A DNA stretch of 64,000 nt from Diprion similis (Eukaryota; Arthropoda; Insecta; Hymenoptera; Diprionidae). Shown in pieces: positions 1 to 64,000 of this stretch; the first letter of the stretch is position 1; each line of letters begins with the position of its first letter. The stretch covers positions 10,485,501 to 10,549,500 of the forward strand of contig NC_060106.1 in NCBI RefSeq assembly GCF_021155765.1, written 5' to 3'. A model generated the notes under the pieces. That model saw only the letters and a program-made list of their open reading frames with translations, was not told the DNA's origin and ran no database searches. Both the position numbers and the translations under genes were made by a program.

Positions 1-140
1 TACGTCGGAATAGTGCCTGAAAGAATTTATTGCAGCACTTTTCAGAATCGTCGAAATTTTCGCAAAAAATCCAAAGGGGTTAACCTTTCTTTTTTGGTCA
101 TTTTTGGAGCCGAGAATTTTTCGTCTCGGAATCGATTTGT

Positions 141-2192
141 ATGACCCTTACTAGACTAATTGGGTGCCCAGGAACTCAGAAAACGCAAGAAAAAAAGCGT
201 AGGACCAACAGCAGAGAAATTACGACGCAAATACCAGCAGCAGAAAAATTGAGAAAATACGTCTTCCGTTTTTTGGCTGTAACTTTTGATCCGTTGCTCG
301 CAGCGCATTCGGATTGCGATCAATCGATTTCTCTCGCAAAATTACGTCGGAATAGTGCCTGAAAGAATTTATTGCAGCACTTTTCAGAATCGTCGAAATT
401 TTCGCAAAAAATCCAAAGGGGTTAACCTTCCTTTTTTGGTCATTTTTGGAGCCGAGAATTTTTCGTCTCGGAATCGATTTGTATGACCCTTACTAGACTA
501 ATTGGGTGCCCAGGAACTCAGAAAACGCAAGAAAAAAAGCGTAGGACCAACAGCAGAGAAATTACGACGCAAATACCAGCAGCAGAAAAATTGAGAAAAT
601 ACGTCTTCCGTTTTTTGGCTGTAACTTTTGATCCGTTGCTCGCAGCGCATTCGTACTGCGATCAATCGATTTCTCTCGCAAAATTACGTCGGAATAGTGC
701 CTGAAAGAATTTATTGCAGCACTTTTCAGAATCGTCGAAATTTTCGCAAAAAATCCAAAGGGGTTAACCTTCCTTTTTTGGTCATTTTTGGAGCCGAGAA
801 TTTTTCGTCTCGGAATCGATTTCTATGACCCTTACTAGACTAATTGGGTGCCCAGGAACTCAGAAAACGCAAGAAAAAAAGCGTAGGACCAACAGCAGAG
901 AAATTACGACGCAAATACCAGCAGCAGAAAAATTGAGAAAATACGTCTTCCGTTTTTTGGCTGTAACTTTTGATCCGTTGCTCGCAGCGCATTCGGACTG
1001 CGATCAATCGATTTCTCTCGCAAAATTACGTCGGAATAGTGCCTGAAAGAATTTATTGCAGCACTTTTCAGAATCGTCGAAATTTTCGCAAAAAATCCAA
1101 AGGGGTTAACCTTCCTTTTTTGGTCATTTTTGGAGCCGAGAATTTTTCGTCTCGGAATCGATTTGTATGACCCTTACTAGACTAATTGGGTGCCCAGGAA
1201 CTCAGAAAACGCAAGAAAAAAAGCGTAGGACCAACAGCAGAGAAATTACGACGCAAATACCAGCAGCAGAAAAATTGAGAAAATACGTCTTCCGTTTTTT
1301 GGCTGTAACTTTTGATCCGTTGCTCGCAGCGCATTCGGATTGCGATCAATCGATTTCTCTCGCAAAATTACGTCGGAATAGTGCCTGAAAGAATTTATTG
1401 CAGCACTTTTCAGAATCGTCGAAATTTTCGCAAAAAATCCAAAGGGGTTAACCTTCCTTTTTTGGTCATTTTTGGAGCCGAGAATTTTTCGTCTCGGAAT
1501 CGATTTGTATGACCCTTACTAGACTAATTGGGTGCCCAGGAACTCAGAAAACGCAAGAAAAAAAGCGTAGGACCAACAGCAGAGAAATTACGACGCAAAT
1601 ACCAGCAGCAGAAAAATTGAGAAAATACGTCTTCCGTTTTTTGGCTGTAACTTTTGATCCGTTGCTCGCAGCGCATTCGTACTGCGATCAATCGATTTCT
1701 CTCGCAAAATTACGTCGGAATAGTGCCTGAAAGAATTTATTGCAGCACTTTTCAGAATCGTCGAAATTTTCGCAAAAAATCCAAAGGGGTTAACCTTCCT
1801 TTTTTGGTCATTTTTGGAGCCGAGAATTTTTCGTCTCGGAATCGATTTCTATGACCCTTACTAGACTAATTGGGTGCCCAGGAACTCAGAAAACGCAAGA
1901 AAAAAAGCGTAGGACCAACAGCAGAGAAATTACGACGCAAATACCAGCAGCAGAAAAATTGAGAAAATACGTCTTCCGTTTTTTGGCTGTAACTTTTGAT
2001 CCGTTGCTCGCAGCGCATTCGGACTGCGATCAATCGATTTCTCTCGCAAAATTACGTCGGAATAGTGCCTGAAAGAATTTATTGCAGCACTTTTCAGAAT
2101 CGTCGAAATTTTCGCAAAAAATCCAAAGGGGTTAACCTTCCTTTTTTGGTCATTTTTGGAGCTGAGAATTTTTCGTCTCGGAATCGATTTCT
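141..2192. repeat. Higher-order block A: two trimer (1,026-bp) repeats, first copy
   Basis: Monomers cycle through three variant types. The first has TTCGGAT with a GTATGACC right end, the second TTCGTAC with a CTATGACC right end, and the third TTCGGAC. The cycle seen at 141, 483 and 825 recurs at 1,167, 1,509 and 1,851, which gives a 3 x 342 = 1,026-bp period. The same six-monomer succession is found again at 7,323-9,374. Confidence 0.8.
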
Positions 2193-4586
2193 ATGACCCT
2201 TACTAGACTAATTGGGTGCCCAGGAACTCAGAAAACGCAAGAAAAAAAGCGTAGGACCAACAGCAGAGAAATTACGACGCAAATACCAGCAGCAGAAAAA
2301 TTGAGAAAATACGTCTTCCGTTTTTTGGCTGTAACTTTTGATCCGTTGCTCGCAGCGCATTCGTACTGCGATCAATCGATTTCTCTCGCAAAATTACGTC
2401 GGAATAGTGCCTGAAAGAATTTATTGCAGCACTTTTCAGAATCGTCGAAATTTTCGCAAAAAATCCAAAGGGGTTAACCTTCCTTTTTTGGTCATTTTTG
2501 GAGCCGAGAATTTTTCGTCTCGGAATCGATTTCTATGACCCTTACTAGACTAATTGGGTGCCCAGGAACTCAGAAAACGCAAGAAAAAAAGCGTAGGACC
2601 AACAGCAGAGAAATTACGACGCAAATACCAGCAGCAGAAAAATTGAGAAAATACGTCTTCCGTTTTTTGGCTGTAACTTTTGATCCGTTGCTCGCAGCGC
2701 ATTCGGACTGCGATCAATCGATTTCTCTCGCAAAATTACGTCGGAATAGTGCCTGAAAGAATTTATTGCAGCACTTTTCAGAATCGTCGAAATTTTCGCA
2801 AAAAATCCAAAGGGGTTAACCTTCCTTTTTTGGTCATTTTTGGAGCCGAGAATTTTTCGTCTCGGAATCGATTTCTATGACCCTTACTAGACTAATTGGG
2901 TGCCCAGGAACTCAGAAAACGCAAGAAAAAAAGCGTAGGACCAACAGCAGAGAAATTACGACGCAAATACCAGCAGCAGAAAAATTGAGAAAATACGTCT
3001 TCCGTTTTTTGGCTGTAACTTTTGATCCGTTGCTCGCAGCGCATTCGGACTGCGATCAATCGATTTCTCTCGCAAAATTACGTCGGAATAGTGCCTGAAA
3101 GAATTTATTGCAGCACTTTTCAGAATCGTCGAAATTTTCGCAAAAAATCCAAAGGGGTTAACCTTCCTTTTTTGGTCATTTTTAGAGCCGAGAATTTTTC
3201 GTCTCGGAATCGATTTGTATGACCCTTACTAGACTAATTGGGTGCCCAGGAACTCAGAAAACGCAAGAAAAAAAGCGTAGGACCAACAGCAGAGAAATTA
3301 CGACGCAAATACCAGCAGCAGAAAAATTGAGAAAATACGTCTTCCGTTTTTTGGCTGTAACTTTTGATCCGTTGCTCGCAGCGCATTCGGATTGCGATCA
3401 ATCGATTTCTCTCGCAAAATTACGTCGGAATAGTGCCTGAAAGAATTTATTGCAGCACTTTTCAGAATCGTCGAAATTTTCGCAAAAAATCCAAAGGGGT
3501 TAACCTTCCTTTTTTGGTCATTTTTGGAGCCGAGAATTTTTCGTCTCGGAATCGATTTGTATGACCCTTACTAGACTAATTGGGTGCCCAGGAACTCAGA
3601 AAACGCAAGAAAAAAAGCGTAGGACCAACAGCAGAGAAATTACGACGCAAATACCAGCAGCAGAAAAATTGAGAAAATACGTCTTCCGTTTTTTGGCTGT
3701 AACTTTTGATCCGTTGCTCGCAGCGCATTCGGATTGCGATCAATCGATTTCTCTCGCAAAATTACGTCGGAATAGTGCCTGAAAGAATTTATTGCAGCAC
3801 TTTTCAGAATCGTCGAAATTTTCGCAAAAAATCCAAAGGGGTTAACCTTCCTTTTTTGGTCATTTTTGGAGCCGAGAATTTTTCGTCTCGGAATCGATTT
3901 GTATGACCCTTACTAGACTAATTGGGTGCCCAGGAACTCAGAAAACGCAAGAAAAAAAGCGTAGGACCAACAGCAGAGAAATTACGACGCAAATACCAGC
4001 AGCAGAAAAATTGAGAAAATACGTCTTCCGTTTTTTGGCTGTAACTTTTGATCCGTTGCTCGCAGCGCATTCGTACTGCGATCAATCGATTTCTCTCGCA
4101 AAATTACGTCGGAATAGTGCCTGAAAGAATTTATTGCAGCACTTTTCAGAATCGTCGAAATTTTCGCAAAAAATCCAAAGGGGTTAACCTTCCTTTTTTG
4201 GTCATTTTTGGAGCTGAGAATTTTTCGTCTCGGAATCGATTTCTATGACCCTTACTAGACTAATTGGGTGCCCAGGAACTCAGAAAACGCAAGAAAAAAA
4301 GCGTAGGACCAACAGCAGAGAAATTACGACGCAAATACCAGCAGCAGAAAAATTGAGAAAATACGTCTTCCGTTTTTTGGCTGTAACTTTTGATCCGTTG
4401 CTCGCAGCGCATTCGTACTGCGATCAATCGATTTCTCTCGCAAAATTACGTCGGAATAGTGCCTGAAAGAATTTATTGCAGCACTTTTCAGAATCGTCGA
4501 AATTTTCGCAAAAAATCCAAAGGGGTTAACCTTCCTTTTTTGGTCATTTTTGGAGCCGAGAATTTTTCGTCTCGGAATCGATTTCT

Positions 4587-6638
4587 ATGACCCTTACTAG
4601 ACTAATTGGGTGCCCAGGAACTCAGAAAACGCAAGAAAAAAAGCGTAGGACCAACAGCAGAGAAATTACGACGCAAATACCAGCAGCAGAAAAATTGAGA
4701 AAATACGTCTTCCGTTTTTTGGCTGTAACTTTTGATCCGTTGCTCGCAGCGCATTCGGACTGCGATCAATCGATTTCTCTCGCAAAATTACGTCGGAATA
4801 GTGCCTGAAAGAATTTATTGCAGCACTTTTCAGAATCGTCGAAATTTTCGCAAAAAATCCAAAGGGGTTAACCTTCCATTTTTGGTCATTTTTGGAGCCG
4901 AGAATTTTTCGTCTCGGAATCGATTTCTATGACCCTTACTAGACTAATTGGGTGCCCAGGAACTCAGAAAACGCAAGAAAAAAAGCGTAGGACCAACAGC
5001 AGAGAAATTACGACGCAAATACCAGCAGCAGAAAAATTGAGAAAATACGTCTTCCGTTTTTTGGCTGTAACTTTTGATCCGTTGCTCGCAGCGCATTCGG
5101 ACTGCGATCAATCGATTTCTCTCGCAAAATTACGTCGGAATAGTGCCTGAAAGAATTTATTGCAGCACTTTTCAGAATCGTCGAAATTTTCGCAAAAAAT
5201 CCAAAGGGGTTAACCTTCCTTTTTTGGTCATTTTTAGAGCCGAGAATTTTTCGTCTCGGAATCGATTTGTATGACCCTTACTAGACTAATTGGGTGCCCA
5301 GGAACTCAGAAAACGCAAGAAAAAAAGCGTAGGACCAACAGCAGAGAAATTACGACGCAAATACCAGCAGCAGAAAAATTGAGAAAATACGTCATCCGTT
5401 TTTTGGCTGTAACTTTTGATCCGTTGCTCGCAGCGCATTCGGATTGCGATCAATCGATTTCTCTCGCAAAATTACGTCGGAATAGTGCCTGAAAGAATTT
5501 ATTGCAGCACTTTTCAGAATCGTCGAAATTTTCGCAAAAAATCCAAAGGGGTTAACCTTCCTTTTTTGGTCATTTTTGGAGCCGAGAATTTTTCGTCTCG
5601 GAATCGATTTCTATGACCCTTACTAGACTAATTGGGTGCCCAGGAACTCAGAAAACGCAAGAAAAAAAGCGTAGGACCAACAGCAGAGAAATTACGACGC
5701 AAATACCAGCAGCAGAAAAATTGAGAAAATACGTCTTCCGTTTTTTGGCTGTAACTTTTGATCCGTTGCTCGCAGCGCATTCGGACTGCGATCAATCGAT
5801 TTCTCTCGCAAAATTACGTCGGAATAGTGCCTGAAAGAATTTATTGCAGCACTTTTCAGAATCGTCGAAATTTTCGCAAAAAATCCAAAGGGGTTAACCT
5901 TCCATTTTTGGTCATTTTTGGAGCCGAGAATTTTTCGTCTCGGAATCGATTTCTATGACCCTTACTAGACTAATTGGGTGCCCAGGAACTCAGAAAACGC
6001 AAGAAAAAAAGCGTAGGACCAACAGCAGAGAAATTACGACGCAAATACCAGCAGCAGAAAAATTGAGAAAATACGTCTTCCGTTTTTTGGCTGTAACTTT
6101 TGATCCGTTGCTCGCAGCGCATTCGGACTGCGATCAATCGATTTCTCTCGCAAAATTACGTCGGAATAGTGCCTGAAAGAATTTATTGCAGCACTTTTCA
6201 GAATCGTCGAAATTTTCGCAAAAAATCCAAAGGGGTTAACCTTCCTTTTTTGGTCATTTTTAGAGCCGAGAATTTTTCGTCTCGGAATCGATTTGTATGA
6301 CCCTTACTAGACTAATTGGGTGCCCAGGAACTCAGAAAACGCAAGAAAAAAAGCGTAGGACCAACAGCAGAGAAATTACGACGCAAATACCAGCAGCAGA
6401 AAAATTGAGAAAATACGTCTTCCGTTTTTTGGCTGTAACTTTTGATCCGTTGCTCGCAGCGCATTCGGATTGCGATCAATCGATTTCTCTCGCAAAATTA
6501 CGTCGGAATAGTGCCTGAAAGAATTTATTGCAGCACTTTTCAGAATCGTCGAAATTTTCGCAAAAAATCCAAAGGGGTTAACCTTCCTTTTTTGGTCATT
6601 TTTGGAGCCGAGAATTTTTCGTCTCGGAATCGATTTCT
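4587..6638. repeat. Trimer higher-order repeat, duplicated 1,026-bp block
   Basis: Two successive trimers share rare markers. CTTCCATTTTTGG replaces CTTCCTTTTTTGG near 4,877 and again exactly 1,026 bp later near 5,903. In the following monomer of each trimer, TTTTTAGAGCC replaces TTTTTGGAGCC (near 5,233 and 6,259). This is a recent tandem duplication of three monomers. The second monomer's marker also occurs near 3,181, so the trimer has relatives further left. Confidence 0.85.
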
Positions 6639-7322
6639 ATGACCCTTACTAGACTAATTGGGTGCCCAGGAACTCAGAAAACGCAAGAAAAAAAGCGTAG
6701 GACCAACAGCAGAGAAATTACGACGCAAATACCAGCAGCAGAAAAATTGAGAAAATACGTCTTCCGTTTTTTGGCTGTAACTTTTGATCCGTTGCTCGCA
6801 GCGCATTCGGACTGCGATCAATAGATTTTTCTCGCAAAATTACGTCGAAATAGTGCCTGAAAGAATTTATTGCAGCACTTTTCAGAATCGTCGAAATTTT
6901 CGCAAAAAATCCAAAGGGGTTAACCTTCCTTTTTTGGTCATTTTTGGAGCCGAGAATTTTTCGTCTCGGAATCGATTTCTATGACCCTTACTAGACTAAT
7001 TGGGTGCCCAGGAACTCAGAAAACGCAAGAAAAAAAGCGTAGGACCAACAGCGGAGAAATTACGACGCAAATACCAGCAGCAGAAAAATTGAGAAAATAC
7101 GTCTTCCGTTTTTTGGCTGTAACTTTTGATCCGTTGCTCGCAGCGCATTCGGACTGCGATCAATCGATTTCTCTCGCAAAATTACGTCGGAATAGTGCCT
7201 GAAAGAATTTATTGCAGCACTTTTCAGAATCGTCGAAATTTTCGCAAAAAATCCAAAGGGGTTAACCTTCCTTTTTTGGTCATTTTTGGAGCCGAGAATT
7301 TTTCGTCTCGGAATCGATTTGT

Positions 7323-9374
7323 ATGACCCTTACTAGACTAATTGGGTGCCCAGGAACTCAGAAAACGCAAGAAAAAAAGCGTAGGACCAACAGCAGAGAA
7401 ATTACGACGCAAATACCAGCAGCAGAAAAATTGAGAAAATACGTCTTCCGTTTTTTGGCTGTAACTTTTGATCCGTTGCTCGCAGCGCATTCGGATTGCG
7501 ATCAATCGATTTCTCTCGCAAAATTACGTCGGAATAGTGCCTGAAAGAATTTATTGCAGCACTTTTCAGAATCGTCGAAATTTTCGCAAAAAATCCAAAG
7601 GGGTTAACCTTCCTTTTTTGGTCATTTTTGGAGCCGAGAATTTTTCGTCTCGGAATCGATTTGTATGACCCTTACTAGACTAATTGGGTGCCCAGGAACT
7701 CAGAAAACGCAAGAAAAAAAGCGTAGGACCAACAGCAGAGAAATTACGACGCAAATACCAGCAGCAGAAAAATTGAGAAAATACGTCTTCCGTTTTTTGG
7801 CTGTAACTTTTGATCCGTTGCTCGCAGCGCATTCGTACTGCGATCAATCGATTTCTCTCGCAAAATTACGTCGGAATAGTGCCTGAAAGAATTTATTGCA
7901 GCACTTTTCAGAATCGTCGAAATTTTCGCAAAAAATCCAAAGGGGTTAACCTTCCTTTTTTGGTCATTTTTGGAGCCGAGAATTTTTCGTCTCGGAATCG
8001 ATTTCTATGACCCTTACTAGACTAATTGGGTGCCCAGGAACTCAGAAAACGCAAGAAAAAAAGCGTAGGACCAACAGCAGAGAAATTACGACGCAAATAC
8101 CAGCAGCAGAAAAATTGAGAAAATACGTCTTCCGTTTTTTGGCTGTAACTTTTGATCCGTTGCTCGCAGCGCATTCGGACTGCGATCAATCGATTTCTCT
8201 CGCAAAATTACGTCGGAATAGTGCCTGAAAGAATTTATTGCAGCACTTTTCAGAATCGTCGAAATTTTCGCAAAAAATCCAAAGGGGTTAACCTTCCTTT
8301 TTTGGTCATTTTTGGAGCCGAGAATTTTTCGTCTCGGAATCGATTTGTATGACCCTTACTAGACTAATTGGGTGCCCAGGAACTCAGAAAACGCAAGAAA
8401 AAAAGCGTAGGACCAACAGCAGAGAAATTACGACGCAAATACCAGCAGCAGAAAAATTGAGAAAATACGTCTTCCGTTTTTTGGCTGTAACTTTTGATCC
8501 GTTGCTCGCAGCGCATTCGGATTGCGATCAATCGATTTCTCTCGCAAAATTACGTCGGAATAGTGCCTGAAAGAATTTATTGCAGCACTTTTCAGAATCG
8601 TCGAAATTTTCGCAAAAAATCCAAAGGGGTTAACCTTCCTTTTTTGGTCATTTTTGGAGCCGAGAATTTTTCGTCTCGGAATCGATTTGTATGACCCTTA
8701 CTAGACTAATTGGGTGCCCAGGAACTCAGAAAACGCAAGAAAAAAAGCGTAGGACCAACAGCAGAGAAATTACGACGCAAATACCAGCAGCAGAAAAATT
8801 GAGAAAATACGTCTTCCGTTTTTTGGCTGTAACTTTTGATCCGTTGCTCGCAGCGCATTCGTACTGCGATCAATCGATTTCTCTCGCAAAATTACGTCGG
8901 AATAGTGCCTGAAAGAATTTATTGCAGCACTTTTCAGAATCGTCGAAATTTTCGCAAAAAATCCAAAGGGGTTAACCTTCCTTTTTTGGTCATTTTTGGA
9001 GCCGAGAATTTTTCGTCTCGGAATCGATTTCTATGACCCTAACTAGACTAATTGGGTGCCCAGGAACTCAGAAAACGCAAGAAAAAAAGCGTAGGACCAA
9101 CAGCAGAGAAATTACGACGCAAATACCAGCAGCAGAAAAATTGAGAAAATACGTCTTCCGTTTTTTGGCTGTAACTTTTGATCCGTTGCTCGCAGCGCAT
9201 TCGGACTGCGATCAATCGATTTCTCTCGCAAAATTACGTCGGAATAGTGCCTGAAAGAATTTATTGCAGCACTTTTCAGAATCGTCGAAATTTTCGCAAA
9301 AAATCCAAAGGGGTTAACCTTCCTTTTTTGGTCATTTTTGGAGCCGAGAATTTTTCGTCTCGGAATCGATTTCT
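7323..9374. repeat. Higher-order block A, second copy 21 monomers away
   Basis: The six monomers starting at 7,323 have the same order of variant types as the six starting at 141 (GAT, TAC, GAC, GAT, TAC, GAC, with matching right-end variants). The displacement is 7,182 bp, 21 monomers. A further private change (CCCTAACTAG) near 9,040 is not in the first copy, so the two are not identical. Confidence 0.7.
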
Positions 9375-11768
9375 ATGACCCTTACTAGACTAATTGGGTG
9401 CCCAGGAACTCAGAAAACGCAAGAAAAAAAGCGTAGGACCAACAGCAGAGAAATTACGACGCAAATACCAGCAGCAGAAAAATTGAGAAAATACGTCTTC
9501 CGTTTTTTGGCTGTAACTTTTGATCCGTTGCTCGCAGCGCATTCGGACTGCGATCAATCGATTTCTCTCGCAAAATTACGTCGGAATAGTGCCTGAAAGA
9601 ATTTATTGCAGCATTTTTCAGAATCGTCGAAATTTTCGCAAAAAATCCAAAGGGGTTAACCTTCCTTTTTTGGTCATTTTTGGAGCCGAGAATTTTTCGT
9701 CTCGGAATCGATTTCTATGACCCTTACTAGACTAATTGGGTGCCCAGGAACTCAGAAAACGCAAGAAAAAAAGCGTAGGACCAACAGCAGAGAAATTACG
9801 ACGCAAATACCAGCAGCAGAAAAATTGAGAAAATACGTCTTCCGTTTTTTGGCTGTAACTTTTGATCCGTTGCTCGCAGCGCATTCGTACTGCGATCAAT
9901 CGATTTCTCTCGCAAAATTACGTCGGAATAGTGCCTGAAAGAATTTATTGCAGCACTTTTCAGAATCGTCGAAATTTTCGCAAAAAATCCAAAGGGGTTA
10001 ACCTTCCTTTTTTGGTCATTTTTGGAGCCGAGAATTTTTCGTCTCGGAATCGATTTCTATGACCCTTACTAGACTAATTGGGTGCCCAGGAACTCAGAAA
10101 ACGCAAGAAAAAAAGCGTAGGACCAACAGCAGAGAAATTACGACGCAAATACCAGCAGCAGAAAAATTGAGAAAATACGTCTTCCGTTTTTTGGCTGTAA
10201 CTTTTGATCCGTTGCTCGCAGCGCATTCGGACTGCGATCAATCGATTTCTCTCGCAAAATTACGTCGGAATAGTGCCTGAAAGAATTTATTGCAGCACTT
10301 TTCAGAATCGTCGAAATTTTCGCAAAAAATCCAAAGGGGTTAACCTTCCTTTTTTGGTCATTTTTGGAGCCGAGAATTTTTCGTCTCGGAATCGATTTGT
10401 ATGACCCTTACTAGACTAATTGGGTGCCCAGGAACTCAGAAAACGCAAGAAAAAAAGCGTAGGACCAACAGCAGAGAAATTACGACGCAAATACCAGCAG
10501 CAGAAAAATTGAGAAAATACGTCTTCCGTTTTTTGGCTGTAACTTTTGATCCGTTGCTCGCAGCGCATTCGGATTGCGATCAATCGATTTCTCTCGCAAA
10601 ATTACGTCGGAATAGTGCCTGAAAGAATTTATTGCAGCACTTTTCAGAATCGTCGAAATTTTCGCAAAAAATCCAAAGGGGTTAACCTTCCTTTTTTGGT
10701 CATTTTTGGAGCCGAGAATTTTTCGTCTCGGAATCGATTTGTATGACCCTTACTAGACTAATTGGGTGCCCAGGAACTCAGAAAACGCAAGAAAAAAAGC
10801 GTAGGACCAACAGCAGAGAAATTACGACGCAAATACCAGCAGCAGAAAAATTGAGAAAATACGTCTTCCGTTTTTTGGCTGTAACTTTTGATCCGTTGCT
10901 CGCAGCGCATTCGTACTGCGATCAATCGATTTCTCTCGCAAAATTACGTCGGAATAGTGCCTGAAAGAATTTATTGCAGCACTTTTCAGAATCGTCGAAA
11001 TTTTCGCAAAAAATCCAAAGGGGTTAACCTTCCTTTTTTGGTCATTTTTGGAGCCGAGAATTTTTCGTCTCGGAATCGATTTGTATGACCCTTACTAGAC
11101 TAATTGGGTGCCCAGGAACTCAGAAAACGCAACAAAAAAAGCGTAGGACCAACAGCAGAGAAATTACGACGCAAATACCAGCAGCAGAAAAATTGAGAAA
11201 ATACGTCTTCCGTTTTTTGGCTGTAACTTTTGATCCGTTGCTCGCAGCGCATTCGGACTGCGATCAATCGATTTCTCTCGCAAAATTACGTCGGAATAGT
11301 GCCTGAAAGAATTTATTGCAGCACTTTTCAGAATCGTCGAAATTTTCGCAAAAAATCCAAAGGGGTTAACCTTCCTTTTTTGGTCATTTTTGGAGCCGAG
11401 AATTTTTCGTCTCGGAATCGATTTGTATGACCCTTACTAGACTAATTGGGTGCCCAGGAACTCAGAAAACGCAACAAAAAAAGCGTAGGACCAACAGCAG
11501 AGAAATTACGACGCAAATACCAGCAGCAGAAAAATTGAGAAAATACGTCTTCCGTTTTTTGGCTGTAACTTTTGATCCGTTGCTCGCAGCGCATTCGGAC
11601 TGCGATCAATCGATTTCTCTCGCAAAATTACGTCGAAATAGTGCCTGAAAGAATTTATTGCAGCACTTTTCAGAATCGTCGAAATTTTCGCAAAAAATCC
11701 AAAGGGGTTAACCTTCCTTTTTTGGTCATTTTTGGAGCCGAGAATTTTTCGTCTCGGAATCGATTTCT

Positions 11769-12107
11769 ATGACCCTTACTAGACTAATTGGGTGCCCAGG
11801 AACTCAGAAAACGCAAGAAAAAAAGCGTAGGACCAACAGCGGAGAAATTACGACGCAAATAGCAGCAGAAAAATTGAGAAAATACGTCTTCCGTTTTTTG
11901 GCTGTAACTTTTGATCCGTTGCTCGCAGCGCATTCGGACTGCGATCAATCGATTTCTCTCGCAAAATTACGTCGGAATAGTGCCTGAAAGAATTTATTGC
12001 AGCACTTTTCAGAATCGTCGAAATTTTCGCAAAAAATCCAAAGGGGTTAACCTTCTTTTTTTGGTCATTTTTGGAGACGAGAAATTTTCGTCTCGGAATC
12101 GATTTGT
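11769..12107. repeat. Single 339-bp monomer (3-bp deletion)
   Basis: This is the only unit of different length. Three bases are missing in the CAAATACCAGCAGCAG stretch near 11,860, where it reads CAAATAGCAGCAG. Slippage in the CAG-like triplets of that segment is the obvious cause. The same copy also carries TTGGAGACGAGAAATTTTC near its end instead of TTGGAGCCGAGAATTTTTC. Confidence 0.97.
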
Positions 12108-13817
12108 ATGACCCTTACTAGACTAATTGGGTGCCCAGGAACTCAGAAAACGCAAGAAAAAAAGCGTAGGACCAACAGCAGAGAAATTACGACGCAAATA
12201 CCAGCAGCAGAAAAATTGAGAAAATACGTCTTCCGTTTTTTGGCTGTAACTTTTGATCCGTTGCTCGCAGCGCATTCGGACTGCGATCAATCGATTTCTC
12301 TCGCAAAATTACGTCGGAATAGTGCCTGAAAGAATTTATTGCAGCACTTTTCAGAATCGTCGAAATTTTCGCAAAAAATCCAAAGGGGTTAACCTTCCTT
12401 TTTTGGTCATTTTTGGAGCCGAGAATTTTTCGTCTCGGAATCGATTTGTATGACCCTTACTAGACTAATTGGGTGCCCAGGAACTCAGAAAACGCAAGAA
12501 AAAAAGCGTAGGACCAACAGCAGAGAAATTACGACGCAAATACCAGCAGCAGAAAAATTGAGAAAATACGTCTTCCGTTTTTTGGCTGTAACTTTTGATC
12601 CGTTACTCGCAGCGCATTCGGACTGCGATCAATCGATTTCTCTCGCAAAATTACGTCGGAATAGTGCCTGAAAGAATTTATCGCAGCACTTTTCAGAATC
12701 GTCGAAATTTTCGCAAAAAATCCAAAGGGGTTAACCTTCCTTTTTTGGTCATTTTTGGAGCCGAGAATTTTTCGTCTCGGAATCGATTTGTATGACCCTT
12801 ACTAGACTAATTATGTGCCCAGGAACTCAGAAAACGCAAGAAAAAAAGCGTAGGACCAACAGCAGAGAAATTACGACGCAAATACCAGCAGCAGAAAAAT
12901 TGAGAAAATACGTCTTCCGTTTTTTGGCTGTAACTTTTGATCCATTGCTCGCAGCGCATTCGGACTGCGATCAATCGATTTCTCTCGCAAAATTACGTCG
13001 AAATAGTGCCTGAAAGAATTTATTGCAGCACTTTTCAGAATCGTCGAAATTTTCGCAAAAAATCCAAAGGGGTTAACCTTCCTTTTTTGGTCATTTTTGG
13101 AGCCGAGAAATTTTCGTCTCGGAATCGATTTCTATGACCCTTACTAGACTAATTGGGTGCCCAGGAACTCAGAAAACGCAAGAAAAAAAGCGTAGGACCA
13201 ACAGCAGAGAAATTACGACGCAAATACCAGCAGCAGAAAAATTGAGAAAATACGTCTTCCGTTTTTTGGCTGTAACTTTTGATCCGTTGCTTGCAGCGCA
13301 TTCGGATTGCGATCAATCGATTTCTCTCGCAAAATTACGTCGGAATAGTGCCTGAAAGAATTTATTGCAGCACTTTTCAGAATCGTCGAAATTTTCGCGA
13401 AAAATCCAAAGGGGTTAACCTTCCTTTTTTGGTCATTTTTGAAGCCGAGAATTTTTCGTCTCGGAATCGATTTCTATGACCCTTACTAGACTAATTGGGT
13501 GCCCAGGAACTCAGAAAACGCAAGAAAAAAAGCGTAGGACCAACAGCAGAGAAATTACGACGCAAATACCAGCAGCAGAAAAATTGAGAAAATACGTCTT
13601 CCGTTTTTTGGCTGTAACTTTTGATCCGTTGCTCGCAGCGCATTCGGATTGCGATCAATCGATTTCTCTCGCAAAATTACGTCGGAATAGTGCCTGAAAG
13701 AATTTATTGCAGCACTTTTCAGAATCGTCGAAATTTTCGCAAAAAATCCAAAGGGGTTAACCTTCCTTTTTTGGTCATTTTTGAAGCCGAGAATTTTTCG
13801 TCTCGGAATCGATTTCT

Positions 13818-16800
13818 ATGACCCTTACTAGACTAATTGGGTGCCCAGGAACTCAGAAAACGCAAGAAAAAAAGCGTAGGACCAACAGCGGAGAAATTAC
13901 GACGCAAATACCAGCAGCAGAAAAATTGAGAAAATACGTCTTCCGTTTTTTGTCTGTAACTTTTGATCCGTTGCTCGCAGCGCATTCGGACTGCGATCAA
14001 TCGATTTCTATCGCAAAATTACGTCGAAATAGTGCCTGAAAGAATTTATTGCAGCACTTTTCAGAATCGTCGAAATTTTCGCAAAAAATCCAAAGGGGTT
14101 AACCTTCCTTTTTTGGTCATTTTTGGAGCCGAGAATTTTTCGTCTCGGAATCGATTTGTATGACCCTTACTAGACTAATTGGGTGCCCAGGAACTCAGAA
14201 AACGCAAGAAAAAAAGCGTAGGACCAACAGCGGAGAAATTACGACGCAAATACCAGCAGCAGAAAAATTGAGAAAATACGTCTTCCGTTTTTTGTCTGTA
14301 ACTTTTGATCCGTTGCTCGCAGCGCATTCGGACTGCGATCAATCGATTTCTCTCGCAAAATTACGTCGGAATAGTGCCTGAAATAATTTATTGCAGCACT
14401 TTTCAGAATCGTCGAAATTTTCGCAAAAAATCCAAAGGGGTTAACCTTCCTTTTTTGGTCATTTTTGGAGCCGAGAATTTTTCGTCTCGGAATCGATTTG
14501 TATGACCCTTACTAGACTAATTGGGTGCCCAGGAACTCAGAAAACGCAAGAAAAAAAGCGTAGGACCAACAGCAGAGAAATTACGACGCAAATACCAGCA
14601 GCAGAAAAATTGAGAAAATACGTCTTCCGTTTTTTGGCTGTAACTTTTGATCCGTTGCTCGCAGCGCATTCGGACTGCGATCAATCGATTTCTCTCGCAA
14701 AATTACGTCGGAATAGTGCCTGAAAGAATTTATTGCAGCACTTTTCAGAATCGTCGAAATTTTCGCAAAAAATCCAAAGGGGTTAACCTTCCTTTTTTGG
14801 TCATTTTTGGAGCCGAGAACTTTTCGTCTCGGAATCGATTTGTATGACCCTTACTAGACTAATTGGGTGCCCAGGAACTCAGAAAACGCAAGAAAAAAAG
14901 CGTAGGACCAACAGCAGAGAAATTACGACGCAAATACCAGCAGCAGAAAAATTGAGAAAATACGTCTTCCGTTTTTTGGCTGTAACTTTTGATCCGTTGC
15001 TCGCAGCGCATTCGGACTGCGATCAATCGATTTCTCTCGCAAAATTACGTCGAAATAGTGCCTGAAAGAATTTATTGCAGCACTTTTCAGAATCGTCGAA
15101 ATTTTCGCAAAAAATCCAAAGGGGTTAACCTTCCTTTTTTGGTCATTTTTGGAGCCGAGAATTTTTCGTCTCGGAATCGATTTCTATGACCCTTACTAGA
15201 CTAATTGGGTGCCCAGGAACTCAGAAAACGCAAGAAAAAAAGCGTAGGACCAACAGCGGAGAAATTACGACGCAAATACCAGCAGCAGAAAAATTGAGAA
15301 AATACGTCTTCCGTTTTTTGGCTGTAACTTTTGATCCGTTGCTCGCAGCGCATTCGGACTGCGATCAATCGATTTCTCTCGCAAAATTACGTCGGAATAG
15401 TGCCTGAAAGAATTTATTGCAGCACTTTTCAGAATCGTCGAAATTTTCGCAAAAAATCCAAAGGGGTTAACCTTCCTTTTTTGGTCATTTTTGGAGCCGA
15501 GAATTTTTCGTCTCGGAATCGATTTGTATGACCCTTACTAGACTAATTGGGTGCCCAGGAACTCAGAAAACGCAAGAAAAAAAGCGTAGGACCAACAGCA
15601 GAGAAATTACGATGCAAATACCAGCAGCAGAAAAATTGAGAAAATACGTCTTCCGTTTTTTGGCTGTAACTTTTGATCCGTTGCTCGCAGCGCATTCGGA
15701 TTGCGATCAATCGATTTCTCTCGCAAAATTACGTCGGAATAGTGCCTGAAAGAATTTATTGCAGCACTTTTCAGAATCGTCGAAATTTTCGCAAAAAATC
15801 CAAAGGGGTTAACCTTCCTTTTTTGGTCATTTTTGGAGCCGAGAATTTTTCGTCTCGGAATCGATTTGTATGACCCTTACTAGACTAATTGGGTGCCCAG
15901 GAACTCAGAAAACGCAAGAAAAAAAGCGTAGGACCAACAGCAGAGAAATTACGACGCAAATACCAGCAGCTGAAAAATTGAGAAAATACGTCTTCCGTTT
16001 TTTGGCTGTAACTTTTGATCCGTTGCTCGCAGCGCATTCGGACTGCGATCAATCGATTTCTCTCGCAAAATTACGTCGGAATAGTGCCTGAAATAATTTA
16101 TTGCAGCACTTTTCAGAATCGTCGAAATTTTCGCAAAAAATCCAAAGGGGTTAACCTTCCTTTTTTGGTCATTTTTGGAGCCGAGAATTTTCCGTCTCGG
16201 AATCGATTTCTATGACCCTTACTAGACTAATTGGGTGCCCAGGAACTCAGAAAACGCAAGAAAAAAAGCGTAGGACCAACAGCAGAGAAATTACGACGCA
16301 AATACCAGCAGCAGAAAAATTGAGAAAATACGTCTTCCGTTTTTTGGCTGTAACTTTTGATCCGTTGCTCGCAGCGCATTCGGACTGCGATCAATCGATT
16401 TCTCTCGCAAAATTACGTCGGAATAGTGCCTGAAAGAATTTATTGCAGCACTTTTCAGAATCGTCGAAATTTTCGCAAAAAATCCAAAGGGGTTAACCTT
16501 CCTTTTTTGGTCATTTTTGGAGCCGAGAATTTTTCGTCTCGGAATCGATTTCTATGACCCTTACTAGACTAATTGGGTGCCCAGGAACTCAGAAAACGCA
16601 AGAAAAAAAGCGTAGGACCAACAGCAGAGAAATTACGACGCAAATACCAGCAGCAGAAAAATTGAGAAAATACGTCTTCGATTTTTTGGCTGTAACTTTT
16701 GATCCGTTGCTCGCAGCGCATTCGGACTGCGATCAATCGATTTCTCTCGCAAAATTACGTCGGAATAGTGCCTGAAAGAATTTATTGCAGCACTTTTCAG

Positions 16801-16895
16801 AATCGTCGAAATTTTCGCAAAAAATCCAAAGGGGTTAGCCTTCCTTTTTTGGTCATTTTTGGAGGCGAGAATTTTTCGTCTCGGAATCGATTTGT
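13818..16895. repeat. 9-monomer (3,078-bp) higher-order unit, copy 1
   Basis: Nine monomers carry rare markers that recur 3,078 bp downstream. They are GATTTCTATCGC near 14,004 and 17,082, CTGAAATAATTT near 14,380 and 17,458, GAGAACTTTTCG near 14,816 and 17,894, and ACGATGCAAATA near 15,609 and 18,687. The last two to three monomers of this copy do not match the end of the second copy, so the duplication boundary or a later exchange lies near 15,870. Confidence 0.85.
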
Positions 16896-19800
16896 ATGAC
16901 CCTTACTAGACTAATTGGTTGCCCAGGAACTCAGAAAACGCAAGAAAAAAAGCGTAGGACCAACAGCGGAGAAATTACGACGCAAATACCAGCAGCAGAA
17001 AAATTGAGAAAATACGTCTTCCGTTTTTTGTCTGTAACTTTTGATCCGTTGCTCGCAGCGCATTCGGACTGCGATCAATCGATTTCTATCGCAAAATTAC
17101 GTCGAAATAGTGCCTGAAAGAATTTATTGCAGCACTTTTCAGAATCGTCGAAATTTTCGCAAAAAATCCAAAGGGGTTAACCTTCCTTTTTTGGTCATTT
17201 TTGGAGCCGAGAATTTTTCGTCTCGGAATCGATTTGTATGACCCTTACTAGACTAATTGGGTGCCCAGGAACTCAGAAAACGCAAGAAAAAAAGCGTAGG
17301 ACCAACAGCGGAGAAATTACGACGCAAATACCAGCAGCAGAAAAATTGAGAAAATACGTCTTCCGTTTTTTGTCTGTAACTTTTGATCCGTTGCTCGCAG
17401 CGCATTCGGACTGCGATCAATCGATTTCTCTCGCAAAATTACGTCGGAATAGTGCCTGAAATAATTTATTGCAGCACTTTTCAGAATCGTCGAAATTTTC
17501 GCAAAAAATCCAAAGGGGTTAACCTTCCTTTTTTGGTCATTTTTGGAGCCGAGAATTTTTCGTCTCGGAATCGATTTGTATGACCCTTACTAGACTAATT
17601 GGGTGCCCAGGAACTCAGAAAACGCAAGAAAAAAAGCGTAGGACCAACAGCAGAGAAATTACGACGCAAATACCAGCAGCAGAAAAATTGAGAAAATACG
17701 TCTTCCGTTTTTTGGCTGTAACTTTTGATCCGTTGCTCGCAGCGCATTCGGACTGCGATCAATCGATTTCTCTCGCAAAATTACGTCGGAATAGTGCCTG
17801 AAAGAATTTATTGCAGCACTTTTCAGAATCGTCGAAATTTTCGCAAAAAATCCAAAGGGGTTAACCTTCCTTTTTTGGTCATTTTTGGAGCCGAGAACTT
17901 TTCGTCTCGGAATCGATTTGTATGACCCTTACTAGACTAATTGGGTGCCCAGGAACTCAGAAAACGCAAGAAAAAAAGCGTAGGACCAACAGCAGAGAAA
18001 TTACGACGCAAATACCAGCAGCAGAAAAATTGAGAAAATACGTCTTCCGTTTTTTGGCTGTAACTTTTGATCCGTTGCTCGCAGCGCATTCGGACTGCGA
18101 TCAATCGATTTCTCTCGCAAAATTACGTCGAAATAGTGCCTGAAAGAATTTATTGCAGCACTTTTCAGAATCGTCGAAATTTTCGCAAAAAATCCAAAGG
18201 GGTTAACCTTCCTTTTTTGGTCATTTTTGGAGCCGAGAATTTTTCGTCTCGGAATCGATTTCTATGACCCTTACTAGACTAATTGGGTGCCCAGGAACTC
18301 AGAAAACGCAAGAAAAAAAGCGTAGGACCAACAGCGGAGAAATTACGACGCAAATACCAGCAGCAGAAAAATTGAGAAAATACGTCTTCCGTTTTTTGGC
18401 TGTAACTTTTGATCCGTTGCTCGCAGCGCATTCGGACTGCGATCAATCGATTTCTCTCGCAAAATTACGTCGGAATAGTGCCTGAAAGAATTTATTGCAG
18501 CACTTTTCAGAATCGTCGAAATTTTCGCAAAAAATCCAAAGGGGTTAACCTTCCTTTTTTGGTCATTTTTGGAGCCGAGAATTTTTCGTCTCGGAATCGA
18601 TTTGTATGACCCTTACTAGACTAATTGGGTGCCCAGGAACTCAGAAAACGCAAGAAAAAAAGCGTAGGACCAACAGCAGAGAAATTACGATGCAAATACC
18701 AGCAGCTGAAAAATTGAGAAAATACGTCTTCCGTTTTTTGGCTGTAACTTTTGATCCGTTGCTCGCAGCGCATTCGGATTGCGATCAATCGATTTCTCTC
18801 GCAAAATTACGTCGGAATAGTGCCTGAAAGAATTTATTGCAGCACTTTTCAGAATCGTCGAAATTTTCGCAAAAAATCCAAAGGGGTTAACCTTCCTTTT
18901 TTGGTCATTTTTGGAGCCGAGAATTTTTCGTCTCGGAATCGATTTGTATGACCCTTACTAGACTAATTGGGTGCCCAGGAACTCAGAAAACGCAAGAAAA
19001 AAAGCGTAGGACCAACAGCAGAGAAATTACGACGCAAAAACCAGCAGCAGAAAAATTGAGAAAATACGTCTTCCGTTTTTTGGCTGTAACTTTTGATCCG
19101 TTGCTCGCAGCGCATTCGGATTGCGATCAATCGATTTCTCTCGCAAAATTACGTCGGAATAGTGCCTGAAAGAATTTATTGCAGCACTTTTCAGAATCGT
19201 CGAAATTTTCGCAAAAAATCCAAAGGGGTTAACCTTCCTTTTTTGGTCATTTTTGGAGCCGAGAATTTTTCGTCTCGGAATCGATTTGTATGACCCTTAC
19301 TAGACTAATTGGGTGCCCAGGAACTCAGAAAACGCAAGAAAAAAAGCGTAGGACCAACAGCAGAGAAATTACGACGCAAATACCAGCAGCAGAAAAATTG
19401 AGAAAATACGTCTTCCGTTTTTTGGCTGTAACTTTTGATCCGTTGCTCGCAGCGCATTCGGACTGCGATCAATCGATTTCTCTCGCAAAATTACGTCGGA
19501 ATAGTGCCTGAAAGAATTTATTGCAGCACTTTTCAGAATCGTCGAAATTTTCGCAAAAAATCCAAAGGGGTTAACCTTCCTTTTTTGGTCATTTTTGGAG
19601 CCGAGAACTTTTCGTCTCGGAATCGATTTCTATGACCCTTACTAGACTAATTGGGTGCCCAGGAACTCAGAAAACGCAAGAAAAAAAGCGTAGGACCAAC
19701 AGCAGAGAAATTACGACGCAAATACCAGCGGCAGAAAAATTGAGAAAATACGTCTTCCGTTTTTTGGCTGTAACTTTTGATCCGTTGCTCGCAGCGCATT

Positions 19801-19973
19801 CGGACTGCGATCAATCGATTTCTCTCGCAAAATTACGTCGAAATAGTGCCTGAAAGAATTTATTGCAGCACTTTTCAGAATCGTCGAAATTTTCGCAAAA
19901 AATCCAAAGGGGTTAACCTTCCTTTTTTGGTCATTTTTGGAGCCGAGAATTTTTCGTCTCGGAATCAATTTCT
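16896..19973. repeat. 9-monomer higher-order unit, copy 2 (3' part replaced)
   Basis: The first six monomers match those beginning at 13,818 in order and in private variants. From about 18,948 the succession changes to monomers that match the 12-monomer family found from 24,762 on. This copy therefore looks like a junction between two higher-order families, as expected from unequal exchange. Its first monomers are also matched by those beginning at 21,684 (14 monomers further), including the shared TTGGTTGCCCAGG change. Confidence 0.8.
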
Positions 19974-20999
19974 ATGACCCTTACTAGACTAATTGGGTGC
20001 CCAGGAACTCAGAAAACGCAAGAAAAAAAGCGTAGGACCAACAGCAGAGAAATTACGACGCAAATACCAGCAGCAGAAAAATTGAGAAAATACGTCTTCC
20101 GTTTTTTGGCTGTAACTCTTGATCCGTTGCTCGCAGCGCATTCGGACTGCGATCAATCGATTTCTCTCGCAAAATTACGTCGAAATAGTGCCTGAAAGAA
20201 TGTATTGCAGCACTTTTCAGAATCGTCGAAATTTTCGCAAAAAATCCAAAGGGGTTAACCTTCCTTTTTTGGTCATTTTTGGAGCCGAGAATTTTTCGTC
20301 TCGGAATCAATTTCTATGACCCTTACTAGACTAATTGGGTGCCCAGGAACTCAGAAAACGCAAGAAAAAAAGCGTAGGACCAACAGCAGAGAAATTACGA
20401 CGCAAATACCAGCAGCAGAAAAATTGAGAAAATACGTCTTCCGTTTTTTGGCTGTAACTTTTGATCCGTTGCTCGCAGCGCATTCGGACTGCGATCAATC
20501 GATTTCTCTCGCAAAATTACGTCGAAATAGTGCCTGAAAGAATTTATTGCAGCACTTTTCAGAATCGTCGAAATTTTCGCAAAAAATCCAAAGGGGTTAA
20601 CCTTCCTTTTTTGGTCATTTTTGGAGCCGAGAATTTTTCGTCTCGGAATCGATTTCTATGACCCTTACTAGACTAATTGGGTGCCCAGGAACTCAGAAAA
20701 CGCAAGAAAAAAAGCGTAGGACCAACAGCGGAGAAATTACGACGCAAATACCAGCGGCAGAAAAATTGAGAAAATACGTCTTCCGTTTTTTGGCTGTAAC
20801 TTTTGATCCGTTGCTCGCAGCGCATTCGGACTGCGATCAATCGATTTCTCTCGCAAAATTACGTCGAAATAGTGCCTGAAAGAATTTATTGCAGCACTTT
20901 TCAGAATCGTCGAAATTTTCGCAAAAAATCCAAAGGGGTTAACCTTCCTTTTTTGGTCATTTTTGGAGCCGAGAATTTTTCGTCTCGGAATCAATTTCT
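18948..20999. repeat. Early partial copy (monomers 2-7) of the 12-monomer unit
   Basis: Six monomers run in the same order as those starting at 24,762: CAAAAACCAGC, then GAGAACTTTTCG, then CCAGCGGCAG with GGAATCAATT, then TAACTCTTGATCC with AGAATGTATTGC, then GTCGAAATAG, then AGCGGAG with CCAGCGGCAG. The displacement is 5,814 bp, 17 monomers. Confidence 0.8.
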
Positions 21000-23900
21000 A
21001 TGACCCTTACTAGACCAATTGGGTGCCCAGGAACTCAGAAAACGCAAGAAAAAAAGCGTAGGACCAACAGCAGAGAAATTACGACGCAAATACCAGCAGC
21101 AGAAAAATTGAGAAAATACGTCTTCCGTTTTTTGGCTGTAACTTTTGATCCGTTGCTCGCAGCGCATTCGGACTGCGATCAATCGATTTCTCTCGCAAAA
21201 TTACGTCGGAATAGTGCCTGAAAGAATTTATTGCAGCACTTTTCAGAATCGTCGAAATTTTCGCAAAAAATCCAAAGGGGTTAACCTTCCTTTTTTGGTC
21301 ATTTTTGGAGCCGAGAATTTTTCGTCTCGGAATCGATTTCTATGACCCTTACTAGACTAATTGGGTGCCCAGGAACTCAGAAAACGCAAGAAAAAAAGCG
21401 TAGGACCAACAGCAGAGAAATTACGACGCAAATACCAGCAGCAGAAAAATTGAGAAAATACGTCTTCGATTTTTTGGCTGTAACTTTTGATCCGTTGCTC
21501 GCAGCGCATTCGGACTGCGATCAATCGATTTCTCTCGCAAAATTACGTCGGAATAGTGCCTGAAAGAATTTATTGCAGCACTTTTCAGAATCGTCGAAAT
21601 TTTCGCAAAAAATCCAAAGGGGTTAGCCTTCCTTTTTTGGTCATTTTTGGAGGCGAGAATTTTTCGTCTCGGAATCGATTTGTATGACCCTTACTAGACT
21701 AATTGGTTGCCCAGGAACTCAGAAAACGCAAGAAAAAAAGCGTAGGACCAACAGCGGAGAAATTACGACGCAAATACCAGCAGCAGAAAAATTGAGAAAA
21801 TACGTCTTCCGTTTTTTGTCTGTAACTTTTGATCCGTTGCTCGCAGCGCATTCGGACTGCGATCAATCGATTTCTCTCGCAAAATTACGTCGAAATAGTG
21901 CCTGAAAGAATTTATTGCAGCACTTTTCAGAATCGTCGAAATTTTCGCAAAAAATCCAAAGGGGTTAACCTTCCTTTTTTGGTCATTTTTGGAGCCGAGA
22001 ATTTTTCGTCTCGGAATCGATTTGTATGACCCTTACTAGACTAATTGGGTGCCCAGGAACTCAGAAAACGCAAGAAGAAAAGCGTAGGACCAACAGCGGA
22101 GAAATTACGACGCAAATACCAGCAGCAGAAAAATTGAGAAAATACGTCTTCCGTTTTTTGTCTGTAACTTTTGATCCGTTGCTCGCAGCGCATTCGGACT
22201 GCGATCAATCGATTTCTCTCGCAAAATTACGTCGGAATAGTGCCTGAAATAATTTATTGCAGCACTTTTCAGAATCGTCGAAATTTTCGCAAAAAATCCA
22301 AAGGGGTTAACCTTCCTTTTTTGGTCATTTTTGGAGCCGAGAATTTTTCGTCTCGGAATCGATTTGTATGACCCTTACTAGACTAATTGGGTGCCCAGGA
22401 ACTCAGAAAACGCAAGAAAAAAAGCGTAGGACCAACAGCAGAGAAATTACGACGCAAAAACCAGCAGCAGAAAAATTGAGAAAATACGTCTTCCGTTTTT
22501 TGGCTGTAACTTTTGATCCGTTGCTCGCGGCGCATTCGGATTGCGATCAATCGATTCCTCTCGCAAAATTACGTCGGAATAGTGCCTGAAAGAATTTATT
22601 GCAGCACTTTTCAGAATCGTCGAAATTTTCGCAAAAAATCCAAAGGGGTTAACCTTCCTTTTTTGGTCATTTTTGGAGCCGAGAATTTTTCGTCTCGGAA
22701 TCGATTTGTATGACCCTTACTAGACTAATTGGGTGCCCAGGAACTCAGAAAACGCAAGAAAAATAGCGTAGGACCAACAGCAGAGAAATTACGACGCAAA
22801 TACCAGCAGCAGAAAAATTGAGAAAATACGTCTTCCGTTTTTTGGCTGTAACTTTTGATCCGTTGCTCGCAGCGCATTCGGACTGCGATCAATCGATTTC
22901 TCTCGCAAAATTACGTCGGAATAGTGCCTGAAAGAATTTATTGCAGCACTTTTCAGAATCGTCGAAATTTTCGCAAAAAATCCAAAGGGGTTAACCTTCC
23001 TTTTTTGGTCATTTTTGGAGCCGAGAATTTTTCGTCTCGGAATCGATTTGTATGACCCTTACTAGACTAATTGGGTGCCCAGGAACTCAGAAAACGCAAG
23101 AAAAAAAGCGTAGGACCAACAGCAGAGAAATTACGACGCAAATACCAGCAGCAGAAAAATTGAGAAAATACGTCTTCCGTTTTTTGGCTGTAACTTTTGA
23201 TCCGTTGCTCGCAGCGCATTCGGACTGCGATCAATCGATTTCTCTCGCAAAATTACGTCGGAATAGTGCCTGAAATAATTTATTGCAGCACTTTTCAGAA
23301 TCGTCGAAATTTTCGCAAAAAATCCAAAGGGGTTAACCTTCCTTTTTTGGTCATTTTTGGAGCCGAGAATTTTCCGTCTCGGAATCGATTTCTATGACCC
23401 TTACTAGACTAATTGGGTGCCCAGGAACTCAGAAAACGCAAGAAAAAAAGCGTAGGACCAACAGCAGAGAAATTACGACGCAAATACCAGCAGCAGAAAA
23501 ATTGAGAAAATACGTCTTCCGTTTTTTGGCTGTAACTTTTGATCCGTTGCTCGCAGCGCATTCGGACTGCGATCAATCGATTTCTCTCGCAAAATTACGT
23601 CGGAATAGTGCCTGAAAGAATTTATTGCAGCACTTTTCAGAATCGTCGAAATTTTCGCAAAAAATCCAAAGGGGTTAACCTTCCTTTTTTGGTCATTTTT
23701 GGAGCCGAGAATTTTTCGTCTCGGAATCGATTTCTATGACCCTTACTAGACTAATTGGGTGCCCAGGAACTCAGAAAACGCAAGAAAAAAAGCGTAGGAC
23801 CAACAGCAGAGAAATTACGACGCAAATACCAGCAGCAGAAAAATTGAGAAAATACGTCTTCCGTTTTTTGGCTGTCACTTTTGATCCGTTGCTCGCAGCG

Positions 23901-24419
23901 CATTCGGACTGCGATCAATCGATTTCTCTCGCAAAATTACGTCGGAATAGTGCCTGAAAGAATTTATTGCAGCACTTTTCAGAATCGTCGAAATTTTCGC
24001 AAAAAATCCAAAGGGGTTAACCTTCCTTTTTTGGTCATTTTTGGAGGCGAGAATTTTTCGTCTCGGAATCGATTTGTATGACCCTTACTAGACTAATTGG
24101 TTGCCCAGGAACTCAGAAAACGCAAGAAAAAAAGCGTAGGACCAACAGCGGAGAAATCACGACGCAAACACCAGCAGCAGAAAAATTGAGAAAATTCGTC
24201 TTCCGTTTTTTGTCTGTAACTTTTGATCCGTTGCTCGCAGCGCATTCGGACTGCGATCAATCGATTTCTCTCGCAAAATTACGTCGAAATAGTGCCTGAA
24301 AGAATTTATTGCAGCACTTTTCAGAATCGTCGAAATTTTCGCAAAAAATCCAAAGGGGTTAACCTTCCTTTTTTGGTCATTTTTGGAGCCGAGAATTTTT
24401 CGTCTCGGAATCGATTTCT

Positions 24420-27400
24420 ATGACCCTTACTAGACTAATTGGGTGCCCAGGAACTCAGAAAACGCAAGAAAAAAAGCGTAGGAGCAACAGCAGAGAAATT
24501 ACGACGCAAATACCAGCAGCAGAAAAATTGAGAAAATACGTCTTCCGTTTTTTGGCTGTAACTTTTGATCCGTTGCTCGCAGCGCATTCGGACTGCGATC
24601 AATCGATTTCTCTCGCAAAATTACGTCGGAATAGTGCCTGAAAGAATTTATTGCAGCACTTTTCAGAATCGTCGAAATTTTCGCAAAAAATCCAAAGGGG
24701 TTAACCTTCCTTTTTTGGTCATTTTTGGAGCCGAGAATTTTTCGTCTCGGAATCGATTTGTATGACCCTTACTAGACTAATTGGGTGCCCAGGAACTCAG
24801 AAAACGCAAGAAAAAAAGCGTAGGACCAACAGCAGAGAAATTACGACGCAAAAACCAGCAGCAGAAAAATTGAGAAAATACGTCTTCCGTTTTTTGGCTG
24901 TAACTTTTGATCCGTTGCTCGCAGCGCATTCGGATTGCGATCAATCGATTTCTCTCGCAAAATTACGTCGGAATAGTGCCTGAAAGAATTTATTGCAGCA
25001 CTTTTCAGAATCGTCGAAATTTTCGCAAAAAATCCAAAGGGGTTAACCTTCCTTTTTTGGTCATTTTTGGAGCCGAGAATTTTTCGTCTCGGAATCGATT
25101 TGTATGACCCTTACTAGACTAATTGGGTGCCCAGGAACTCAGAAAACGCAAGAAAAAAAGCGTAGGACCAACAGCAGAGAAATTACGACGCAAATACCAG
25201 CAGCAGAAAAATTGAGAAAATACGTCTTCCGTTTTTTGGCTGTAACTTTTGATCCGTTGCTCGCAGCGCATTCGGACTGCGATCAATCGATTTCTCTCGC
25301 AAAATTACGTCGGAATAGTGCCTGAAAGAATTTATTGCAGCACTTTTCAGAATCGTCGAAATTTTCGCAAAAAATCCAAAGGGGTTAACCTTCCTTTTTT
25401 GGTCATTTTTGGAGCCGAGAACTTTTCGTCTCGGAATCGATTTCTATGACCCTTACTAGACTAATTGGGTGCCCAGGAACTCAGAAAACGCAAGAAAAAA
25501 AGCGTAGGACCAACAGCAGAGAAATTACGACGCAAATACCAGCGGCAGAAAAATTGAGAAAATACGTCTTCCGTTTTTTGGCTGTAACTTTTGATCCGTT
25601 GCTCGCAGCGCATTCGGACTGCGATCAATCGATTTCTCTCGCAAAATTACGTCGAAATAGTGCCTGAAAGAATTTATTGCAGCACTTTTCAGAATCGTCG
25701 AAATTTTCGCAAAAAATCCAAAGGGGTTAACCTTCCTTTTTTGGTCATTTTTGGAGCCGAGAATTTTTCGTCTCGGAATCAATTTCTATGACCCTTACTA
25801 GACTAATTGGGTGCCCAGGAACTCAGAAAACGCAAGAAAAAAAGCGTAGGACCAACAGCAGAGAAATTACGACGCAAATACCAGCAGCAGAAAAATTGAG
25901 AAAATACGTCTTCCGTTTTTTGGCTGTAACTCTTGATCCGTTGCTCGCAGCGCATTCGGACTGCGATCAATCGATTTCTCTCGCAAAATTACGTCGAAAT
26001 AGTGCCTGAAAGAATGTATTGCAGCACTTTTCAGAATCGTCGAAATTTTCGCAAAAAATCCAAAGGGGTTAACCTTCCTTTTTTGGTCATTTTTGGAGCC
26101 GAGAATTTTTCGTCTCGGAATCAATTTCTATGACCCTTACTAGACTAATTGGGTGCCCAGGAACTCAGAAAACGCAAGAAAAAAAGCGTAGGACCAACAG
26201 CAGAGAAATTACGACGCAAATACCAGCAGCAGAAAAATTGAGAAAATACGTCTTCCGTTTTTTGGCTGTAACTTTTGATCCGTTGCTCGCAGCGCATTCG
26301 GACTGCGATCAATCGATTTCTCTCGCAAAATTACGTCGAAATAGTGCCTGAAAGAATTTATTGCAGCACTTTTCAGAATCGTCGAAATTTTCGCAAAAAA
26401 TCCAAAGGGGTTAACCTTCCTTTTTTGGTCATTTTTGGAGCCGAGAATTTTTCGTCTCGGAATCGATTTCTATGACCCTTACTAGACTAATTGGGTGCCC
26501 AGGAACTCAGAAAACGCAAGAAAAAAAGCGTAGGACCAACAGCGGAGAAATTACGACGCAAATACCAGCGGCAGAAAAATTGAGAAAATACGTCTTCCGT
26601 TTTTTGGCTGTAACTTTTGATCCGTTGCTCGCAGCGCATTCGGACTGCGATCAATCGATTTCTCTCGCAAAATTACGTCGAAATAGTGCCTGAAAGAATT
26701 TATTGCAGCACTTTTCAGAATCGTCGAAATTTTCGCAAAAAATCCAAAGGGGTTAACCTTCCTTTTTTGGTCATTTTTGGAGCCGAGAATTTTTCGTCTC
26801 GGAATCAATTTCTATGACCCTTACTAGACTAATTGGGTGCCCAGGAACTCAGAAAACGCAAGAAAAAAAGCGTAGGACCAACAGCAGAGAAATTACGACG
26901 CAAATACCAGCAGCAGAAAAATTGAGAAAATACGTCTTCCGTTTTTTGGCTGTAACTCTTGATCCGTTGCTCGCAGCGCATTCGGACTGCGATCAATCGA
27001 TTTCTCTCGCAAAATTACGTCGAAATAGTGCCTGAAAGAATTTATTGCAGCACTTTTCAGAATCGTCGAAATTTTCGCAAAAAATCCAAAGGGGTTAACC
27101 TTCCTTTTTTGGTCATTTTTGGAGCCGAGAATTTTTCGTCTCGGAATCAATTTCTATGACCCTTACTAGACTAATTGGGTGCCCAGGAACTCAGAAAACG
27201 CAAGAAAAAAAGCGTAGGACCAACAGCAGAGAAATTACGACGCAAATACCAGCAGCAGAAAAATTGAGAAAATACGTCTTCCGTTTTTTGGCTGTAACTT
27301 TTGATCCGTTGCTCGCAGCGCATTCGGACTGCGATCAATCGATTTCTCTCGCAAAATTACGTCGAAATAGTGCCTGAAAGAATTTATTGCAGCACTTTTC

Positions 27401-28523
27401 AGAATCGTCGAAATTTTCGCAAAAAATCCAAAGGGGTTAACCTTCCTTTTTTGGTCATTTTTGGAGCCGAGAATTTTTCGTCTCGGAATCGATTTCTATG
27501 ACCCTTACTAGACTAATTGGGTGCCCAGGAACTCAGAAAACGCAAGAAAAAAAGCGTAGGACCAACAGCGGAGAAATTACGACGCAAATACCAGCGGCAG
27601 AAAAATTGAGAAAATACGTCTTCCGTTTTTTGGCTGTAACTTTTGATCCGTTGCTCGCAGCGCATTCGGACTGCGATCAATCGATTTCTCTCGCAAAATT
27701 ACGTCGGAATAGTGCCTGAAAGAATTTATTGCAGCACTTTTCAGAATCGTCGAAATTTTCGCAAAAAATCCAAAGGGGTTAACCTTCCTTTTTTGGTCAT
27801 TTTTGGAGCCGAGAATTTTTCGTCTCGGAATCGATTTGTATGACCCTTACTAGACTAATTGGGTGCCCAGGAACTCAGAAAACGCAAGAAAAAAAGCGTA
27901 GGACCAACAGCGGAGAAATTACGACGCAAAAACCAGCAGCAGAAAAATTGAGAAAATACGTCTTCCGTTTTTTGGCTGTAACTTTTGATCCGTTGCTCGC
28001 AGCGCATTCGGACTGCGATCAATCGATTTCTCTCGCAAAATTACGTCGGAATAGTGCCTGAAAGAATTTATTGCAGCACTTTTCAGAATCGTCGAAATTT
28101 TCGCAAAAAATCCAAAGGGGTTAACCTTCCTTTTTTGGTCATTTTTGGAGCCGAGAATTTTTCGTCTCGGAATCGATTTCTATGACCCTTACTAGACTAA
28201 TTGGGTGCCCAGGAACTCAGAAAACGCAAGAAAAAAAGCGTAGGACCAACAGCGGAGAAATTACGACGCAAATACCAGCAGCAGAAAAATTGAGAAAATA
28301 CGTCTTCCGTTTTTTGTCTGTAACTTTTGATCCGTTGCTCGCAGCGCATTCGGACTGCGATCAATCGATTTCTCTCGCAAAATTACGTCGGAATAGTGCC
28401 TGAAAGAATTTATTGCAGCACTTTTCAGAATCGTCGAAATTTTCGCAAAAAATCCAAAGGGGTTAACCTTCCTTTTTTGGTCATTTTTGGAGCCGAGAAT
28501 TTTTCGTCTCGGAATCGATTTCT
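24420..28523. repeat. 12-monomer (4,104-bp) higher-order unit, copy 1
   Basis: The unit opens with a private GTAGGAGCAACAG variant (near 24,480), which recurs exactly 4,104 bp later (near 28,584) and again 4,104 bp after that (near 32,688). Monomer order by marker: 1 GGAGCAAC; 2 CAAAAACC with TTCGGAT; 3 GAGAACTTTTC; 4 CAGCGGCAG with GAATCAATT; 5 TAACTCTTG with AATGTATTG; 6 GTCGAAATAG; 7 AGCGGAG with CAGCGGCAG; 8 TAACTCTTG; 9 GTCGAAATAG; 10 AGCGGAG; 11 AGCGGAG with CAAAAACC; 12 AGCGGAG with TTTTGTCTG. Confidence 0.9.
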
Positions 28524-31500
28524 ATGACCCTTACTAGACTAATTGGGTGCCCAGGAACTCAGAAAACGCAAGAAAAAAAGCGTAGGAGCAACAGCAGAGA
28601 AATTACGACGCAAATACCAGCAGCAGAAAAATTGAGAAAATACGTCTTCCGTTTTTTGGCTGTAACTTTTGATCCGTTGCTCGCAGCGCATTCGGACTGC
28701 GATCAATCGATTTCTCTCGCAAAATTACGTCGGAATAGTGCCTGAAAGAATTTATTGCAGCACTTTTCAGAATCGTCGAAATTTTCGCAAAAAATCCAAA
28801 GGGGTTAACCTTCCTTTTTTGGTCATTTTTGGAGCCGAGAATTTTTCGTCTCGGAATCGATTTGTATGACCCTTACTAGACTAATTGGGTGCCCAGGAAC
28901 TCAGAAAACGCAAGAAAAAAAGCGTAGGACCAACAGCAGAGAAATTACGACGCAAAAACCAGCAGCAGAAAAATTGAGAAAATACGTCTTCCGTTTTTTG
29001 GCTGTAACTTTTGATCCGTTGCTCGCAGCGCATTCGGATTGCGATCAATCGATTTCTCTCGCAAAATTACGTCGGAATAGTGCCTGAAAGAATTTATTGC
29101 AGCACTTTTCAGAATCGTCGAAATTTTCGCAAAAAATCCAAAGGGGTTAACCTTCCTTTTTTGGTCATTTTTGGAGCCGAGAATTTTTCGTCTCGGAATC
29201 GATTTGTATGACCCTTACTAGACTAATTGGGTGCCCAGGAACTCAGAAAACGCAAGAAAAAAAGCGTAGGACCAACAGCAGAGAAATTACGACGCAAATA
29301 CCAGCGGCAGAAAAATTGAGAAAATACGTCTTCCGTTTTTTGGCTGTAACTTTTGATCCGTTGCTCGCAGCGCATTCGGACTGCGATCAATCGATTTCTC
29401 TCGCAAAATTACGTCGAAATAGTGCCTGAAAGAATTTATTGCAGCACTTTTCAGAATCGTCGAAATTTTCGCAAAAAATCCAAAGGGGTTAACCTTCCTT
29501 TTTTGGTCATTTTTGGAGCCGAGAATTTTTCGTCTCGGAATCAATTTCTATGACCCTTACTAGACTAATTGGGTGCCCAGGAACTCAGAAAACGCAAGAA
29601 AAAAAGCGTAGGACCAACAGCAGAGAAATTACGACGCAAATACCAGCAGCAGAAAAATTGAGAAAATACGTCTTCCGTTTTTTGGCTGTAACTCTTGATC
29701 CGTTGCTCGCAGCGCATTCGGACTGCGATCAATCGATTTCTCTCGCAAAATTACGTCGAAATAGTGCCTGAAAGAATGTATTGCAGCACTTTTCAGAATC
29801 GTCGAAATTTTCGCAAAAAATCCAAAGGGGTTAACCTTCCTTTTTTGGTCATTTTTGGAGCCGAGAATTTTTCGTCTCGGAATCAATTTCTATGACCCTT
29901 ACTAGACTAATTGGGTGCCCAGGAACTCAGAAAACGCAAGAAAAAAAGCGTAGGACCAACAGCAGAGAAATTACGACGCAAATACCAGCAGCAGAAAAAT
30001 TGAGAAAATACGTCTTCCGTTTTTTGGCTGTAACTTTTGATCCGTTGCTCGCAGCGCATTCGGACTGCGATCAATCGATTTCTCTCGCAAAATTACGTCG
30101 AAATAGTGCCTGAAAGAATTTATTGCAGCACTTTTCAGAATCGTCGAAATTTTCGCAAAAAATCCAAAGGGGTTAACCTTCCTTTTTTGGTCATTTTTGG
30201 AGCCGAGAATTTTTCGTCTCGGAATCGATTTCTATGACCCTTACTAGACTAATTGGGTGCCCAGGAACTCAGAAAACGCAAGAAAAAAAGCGTAGGACCA
30301 ACAGCGGAGAAATTACGACGCAAATACCAGCGGCAGAAAAATTGAGAAAATACGTCTTCCGTTTTTTGGCTGTAACTTTTGATCCGTTGCTCGCAGCGCA
30401 TTCGGACTGCGATCAATCGATTTCTCTCGCAAAATTACGTCGAAATAGTGCCTGAAAGAATTTATTGCAGCACTTTTCAGAATCGTCGAAATTTTCGCAA
30501 AAAATCCAAAGGGGTTAACCTTCCTTTTTTGGTCATTTTTGGAGCCGAGAATTTTTCGTCTCGGAATCAATTTCTATGACCCTTACTAGACTAATTGGGT
30601 GCCCAGGAACTCAGAAAACGCAAGAAAAAAAGCGTAGGACCAACAGCAGAGAAATTACGACGCAAATACCAGCAGCAGAAAAATTGAGAAAATACGTCTT
30701 CCGTTTTTTGGCTGTAACTCTTGATCCGTTGCTCGCAGCGCATTCGGACTGCGATCAATCGATTTCTCTCGCAAAATTACGTCGAAATAGTGCCTGAAAG
30801 AATTTATTGCAGCACTTTTCAGAATCGTCGAAATTTTCGCAAAAAATCCAAAGGGGTTAACCTTCCTTTTTTGGTCATTTTTGGAGCCGAGAATTTTTCG
30901 TCTCGGAATCAATTTCTATGACCCTTACTAGACTAATTGGGTGCCCAGGAACTCAGAAAACGCAAGAAAAAAAGCGTAGGACCAACAGCAGAGAAATTAC
31001 GACGCAAATACCAGCAGCAGAAAAATTGAGAAAATACGTCTTCCGTTTTTTGGCTGTAACTCTTGATCCGTTGCTCGCAGCGCATTCGGACTGCGATCAA
31101 TCGATTTCTCTCGCAAAATTACGTCGAAATAGTGCCTGAAAGAATTTATTGCAGCACTTTTCAGAATCGTCGAAATTTTCGCAAAAAATCCAAAGGGGTT
31201 AACCTTCCTTTTTTGGTCATTTTTGGAGCCGAGAATTTTTCGTCTCGGAATCAATTTCTATGACCCTTACTAGACTAATTGGGTGCCCAGGAACTCAGAA
31301 AACGCAAGAAAAAAAGCGTAGGACCAACAGCAGAGAAATTACGACGCAAATACCAGCAGCAGAAAAATTGAGAAAATACGTCTTCCGTTTTTTGGCTGTA
31401 ACTTTTGATCCGTTGCTCGCAGCGCATTCGGACTGCGATCAATCGATTTCTCTCGCAAAATTACGTCGAAATAGTGCCTGAAAGAATTTATTGCAGCACT

Positions 31501-32627
31501 TTTCAGAATCGTCGAAATTTTCGCAAAAAATCCAAAGGGGTTAACCTTCCTTTTTTGGTCATTTTTGGAGCCGAGAATTTTTCGTCTCGGAATCGATTTC
31601 TATGACCCTTACTAGACTAATTGGGTGCCCAGGAACTCAGAAAACGCAAGAAAAAAAGCGTAGGACCAACAGCGGAGAAATTACGACGCAAATACCAGCG
31701 GCAGAAAAATTGAGAAAATACGTCTTCCGTTTTTCGGCTGTAACTTTTGATCCGTTGCTCGCAGCGCATTCGGACTGCGATCAATCGATTTCTCTCGCAA
31801 AATTACGTCGGAATAGTGCCTGAAAGAATTTATTGCAGCACTTTTCAGAATCGTCGAAATTTTCGCAAAAAATCCAAAGGGGTTAACCTTCCTTTTTTGG
31901 TCATTTTTGGAGCCGAGAATTTTTCGTCTCGGAATCGATTTGTATGACCCTTACTAGACTAATTGGGTGCCCAGGAACTCAGAAAACGCAAGAAAAAAAG
32001 CGTAGGACCAACAGCGGAGAAATTACGACGCAAAAACCAGCAGCAGAAAAATTGAGAAAATACGTCTTCCGTTTTTTGGCTGTAACTTTTGATCCGTTGC
32101 TCGCAGCGCATTCGGACTGCGATCAATCGATTTCTCTCGCAAAATTACGTCGGAATAGTGCCTGAAAGAATTTATTGCAGCACTTTTCAGAATCGTCGAA
32201 ATTTTCGCAAAAAATCCAAAGGGGTTAACCTTCCTTTTTTGGTCATTTTTGGAGCCGAGAATTTTTCGTCTCGGAATCGATTTCTATGACCCTTACTAGA
32301 CTAATTGGGTGCCCAGGAACTCAGAAAACGCAAGAAAAAAAGCGTAGGACCAACAGCGGAGAAATTACGACGCAAATACCAGCAGCAGAAAAATTGAGAA
32401 AATACGTCTTCCGTTTTTTGTCTGTAACTTTTGATCCGTTGCTCGCAGCGCATTCGGACTGCGATCAATCGATTTCTCTCGCAAAATTACGTCGGAATAG
32501 TGCCTGAAAGAATTTATTGCAGCACTTTTCAGAATCGTCGAAATTTTCGCAAAAAATCCAAAGGGGTTAACCTTCCTTTTTTGGTCATTTTTGGAGCCGA
32601 GAATTTTTCGTCTCGGAATCGATTTCT
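28524..32627. repeat. 12-monomer higher-order unit, copy 2 (one monomer lost, one gained)
   Basis: Still 12 monomers long, but not monomer for monomer the same as copy 1. Monomers 3 and 4 are fused into one hybrid starting at 29,208, and monomer 8 is present twice (30,576 and 30,918). Order is otherwise kept, ending with the AGCGGAG/CAAAAACC and TTTTGTCTG monomers at 31,944 and 32,286. One private change, TTTTTCGGCTG near 31,733, marks monomer 10. Confidence 0.9.
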
Positions 32628-35600
32628 ATGACCCTTACTAGACTAATTGGGTGCCCAGGAACTCAGAAAACGCAAGAAAAAAAGCGTAGGAGCAACAGCA
32701 GAGAAATTACGACGCAAATACCAGCAGCAGAAAAATTGAGAAAATACGTCTTCCGTTTTTTGGCTGTAACTTTTGATCCGTTGCTCGCAGCGCATTCGGA
32801 CTGCGATCAATCGATTTCTCTCGCAAAATTACGTCGGAATAGTGCCTGAAAGAATTTATTGCAGCACTTTTCAGAATCGTCGAAATTTTCGCAAAAAATC
32901 CAAAGGGGTTAACCTTCCTTTTTTGGTCATTTTTGGAGCCGAGAATTTTTCGTCTCGGAATCGATTTGTATGACCCTTACTAGACTAATTGGGTGCCCAG
33001 GAACTCAGAAAACGCAAGAAAAAAAGCGTAGGACCAACAGCAGAGAAATTACGACGCAAAAACCAGCAGCAGAAAAATTGAGAAAATACGTCTTCCGTTT
33101 TTTGGCTGTAACTTTTGATCCGTTGCTCGCAGCGCATTCGGATTGCGATCAATCGATTTCTCTCGCAAAATTACGTCGGAATAGTGCCTGAAAGAATTTA
33201 TTGCAGCACTTTTCAGAATCGTCGAAATTTTCGCAAAAAATCCAAAGGGGTTAACCTTCCTTTTTTGGTCATTTTTGGAGCCGAGAATTTTTCGTCTCGG
33301 AATCGATTTGTATGACCCTTACTAGACTAATTGGGTGCCCAGGAACTCAGAAAACGCAAGAAAAAAAGCGTAGGACCAACAGCAGAGAAATTACGACGCA
33401 AATACCAGCAGCAGAAAAATTGAGAAAATACGTCTTCCGTTTTTTGGCTGTAACTTTTGATCCGTTGCTCGCAGCGCATTCGGACTGCGATCAATCGATT
33501 TCTCTCGCAAAATTACGTCGGAATAGTGCCTGAAAGAATTTATTGCAGCACTTTTCAGAATCGTCGAAATTTTCGCAAAAAATCCAAAGGGGTTAACCTT
33601 CCTTTTTTGGTCATTTTTGGAGCCGAGAACTTTTCGTCTCGGAATCGATTTCTATGACCCTTACTAGACTAATTGGGTGCCCAGGAACTCAGAAAACGCA
33701 AGAAAAAAAGCGTAGGACCAACAGCAGAGAAATTACGACGCAAATACCAGCGGCAGAAAAATTGAGAAAATACGTCTTCCGTTTTTTGGCTGTAACTTTT
33801 GATCCGTTGCTCGCAGCGCATTCGGACTGCGATCAATCGATTTCTCTCGCAAAATTACGTCGAAATAGTGCCTGAAAGAATTTATTGCAGCACTTTTCAG
33901 AATCGTCGAAATTTTCGCAAAAAATCCAAAGGGGTTAACCTTCCTTTTTTGGTCATTTTTGGAGCCGAGAATTTTTCGTCTCGGAATCAATTTCTATGAC
34001 CCTTACTAGACTAATTGGGTGCCCAGGAACTCAGAAAACGCAAGAAAAAAAGCGTAGGACCAACAGCAGAGAAATTACGACGCAAATACCAGCAGCAGAA
34101 AAATTGAGAAAATACGTCTTCCGTTTTTTGGCTGTAACTCTTGATCCGTTGCTCGCAGCGCATTCGGACTGCGATCAATCGATTTCTCTCGCAAAATTAC
34201 GTCGAAATAGTGCCTGAAAGAATGTATTGCAGCACTTTTCAGAATCGTCGAAATTTTCGCAAAAAATCCAAAGGGGTTAACCTTCCTTTTTTGGTCATTT
34301 TTGGAGCCGAGAATTTTTCGTCTCGGAATCAATTTCTACGACCCTTACTAGACTAATTGGGTGCCCAGGAACTCAGAAAACGCAAGAAAAAAAGCGTAGG
34401 ACCAACAGCAGAGAAATTACGACGCAAATACCAGCAGCAGAAAAATTGAGAAAATACGTCTTCCGTTTTTTGGCTGTAACTTTTGATCCGTTGCTCGCAG
34501 CGCATTCGGACTGCGATCAATCGATTTCTCTCGCAAAATTACGTCGAAATAGTGCCTGAAAGAATTTATTGCAGCACTTTTCAGAATCGTCGAAATTTTC
34601 GCAAAAAATCCAAAGGGGTTAACCTTCCTTTTTTGGTCATTTTTGGAGCCGAGAATTTTTCGTCTCGGAATCGATTTCTATGACCCTTACTAGACTAATT
34701 GGGTGCCCAGGAACTCAGAAAACGCAAGAAAAAAAGCGTAGGACCAACAGCGGAGAAATTACGACGCAAATACCAGCGGCAGAAAAATTGAGAAAATACG
34801 TCTTCCGTTTTTTGGCTGTAACTTTTGATCCGTTGCTCGCAGCGCATTCGGACTGCGATCAATCGATTTCTCTCGCAAAATTACGTCGAAATAGTGCCTG
34901 AAAGAATTTATTGCAGCACTTTTCAGAATCGTCGAAATTTTCGCAAAAAATCCAAAGGGGTTAACCTTCCTTTTTTGGTCATTTTTGGAGCCGAGAATTT
35001 TTCGTCTCGGAATCAATTTCTATGACCCTTACTAGACTAATTGGGTGCCCAGGAACTCAGAAAACGCAAGAAAAAAAGCGTAGGACCAACAGCAGAGAAA
35101 TTACGACGCAAATACCAGCAGCAGAAAAATTGAGAAAATACGTCTTCCGTTTTTTGGCTGTAACTCTTGATCCGTTGCTCGCAGCGCATTCGGACTGCGA
35201 TCAATCGATTTCTCTCGCAAAATTACGTCGAAATAGTGCCTGAAAGAATTTATTGCAGCACTTTTCAGAATCGTCGAAATTTTCGCAAAAAATCCAAAGG
35301 GGTTAACCTTCCTTTTTTGGTCATTTTTGGAGCCGAGAATTTTTCGTCTCGGAATCGATTTGTATGACCCTTACTAGACTAATTGGGTGCCCAGGAACTC
35401 AGAAAACGCAAGAAAAAAAGCGTAGGACCAACAGCGGAGAAATTACGACGCAAAAACCAGCAGCAGAAAAATTGAGAAAATACGTCTTCCGTTTTTTGGC
35501 TGTAACTTTTGATCCGTTGCTCGCAGCGCATTCGGACTGCGATCAATCGATTTCTCTCGCAAAATTACGTCGGAATAGTGCCTGAAAGAATTTATTGCAG

Positions 35601-36047
35601 CACTTTTCAGAATCGTCGAAATTTTCGCAAAAAATCCAAAGGGGTTAACCTTCCTTTTTTGGTCATTTTTGGAGCCGAGAATTTTTCGTCTCGGAATCGA
35701 TTTCTATGACCCTTACTAGACTAATTGGGTGCCCAGGAACTCAGAAAACGCAAGAAAAAAAGCGTAGGACCAACAGCGGAGAAATTACGACGCAAATACC
35801 AGCAGCAGAAAAATTGAGAAAATACGTCTTCCGTTTTTTGTCTGTAACTTTTGATCCGTTGCTCGCAGCGCATTCGGACTGCGATCAATCGATTTCTCTC
35901 GCAAAATTACGTCGGAATAGTGCCTGAAAGAATTTATTGCAGCACTTTTCAGAATCGTCGAAATTTTCGCAAAAAATCCAAAGGGGTTAACCTTCCTTTT
36001 TTGGTCATTTTTGGAGCCGAGAATTTTTCGTCTCGGAATCGATTTGT
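32628..36047. repeat. 12-monomer higher-order unit, copy 3, shortened to 10
   Basis: Monomers 1-8 follow copy 1 including the separate monomers 3 and 4. Then the order jumps from monomer 8 (35,022) to monomers 11 and 12 (35,364 and 35,706), so 9 and 10 are lost and 35,022 has a hybrid right end (GTATGACC). The monomer at 34,338 has CTACGACCC in place of CTATGACCC. After this block come two generic monomers (36,048 and 36,390), and then the array ends. Confidence 0.88.
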
Positions 36048-36655
36048 ATGACCCTTACTAGACTAATTGGGTGCCCAGGAACTCAGAAAACGCAAGAAAA
36101 AAAGCGTAGGACCAACAGCAGAGAAATTACGACGCAAATACCAGCAGCAGAAAAATTGAGAAAATACGTCTTCCGTTTTTTGGCTGTAACTTTTGATCCG
36201 TTGCTCGCAGCGCATTCGGACTGCGATCAATCGATTTCTCTCGCAAAATTACGTCGGAATAGTGCCTGAAAGAATTTATTGCAGCACTTTTCAGAATCGT
36301 CGAAATTTTCGCAAAAAATCCAAAGGGGTTAACCTTCCTTTTTTGGTCATTTTTGGAGCCGAGAATTTTTCGTCTCGGAATCGATTTGTATGACCCTTAC
36401 TAGACTAATTGGGTGCCCAGGAACTCAGAAAACGCAAGAAAAAAAGCGTAGGACCAACAGCAGAGAAATTACGACGCAAATACCAGCAGCAGAAAAATTG
36501 AGAAAATACGTCTTCCGTTTTTTGGCTGTAACTTTTGATCCGTTGCTCGCAGCGCATTCGGACTGCGATCAATCGATTTCTCTCGCAAAATTACGTCGGA
36601 ATAGTGCCTGAAAGAATTTATTGCAGCACTTTTCAGAATCGTCGAAATTTTCGCA

Positions 36656-37010
36656 ACAAATCCAAAGAGGTTAATCTTACTTATTTGTTGGGTCGAAAAT
36701 CTTATGTCAAGGAATCGATTCGTATGATCCTATTTACCCCTCGGAAAGCGAAAAGACACTAAGAACAACACACGATCAACAATTGACGCAACATGCCTAG
36801 GCTTTCGAGTTTCTGGCTGTTTTTTCCAATCTGCTGAACACAGCCTTACGAGGACCTTCAGACTGTTTTCAATCACTTTTTGTTCACAGAATCTCGTTTA
36901 TCTAACCTATTTTGACTTTGCCCATGCTTGGTTAGTGGAAAAACTCAGGATAACAAGAAGCGAAGAAATAACAATACAATCTCGAGTGCCAATGAATACA
37001 CGTCTTTTTT
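36656..37010. repeat. Degenerate satellite monomers at the array edge
   Basis: Similarity drops abruptly at about 36,655 but does not vanish. GGTTAATCTTACTTATTTG parallels the consensus GGTTAACCTTCCTTTTTTG, AAGGAATCGATTCGTATGAT parallels TCGGAATCGATTTGTATGAC, and TTTCTGGCTGTTTTTTCC parallels the TTTTTTGGCTGTAAC segment. Near 36,858, TTCAGACTGTTTTCAATCAC parallels TTCGGACTGCGATCAATCGA. A second stretch from about 36,930 (AAAAACTCAGGATAACAAG) parallels GGAACTCAGAAAACGCAAG. So roughly one and a half old, diverged monomers with internal deletions border the homogeneous array. Confidence 0.75.
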
Positions 37011-37183
37011 TTCATGAACAAACTGATTGATGTATTACTATTTACTCAAATTCGTCAAAACCGACTAGAAATATACGGATACATACATATTTAAGAGAAA
37101 AAGCCCACGAAGCTCGGACAATTAAGGCTCTCCTGCACTTATATGAGTAGTGCAGAGAATAGAATTTTCGGTACAAGCAAAAA

Positions 37184-37189
37184 TTTAAT
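37184..37189 (-). terminator. Possible WDR83 polyadenylation signal (ATTAAA)
   Basis: ATTAAA on the minus strand about 85 nt past the WDR83 stop codon. It is the best hexamer seen before the satellite edge; no AATAAA was found in the same interval. Confidence 0.35.
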
Positions 37190-37271
37190 AGTTTTTCATG
37201 CATGGCTGTGGGAAAGTAACACGTAACAGCAGATAGTATCTTATTCGTGCAATGATAAATCAGCAAGTTTA

Positions 37272-38651
37272 TCAATGTTTTGAATTATTTTCGTCTGTAT
37301 CCCACATCAAAACCGCACCACCACTGGCAGCTAAGATACAGTTTCTCTGTGGATGTACACAGATAGAAACAACAGGATGTGTCTTCACTGATAGTTTGTC
37401 GTCTGACAGTTTCTGCACAACTTTCTGCGTGACCAAGTCCCAAATCCATAATTTTCCGTCACCGGAACCAGATAAAATGTGTGTATCTTTGCAATCGACA
37501 CTTGATTCCAAGCACAAATCTTCTGCTGCATGCCCAGTGAATTCTCCAAGTAACTCTCCAGTATCTTTATCCATTAAACGTATCACTCCATCCCCACAGC
37601 TGATTACGATGCACTGACCATCTCTCGTGAAACTTGCACATGTTGCCGCCTCTAAAACCGCGATTAAATAAAACGAGAGTGAAAATTCTCAATAATGGGA
37701 ATACGAAGTTGTAAATATTATAAATATTTGACAATCATTGATGCAAGAATGATAATTTTGTCTACCTCCTACGTAATCAACCAGCAGTTCACCAATACGT
37801 ATGTCGTATCTGCGGATTCTACTGTCATAAGAAGCTGCCAAAATTTCATGATCTGAAACCCTGATGCTTGAAACTGTGTCCTTCGCTTCTCGAAGGGTTT
37901 GCACAGGATCCTGACTCCGAGAGCGTACATCCCAGCACATAACTGAGTTGTCGTGAGATCCTGAGATTGCCATGGTGGACTCCTCATTAAATCTATATGA
38001 AAACCACGCATCAGAAAGGTTATGGACCTTTTGAAACAGCTGAAAAATTATGTCAATTTGATAGAACTGCACGACTTGGCAGTTGAAGCAGTCATCACCT
38101 CACAGTAGTTACTGGCCCTGCATGTCCTCTGAGTCTTCGAATTGGGTTGCCAGTGGCAACATCCCAAACAATCACAGATTTATCCATTCCACACGAAACG
38201 ACTTGACTACTATCGCATGATGCGCAGGCATCCAGTACTTCGTTAGCGTGGCCGCCATATGTTTTGAGGGCTACGCCTCTGTACGGATTCCAAAGTTTCA
38301 CTTTTTTGTCTGACCCACAGGTAAGACAATATGAGCCATCGACTGCAAAATAAATAAATTGAATGATTAGGTTGAACCAGAACAAAGGTACTTTGTTTCA
38401 GCTATATCGGAAGCATACAATTTCAATATAAAAAAAAATAACAACTATTCTCATAAATTATTTTGGTCAGCATAAACAGACGTTGAGTTAAACGTCTAAA
38501 CCAGAGTAGGGAAAGTATTATTCTCATTGTCTCAACACACAATACTTGACATTATAGCATAATGATGTGAGGTTATGATCTTACCATTAAACCGCACAGC
38601 TCGTACAGCTCCCTGTTTGCACTCTATGCTGTTAATAAATTTCAATTCCAT
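37272..38651 (-). CDS. WDR83: WD40-repeat protein WDR83 / MORG1
   Basis: Four exons read on the minus strand: 38,651-38,585, 38,342-38,099, 37,992-37,766 and 37,651-37,272. Introns have GT/AG ends and phases 1, 2 and 1, giving 306 codons including the stop (305 aa; the human protein is about 315). The start is the ATG of MELKFINSIE, directly before the family-typical GAVRAVRFN. WD40 hallmarks include LWNP at 39-42, GH-to-WD units ending at W82-D83 and W124-D125, and MDKDTGELLGEF in the last exon. These match the seven-bladed propeller of MORG1 throughout. Established knowledge: MORG1 is a scaffold for ERK-pathway components and is also found in spliceosome preparations. The gene lies only about 260 bp from decayed satellite monomers, and its reading frame is intact. 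Confidence 0.95.
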
Positions 38652-38918
38652 ATTTGTATTATAATACGACCCAAAAGAATACTCTAAACATCAATAATAG
38701 TTTCAAGCAGCCATAATAGGCACATGTTGACTGTTGTGTCATCACAAATTCAATCAAACGAAGTAACAAGAGATGGTATGTTTACAAACTCTACCAATAT
38801 CTTGCGGTGGAATTTGCATTTCTACATTTAACAGGATTAACCCTCGATTACAAAATCCTTTCAACGGTGCATTTGCATTGCAGTGAATCTCTTAAGCTAA
38901 CTGCAGGGAACTTTGATA

Positions 38919-39095
38919 ATGGCGCGAAATGTCTGCTATGTAGTGAAAAAATATCAAGCAAGAAGTGATATCAAGATAAGCAACTCTAGCTCAAGTTTTT
39001 CGTCGAATGATGTACCGCCGCCACCAGCAGCACCTACACTGTGGTCTACACTCTTAAAAGTATGCTGTATATGCTCCAATATGCTCCAAGTCTAG
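38919..39095 (+). CDS. Unrecognised short open frame, possible divergent first exon
   Basis: An ATG 268 bp from the WDR83 start, on the opposite strand, opens a 58-codon frame starting MARNVCYVVKK. It has a serine run and the short proline stretch VPPPPAAP. After TLWSTLLK the sequence reads AAA followed by GTATGC, which could be a splice donor, so this might be the first exon of a divergently transcribed gene. No downstream exon was recognised, and I do not recognise the peptide. It could also be chance. No function is proposed. Confidence 0.2.
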   Translation: MARNVCYVVKKYQARSDIKISNSSSSFSSNDVPPPPAAPTLWSTLLKVCCICSNMLQV

Positions 39096-40308
39096 ACTAT
39101 ACCCGTTAGCTGAACACATCTTCGGTCAACGCACTACCTTTCATTGAGACTCAAATTCAACAATTAATAAGGTGTTCAAAGTCACACCTAAATAGTAATA
39201 ATTTCTTCCATAACCTCGGAAACACGTATCTTTAAAAAAATTTGACATATTAATATATACCAGTAATGAGTGCAAAACTTGGGGTGTTGAATAGAGTTAG
39301 AAAATCCAAATAGCCCTATTTATCGTTAGTCTAGAATTTGAAAAGCAGCCAATCAAATTCGAATTCCATATTAAATAAGACTATTTAGATTTTCGCCATC
39401 AAGTAGGGGCCACCTTAAAATTCAAACGCCGTTATATATGGGGATAGAAAATTTGTCAACAAGGGAATTAATTTTCATCATCTTAGACAGTATTTGGGGA
39501 TTCATTTCAATCTTGATTGAATTTCGAGATAATGGCACACAAATTTGCTAATCCAATTTTAATATTTTTTTGAATGCGAACAATGAATCAGATAGTTTTA
39601 TATAAAAAAATGTGTTTTTAATAAATATTGATACAAAAAACAGGACACAAAATATCTACAGTGGTTACAAAGTTCAATACAAAATTACATGCCTTGGTGT
39701 TATAAAAAAAATCCAAGGACAAATTTATAACATCTTTTATTACTATTATTAATTGATATTAATTACTATTATTATCGTTATCCAATATAATAGAATTATA
39801 ATACTCTGTAATGAGATTGATAGAAAAATATTGTCACAATTCCATTGCTTAGCATCTACTTGCTGCTTTTACGTATTGTATATCGCATACACAAAAGTCA
39901 ATCTCGATAGTACATAAATCAATTAATTGTATAGTTCACACTTAGTTATAGACCGCTTTCAAACTCCCAGTTATACTTGTCGAATAATGAAAATAATTTT
40001 GTATCCTCCGTAGCATACATGTAACATGATCGCATGGTATAAATAATGTTCAATTACGTAAACTATCTTAAAAATGAGCTGGAAAACTCAATTACATACA
40101 CTTCCAACAAGATAATAATCGGTTATATGTAACCAATGCTTATAGTTTCACTTGTTCGATTTCGTATGCGTTTTTTTTTATTGTAGGTTTCCGTTGTAAT
40201 CGCTCAGTTGATTCAAATTTTTAAATAATTAGGTAACCAGTAATTTGTTTATAAGTCATGTAAAATCGACGACAATCAAACCAAATTTCTTTTTCTTCGT
40301 TTCCGTAG

Positions 40309-40314
40309 TTTATT
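40309..40314 (-). terminator. Candidate nkd polyadenylation signal (AATAAA)
   Basis: AATAAA on the minus strand about 155 nt after the nkd stop codon. A second one lies at 39,741-39,736, so alternative 3' ends are possible. Confidence 0.4.
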
Positions 40315-40468
40315 AAATTTTTTTGCTCTTTCCAAAAACCAGTTGAAGAGCTTATTCAACATCCCACAGATTATGCGATTTATGCTGCATGCAAACCTAA
40401 TATTCGAACTACATATCTGTAACTCTCAATATGTCAGCCCTAACAATCCTTCCGATGATAATCGGGGG

Positions 40469-42510
40469 TTATACAAGTGCCTCGGCATGATAGTGATGAT
40501 AGTGATGATGAATATGTTCATGAACGTGTCTCCTACCAGCAGCTGCAGCAGCACCTTGAGAAAACTCACGTTCTAGCCAACGTACAACCTGGGCCATGGC
40601 TCTCGCCTGATCCTGTTCCCGTGTGGCATGTTTCAATTGATGTTTTTTACCCGGTTTTCCACTATTCGGCGGATGAACATGAGCTTCGTTACGCTGATTA
40701 TTCGTATGCAGATTATTACATTGATTATTAGAATGATTCTGATTATTAATATTATTAGGATTGGTCGAGTTTAAATTATTCTGGGTGGCTGAAGTAGTCA
40801 GATTTTGCGAAACTGTATGCACTTGTCCATAACTTTCAGCCGGATGTGGCGGGGTACATGTCTGAGGACTGTGGTGCACACGCGGCTTCCTCCCATTTCC
40901 CCTAGGCTTTGCTGGAACGTCAGGTAAAGAATTTGGATGATGAGGTTGCTCCCGAACTGGCTTGTGATAGGTTGGTTGACGAGGTGTTTGCGATGGTCTA
41001 CATCTCTGAATGTAAGGACTCGAGGGTTCCGTATATGGACTCCGAAGTGGAATGCGCGCTTGCTCGTTTTGGTGTCGTTTCCTGAAAAATTTTTGAAGAA
41101 AATCAATCGTATATATTGAGAAATTTATTATGACGAACGACAAGTTTTATAATCCGTTTCTAAAAAATGCTTGGCATTTATTTCGAGACCCACCTAGATG
41201 CGTGAAAACTGAGATTGTTCTTCTCCATATTTGCTTGAATAATTTCGAGCAGCTGCTGTCTCTGCATAGCACCACTACGCTTTCTGGGCTGATTTGGAAC
41301 CAGAGGTGTGAGAGGTGTTAGCAATGGTGATGCGTCGCTATCTTCGCTTACATCACCTTCTGAGCTGTTTGAGTAAGGTGAAGGCAAGTGAGGCACTGGC
41401 CCAACTCTTCTTCTAAGTTCTTCTTGCTTCGATTGATTTGCTGGCAAATTTCTAGCGTCATCTTCTGTTGGACTATCCGCTCCATGCTCTGACTGAAAAT
41501 TATATTTTAAATAGAAAAAGGCAATTATAGCATATTCTTGTGGCTGACTATATTTCATACACATCAAGTATTACAATTACGGCAATTAAATAGAATTCAG
41601 TCAATGAAAATTGGATGTTCCATTTCATCTATAATTTTGCTCAGATTTAGGTACAGTTCAAGTATTCCATGTATAAGGTTTTAAATATTATAATAACGGC
41701 AAATTTTACCTGGCATCGATGGCGCTGTACTCTTCTCCTCCTGGGAACTCTGCGAGACGCATGTTTTGCATGACCGCAGGAAGTAACATGTTTAACATGG
41801 CAACAAGGTGCTGGGGCAGGTAAGCTTTGAGGAAGGTTTGCCGTTTTTACAGGTGTCACATGTGCCTGGCCAGTTCTCTGATCTGGTGATACGGTCAGCT
41901 TTACTTTAATTGTTTTACTGCCACATGGGGGGACTTGAATTGAAGCACCCAGAGTGTCGTAAATAGTTGTAACCAGTCCAGCAATATCATCTTTGGTGAT
42001 CTTGCCATGACCATCAAAGTCGTACAAGGTGAAGGAAAACTCCTGCCTTCGTCTATCGCCCTCTGCTACAGAAACGTCGCACTCGAACTCCTGAAATAAT
42101 CGTAAAAAAAACGGCGTGGTTTGTATTAATGAATTTTCATTCAGCGAATTCATTTTTTCTTTCAGTATATATATACAGCGACTACTGTATAGACTCTAGA
42201 GTCGTCGTCTCCGCACCGTAAAATTCTCTCCTTTTCTTAGTTAGGCATAGAAATCCGACTGCAGAGGAATTTTGATAATCATCCGGCTTAAATTTAGTCC
42301 AGTGAACATAATTCTTTCTCACCTCAAAGCTAAGCTGTCTCGTTGCATGGGAATTCGTCTGATCTTCATTGACGGTTGGCGGTGTTGGAGTCGTAGAAGA
42401 TTCCGGCGGCGTAAGCAAGGGCAGTGGTGGAGGTGGAGAGCTGCTGCACGGCGCCGCGACGCCCGCCAGCAACTCTTCGGCGTCGCTTCCATCGGGACCT
42501 CCGCCAACGA
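40469..42510 (-). CDS. nkd: Naked cuticle homologue, 3' four coding exons (amino end missing)
   Basis: Coding exons on the minus strand: 42,510-42,323, 42,090-41,710, 41,492-41,194 and 41,081-40,469. All have GT/AG borders and consistent phases, giving about 492 residues. The first join reads LSFE/EFECDVSV, the family-typical entry to the EF-hand region (ending in TLYDFDGHGKITKDDIAGLV). GSKTIKVKLTVSP follows, then an Arg-rich block (RRVPRRRRVQRHR), a Ser/Pro-rich segment, an Asn-rich tract and the histidine tail HVHEHIHHHYHHYH typical of Nkd proteins. Established knowledge: Nkd is a Wnt-induced feedback antagonist that binds Dishevelled through the EF-hand region. The EF loop is atypical: His at position 5 and Asp at 12. 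The exon at 42,510 begins in mid codon after ATTACAG, so at least one upstream coding exon exists. I searched the minus strand to 58 kb for the usual KWW-type amino end and did not find it. Confidence 0.93.
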
Positions 42511-44348
42511 CTGTAATTCCAAAGTAAAATAAGCTGTTGAAGAACGTGAAATTTCGACATATTATAGATATTAAACATATTTAATTGCGGAAGCGTGTGC
42601 ATGCGGGATAGCCATTTAATTGACAGTTAATCCTTCGTTGATCTTCAAATTATGAGTTATTATACTAAATGAAGAATTAATTTGCACGGCATAATTCCTC
42701 TTAGCGCTCGATATAATTGCCTCATTAATTTTCATTCGTTTCACGTAGTTTTACGACCGGACGTTCGTCGTTCTTCGATTCGCTATACATACGCAATTGA
42801 TACGCATACATTCGAATGTAAATATTTACGCATACGCTGATCGATCGTTTATTATTTCGAATTATATTTAGAGTGTCGATACACTGATAGATGGAATATT
42901 CTTCTAAAACCATGTAACTGACCATGTTAGTACTTGTGGCGAAATATTCCGACAGTTCTTACGTTGCAAGCTCGGTTCGTTCGAAGGCCGTTAATTACAA
43001 TTTGACACTATCTGTCGATAAGAAACTACCACCACATGTGAAAGATACGAAGACTTTAGAAAAGCTTTGAATTATATTTCATCGTGACTTTACACCGCAT
43101 CTTACCTATGAACCTTTTCATTACGGAATGATCCAGCAAATTTTTGATCCGTTTTGTACGGAGTTTTAAATCTCAGAGTGTATAATGAGAATGTTTATTC
43201 ATAATAATAGAAAACATAAAATGATGCACACGTTTTCGCTAGTAACTCGACCCCGAATGTGTAATCTACTTTCGAAATTAATTTGCAAGTGTCAAACGTT
43301 ACCTCAGAGCACTTGAAACTGTCAAGATAATATTTAATTACCGATATGGATGAAACCTTGAACCTATATATATATGCAACCGAATGAAACAGGCAGCCTT
43401 GCGTAGTTAATGTCTCCCCGCATTTCAGTATATATTTATTTTCGATCTGCCGAACGTATTTTCGAACATATTATATACTACAAGCCCACTCCCAAAAATG
43501 CAAGTTCCACCATCCAGCTACATATGCAGACATCATTCGTCTGCGCAGCTCTTTCAACGTTTGTTGCTTTTCTGTTACGCTTTGCTTTTGCTTTATTCCG
43601 AGCTCTTCCGCTATTATACGAAATGGGCGATATTTCAAAAGCCTCGCCAAAATGTCCTTTCATCTCTGTAAAATCAGAACTCAAGCACACAATCCTCCTC
43701 CTCCTCCACTCGTTTCCCAATCCTCAGTTACGACCCACGCAGAGAGGAAGTGAAAATAAAGGAAAGAACATAAAAAAACATCAAGTAAAACAACAGATTG
43801 ATCAGCAAGAGGCTCCGAACGACTGTATTGATTCGTACAGGTCTACCAGAGTTTTACTCACGCGCATGTTGAAGCGCGTGACCAGCTTCGCCGTTTGCAT
43901 TACAAACACCATTTGATTGTTATCGCCCAGTTACCGTAAAATTTCTTCTTCTCCGAGAAGGATGTTTCATTTAAATCCGGATGTATTATTATATCAAGTT
44001 GTAACATCGCAACGGCATTAATATAATGAAAAAAAAATAAAAAATTAATCACAATCCATGCAAGAATTGATTTTCAATAAATGCTGACGTTAATCGTAAT
44101 CGAATCGAAAAGTTTTCGATAATTTTCATGCTTTGCCTTGAAGTAAAATAATTTTCTACAATGTAGCTTGATCAGAAACTGGCTTCTCCGCGTGTATCGT
44201 TGACCATTTTGGTCAAGCCTACAGGTCGTGATTCCGGGTTTTGTGACTTCAATAAAACTCCCGACAGTTGGGCCTCTCTCTTTTATCGTCTCAAAACCTA
44301 AAGTAGATAGACGAACATCTTAAGGCAAGTTTAGTAGTTTTAGATTGT
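42511..44348. other. Presumed first intron of nkd; no gene recognised
   Basis: AT-rich sequence directly upstream of the first visible nkd exon. A plus-strand open frame of 168 codons at 43,410-43,916 has no recognisable family, poor codon character and no splice context, and is not called. I see no RNA gene or repeat of note here. Confidence 0.6.
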
Positions 44349-44386
44349 CGAACGAACGAACGAACGAACGAACGAACGAACGAACG
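44349..44386. repeat. (CGAA)n tetranucleotide microsatellite
   Basis: About nine head-to-tail copies of CGAA, directly followed by GGCGGCGGCC. Confidence 0.97.
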
Positions 44387-44499
44387 GCGGCGGCCTAGGT
44401 ATTTTCCTAGAAGCAAAAGCATCTACGGGCTGTGTGTCGGTTGGCGGCGGCCCTCTTGGTTCTAGCCGCTATTATTGTTGGCTTCCAGGAAGAGAGGCC

Positions 44500-44640
44500 C
44501 AACCAAACGCCTCGTTCGTTCGCCGCTCTCTCCCTCGTCCTCTCTCGTCGTTTTTACCCCACCCTCTCTCTTCTCTCCACTCTCCTCTCGCTCGCTCTCT
44601 CTCTCTCTCTTTCTCAATCTCCTGCGTTTTCTCGTTCGTT
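44500..44640. repeat. Pyrimidine-rich CT tract
   Basis: A nearly pure pyrimidine stretch on the plus strand (CTCTC/TCTTT, with a pure CTCTCTCTCTCTC core near 44,595). Overlapping open frames here in several reading frames are by-products of the composition. Confidence 0.85.
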
Positions 44641-47600
44641 CCTTTCTACAACTTCAACTACCCGTCTCTCTTCGGATGCATTTTTCTCTAGCCTACCCTA
44701 ACTACCAACCATAACCACCCTTCGGGCGGGTGTAACAGCTTGCAGGGCCGTACTTTAGTCGATCGTGAATAAAACTCAACGCCACATCGAATTTCCGTAT
44801 AATACAATAACGCGATGATTTTTCAAATCTTCAAAATAACTTCTTCGCAAATATAAATACATCTCCTTAAATTTTGTCATATTGGATCAGTTTACCGGCG
44901 AAAAGTTTTCCCGAAAGCTACCAATTAACAAGAACGTCATTTCTGATGTATCCAAGAACAAGTCAACACAACACACGTGGTAGGCAAGAAAACTTTTGAT
45001 ATCAGAGCTTTGATATTATTTTCAACATTCGCGGAAATTTTACAAGTATTTTAGGTTCCCACACAGAACATAACGCACCGCGTAGTAAACAGACAACACC
45101 ATGTACCTGATTCCGACGTGAATAATCGATCGAAACCCTGAGATATTTTCGTCCGTCAATCTCGCCACCTGCTAAACGCATAACAATAATCATTGTTCAA
45201 CAAACGAGTAATCCCTAGATTAACGCAAGATAACGAATGTATACTAAATTGCTACAATCAATCTATAATACACACACATAGTACATATATACATGTATCT
45301 ATATGCCGGCGACCGCATGTACCGGAACGTGTATATAGATTACAGCTTGCGAGTTTTATCAATTCATAGCGGTAGAACGCTTTAATTTTTTTCCCAACGG
45401 ATGCACGCACTTCGAATACAATTTTTATAGTACCTTCGGCAAATATAAGAGCCATTCAGGTAATTCACAACGATATAAAATTCAAGTGGATGGATGGAAA
45501 GTCGAACGACCGAACGATCGGCTATAGAAATGTATACTTACATAACAATAACATACTACAAAGTACATGCCCTAATCGATATAAACGCGGTAAATTAGTT
45601 TTCCAAGTGAGAATGAGTACGTACTACGTATACAGGTATATACCGGGCACGTGTGCATGACTATATTATGTGTATACACGTGCAGCGTATAACGGCTGTT
45701 GGGCGTGTGAATTTGACTGACAGTGAATCCCCGGCAATGGAGTTGAAAGCCGGTGACGAATGATACTCCCGGGTGGGAAACGTGTTTTCAAGATATTTCT
45801 TAATCGCCGAAGCGAGATGGTACGCGTGTGGGTATATGGATATGGATATGGATATGGGTATAGGTGAGTTAGGCGCGGATCGTCGTTCCTTCGTTTAACG
45901 CGACCATGGTGCAGGGCACACGTAGTAACGGTGTATAGGATAATAAAATAGCGTAGGCGTCATCATCAGGGGATCAACGGTGTGGCCGACGAGTGGCGAG
46001 CGTAATTCCTATATACTAGAGTCGACTTTGACCGGACGTGAACCGAATTTTCGAGAGGCGGTCATCGGCGCGATTAGGAGGAAGCGAAAGAGAGGAACAC
46101 GATCCGACGACCCCGGGGCGGCGTTGAAGCCCCTCTGGATGGAGCAGCAGGAAACTATCGCATCGAGAGAAACATAATCTTAATTGAGTAGTGCACGCTC
46201 AACGGTAGTGAAGAGAAAGAGCGCGAGAGAGAGAGGAAGAGAGAGAACGAGAGAGGGAGAGTCTGGACCCCGATCTTCGCTGGGTAATTGAATGATAGTC
46301 GCTTGAATATAGGTACTAGGACTAGATTTTTAAACAGGCTATACACGCGGGCAACAGGCAGCTCTGCACCAACGTTTGGGAACGTGTGCGGAAAGAAACA
46401 GCAACTGCACGTACAGTTTGTGAAATACGAGGAAAAATAGGGAAAGAACCGAGACCAGGCGGCGAGGGGAGAAGGAAGGGACCAAGGAAAAGGGAGAGTA
46501 ATTTTGCTCGGAGCTGCGGGGCAAGATGGGGGTTGATTTTCGTGCCGCCTGAGACCACCCTTCGCGCTGCTTCGCTTCTATGGGGAACCGAAACGAATGC
46601 GGCGTCGAAGGGGCCAAGGCCACGAAGGCCACGAGGCAGTGTGTTTGTCGGCCCATTTTCAAACGCTCGACCGTATATAGTACCCTGCCCTGCTGCAGCA
46701 GACGTATTTTCAAATCAATGCACACGCCTGTCTCTCGCTCTCTCCCGTTTTGTCGGCTCGCTGAGCTGCTCTCAGCAACAGCAGCAGCAGTGAAAGAAAC
46801 GAGCTCATCGACGACGAGGAGACGGCATTGGTATTTTTGGACAGAAACTTTCAACTGGATATATTTTCGAAAAGGGTTATTGATATTGTTGTACTGCAGA
46901 TTAGTGTGTGTATATACACATATAAATATGTAAAATATATCTATATTATTATAAAAGTTGTGGAACCGAAAGTATGTAGGTACCGACGTAACAACATACA
47001 AATTCGATTTTATCCAATGTGCAGGTGATGTTACAAGCGATGTATCGATGTAGGTCGGTTTCTCTGATCCTGCAGTTAATAACAGTTTTAACACGGATAA
47101 ACATTCAGTGTCGGCCTTACGACCGGTTGGAAGTTGAACCAATAAATAGACCGGATGTCTATTAATGACATCCTTGTTTTCGTATAGCTGATTACAAGAC
47201 GGTGATTTACATTATTTGATACAAGAAACACGCTGCAAGTCGTAGGTCAAATTTTAAACCTACTACGACGATCGGAGCCGCCGAAGAATTTAAATGTAGC
47301 GAAAAGAAGATGAGACGGAAATAAAAACAAGAAAATAGAAAAGGTAAAAATATGCGGAGTTCAACGAACACGAGGACGGCAATGATATGCGCATGTAGAG
47401 TGAGAAGTAGATAACAACTGAAAACTCTTTTCGACCAGGACCGGTGGATGGGTTATAACGCACACGTAACACGACCGTCGGTCGGCATTGAGAGAGGCAA
47501 GAGGGAAAGAAAGAAGAGAAAAGAGAAGAAGTAGAGGAAAAAAAAAAAGATGAAAACAAAAACGCGAGGGATTGAAAGAGACAAACGAAGGCATATTACT

Positions 47601-48620
47601 GTCCGTCCCTTTGAGCATTGCCGACGGCGAGTGGCGTCGCGTTTTCGCCTTGAAACTATTTCTAAAATGTGTGCCGACAAAAGCGATATGGGTAGGGGGT
47701 ACGCGAACCTTTTCTTCGAGATAGTTGCTTTGATCTGTGGCCGCGGTTAACGGTTTTTAACACACTCCCGAACGAATCTTGCTGCACGATTCAGGCATTA
47801 CCGTACAACACCCATAGGCATCGTACGGCAATGACGATTTTTAATTGACTTTACCACCGGTGTGAATCGACGTTAATACGGACCCGGCAAAGCAACAAGC
47901 CTCGCCTTTCATCTCTAGCCTCTCTATTCCATCGCTCTTTCTCTCTCTCTTGCTCTCTCGTTCTTTCTCCTTCAGTCCTCACGACATTTAAATTGCCGAC
48001 AATGGAGTATACTTCCAACTGTCTCGCGAGTGCAGACTCGGTTCGTCAATGCGGCGGTGGTGGGTATGTGTAATAAATACACGTGTGCCTGGGAGTTACT
48101 GACGCAATTATACTTAACTAGAATGCAGCCGTGGAGTTGCGTGAAAACGCATGCGTAACTACGTACGTACAGACATACGTGAATGCGTAAATCTCGAGGC
48201 GTGTAACCCTCCGTCCTCCCTGCTGCATGAATTACTAAAAATGTTAACCCACGGTTTAATCGCATTAAGAAAGTGCAAACGGAATATGCATCACGTGCAG
48301 TACATGCTTGCGAGCAATTACCATCGTCATATATAATCGAGTTAAAGTACCAACTGAAATTGTTTTCACTCGACTTTGCAGCAGCAGCAGAAGGGGGAGG
48401 AGGAGGAGGAAGAGGAGGAGTAGTAGTAAACTTGAATTTCGGAGAGAGGGAAAGGATAAATGAGATACAGAGATTTCCGCTCTTTGCCGCGTGGGTAGGT
48501 AGGTAGATGGATGTGAAAAAATGAACACGACGTGTACCTACAAAAATGTTATCATCACGTATTCGTATAATGAGGCCGCATAATTACTCCCGATATAGAA
48601 CGGCGGTCCAAGTGGCACCT
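44641..48620. other. Non-coding stretch with several GA/CT tracts; no gene recognised
   Basis: Contains a (GGATAT)n run at about 45,832-45,860 and GA-rich tracts at about 46,211-46,261 and 47,487-47,555. CT-rich DNA lies at about 47,931-47,975. Open frames up to 267 codons (46,339-47,142, minus) are composition-driven and interrupted by low complexity. The stretch is compatible with intron or upstream regulatory DNA of nkd. Confidence 0.55.
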
Positions 48621-48623
48621 ATA

Positions 48624-48659
48624 TCTATCCATCCATCCATCCATCCATCCATCCATCCA
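48624..48659. repeat. (CCAT)n tetranucleotide microsatellite
   Basis: Nine head-to-tail ATCC/CCAT units directly before CACTCCATAAATG. Confidence 0.97.
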
Positions 48660-48973
48660 CTCCATAAATGTTCCTCAGTCCCCGGTGCATCGCGCTGCTT
48701 GTGTTGCTGATGCTTCTGCTGCCGCAGCCTTTGAGCGCGCCGAGTTCTTTGAGTAATATAGAGCGCTTAAAATCTTGCTTAATTATGTTTGAGAGGGTTT
48801 CACCGTTTCACGTACGTAGGTATGCGTAATGTAAATACCTACCAAAGCTCAAATATGAATATCTTTTATTTAGTCACGTTTATACATGTATACGCTCGTC
48901 TCGATAGGACTGGCGTGCCTCTTATATTCTCCGGTGATTCTCACACGATTATTACCCACGTTATAGAACTACG

Positions 48974-49234
48974 CAACGTCGTAGGCACATACGTACAGTA
49001 ATGTTCATTATCGCCTTGTGCTTCCGACTAACTTTTTTTTCGGCCCGAAACAAAATGCAAATTCGATTCTATGCGAATTATGTGACAATGACGCCCAATC
49101 TCTCACGTCGCGTCAGCTGCACCGACAGCTGTCATTGTCACATAATTCGCATAGAATTGAACCGCAAACAAGTTAGCCGGAAACACAATGGATTAATGAA
49201 CATTATTGTACATAAGCTGCACCGCCTCGTTACC
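48974..49234. repeat. Foldback inverted repeat with 27-bp perfect core arms
   Basis: The left core arm (49,066-49,092) is the exact reverse complement of the right core arm (49,131-49,157): ATTCTATGCGAATTATGTG then ACAATGAC. The spacer is 38 bp. The similarity continues outward with small gaps: TTCCGACTAACTT against TTCCGGCTAACTT, and TAATGTTCATTA on both sides. This gives arms of roughly 100-120 bp. No open frame lies inside. It could be a small foldback transposable element (MITE-like) or a locus making a long hairpin RNA. No clear target-site duplication was identified. Confidence 0.8.
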
Positions 49235-49259
49235 TTACAGAGACAAGAATTGCTTTAGC

Positions 49260-52200
49260 TTGGTTGCTGCGGTTTAATTAGCCGTCTCCCTAGATGCCTA
49301 GAGTTTCGTATAATATACTAGACGCTCGTGCATGCATACGTACATGAATTAAAAAAGAAACGCAGAGATTCCGTACCGCGTACCTTTAACAGATGCGGCA
49401 CATGCAGCGTATACGACCCGCGACAAGATGAACAATTTCAAAGAAAAGGAGATAAACGAATAATAAGACAGCGCTCGTTCTCGACCGACAAGAAAATCTC
49501 TCCCTAATCTCGGTTGAGCCTCTCCGCACACGATTTGTTCAAACAAGAAAAATCCCCGGGGCCCCGTTACCAACATTTGAGAGCTCGGGGCTTTGATCTG
49601 ATGACACGACACGCACACGCAGACACGCGCAAGCGGTTACGAGCCGAGGCATTTCCTAGAGGTGGTTTTTAGAGAATCTCTGCATCGTAATAGAAAATAA
49701 GAGAAGAGCCGAGAGGCTCGGGAATATTACCAGAAAAGGGCTTGTAGCCAGCGAGGAACCTTGCACGACACCACTTGACCAATCCAGTAGCCATAGGGCC
49801 CTCATGCGTAAAGACGCACACACTGTCAAATCGTTGGGCCTCCGTCTCACGCACTTTAACTCAACTTTTCTTATAAATTCTTCTCCTTCTTCTCCTTCTT
49901 CTTCGTTGTTTTTCCCCCTTCGATCTCTTATTATTATTACACCGCTACTGTTTATAGCGTTTATACTCGTTGTATATTTTTTCACCGTGGATGCAGGGGG
50001 CCGGCAGGCTATCGGCGTTACACTTAACTCGAAAACTTCAAAGAAGAAAAAACCCACGAGTAGTATTATAATACACTGCGCAGCGGTCAGCAAGCAAACA
50101 CCTTGTGCACCATCATCCGCGTTAATATACACGCTTGTTACGTGGGTAGTAGGGGTGGTGGTATGTTTACAGTAAACAATGAAAGACCAGCTTTTCTCGC
50201 TGCTCTACAAGCTCAGTCCTCTCTCTCTCTGCTTCTCTGTATCTCTGTATAGTAGGTACACATATGCATATCCATATACATATTTTAGGGACGAGCCAGT
50301 TATTTATTAGGTCACTCAGGTCTCGTGTGTGTGTCACGATTACTATCCTGCTAATTAAGTGCTTCTTTGGAGGCAAGTATTTATTGTGTTTAATATTATC
50401 CTGTATACGTAGGTACGTAACAGTACGTATAAAATAATTGTTTGTAAAGGAACTTTTCAGTGTCCGCTCCAATTCCAAACGCGAAAGAAAACTAAATCAG
50501 TTCTTGGAAGACACGACGCGCGTCCCGTGCGACTACATCTACGAGCGTAGTTTGACTACGCGGCGATTGCCCCCTTGCCTAAACCGCAGGCTCCGTTCTC
50601 CCCTCCATACTCTCGGATTATACAAGGTGTACTCTCACAGACTGTGCGCGATCGTCTTTTCGCGCAGGGCATCTGTGACGTAGCAGGCTGCGCCGGTTGC
50701 CGTCATCAGGCGTAAACGCTGCCGAATGTCAAACGCAGAATCTCACGCCACTACGAACCCATTGAATTCCAATTTTCTCTCTTCTCTCCATACATATTAA
50801 TTTTCTTTTCACTTGACGTGATTTTCCAGTATTCGTCCCTTTCTTCCATTCGGCTCTTCGCATTGAACTCTATCTACGTACAGACGATGTATAGAATTAA
50901 TAAAGACGACTTATGCAAGCCGGCTAGTTATCTAATAGTTTTTGCTAATTACAAGCACGCTGAAGTTTCGTACTTTAGCGCCTCACGGTTGGCAACCCGC
51001 GCTGCAGTGCGATGCTTGCATCTGACGGGTAGGCGTGATGTCAGAGGAGGCAAAGGAGGCGAGTTGTGAGCGCACCTTGTATACTTCCACCCTGGTCCCC
51101 ACTCTGAGGTTGTTCTGCCTCCCGGGTCTCTCAACCTCTTTTTCTCGTTCTCTTTCATTCCGTTTCGCTCTCTCCTTCTCTCTTTCTCATTCTCGACGGC
51201 ATGGCTCCTCGCAAACGTTGGAAGTTGCAGCCACACGTCGCCCGCTCCGAATGCAGCCTCGCGTAACGCGCACATGGGTAAAGGAGGAGGCATTGCCTCC
51301 GCCGCACACGCTGCAATAAAGTAATACGAAATCATTGCTGTTTCGGCTGGGGAGGTTGAAAATCAATCGGTGGCGGGGGCGAAAAGACATTTATTGGCCA
51401 CGGTCGGCTATATGGTGCAAACGATTCGCACGTTCTTTGTTTACCTTGCGTAGTTACGCATTGCACATGTGCATATGGTGCGTATACCTGTATGCACGGC
51501 TTGTATACCTATATGTATACGCAATGCGAATGAGCCTCTTCGGCCTCGTCACGTGCATCACGAACGCTGGATTCCATTCAATTTTTTCATACAATAGGGT
51601 ATAAAGTATGCGGGGCACATGGGATGAGTTAATTCAAACCGTAACTTATGTCAACTTTTAATATGCGAATCGCGAAGGATAATAAATTTTTAGATAATCT
51701 CTGGTAAAGTTTATATAATGGGCATTGAACTTCGCGGTTAAAAATAAAGAAGTTCTACGACCGACCTTGATCGATTTTCGATGCGGATGCGATAAGGCCG
51801 TAAAAATATTCAAGCATGTATAACATATGTATTTACCCGAAGCAACCTGGACATCTAGTTGACCCTGCCGGACGAATACAAAACGACAAAATTTTATGAA
51901 GCAATGTAAGACTGACCGAAATACTTATTGTTAGTTATTGACCCAAATAAAAGAGTGACACCGATATTCGATCCTTTTTTCTTCTCGCATTGACTCCGGC
52001 GATAAGATTTGCATGCGTGAGACGCGGTTATATGCTTGCCATTTATTTAAATTTTGTATAATGTCGGCATCGTATAATAAACCACGGTGGGCCATCCAGA
52101 GAGAGATAGAGAGAGAGAGAGGTGGCAGCGCGCAAGGACGAGAGTTCGTGATTTTATTTTTGAGTTAATTTTTTTTCCTGTACCATATACGTGCATGAAA

Positions 52201-53577
52201 TGTTTTATGCATAACGTAGTCTATTTTATGTTTGTTCTATTTCCTTTTTTTCTTTCCTTCTATAACCTTTCTTTTCTTTTAACACGTACCTAACGGGTGG
52301 CCTTGAAGAATGAAACCGGGAAACGAGATCGGACGATTACAATAAACTTTTTGTCGCTGCACGTAAAAAAGAAAAAATGAGAAAACAAAGCAACGAGATC
52401 TAGATGAAACATTCGTATAACCACCTGCAGCAGCCCAATCTTCGGAAGGGCTGGATTCCCAACGAAATATACGAGTGGGTATCATTATCACTATATATTG
52501 GTCCAGAAATCCGACTGGAATGAAAAAGGCATTCACTTGGCTTTCGTGGGCTTGTAGTTTACTTTTCCATCTATCTTGTCTCATTCGCGTTCTTTTTTTC
52601 TCTTTTCTTCCGAGTTTCTTATTCCTACACGAACAGATTAGAATTGAAATCGACTATGACGATCCAGGAAAGATCGTGCAACCGATAGCAGACGAGACCG
52701 CGGTTAATATACGACGAAAGAATCTGAGGAAAAGAACGTAAGTTCCGGGCTCTCTTTTCAAATTGTTGTCAAGTTCAGTGGTGTTGAGGTTGTGCTTTGT
52801 ATTTCGTAGGTATAATAATACGGAAGACGAGGAGCGTATAGAGTAGTATGTACACAAAGTGCGGAAACAATAAAATAGGCCACTTCGCAGCATAGCGGGT
52901 ATCCCAAGTGTGTGGGGACTCTTTTTGGAGACTGTACCACCACGCTATTATCTCCTAGCGGTGTTTCAGAAGATCCATAGGCGTATTCCCAGAGCATATG
53001 CTTGGAAAATGAACGAAGGCGGGCGCAACGCTCCAGACACGTATAGTGCTTCAAGTGATTGCATGGTGCAGTGAAAATTGCAAGAGTATACGACATTAGA
53101 GGTTGTAGGTATACTAAAATGAGTTTCAGTGTCAATTTTCGATTACCGAAAGTGCCGCTATATGTACTTCTCATGACTCATCTACAGCTCCAAACCGAAG
53201 TGTGCGCTAATTTCGAAGGACCCTAATCATTGCAAACGAGAAGTAAGGATACCTGATGAGGTTTGTGGATAATATTGCACTTTCTTTCTTCCGGGAATTG
53301 AATGTCATTTTCTTAAAGCACATCAGTGCTGGCTACAGGCAAAGCCTGAACGGCTCATCAGCGTTTGGCATTCGTACCTGTGAACAGTTTTCTATCGAGT
53401 AGTCAATCGACTTCCTACGCCAATGCAGTGGTAAGTGCCCCCCGGCTTCCCCCAGCTTTACCCACCGTGTCTTGCCTTGCCTCGGCTTGCCATGCCAAGC
53501 CAAGCCATCCGCAGCCGTAGCTCGACTAGTCGTTTCTTTTCTTTATTCCTTTGTCGGAAAGTCGGCGGCGAGCCTCG
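49260..53577. other. Non-coding stretch with CT/GA tracts; no gene recognised
   Basis: Short pyrimidine tracts lie at about 50,218-50,247 and 51,130-51,196, and a GA run at about 52,097-52,121. No open frame here shows a recognisable family, and no tRNA-like or rRNA-like sequence was seen. Confidence 0.55.
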
Positions 53578-53850
53578 ATTTTGAGAGAAGAAGAGAGGGT
53601 GAGACGGCGAAGGGGGGCGGGAGGGGGAGGGGGAGGTGGAGAGAGAAAGAGCGAGTGTGAGCGAGAGTGGGAGAGGAAGAGGAAGGAGGAAGACAAGGAA
53701 AGAGTAGGTAGAAAGAAGGAATGAAAAGCAAGAGAGAAAGAGAGAAGGAGAGAGGCAAAAAGAACAAAGAAAGAATCTGAGAAGAGTGAGAGAGCCTCGG
53801 GAAGACGCGGGGAAGGGCAGGAGGGACCGTGGAGAAAAGAGAATAATACG
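53578..53850. repeat. Homopurine GA-rich tract, about 270 bp
   Basis: Nearly all A and G on the plus strand (GGGAGGGGGAGGGGGAGG, then runs of GAGAGAAAGAG and GGAAGAGGAAGGAGG) with few interruptions. On the minus strand it gives the low-complexity frame seen at 53,543-53,959, which is not called as a gene. Long mirror-like purine tracts can adopt triplex DNA; that is a general property and not shown here. Confidence 0.9.
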
Positions 53851-54379
53851 GTTGGATTAAAAACTTGGTACAGGCTCCCCTCGGAATATCGGTTGGTAAT
53901 AATAGTACCGAACCCACTGGTCCCAAAAAATCGGGGGTCTCTCTCCCCGAGCCGTGCAACTATAATGCGGCGTTGTGGCCAACCTGAAACGCGGGAAGAG
54001 ATGCGTATAAATAAGCTCCGGGGTTGAACCGTGCGTTATTCCCGCGTAAATAGGCGCTACACAGTCAATGTGTGAATTCGCAGGGGGAATAAATCGAGCC
54101 ACGTAGTAATATCGCATGCAAGAGTATAAAGCGGAACGTTGGGAGATTCTTTCCGAAGCTACTGAAACGAAAGCTGTGCGTTTCGCCTGAGCGTTTGATT
54201 TTATTACGAGAGACCTCCAATTAGCCACGATCGTGTAACCGCGCTTCGCCTTTATATTACCGGCTCACGGATTAGCCGTGACCGTTGGGAGTCGACGCAC
54301 GGTATGCGACATTAGTTCAGGTAGGCGAAGCTGAAAGTATCCGGGGAAGTTGAAGGTGTAAGAAGACTTCCGTAGCTGG

Positions 54380-55300
54380 CTAACGTGGAGTCTTTATCGC
54401 AGCGCGGGCCGTCAACGGGCCGAGGAATAAGCTACGGCTACGCGGATGTATGGGACGACAGCTGGCTGCTGCTTACTCGGGTCCCCATTACGAGAGGCCA
54501 GGAGGATTGGAATCGAGTTCCGAGAGCAGCGGATCGAGCCTCCGCCTCATCACGATCAGCCCTGCAGCGTCGGGCGACGCGGGCGCTTTGTAATGACCGG
54601 GATCATCGGCGGCGTCTATTTCTCGCAAGATAATACATACACCCGTGCCTTTTGTACAACCGTACTAATTAAATCGATAAAGACAAGCAGTATCTATCGC
54701 GGTTACGATTCGCCACAGATGGAAGGAACGCAGGGCTCGATGAGGATCGGTGCAGGTAGACCGGCAATACGGTTTTACTGCTCTCTAGCTACAGCTTCGC
54801 CCTCGGTTTTGCTCGACTCTCGGTGCGGCCCGGCTCGCCTCGGCGCAGCGCGGGGTTCCTCGGTTAGGGATAGAGGCTCGGAAGGGGGAGGGAGGCGGGT
54901 AAGGTCGGCGCGTTTGATCTCCGCCGCGGGCGCCGACAAAGCGTCCGTCCTCTCGTCCGTCGGTCGGTCGCTCCGTCCGTCCGTCCGTTCGTCCGTCCGT
55001 CCGTCCGTCGCTCCGCTCGGCTCCGCGCGCCTCACCCGGTGGGCAGGAGAGAGTCGGCGGCAGCGGCGTCGGCGTCGGCGTCGGCACTCGGGCGGGACGC
55101 CGGCAGTCGTGGCCCCCCGTCACTGCGTCATGCCCGCTTCAGCGCGCGGACCTCCTCGGGCACCCGATGCCAGTTGCCACTCCCTGGCGCACCGCACAGA
55201 GTTAACTTTGCTATTAATAAATAACTTTGAGGCCCGCGCACACATGGCTACACTACACGCAACTTTCAGAAGCTGAAAGTTCGAACTTTGCATTTACTCG
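54380..55300. promoter_or_regulatory. CpG-rich block, candidate promoter/5' UTR region
   Basis: GC content and CpG density rise sharply compared with the AT-rich surroundings. The block includes a (GTCC)n run at about 54,947-55,013 and GGCGTCGGCGTCGGCGTCGG near 55,066. Long open frames occur on both strands (276 codons on plus, 112 on minus), but they are low-complexity products of stop-poor GC-rich sequence. As nkd needs an upstream first exon on the minus strand and no other gene is near, this block is a reasonable candidate for its promoter. That assignment is inference. Confidence 0.4.
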
Positions 55301-56214
55301 GCTGCACGCTGCCGCCGCCACTTATTTTTCGCTCCCGATTCACCCCGCCCTGGGACTCATTTACTTACAGACGAGACTTCCGCTTGGTCGCCGGAAAACT
55401 ACTCGCTAATGCACACTTGCGCGAATACCGTTACACCGCATATGTGTAACATACGTGCTCGGGGATAGTCGCGCGATAGTTTTATTCGCGCGTTATCCCT
55501 GTTACGTATATGCACACGCGCTGCAGGGCATCTAAGGATTTATAACACTTCCTTGAAGAAATATTACGACCGGTAGATACATTCATTCGCTTTATACTAT
55601 TCGGAGAAATGCGGACCGTGCAGGACCACTGGCGTTGAATCGCGTTACGTCAGCGGTCCCATCGGGTTTTGGTTTTGTCTGGAACGGACGGACGAGGCCT
55701 TCGCATAGTGCGGACGTTTCGTTTCGTGGAACGGTATCTCGTTACGTAAATCGTAGAAGCGAAACTTGAGTACCTGAATTGTTAGCAGCCGGCGAGCCTC
55801 GATACTTCAATCATTATGTTTATTGTTTGCAGTTATATTCTTTGACACGAGCGCACTCGTTCATTCATCGATTCGTTTGCCCCTTCTCAGACTCCCCCAT
55901 CCGCGACTTCACAGGGAACAGGCATCACTGACACTTCTCGGTGCCATAGCGCGTGTGCAGCTCAGGATCCATACACACGGATCGCATAATGCGATAACAG
56001 CAAAAACTTGGAACGGTTGAACGAATTGCATGTGTGTGAGACAGCTGTATATAGCTATACTATGGACCAGCGCTGGGAACTTGTTGTGTTCAAATAAAAA
56101 CTACGAGGATGGCACTTATTTTCGTCGAGGAATCTTCCGACGTCTCATTGTCAGTGGACTATGCACTGAATGAACACTGTGTCTACAATTGTATATCATA
56201 AAGTGCATTTGTTG
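55301..56214. other. No gene recognised
   Basis: Mixed-composition DNA right of the CpG-rich block. No convincing exon, RNA gene or repeat was seen. Confidence 0.5.
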
Positions 56215-56349
56215 TCATGGTCTGGATATAGATACATGTATATAGTTATATCGGGATATCTTATGGGTATATCTTCTGACAATGGTATAAGTTCTCGATA
56301 ACGCAACAATATGGCTATGACAAGTGATAATCCTACGACGTATTTGTAC

Positions 56350-56493
56350 GACGATAAACCAGAGTAAACATTCGACCTTGAACGTGGAAGTACCTACATT
56401 GTCCATGATTCTCTTCCGATTGCTATCAGTCATTCCTTCCACTATCGCAAGTAGGACGCACCATGGCAAAAGAAAATGAATAATCTTCTGCAT
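56350..56493 (-). CDS. Possible signal-peptide-encoding first exon, unrecognised gene
   Basis: On the minus strand, TATACACATAATTGCAG looks like a splice acceptor. It is followed at once by ATT and then an ATG opening MQKIIHFLLPWCVLLAIVEG. The hydrophobic core LLPWCVLLAIV would serve as a secretory signal peptide. MTDSNRKRIMDNVG follows, and then possible donors AATGTAG/GTACTT or TTCAAG/GTCGAA. The layout resembles the first coding exon of a small secreted insect protein, such as an odorant-binding protein, but no following exon with spaced cysteines was found between 55.3 and 56.3 kb. The right-hand limit of the exon is uncertain. It may be a chance frame. Confidence 0.2.
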
Positions 56494-57174
56494 AATCTGC
56501 AATTATGTGTATAATACGTTATTGAATAATAAAATTATGGTCTTGAAAAAATTCAGTCCGTCTTCATTTTATATTTTCTTTCTTCTTTTTAAGAATAAGA
56601 TTATCTCTAGAAAAATCTCATCGTCGATTTGTAGCTAGTAGTCGCAATTTCGTTCGATTTAAATAAAAGTTTAGTTTTCACTTGGCACGATCCTGAGTTA
56701 TTGAGTGACTGTACATATTGGTGACTGTTTCAGAGTCACGTACGCGTGCAACCCGTTGGCAATTTGAAATACAGGTTTTAGCTGGCTCTTAGTTCCATGA
56801 TAAGTTAACGAGATGGTTGACCCATGTTCCAACGTCTAGTCGTCGTAGTTTTTCTCGTTAAAAATGCTTTCATTGGTTTTAATATGTTACGACAGTTTTA
56901 TAACCGTAATCAGCTATAGGGCTTGCATATAAAAACGACCCCCCATTAAGAAGGGGAGATCAAAGTTGGAATATAATTATATCGGTGGCCACGTAGTTTC
57001 CCATGCATGTATGAACATAGTTATTACAGAACAAGAGTAACATAGGAAGAAGAGTAGATTTCTGTGGTTTGATCAAAACACTGGAGATCTGTATGTTCTT
57101 ATTCGAGACGGGCTACCAAGAAGGAAATTGTTCAGTCAGATTTTAAGGGGGTGCCCTGACAGATTTCGACGTTG

Positions 57175-57376
57175 ACGTATATATCTCCGAATATCGAAGT
57201 TCATGTATCTCAAAAAATCAAATCCCGATAGTAAATTCGTAAAATTCATGTCATTTCTTCATTCCTGCTTCAAATGAAAATGTATTGAAATGTTTTTGTT
57301 CAGAATTATGTATACTGTTAAGCCCTTTTTCTCGTTTGAGATAGGTGGACTTCGATATTCGAAGGTATATACGACT
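57175..57376. repeat. Foldback inverted repeat, about 41-bp arms
   Basis: The left arm (57,175-57,214) and right arm (57,335-57,376) are reverse complements at most positions, with a perfect 13-bp core CGAATATCGAAGT. CGTATATA and ATCTCAAA are shared near the ends. The AT-rich spacer is about 120 bp. It may be a small non-autonomous element or chance hairpin. A plus-strand 122-codon frame starting at 57,508 is not recognised as any family. Confidence 0.65.
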
Positions 57377-58287
57377 GCGTACATTTGAAACTTAGGGAGT
57401 ATCGCATGGTTCGATGGTTTTACTTTTCGAAGATGAACATTACAAATTTATGCGGATCACTATCAATATTGCGACTATCAAGTTACCTGAAATTCTGTAC
57501 AAAATAAATGCAGCGTAGCGTCATCCGGCGGATGATATTTACACGAATGTACCCGAGACCAAAGAGTCGTTCGAGAGTCTACTCTGGCGTTTTGTGTGAT
57601 CCCCATTTTACAGGGTCATCTGACACTAAATTGCGACGTAGATGCATGGGAAGCGCATATCAGTTACCGATCCGTAGTACTCTATTCCACTTACCATCCC
57701 GCAGCAACATGCATAGTAAAGCCCATGAAAGAATCTCTTTCCCTCAGAAACCTCGGAAGCTAGTCTCAACCGACTGGAAACGCCATAACAAAATTTATAT
57801 GGTGGTTAAGCGTAAATATGAATTCTCTGACAACTTTGCGAAGAATAGGAGGTGTTTAAAAATAAACGATAAATGAGAAAGAAATCGCAAACAGTATCTC
57901 TTCTTAATGTATAAACTTAGGACTGAAACTAATAAGATAATATTATCGAAACGCATTTGTAAATGATTTGTTCCTGCTGCAGAGATGTCCAATTGATGAA
58001 CAGTGGCACTTTGCTCGGGTAAATATTCTCTGCTTTATCCACTGCTCACGTGATACGGCATAGTATTAGTCGGTCATCAATGCGTATGGCGCCCTTATTT
58101 ACCGACTTACTTTATCTGGCAGAGGCATCGATATGCACGAGTCCATTTATTTATATTCAATGGCTCATCTTGTAGCTGCGAACCACTGATACTGCAGCAA
58201 ACCTGCAAGCCGTGCTGCAGAGTGCAGACTGAATGGTTGGAGGTTAGATTTGACATGTCAACACACTCACGTTAAAATAATACAAAA

Positions 58288-60150
58288 ATGTCATTGTACG
58301 ATGATTTTGATAAGCACCGAACAACAGAAAAAGTCGCAGGGTGGTCATCGGGTATTAAACTATTGCAGTCCCAGCTACAACTAAAAAAAGCGGCAACTAC
58401 ACAGGTAATATTTCACTCAACCATTAGTTTGTAAATACATTCAATAATTCAAAACGTTTTACCGTCAGCGAGAACGTTCGAAAATATTCTCCAATAGCAT
58501 TTCCGACTGGCTCTCAGTTTTACGATTTATTTATTCCATGCCAGAAAAATAAAAATAAAACGTTTGTATTCACTTCTACGTTGAAAATTAATATCAACAA
58601 CAATTTTTTATAGCCAAAAAGAGAACAGTTCAGAAAAGCTTCGGCAGTTTTGGCACCTGTAATTGACTTGAAGTCAAAGGTTAACCGTGATGGTGAGAGA
58701 GATGAAGACTCACAAACAGGCAATTCTCTTACCCTTAGTGGTACAAATAATGTCGGAGTCGGAGGCGAGTTTGATTGGAACGTAATAAATGAATATGACC
58801 CAATGTGGCCAAATGAGTATGAAAAAGTTGTTAAGGAATTACGTGATATTCGGGACAGAGAACACGACCAAGAAAATGAATTACGTAAACGCCGACGTGA
58901 CACTACCAAATTTGAAGATCCACAGGTATGTGAATTTTTCTATTTTCTTCGTATTACTGGTATTCTTAAGTCATTGAATTTTCGTTTCAAATAAGCAATA
59001 TTATGGCTGGCTACTGGTAATTCCGTATGACAAAGTTAGGAATTTCTTTTTTTTCTGTTGTCGTTTCAACATGAAATACAATTGTCGGTTGTGAAGAAAT
59101 TCCAACATATTTAGGTGGTTTATGTATATAATGACAATCATGCTTTCTTTAATATATATAATTAAATGACCCAAATTTAGACTTCCCCTGGTAGCAACAC
59201 AATGGTCGCACCGGAAAGGGACGAGGAGAGAACACCAACTTCGAGAGGAGTGGGCGGCGGCGCAGCCATAGCACCCCCCCCATCCCTTCAAGAGGCACCA
59301 GATCTAGCACCTCCTCCACCTCCACCCCGACCGCAGGCATCGAATCTTGGCTATGGTGCTTCCTCCGTAGCTGCCAAGATCATGGCAAAATATGGCTTCA
59401 AAGAAGGCCAGGGTCTTGGTAAAAAGGAACAGGGAATGTCTGTTGCTTTACAAGTAGAAAAAACCAGCAAACGTGGTGGTAGGATAGTTGGTGAAAGAGA
59501 ACAATTGATGCCTCCTCCACCACCCATGGTCCCTTCGCCACCACTGCCTGTAGCTGTAGCTCCTGTTCCACAACCTGTGGTTCCTCAAGAGGAGCCAAGC
59601 ATTACGGAGATTATGAAATCACCCAGCAAGGTTATTATAGTAGTGCCACGCGTAGAAGTCTGCGCATAATTAGTTGCCTTTGGTACAGTTTTACTTCGTT
59701 TTTCTTCAGTTAAATGAAATAATCTTGAGACAGGCATAAGAATCTCAAACCTTGTTCAATTGGCTGTGAAACTTGAATTTTACTGTGCCTATTTTGCTTT
59801 TTACGTCGTCCACTAAGGCTGGGTATATGAATTATCAGTCATGTGAATTTTTTTTTTAAAAGGTGGTGCTGTTACGAAATATGGTTGGACCAGGTGAGGT
59901 GGATGAAGATCTTGAGCCAGAGGTCAAGGACGAGTGTAATACAAAGTATGGGGATGTATCGCGTGTTATGATACACGAGGTGATGGATGTTCCGGCTGAA
60001 GAGGCAGTGCGTATATTTGTAGAATTTAAGAGAATAGAAAGTGCGATTAAAGCTGTGGTAGACTTGAACGGTCGCTTCTTTGGTGGAAGACAAGTCAGAG
60101 CTGGGTTTTATTCCTGTGAAAAATTGGACACCTTGCAACTGATGGATTAA
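58288..60150 (+). CDS. Spf45: Splicing factor 45 (SPF45 / RBM17)
   Basis: Four exons, all joined in phase 0: 58,288-58,404, 58,614-58,925, 59,181-59,630 and 59,863-60,150. The product is 388 aa (human about 401). The start MSLYDDFDKH and the following KLLQSQLQLKKAA match the family's amino end, and LAPVIDLK and NEYDPMWPNEYEKVVK follow. A proline-rich linker leads to a G-patch (about 203-247, including KYGFKEGQGLGKKEQG and TSKRGG). The last exon is a U2AF-homology motif (UHM, about 294-388) with the acidic segment EVDEDLE and the loop R-F-F at 364-366, where the family's ULM-binding Arg-X-Phe motif sits. Established knowledge: SPF45 binds ULM motifs of SF1, U2AF65 and SF3b155 and influences alternative splice-site choice in the nucleus. 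It converges with the GILT gene. Confidence 0.97.
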
Positions 60151-60195
60151 CCTTTAAGTACATGAATTTTTTTTAAACGTGCACCGTCTGTGAAC

Positions 60196-60201
60196 AATAA
60201 A
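60196..60201 (+). terminator. Polyadenylation signal of SPF45 (AATAAA)
   Basis: AATAAA 46 nt after the SPF45 stop codon, in a normal position and context. Confidence 0.75.
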
Positions 60202-60842
60202 ATACTGTCAATTAAAATTGGATCGAATGATTTTCATTATAATTGCTACCTACAACTGATTATTGTACTTCGCTTAATAGCAGGGTTTAGCAATCGCGGT
60301 TTTTTATCGTAGACTTTCAATTTGACTGTTTGCATAGGTAGGCAATTGTAAATTTGTAATTTTGAATCACACAAAATACATGAAACTTTAATTTATTTCT
60401 AGAATTTTGAGTTTGTACTTACTTATTACGTGGCATTCATACAAGGTAATTTCATCGCAGAATATACAGATATTAATGATTTTCTTCACATTCCAAGGTC
60501 ATGAAATTGATTTGTGAGTGAAAACACCCTAAATATGATGGGTATATAGGCATTTTCATTATTACAGATTTACTTCCTGATCTGGTAATATAGTTTTGGG
60601 ATGCAAATCAAGTTTATATCAAGTTGATCAAAAGTTAGTTCAAACATATTGTAACGCGTTTATTCCTCGTACATAATCGGAGTCAATAATTTTTTGTAAA
60701 ATAATGTATCTGATATACACCCCGCTAACTGGAGTAATTCAAGCACAGTTTTCGTTGGTAGCGTTGTGATATGTAGGAACAGTCCTTTTGAAAAATAGTA
60801 TTATGCTGTTGTACCTACAGCTTCAATAACATCAACGTGATG
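60202..60842. other. Convergent spacer between SPF45 and GILT
   Basis: About 640 bp of AT-rich DNA holding the 3' UTRs of both genes. Nothing else was recognised. Confidence 0.6.
60659..60664 (-). terminator. Candidate GILT polyadenylation signal (AATAAA)
   Basis: AATAAA on the minus strand about 180 nt after the GILT stop codon. Confidence 0.5.
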
Positions 60843-62045
60843 CTATGCACACCCTGCAGGTGGACTGTTCAATCGCGAACATACTGCTTTAAGCAGATTT
60901 TTTAGAATGTCTGGCTGATGACTTGGGTCCTTAAAAAAACATACAAAACGTATGATAAACAAAAGATGAACAGGAAATTATTCTGATACCGATATCAACA
61001 AGGATTATGCGTGTGCTTCAATAACTCTTAGATTGCATAATCTTAGATAAAAACCATTACTATGATACTTATCTTACCTTGTCGAGGGTAATGGTAGGTA
61101 TGAACGTAACTTTGGGAGACAAGTCATCTGTCATTTCTCCAAACTTGGCCAATAGCTCTTTTCCTTTTGTCCCCTTATAACATTTCTCTATCGGTGTGAC
61201 ATCTAGATTAACCTTGGCAGCACATTGATGCATAACTCGCTCAGGCTCCATATTGTCTTGGATCATGCAAGAAATATAATCGAGTTGTATTGACTGATCA
61301 TTGACTAGATCAATAACACAGGCATGTATAATATTTGCCTGACACTCAAGTGGCCCGTGTTGGCACGTAAATTCGTACCCAGTGGGAGTTTCCATCGTCT
61401 GAATCGGAAAAGAATTACAAATTGAATAAGCACAAGATTGAATTCTAATACATGGGGATTAGCAGAATAGACAGACTTACCTTGGCTTTGCCATATGGTA
61501 TGAGTTCTATCTGCATGTTCTCTTGTATCTTTTGAAACGTTGGCGATAGCTGTTTGATTACGAAAAATCGGGAATCTGGACAAAGGGCTTCGTAATACAC
61601 GGAGACCAGCACCTTTTGAACATCGGTCTTTGGCGGTTCGACTATCTCTATTCCTTCGACTAGCTCTTGGGCCACCAGTGATTTTGCTGCAGAAGACTTA
61701 ATGCGTGTTCAAGCAGGTTTAAGCAAAACAAAATCTTTAAAAATATGCTTTCAAGATACATTAAAATCAATGAGAGGCAGAAAACCTCATCTGCGAGTGT
61801 TGTTGTGGTGTTGTAACCATTTAACTATTTTCTATACTGAAATTGGGGCTCGAATTGCCAAGTTGATGCTTTGCATCAACCCTAGTTGGTGCTCAGTTCG
61901 GATAGGTGAGGTTATGTTCAGTAGTGCTTACCTGGAGAGGATCATCGCTGAATTGGAGAGAAGGCCAATACTTAGCTGACTGGTACAAAACGAGAGCAGT
62001 GCAGAGTAATATTATTAGACGGTATCGAAAGCTTCCGAGTCCCAT
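60843..62045 (-). CDS. GILT: Gamma-interferon-inducible lysosomal thiol reductase-like protein (GILT)
   Basis: Exons on the minus strand: 62,045-61,932, 61,696-61,481, 61,398-61,078 and 60,929-60,843, all in phase 0, giving 245 aa. The first exon encodes a hydrophobic signal segment (LIILLCTALVLYQ). The second holds the active site YYEALCPDSRFF (CPDS, about 77-80) and ends in PYGKAK. The third carries the complete GILT signature CQHGPLECQANIIHAC (122-137) and ends FIPTITLDK. Family: GILT enzymes reduce disulfides in lysosomes, normally with a CXXC site; insects have CXXS versions and use GILT proteins in immunity. The second exon's acceptor (CATTAAG/TCTTCT) is the least certain. The more typical CTGCAG acceptor 15 bp further in gives a frame break with the first exon as drawn. 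The gene diverges from the 75-aa gene about 700 bp away. Confidence 0.93.
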
Positions 62046-62752
62046 TTTGAATGGAAATTTTAACGGCACGTAAGAAAACAATAATAAAAAAATCACTTTT
62101 CACTGCGGTAGACCAAGTGGCAGATACGTAAACTTGGAATGACTCGATTATTGTTTATTTGATTTATTTTTCACCGGGTTAGCTTGTCATATTTAAGACG
62201 ACTGTGCTTCTATCAATTAATCTTGCGTGGCATGATTAATCGAAACCTTATGGTTTCGTAGCCTCATTGCGTAAATGCGTACGCAAGGATTATTTCAAAA
62301 CCAACATGGCGGCGTCGATTGTTAACATGATTAATTCGATATCTACCGAATAATCGATATCACCATTGTTGATGCAATCAACTACATAGTACGATTGGCG
62401 CGATAACATATCATATCTTAATTCACAAAAATCCACAAATCCAAATACTCGCTCCACACTTTGATTAACACAATTTTGTGTCAAGTCCGAGTCTGGTTTA
62501 AATGCCTATTCAAATGAAATGAAAATTATCTATTTGCACCCTAAAAACTCCTCGTTACCACGTAATTAGATACTAATCATTTGTTTCTATTAGATCATTG
62601 GATATTGTTTTCCTCCGAAATTCACGACCAAACATGTAACGAAATTAGAAAGTGTCAAAAATATAACTAATTATAAATTTAATTGCTAAATTCTTCTGTA
62701 ATTTTAAATATTCTCTTCGGTTCTGTTCTTCTCGCATAATTATAATAAGATA
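62046..62752. promoter_or_regulatory. Shared divergent promoter interval, GILT and 75-aa gene
   Basis: About 700 bp between two divergent start codons. It contains two adjacent short palindromes: CGAAACC-TTAT-GGTTTCG at 62,241-62,258 and TTGCGTA-AATGCG-TACGCAA at 62,267-62,286. AACATGGCGGC follows near 62,301, resembling a YY1/Pho-type core. These motifs are seen directly; any regulatory role is inference. Confidence 0.4.
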
Positions 62753-63108
62753 ATGGCACCTAAGGAAGATAAAAATCAGGATAAAAATAAAAAAGACGCA
62801 GATAAAGGCAAAAAGAAAACGGCGAAAGGAAAGGACAAAAATGTTACAAGAAAAAGATGTGGGCCGTAAGTGTGGGGCTATCTTACTTTTATCAATGAAT
62901 TAAGGCGATGGAAGGCCCTGTCTAGTGAAAAAATTTTCAAACTAAATTTTCCATGACTCCAACCTTATCGATTTCATTTTTGCTCATTCTTAGACCAATG
63001 GCTACCGGTACGGTTATGGCACAAAGAGTCTTACCACCGATGGTTTGTTGTCCACCCGCTGGATGCGCACCCAGAGGATGTCTTTCAGGTCCAGGTTGCG
63101 GAAGATGA
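62753..63108 (+). CDS. 75-aa lysine-rich protein with cysteine-rich tail, unknown function
   Basis: Two exons, 62,753-62,865 and 62,994-63,108, joined in phase 2 through GGGCC/GTAAGTG and CATTCTTAG/ACCAATG. The first 37 residues are dominated by Lys and Asp (start MAPKEDKNQDKNKK). The last 25 are rich in Cys, Pro and Gly (VCCPPAGCAPRGC then LSGPGCGR), with six cysteines and no signal peptide. The splice sites, a fitting intron of 128 bp and an AATAAA 115 nt after the stop support a real gene. I do not recognise the family. Small basic proteins with Cys-Gly-Pro tails occur among insect sperm proteins, and the tail could also bind metal. Both are only suggestions. Confidence 0.7.
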
Positions 63109-63222
63109 TAAATTTATTTAACAAGAATAGTTCATGGCTCGATTCGGCTTCATGTCAATTCTGCACCCAAGCTGGATGAAAAAATCTGTTTCAAATATGA
63201 AAACTTGACTATTGTAAAACTT

Positions 63223-63228
63223 AATAAA
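63223..63228 (+). terminator. Polyadenylation signal of the 75-aa gene (AATAAA)
   Basis: AATAAA about 115 nt after the stop codon, within ACTTAATAAAACTTGC. Confidence 0.6.
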
Positions 63229-63448
63229 ACTTGCAACCACAATTCAATCATGCGTTTTTGCTCAGAAAATCATTCGTGTCATAATTGCTAGTTCGCGGTT
63301 TCTCATTTAAATATTCATGCTTCCATAATAATTACATAGATATTGTAATATTACACCGCCTGCATTTTTATTTCTCGAATATGTAAGGTACTCAGTCCCG
63401 ACAAGCAGACACAAAATATGACATAGACAATAGTATCTCCGTAGAATC

Positions 63449-63667
63449 ATGTTGATGTGTAAACTTGGTTTGATAACGAAGAAACTGCGACGGATTGCAA
63501 CGGCTCTGTTACTCACAGAAGGGGTAGGTTCCTGTAAAAGTAAAACAGAGAATAATCAGAATGTGAGTAAGACAATGCCATTGTATTACAGGTCGCATTT
63601 TCAACCTTCAAAACTCTTACATGATTCTATACCAAACCTTGGAGACAACTTAAAGCGAAGAATGTAA
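63449..63667 (+). CDS. Unrecognised 72-codon open frame
   Basis: Starts MLMCKLGLITKKLRR and stays open for 72 codons. It contains a possible short intron: GAAGGG/GTAGGTTCC near 63,523 and TTGTATTACAG/GTCGCA near 63,592. No family is recognised and the window ends soon after, so this may be an exon of a gene continuing to the right or a chance frame. Confidence 0.2.
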   Translation: MLMCKLGLITKKLRRIATALLLTEGVGSCKSKTENNQNVSKTMPLYYRSHFQPSKLLHDSIPNLGDNLKRRM

Positions 63668-64000
63668 TAATTTCTCAAGATAACTCGTTATACATATTTC
63701 AAATGCACCGAATAACCAGTGCAACAGCATTACTTGTCAGTCTGAGCAAGTCACAACTGATAACGCATCGTTCGTGCTTCGGTTCAAAAAATACGAACTG
63801 AGAATATCCCCTCGAAGTGGACTATATTTTGGTAGTTGCATATTATATTATCTACCAACTGTACTGTCATACTGACCTACGAGAATAGGGTAAAACGGTG
63901 GGGGACTGCAGAGAACCGGAGGGGTTGGCAAAACGGTCCTTGCCTCGTATCTAAGCCCACCAAAGTTGACGTTAGTTGTAATTTTCGGTATAAGTTTGCG
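63668..64000. other. No feature recognised
   Basis: The last 330 bp show no recognisable exon, repeat or RNA gene. Confidence 0.5.

What the first reader, a model, noticed from the sequence alone, without database searches (positions are those of the whole stretch)
24420..36047. Three successive 12-monomer (4,104-bp) higher-order units with visible monomer gain and loss
A private GTAGGAGCAACAG marker recurs exactly every 4,104 bp. Copy 2 lost one monomer (a 3/4 hybrid at 29,208) and gained one (monomer 8 doubled), keeping 12. Copy 3 lost two (8/10 hybrid at 35,022). The hybrids give near-direct snapshots of unequal crossing-over within a higher-order repeat. This level of organisation is best known from primate alpha satellite and has been reported less often in insects.
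Basis: seen in the sequence. Interest (0 to 1): 0.7.

Follow-up and report, generated by a model that had tools for sequence, protein, structure and literature searches.

The report
Local higher-order repeat in satellite DNA
A 342-base satellite DNA repeat has copied a 12-unit block of itself three times in a row, and the copies show recent unit losses and gains, a clean example of a well-known process rather than something new.

Summary
A 342-bp satellite fills window 1-36,687. The marker sits at 24,478, 28,582 and 32,686 (spacing 4,104); a 30-mer around it has only these 3 exact hits in the 269-Mb genome. Copy 1 has 12 monomers, copy 2 has 12 (type 3 missing, type 8 doubled), copy 3 has 10 (8/10 hybrid). 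Same-position monomers differ by 0.05%, others by 1.17%; lag-12 order: 0 of 10,000 shuffles.

Corrections. Monomer 29,208 is identical to type 4, so a "3/4 hybrid" cannot be shown; only 35,022 is a resolved hybrid (junction within about 125 bp). Copy 2's loss and gain fit two exchanges, or one out-of-register conversion tract of 1.4-1.9 kb that keeps 12 by necessity. A partial fourth copy lies at 18,948-20,999. The 12-mer is not array-wide; other block sizes occur in the same array and in all five array samples tested, from two satellite families (block test).

So: a young, local higher-order repeat in a satellite array, made by homologous exchange between misaligned monomers. Insect higher-order repeats are in print. 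New member of a known kind.

The parts
1..36687 (+). 342-bp satellite array (the array begins about 4.8 kb before the window; total about 41.6 kb)
   Evidence: TRF period 342, 107.3 copies; left edge in L011
18948..20999 (+). partial upstream copy of the same higher-order unit, types 2,3,4,5,6,7; exact identity to copy 1 runs 2,236 bp (18,780-21,015 vs 24,594-26,829)
24288..24419 (+). tail of the preceding monomer that already belongs to the lag-12 periodic stretch
   Evidence: lag-12 and lag-24 identity begin at 24,288
24420..28523 (+). higher-order copy 1: monomers 1-12 (4,104 bp)
25446..27497 (+). inner 3-monomer duplication inside the unit: 4-5-6 and 7-8-9 differ at 2 of 1,026 bases
28524..32627 (+). 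higher-order copy 2: 1,2,4,5,6,7,8,8,9,10,11,12 (4,104 bp)
29206..31061 (+). out-of-register tract in copy 2: matches copy 1 at lag 11. Left switch lies in 29,206-29,305, right switch in 30,720-31,061 (tract 1,415-1,855 bp)
32628..36047 (+). higher-order copy 3: 1-7, 8/10 hybrid, 11, 12 (3,420 bp; lag periodicity ends at 36,045)
35231..35356 (+). junction of the 684-bp loss inside hybrid monomer 35,022 (type 8 to the left, type 10 to the right)
   Evidence: lag-24 identity to 35,356, lag-22 identity from 35,232
13818..18947 (+). a different block duplication, lag 9 (13,818-15,869 vs 16,896-18,947, six monomers, 2 differences)
16554..22367 (+). a different block duplication, lag 14 (16,554-17,579 vs 21,342-22,367, three monomers, 2 differences)

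Best explanation
This is a young, local higher-order repeat inside an ordinary non-coding satellite array. Shown: 342-bp monomers, three successive units of 12, 12 and 10 monomers, a partial unit upstream, differences between units only in whole monomers plus a few bases, and one resolved hybrid monomer. Inferred: a 3-monomer block (4-5-6) was first duplicated to give 7-8-9. The 12-monomer block was then copied in tandem by homologous exchange between misaligned monomers, most likely between sister chromatids. Copy 3 later lost 684 bp by exchange between monomers 8 and 10. Copy 2 was altered either by two one-monomer exchanges or by one conversion tract taken from a template shifted by one monomer. 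The array itself probably has no sequence-coded function beyond heterochromatin; the blocks are by-products of repair and recombination in tandem DNA.
For: Marker three times in the window and, as a 30-mer, nowhere else in the genome. Same-position monomers 0.05% apart (30 pairs) against 1.17% for different positions (498 pairs). 0 of 10,000 shuffles at lag 12. Structural differences between units are exact multiples of 342 bp with seamless joints, as homologous exchange predicts. Junction of the 8/10 hybrid inside about 125 bp of shared sequence. Monomer 3 is present in copy 1, copy 3 and the upstream partial copy, so copy 2 is the derived one. Block duplications of other sizes in 5 of 5 array samples from two satellite families, the window's included (block test at the 95% level of 100 shuffles each). 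Outermost monomers of the array are degenerate on both sides, the usual sign that homogenisation works in the interior (recalled).
Against: One haplotype of one assembly; no reads could be inspected, so collapse or expansion by the assembler is not excluded. Type signatures rest on few bases (1-4 per monomer), types 6 and 9 are identical, and alignment column 341 is so variable (48 G, 58 C of 106) that it may recur. Crossover, conversion, replication slippage and break-induced replication leave the same products here. The lag-mean test is not significant for the whole window array nor for the two other 342-bp arrays. No branch of the monomer tree is strongly supported.
Confidence: 0.88

Rival explanations
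1. Copy 2 arose by one out-of-register gene conversion: a tract of 1.4-1.9 kb was copied from a unit shifted by one monomer, replacing positions 3-7 by types 4-8. No length change, one event. (A rival only for the mechanism of copy 2.)
For: A single lag-11 block of 1,855 identical bases with lag-12 identity on both sides; unit length exactly conserved. Conversion between sister chromatids or over long tracts is invoked for other tandem arrays (passages of PMC11062924 and PMC12400953).
Against: Two independent one-monomer exchanges give the same sequence; with one haplotype nothing separates them.
Confidence: 0.5
2. Two separate unequal crossovers (or slippage events) in copy 2: loss of monomer 3, gain of a second monomer 8.
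For: One-monomer steps are the simplest exchange; copy 3 shows a loss without a gain, so length-changing events do happen here.
Against: Needs two events that cancel exactly within one unit.
Confidence: 0.45
3. Assembly artefact: the assembler duplicated or mis-joined a single 12-monomer block.
For: Satellite arrays are the hardest parts to assemble (recalled); copy 1 and copy 3 are nearly identical (1 mismatch from 24,288 to 27,148).
Against: The three units differ in structure and by private bases (27,631 vs 31,735 and 26,131 vs 34,339), no N in the window, non-satellite sequence reached on both sides, and similar blocks occur in other arrays.
Confidence: 0.06
4. The array is a functional centromere whose higher-order repeats are under selection or drive, as proposed for human alpha satellite.
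For: Some 342-bp-family places lie near mid-contig (C1 9.9 of 18.1 Mb; C2 10.1-11.7 of 22.8 Mb).
Against: Other places of the family lie off-centre (C8 1.7-7.0 of 28.0 Mb). Array only about 41.6 kb, with an ORF matching WD repeats about 1 kb beyond its end. A second, 279-bp satellite has more exact-pattern hits (1,841, against 301 and 176 for two 342-family patterns; patterns differ in length, so the comparison is rough) and fills the first 10 kb of two contigs. No CENP-B-box core in one monomer of each family.
Confidence: 0.08

Closest known systems
Higher-order repeats of primate alpha satellite
   Same: Blocks of diverged monomers re-amplified as a unit; same-position monomers far more alike than neighbours (passages of PMC5615363 and PMC8122249); monomer-deletion variants with hybrid monomers (recalled).
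   Different: Monomer 342, not 171 bp, and no half-monomer similarity (best internal identity 33%). Three units and a partial one, not array-wide. Monomers 1.2% apart, against 10-30% in alpha satellite. No CENP-B-box core in the one monomer scanned.
Satellite higher-order repeats in the Drosophila ananassae subgroup (PMC11917152, passages seen)
   Same: Insect satellites with monomers of 99-411 bp organised in higher-order repeats in pericentromeric domains.
   Different: Those stretches reach 2 Mb; this array is about 41.6 kb and its place relative to the centromere is unknown. Host not identified here.
Beetle higher-order repeats: Tribolium castaneum and Chrysolina (PMC10218199, PMC5615363, PMC8122249, PMC7598501, passages seen)
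   Same: Insect satellites, some of similar monomer length (TCAST 360 bp), with higher-order units.
   Different: The units in those passages are mostly dimers or trimers, or complex mixtures with foreign sequence; here 12 same-family monomers, all head to tail.
Local, variable-size higher-order blocks of Arabidopsis CEN178 arrays (recalled; one search returned one paper, on another plant, listing seen only)
   Same: Many short-range block duplications of varied size instead of one array-wide unit.
   Different: Plant centromere core; size and location differ.

Membership tests
Higher-order repeat (general definition) | Same-position monomers of successive units much more alike than monomers of different position | tested here: met
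   0.05% vs 1.17% (30 and 498 pairs among 33 monomers; hybrid 35,022 left out)
Higher-order repeat (general definition) | Unit repeated in tandem, more than chance order would give | tested here: met
   3 units; lag 12: 0 of 10,000 shuffles of the 34 monomers
Higher-order repeat as in human centromeres | Unit homogenised across most of the array | tested here: not met
   12-mer periodicity confined to 24,288-36,045 of about 41.6 kb; whole-array lag-12 mean 4.54 is well above the 1% null minimum of 2.60
Primate alpha satellite | 171-bp related monomer | tested here: not met
   342-bp monomer without a 171-bp sub-repeat; no sequence comparison with alpha satellite was run
Primate alpha satellite | CENP-B box in part of the monomers | tested here: not met
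   core TTCGNNNNANNCGGG (recalled) absent on both strands of the one 342-bp monomer scanned
Centromeric satellite | Bound by CENH3 | not testable with these tools
   needs ChIP or CUT&Tag
A published satellite with this monomer | Monomer sequence in print | tested here: inconclusive
   five pieces of 14-22 bases (three of the 342-bp, two of the 279-bp monomer) found in 0 papers of the held library; no sequence database of eukaryotes was available to search

The most novel reading that the evidence does not exclude
Copy 2 records a single, out-of-register gene-conversion tract of 1.4-1.9 kb in a satellite, and such conversion, not unequal crossover, is the main writer of monomer order in this genome's satellites. 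Arrays would then be reshuffled without changing length.
Probability: 0.2. Interest if true: 0.45.

Novelty: new member of a known kind. Interest (0 to 1): 0.22.

Why it matters
Nothing here changes the picture of satellite evolution. It is a compact and readable case: three units young enough that each later change can be placed to within about 100-340 bases. It makes one question testable at this locus, namely whether satellite arrays change by length-changing crossover or by length-neutral conversion: a long-read survey of copy 2 in a few dozen haplotypes would decide it.

Tried and rejected
Rejected: relation of the 342-bp monomer to a 171-bp dimer (best internal identity 33%); a known structured RNA in 24,000-64,000 (Rfam, 0 matches at gathering threshold); CENP-B-box core in one monomer of each family. 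A piece shared by the 342-bp and 279-bp monomers (18 of 19 bases) is only modestly above chance (2 of 1,000 shuffles reach it). In the 342-bp array it is less conserved than the median stretch (94 of 106 monomers exact); in the 279-bp arrays its 16-base core is exact in 5 of about 36 monomers of L026 and 32 of about 36 of L027. It was not made part of the mechanism. A fixed exchange site in the monomer: the left switch of copy 2 (monomer positions up to 98) and the copy-3 junction (about 210-335) do not overlap; the right switch of copy 2 is a whole monomer long and says nothing. Naming the host: Pfam SDP_N had no match, but no control rang, so this says nothing. A literature search for the monomer length in insects listed 2 papers, judged not pertinent from titles and abstract starts. 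My first split of the two other 342-bp arrays missed many monomers and was replaced, where monomers that could not be cut cleanly were left out. Two right-edge rows (36,390 and 36,732) of 108 were dropped before counting because they run into the degenerate edge and the flank; hybrid 35,022 was left out of the pair counts.

Full report
Setting. The window is C2:10,485,501-10,549,500 of a 269-Mb genome in 60 contigs. A 342-bp satellite fills window 1-36,687 and starts about 4.8 kb before the window, so the array is about 41.6 kb, in one orientation. Beyond 36.7 kb the sequence is not a satellite array; it holds an ORF with WD-repeat matches at 37,689-38,072 (-) and a G-patch ORF at 59,202-59,669 (+). 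No N occurs in the window. Contigs C1, C2 and C3 begin with CCTAA repeats, the TTAGG telomere of many arthropods (the taxonomic reading is recalled).

The observation. The marker GTAGGAGCAACAG lies at 24,478, 28,582 and 32,686, exactly 4,104 bp apart. A 30-mer around it occurs 3 times in the whole genome, at these places. Shared variants give copy 1 = 1-12, copy 2 = 1,2,4,5,6,7,8,8,9,10,11,12, copy 3 = 1-7, 8/10, 11, 12. Lag-12 and lag-24 mean differences are 1.91 and 0.80 per monomer against 3.76 for all pairs of the 34 monomers, and 0 of 10,000 order shuffles reach the lag-12 value. Same-type pairs differ by 0.049% (30 pairs), different-type pairs by 1.17% (498 pairs). 28 of 33 monomers have only same-type nearest neighbours; the five others are of types 6 and 9, which are identical in sequence. 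On a tree of the 34 monomers (15 distinct rows) the type labels need 11 changes, the minimum for 12 labels, though 0 of 12 inner branches is strongly supported.

Corrections to the observation. First, monomer 29,208 is identical to type 4. Base-level comparison puts the change of register between 29,206 and 29,305, so the monomer may carry up to about 98 bases of type 3 or none. 'Hybrid' cannot be shown there. Second, the hybrid at 35,022 is real: lag-24 identity with copy 1 runs to 35,356 and lag-22 identity starts at 35,232, so the junction lies within about 125 bp. Third, the periodic stretch is 24,288-36,045. Fourth, six monomers at 18,948-20,999 equal types 2-7 with no difference; exact identity to copy 1 runs for 2,236 bp. 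This partial copy contains monomer 3, so copy 2 is the derived state. Fifth, inside the unit 4-5-6 and 7-8-9 differ at 2 of 1,026 bases, a nested three-monomer duplication.

How it works. The structural changes are whole multiples of 342 bp and the joints are seamless, which points to homologous exchange between misaligned monomers (inference). For copy 3 a loss of 684 bp between monomers 8 and 10 is enough. For copy 2 two readings give the same letters. Either monomer 3 was lost and monomer 8 was doubled in two exchanges, or one conversion tract of 1,415-1,855 bp from a template shifted by one monomer replaced positions 3-7 by types 4-8. In the second reading the length stays 12 by necessity and not by coincidence. 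The lag-11 block in copy 2 is one run of 1,855 identical bases with lag-12 identity on both sides. I weigh the two about equally; only population haplotypes can decide.

How special it is. A block search with shuffled order as null (300 shuffles) found nine lags above the 95% level in the 106 window monomers: 24, 17, 11, 41, 14, 12, 9, 28, 13. Those at 9 and 14 are independent of the 12-mer. I sampled parts of two other 342-bp arrays (C2 about 11.66-11.68 Mb, 67 monomers; C8 about 4.72-4.74 Mb, 57 monomers) and the first 10 kb of two arrays of an unlike 279-bp satellite at the starts of contigs C8 and C12 (35 monomers each). All five samples, the window's array included, hold at least one block above the 95% null level (100 shuffles each): in the four others lags 7, 3 and 4; 17 and 2; 5 and 10; 15. 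Against this, the simpler lag-mean test at the 1% level is passed only by the two 279-bp samples and not by the two other 342-bp samples nor by the whole window array. So the 12-mer is one local block among many of different sizes, not an array-wide unit. Other places of the 342-bp family lie on C1, C2, C4, C6, C8, C10 and C11, some of them single exact hits (first 100 of 160 places listed; first 100 of 301). For the 279-bp family one exact 35-mer has 1,841 hits; the first 100 listed all lie at C3:17.61-17.70 Mb of 19.01 Mb, and the first 10 kb of C8 and of C12 are made of it. That makes it the better candidate for a main centromeric satellite, which was not tested.

Comparison. The structure meets the definition of a higher-order repeat but not the array-wide homogenisation of human alpha satellite. 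Insect higher-order repeats are in print: D. ananassae subgroup with 99-411-bp monomers (PMC11917152, passages), T. castaneum dimers (PMC10218199, passages) and TCAST-containing units (PMC7598501, passages), Chrysolina dimers and trimers (PMC8122249, passages), beetles in general (PMC5615363, passages), and T. madens (PMC13081366, passages). Nematode satellites with higher-order repeats and shared short motifs are described in PMC3694981 (abstract and outline seen). Sister-chromatid or long-tract conversion beside crossover is discussed for human centromeres (PMC11062924, passages) and the Drosophila histone array (PMC12400953, passages). I did not find the monomer in print (main texts of the held library only).

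Verdict. The finding is true, careful and essentially ordinary: a new example of a known kind of structure, with one detail (copy 2) that is open between two mechanisms.

Noticed in passing
L026 (C8:1-10,000) and L027 (C12:1-10,000): A 279-bp satellite fills these contig starts, in lag-5 and lag-15 higher-order blocks; one exact 35-mer of it has 1,841 hits genome-wide, the first 100 listed at C3:17.61-17.70 Mb.
   Followed up: partly
window monomers, about position 98 of each; L026, L027: The 342-bp and 279-bp monomers share a piece matching at 18 of 19 bases (CAGCAGAAAAATTGAG core) although otherwise unlike; 2 of 1,000 shuffles match as well.
   Followed up: partly
G000:C6:5,870,756-5,884,450: A relative of the 342-bp array whose exact-pattern spacings (654, 1,338, 1,650, 2,022) suggest a mixture of 342-bp and 312-bp monomers.
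   Followed up: no
window 1-11,700: The left part of the array is more homogeneous, with recurring variant pairs and a faint three-monomer rhythm (lag 3 lowest of 27 lags).
   Followed up: no
window 11,705-12,386: The only spacing change between 103 anchor sites of the window's array: one 3-bp loss (681 instead of 684).
   Followed up: no
window 40,469-42,153 (-): ORF pieces that look like naked cuticle (Nkd) exons by eye (recalled); no Pfam match for these three ORFs.
   Followed up: partly
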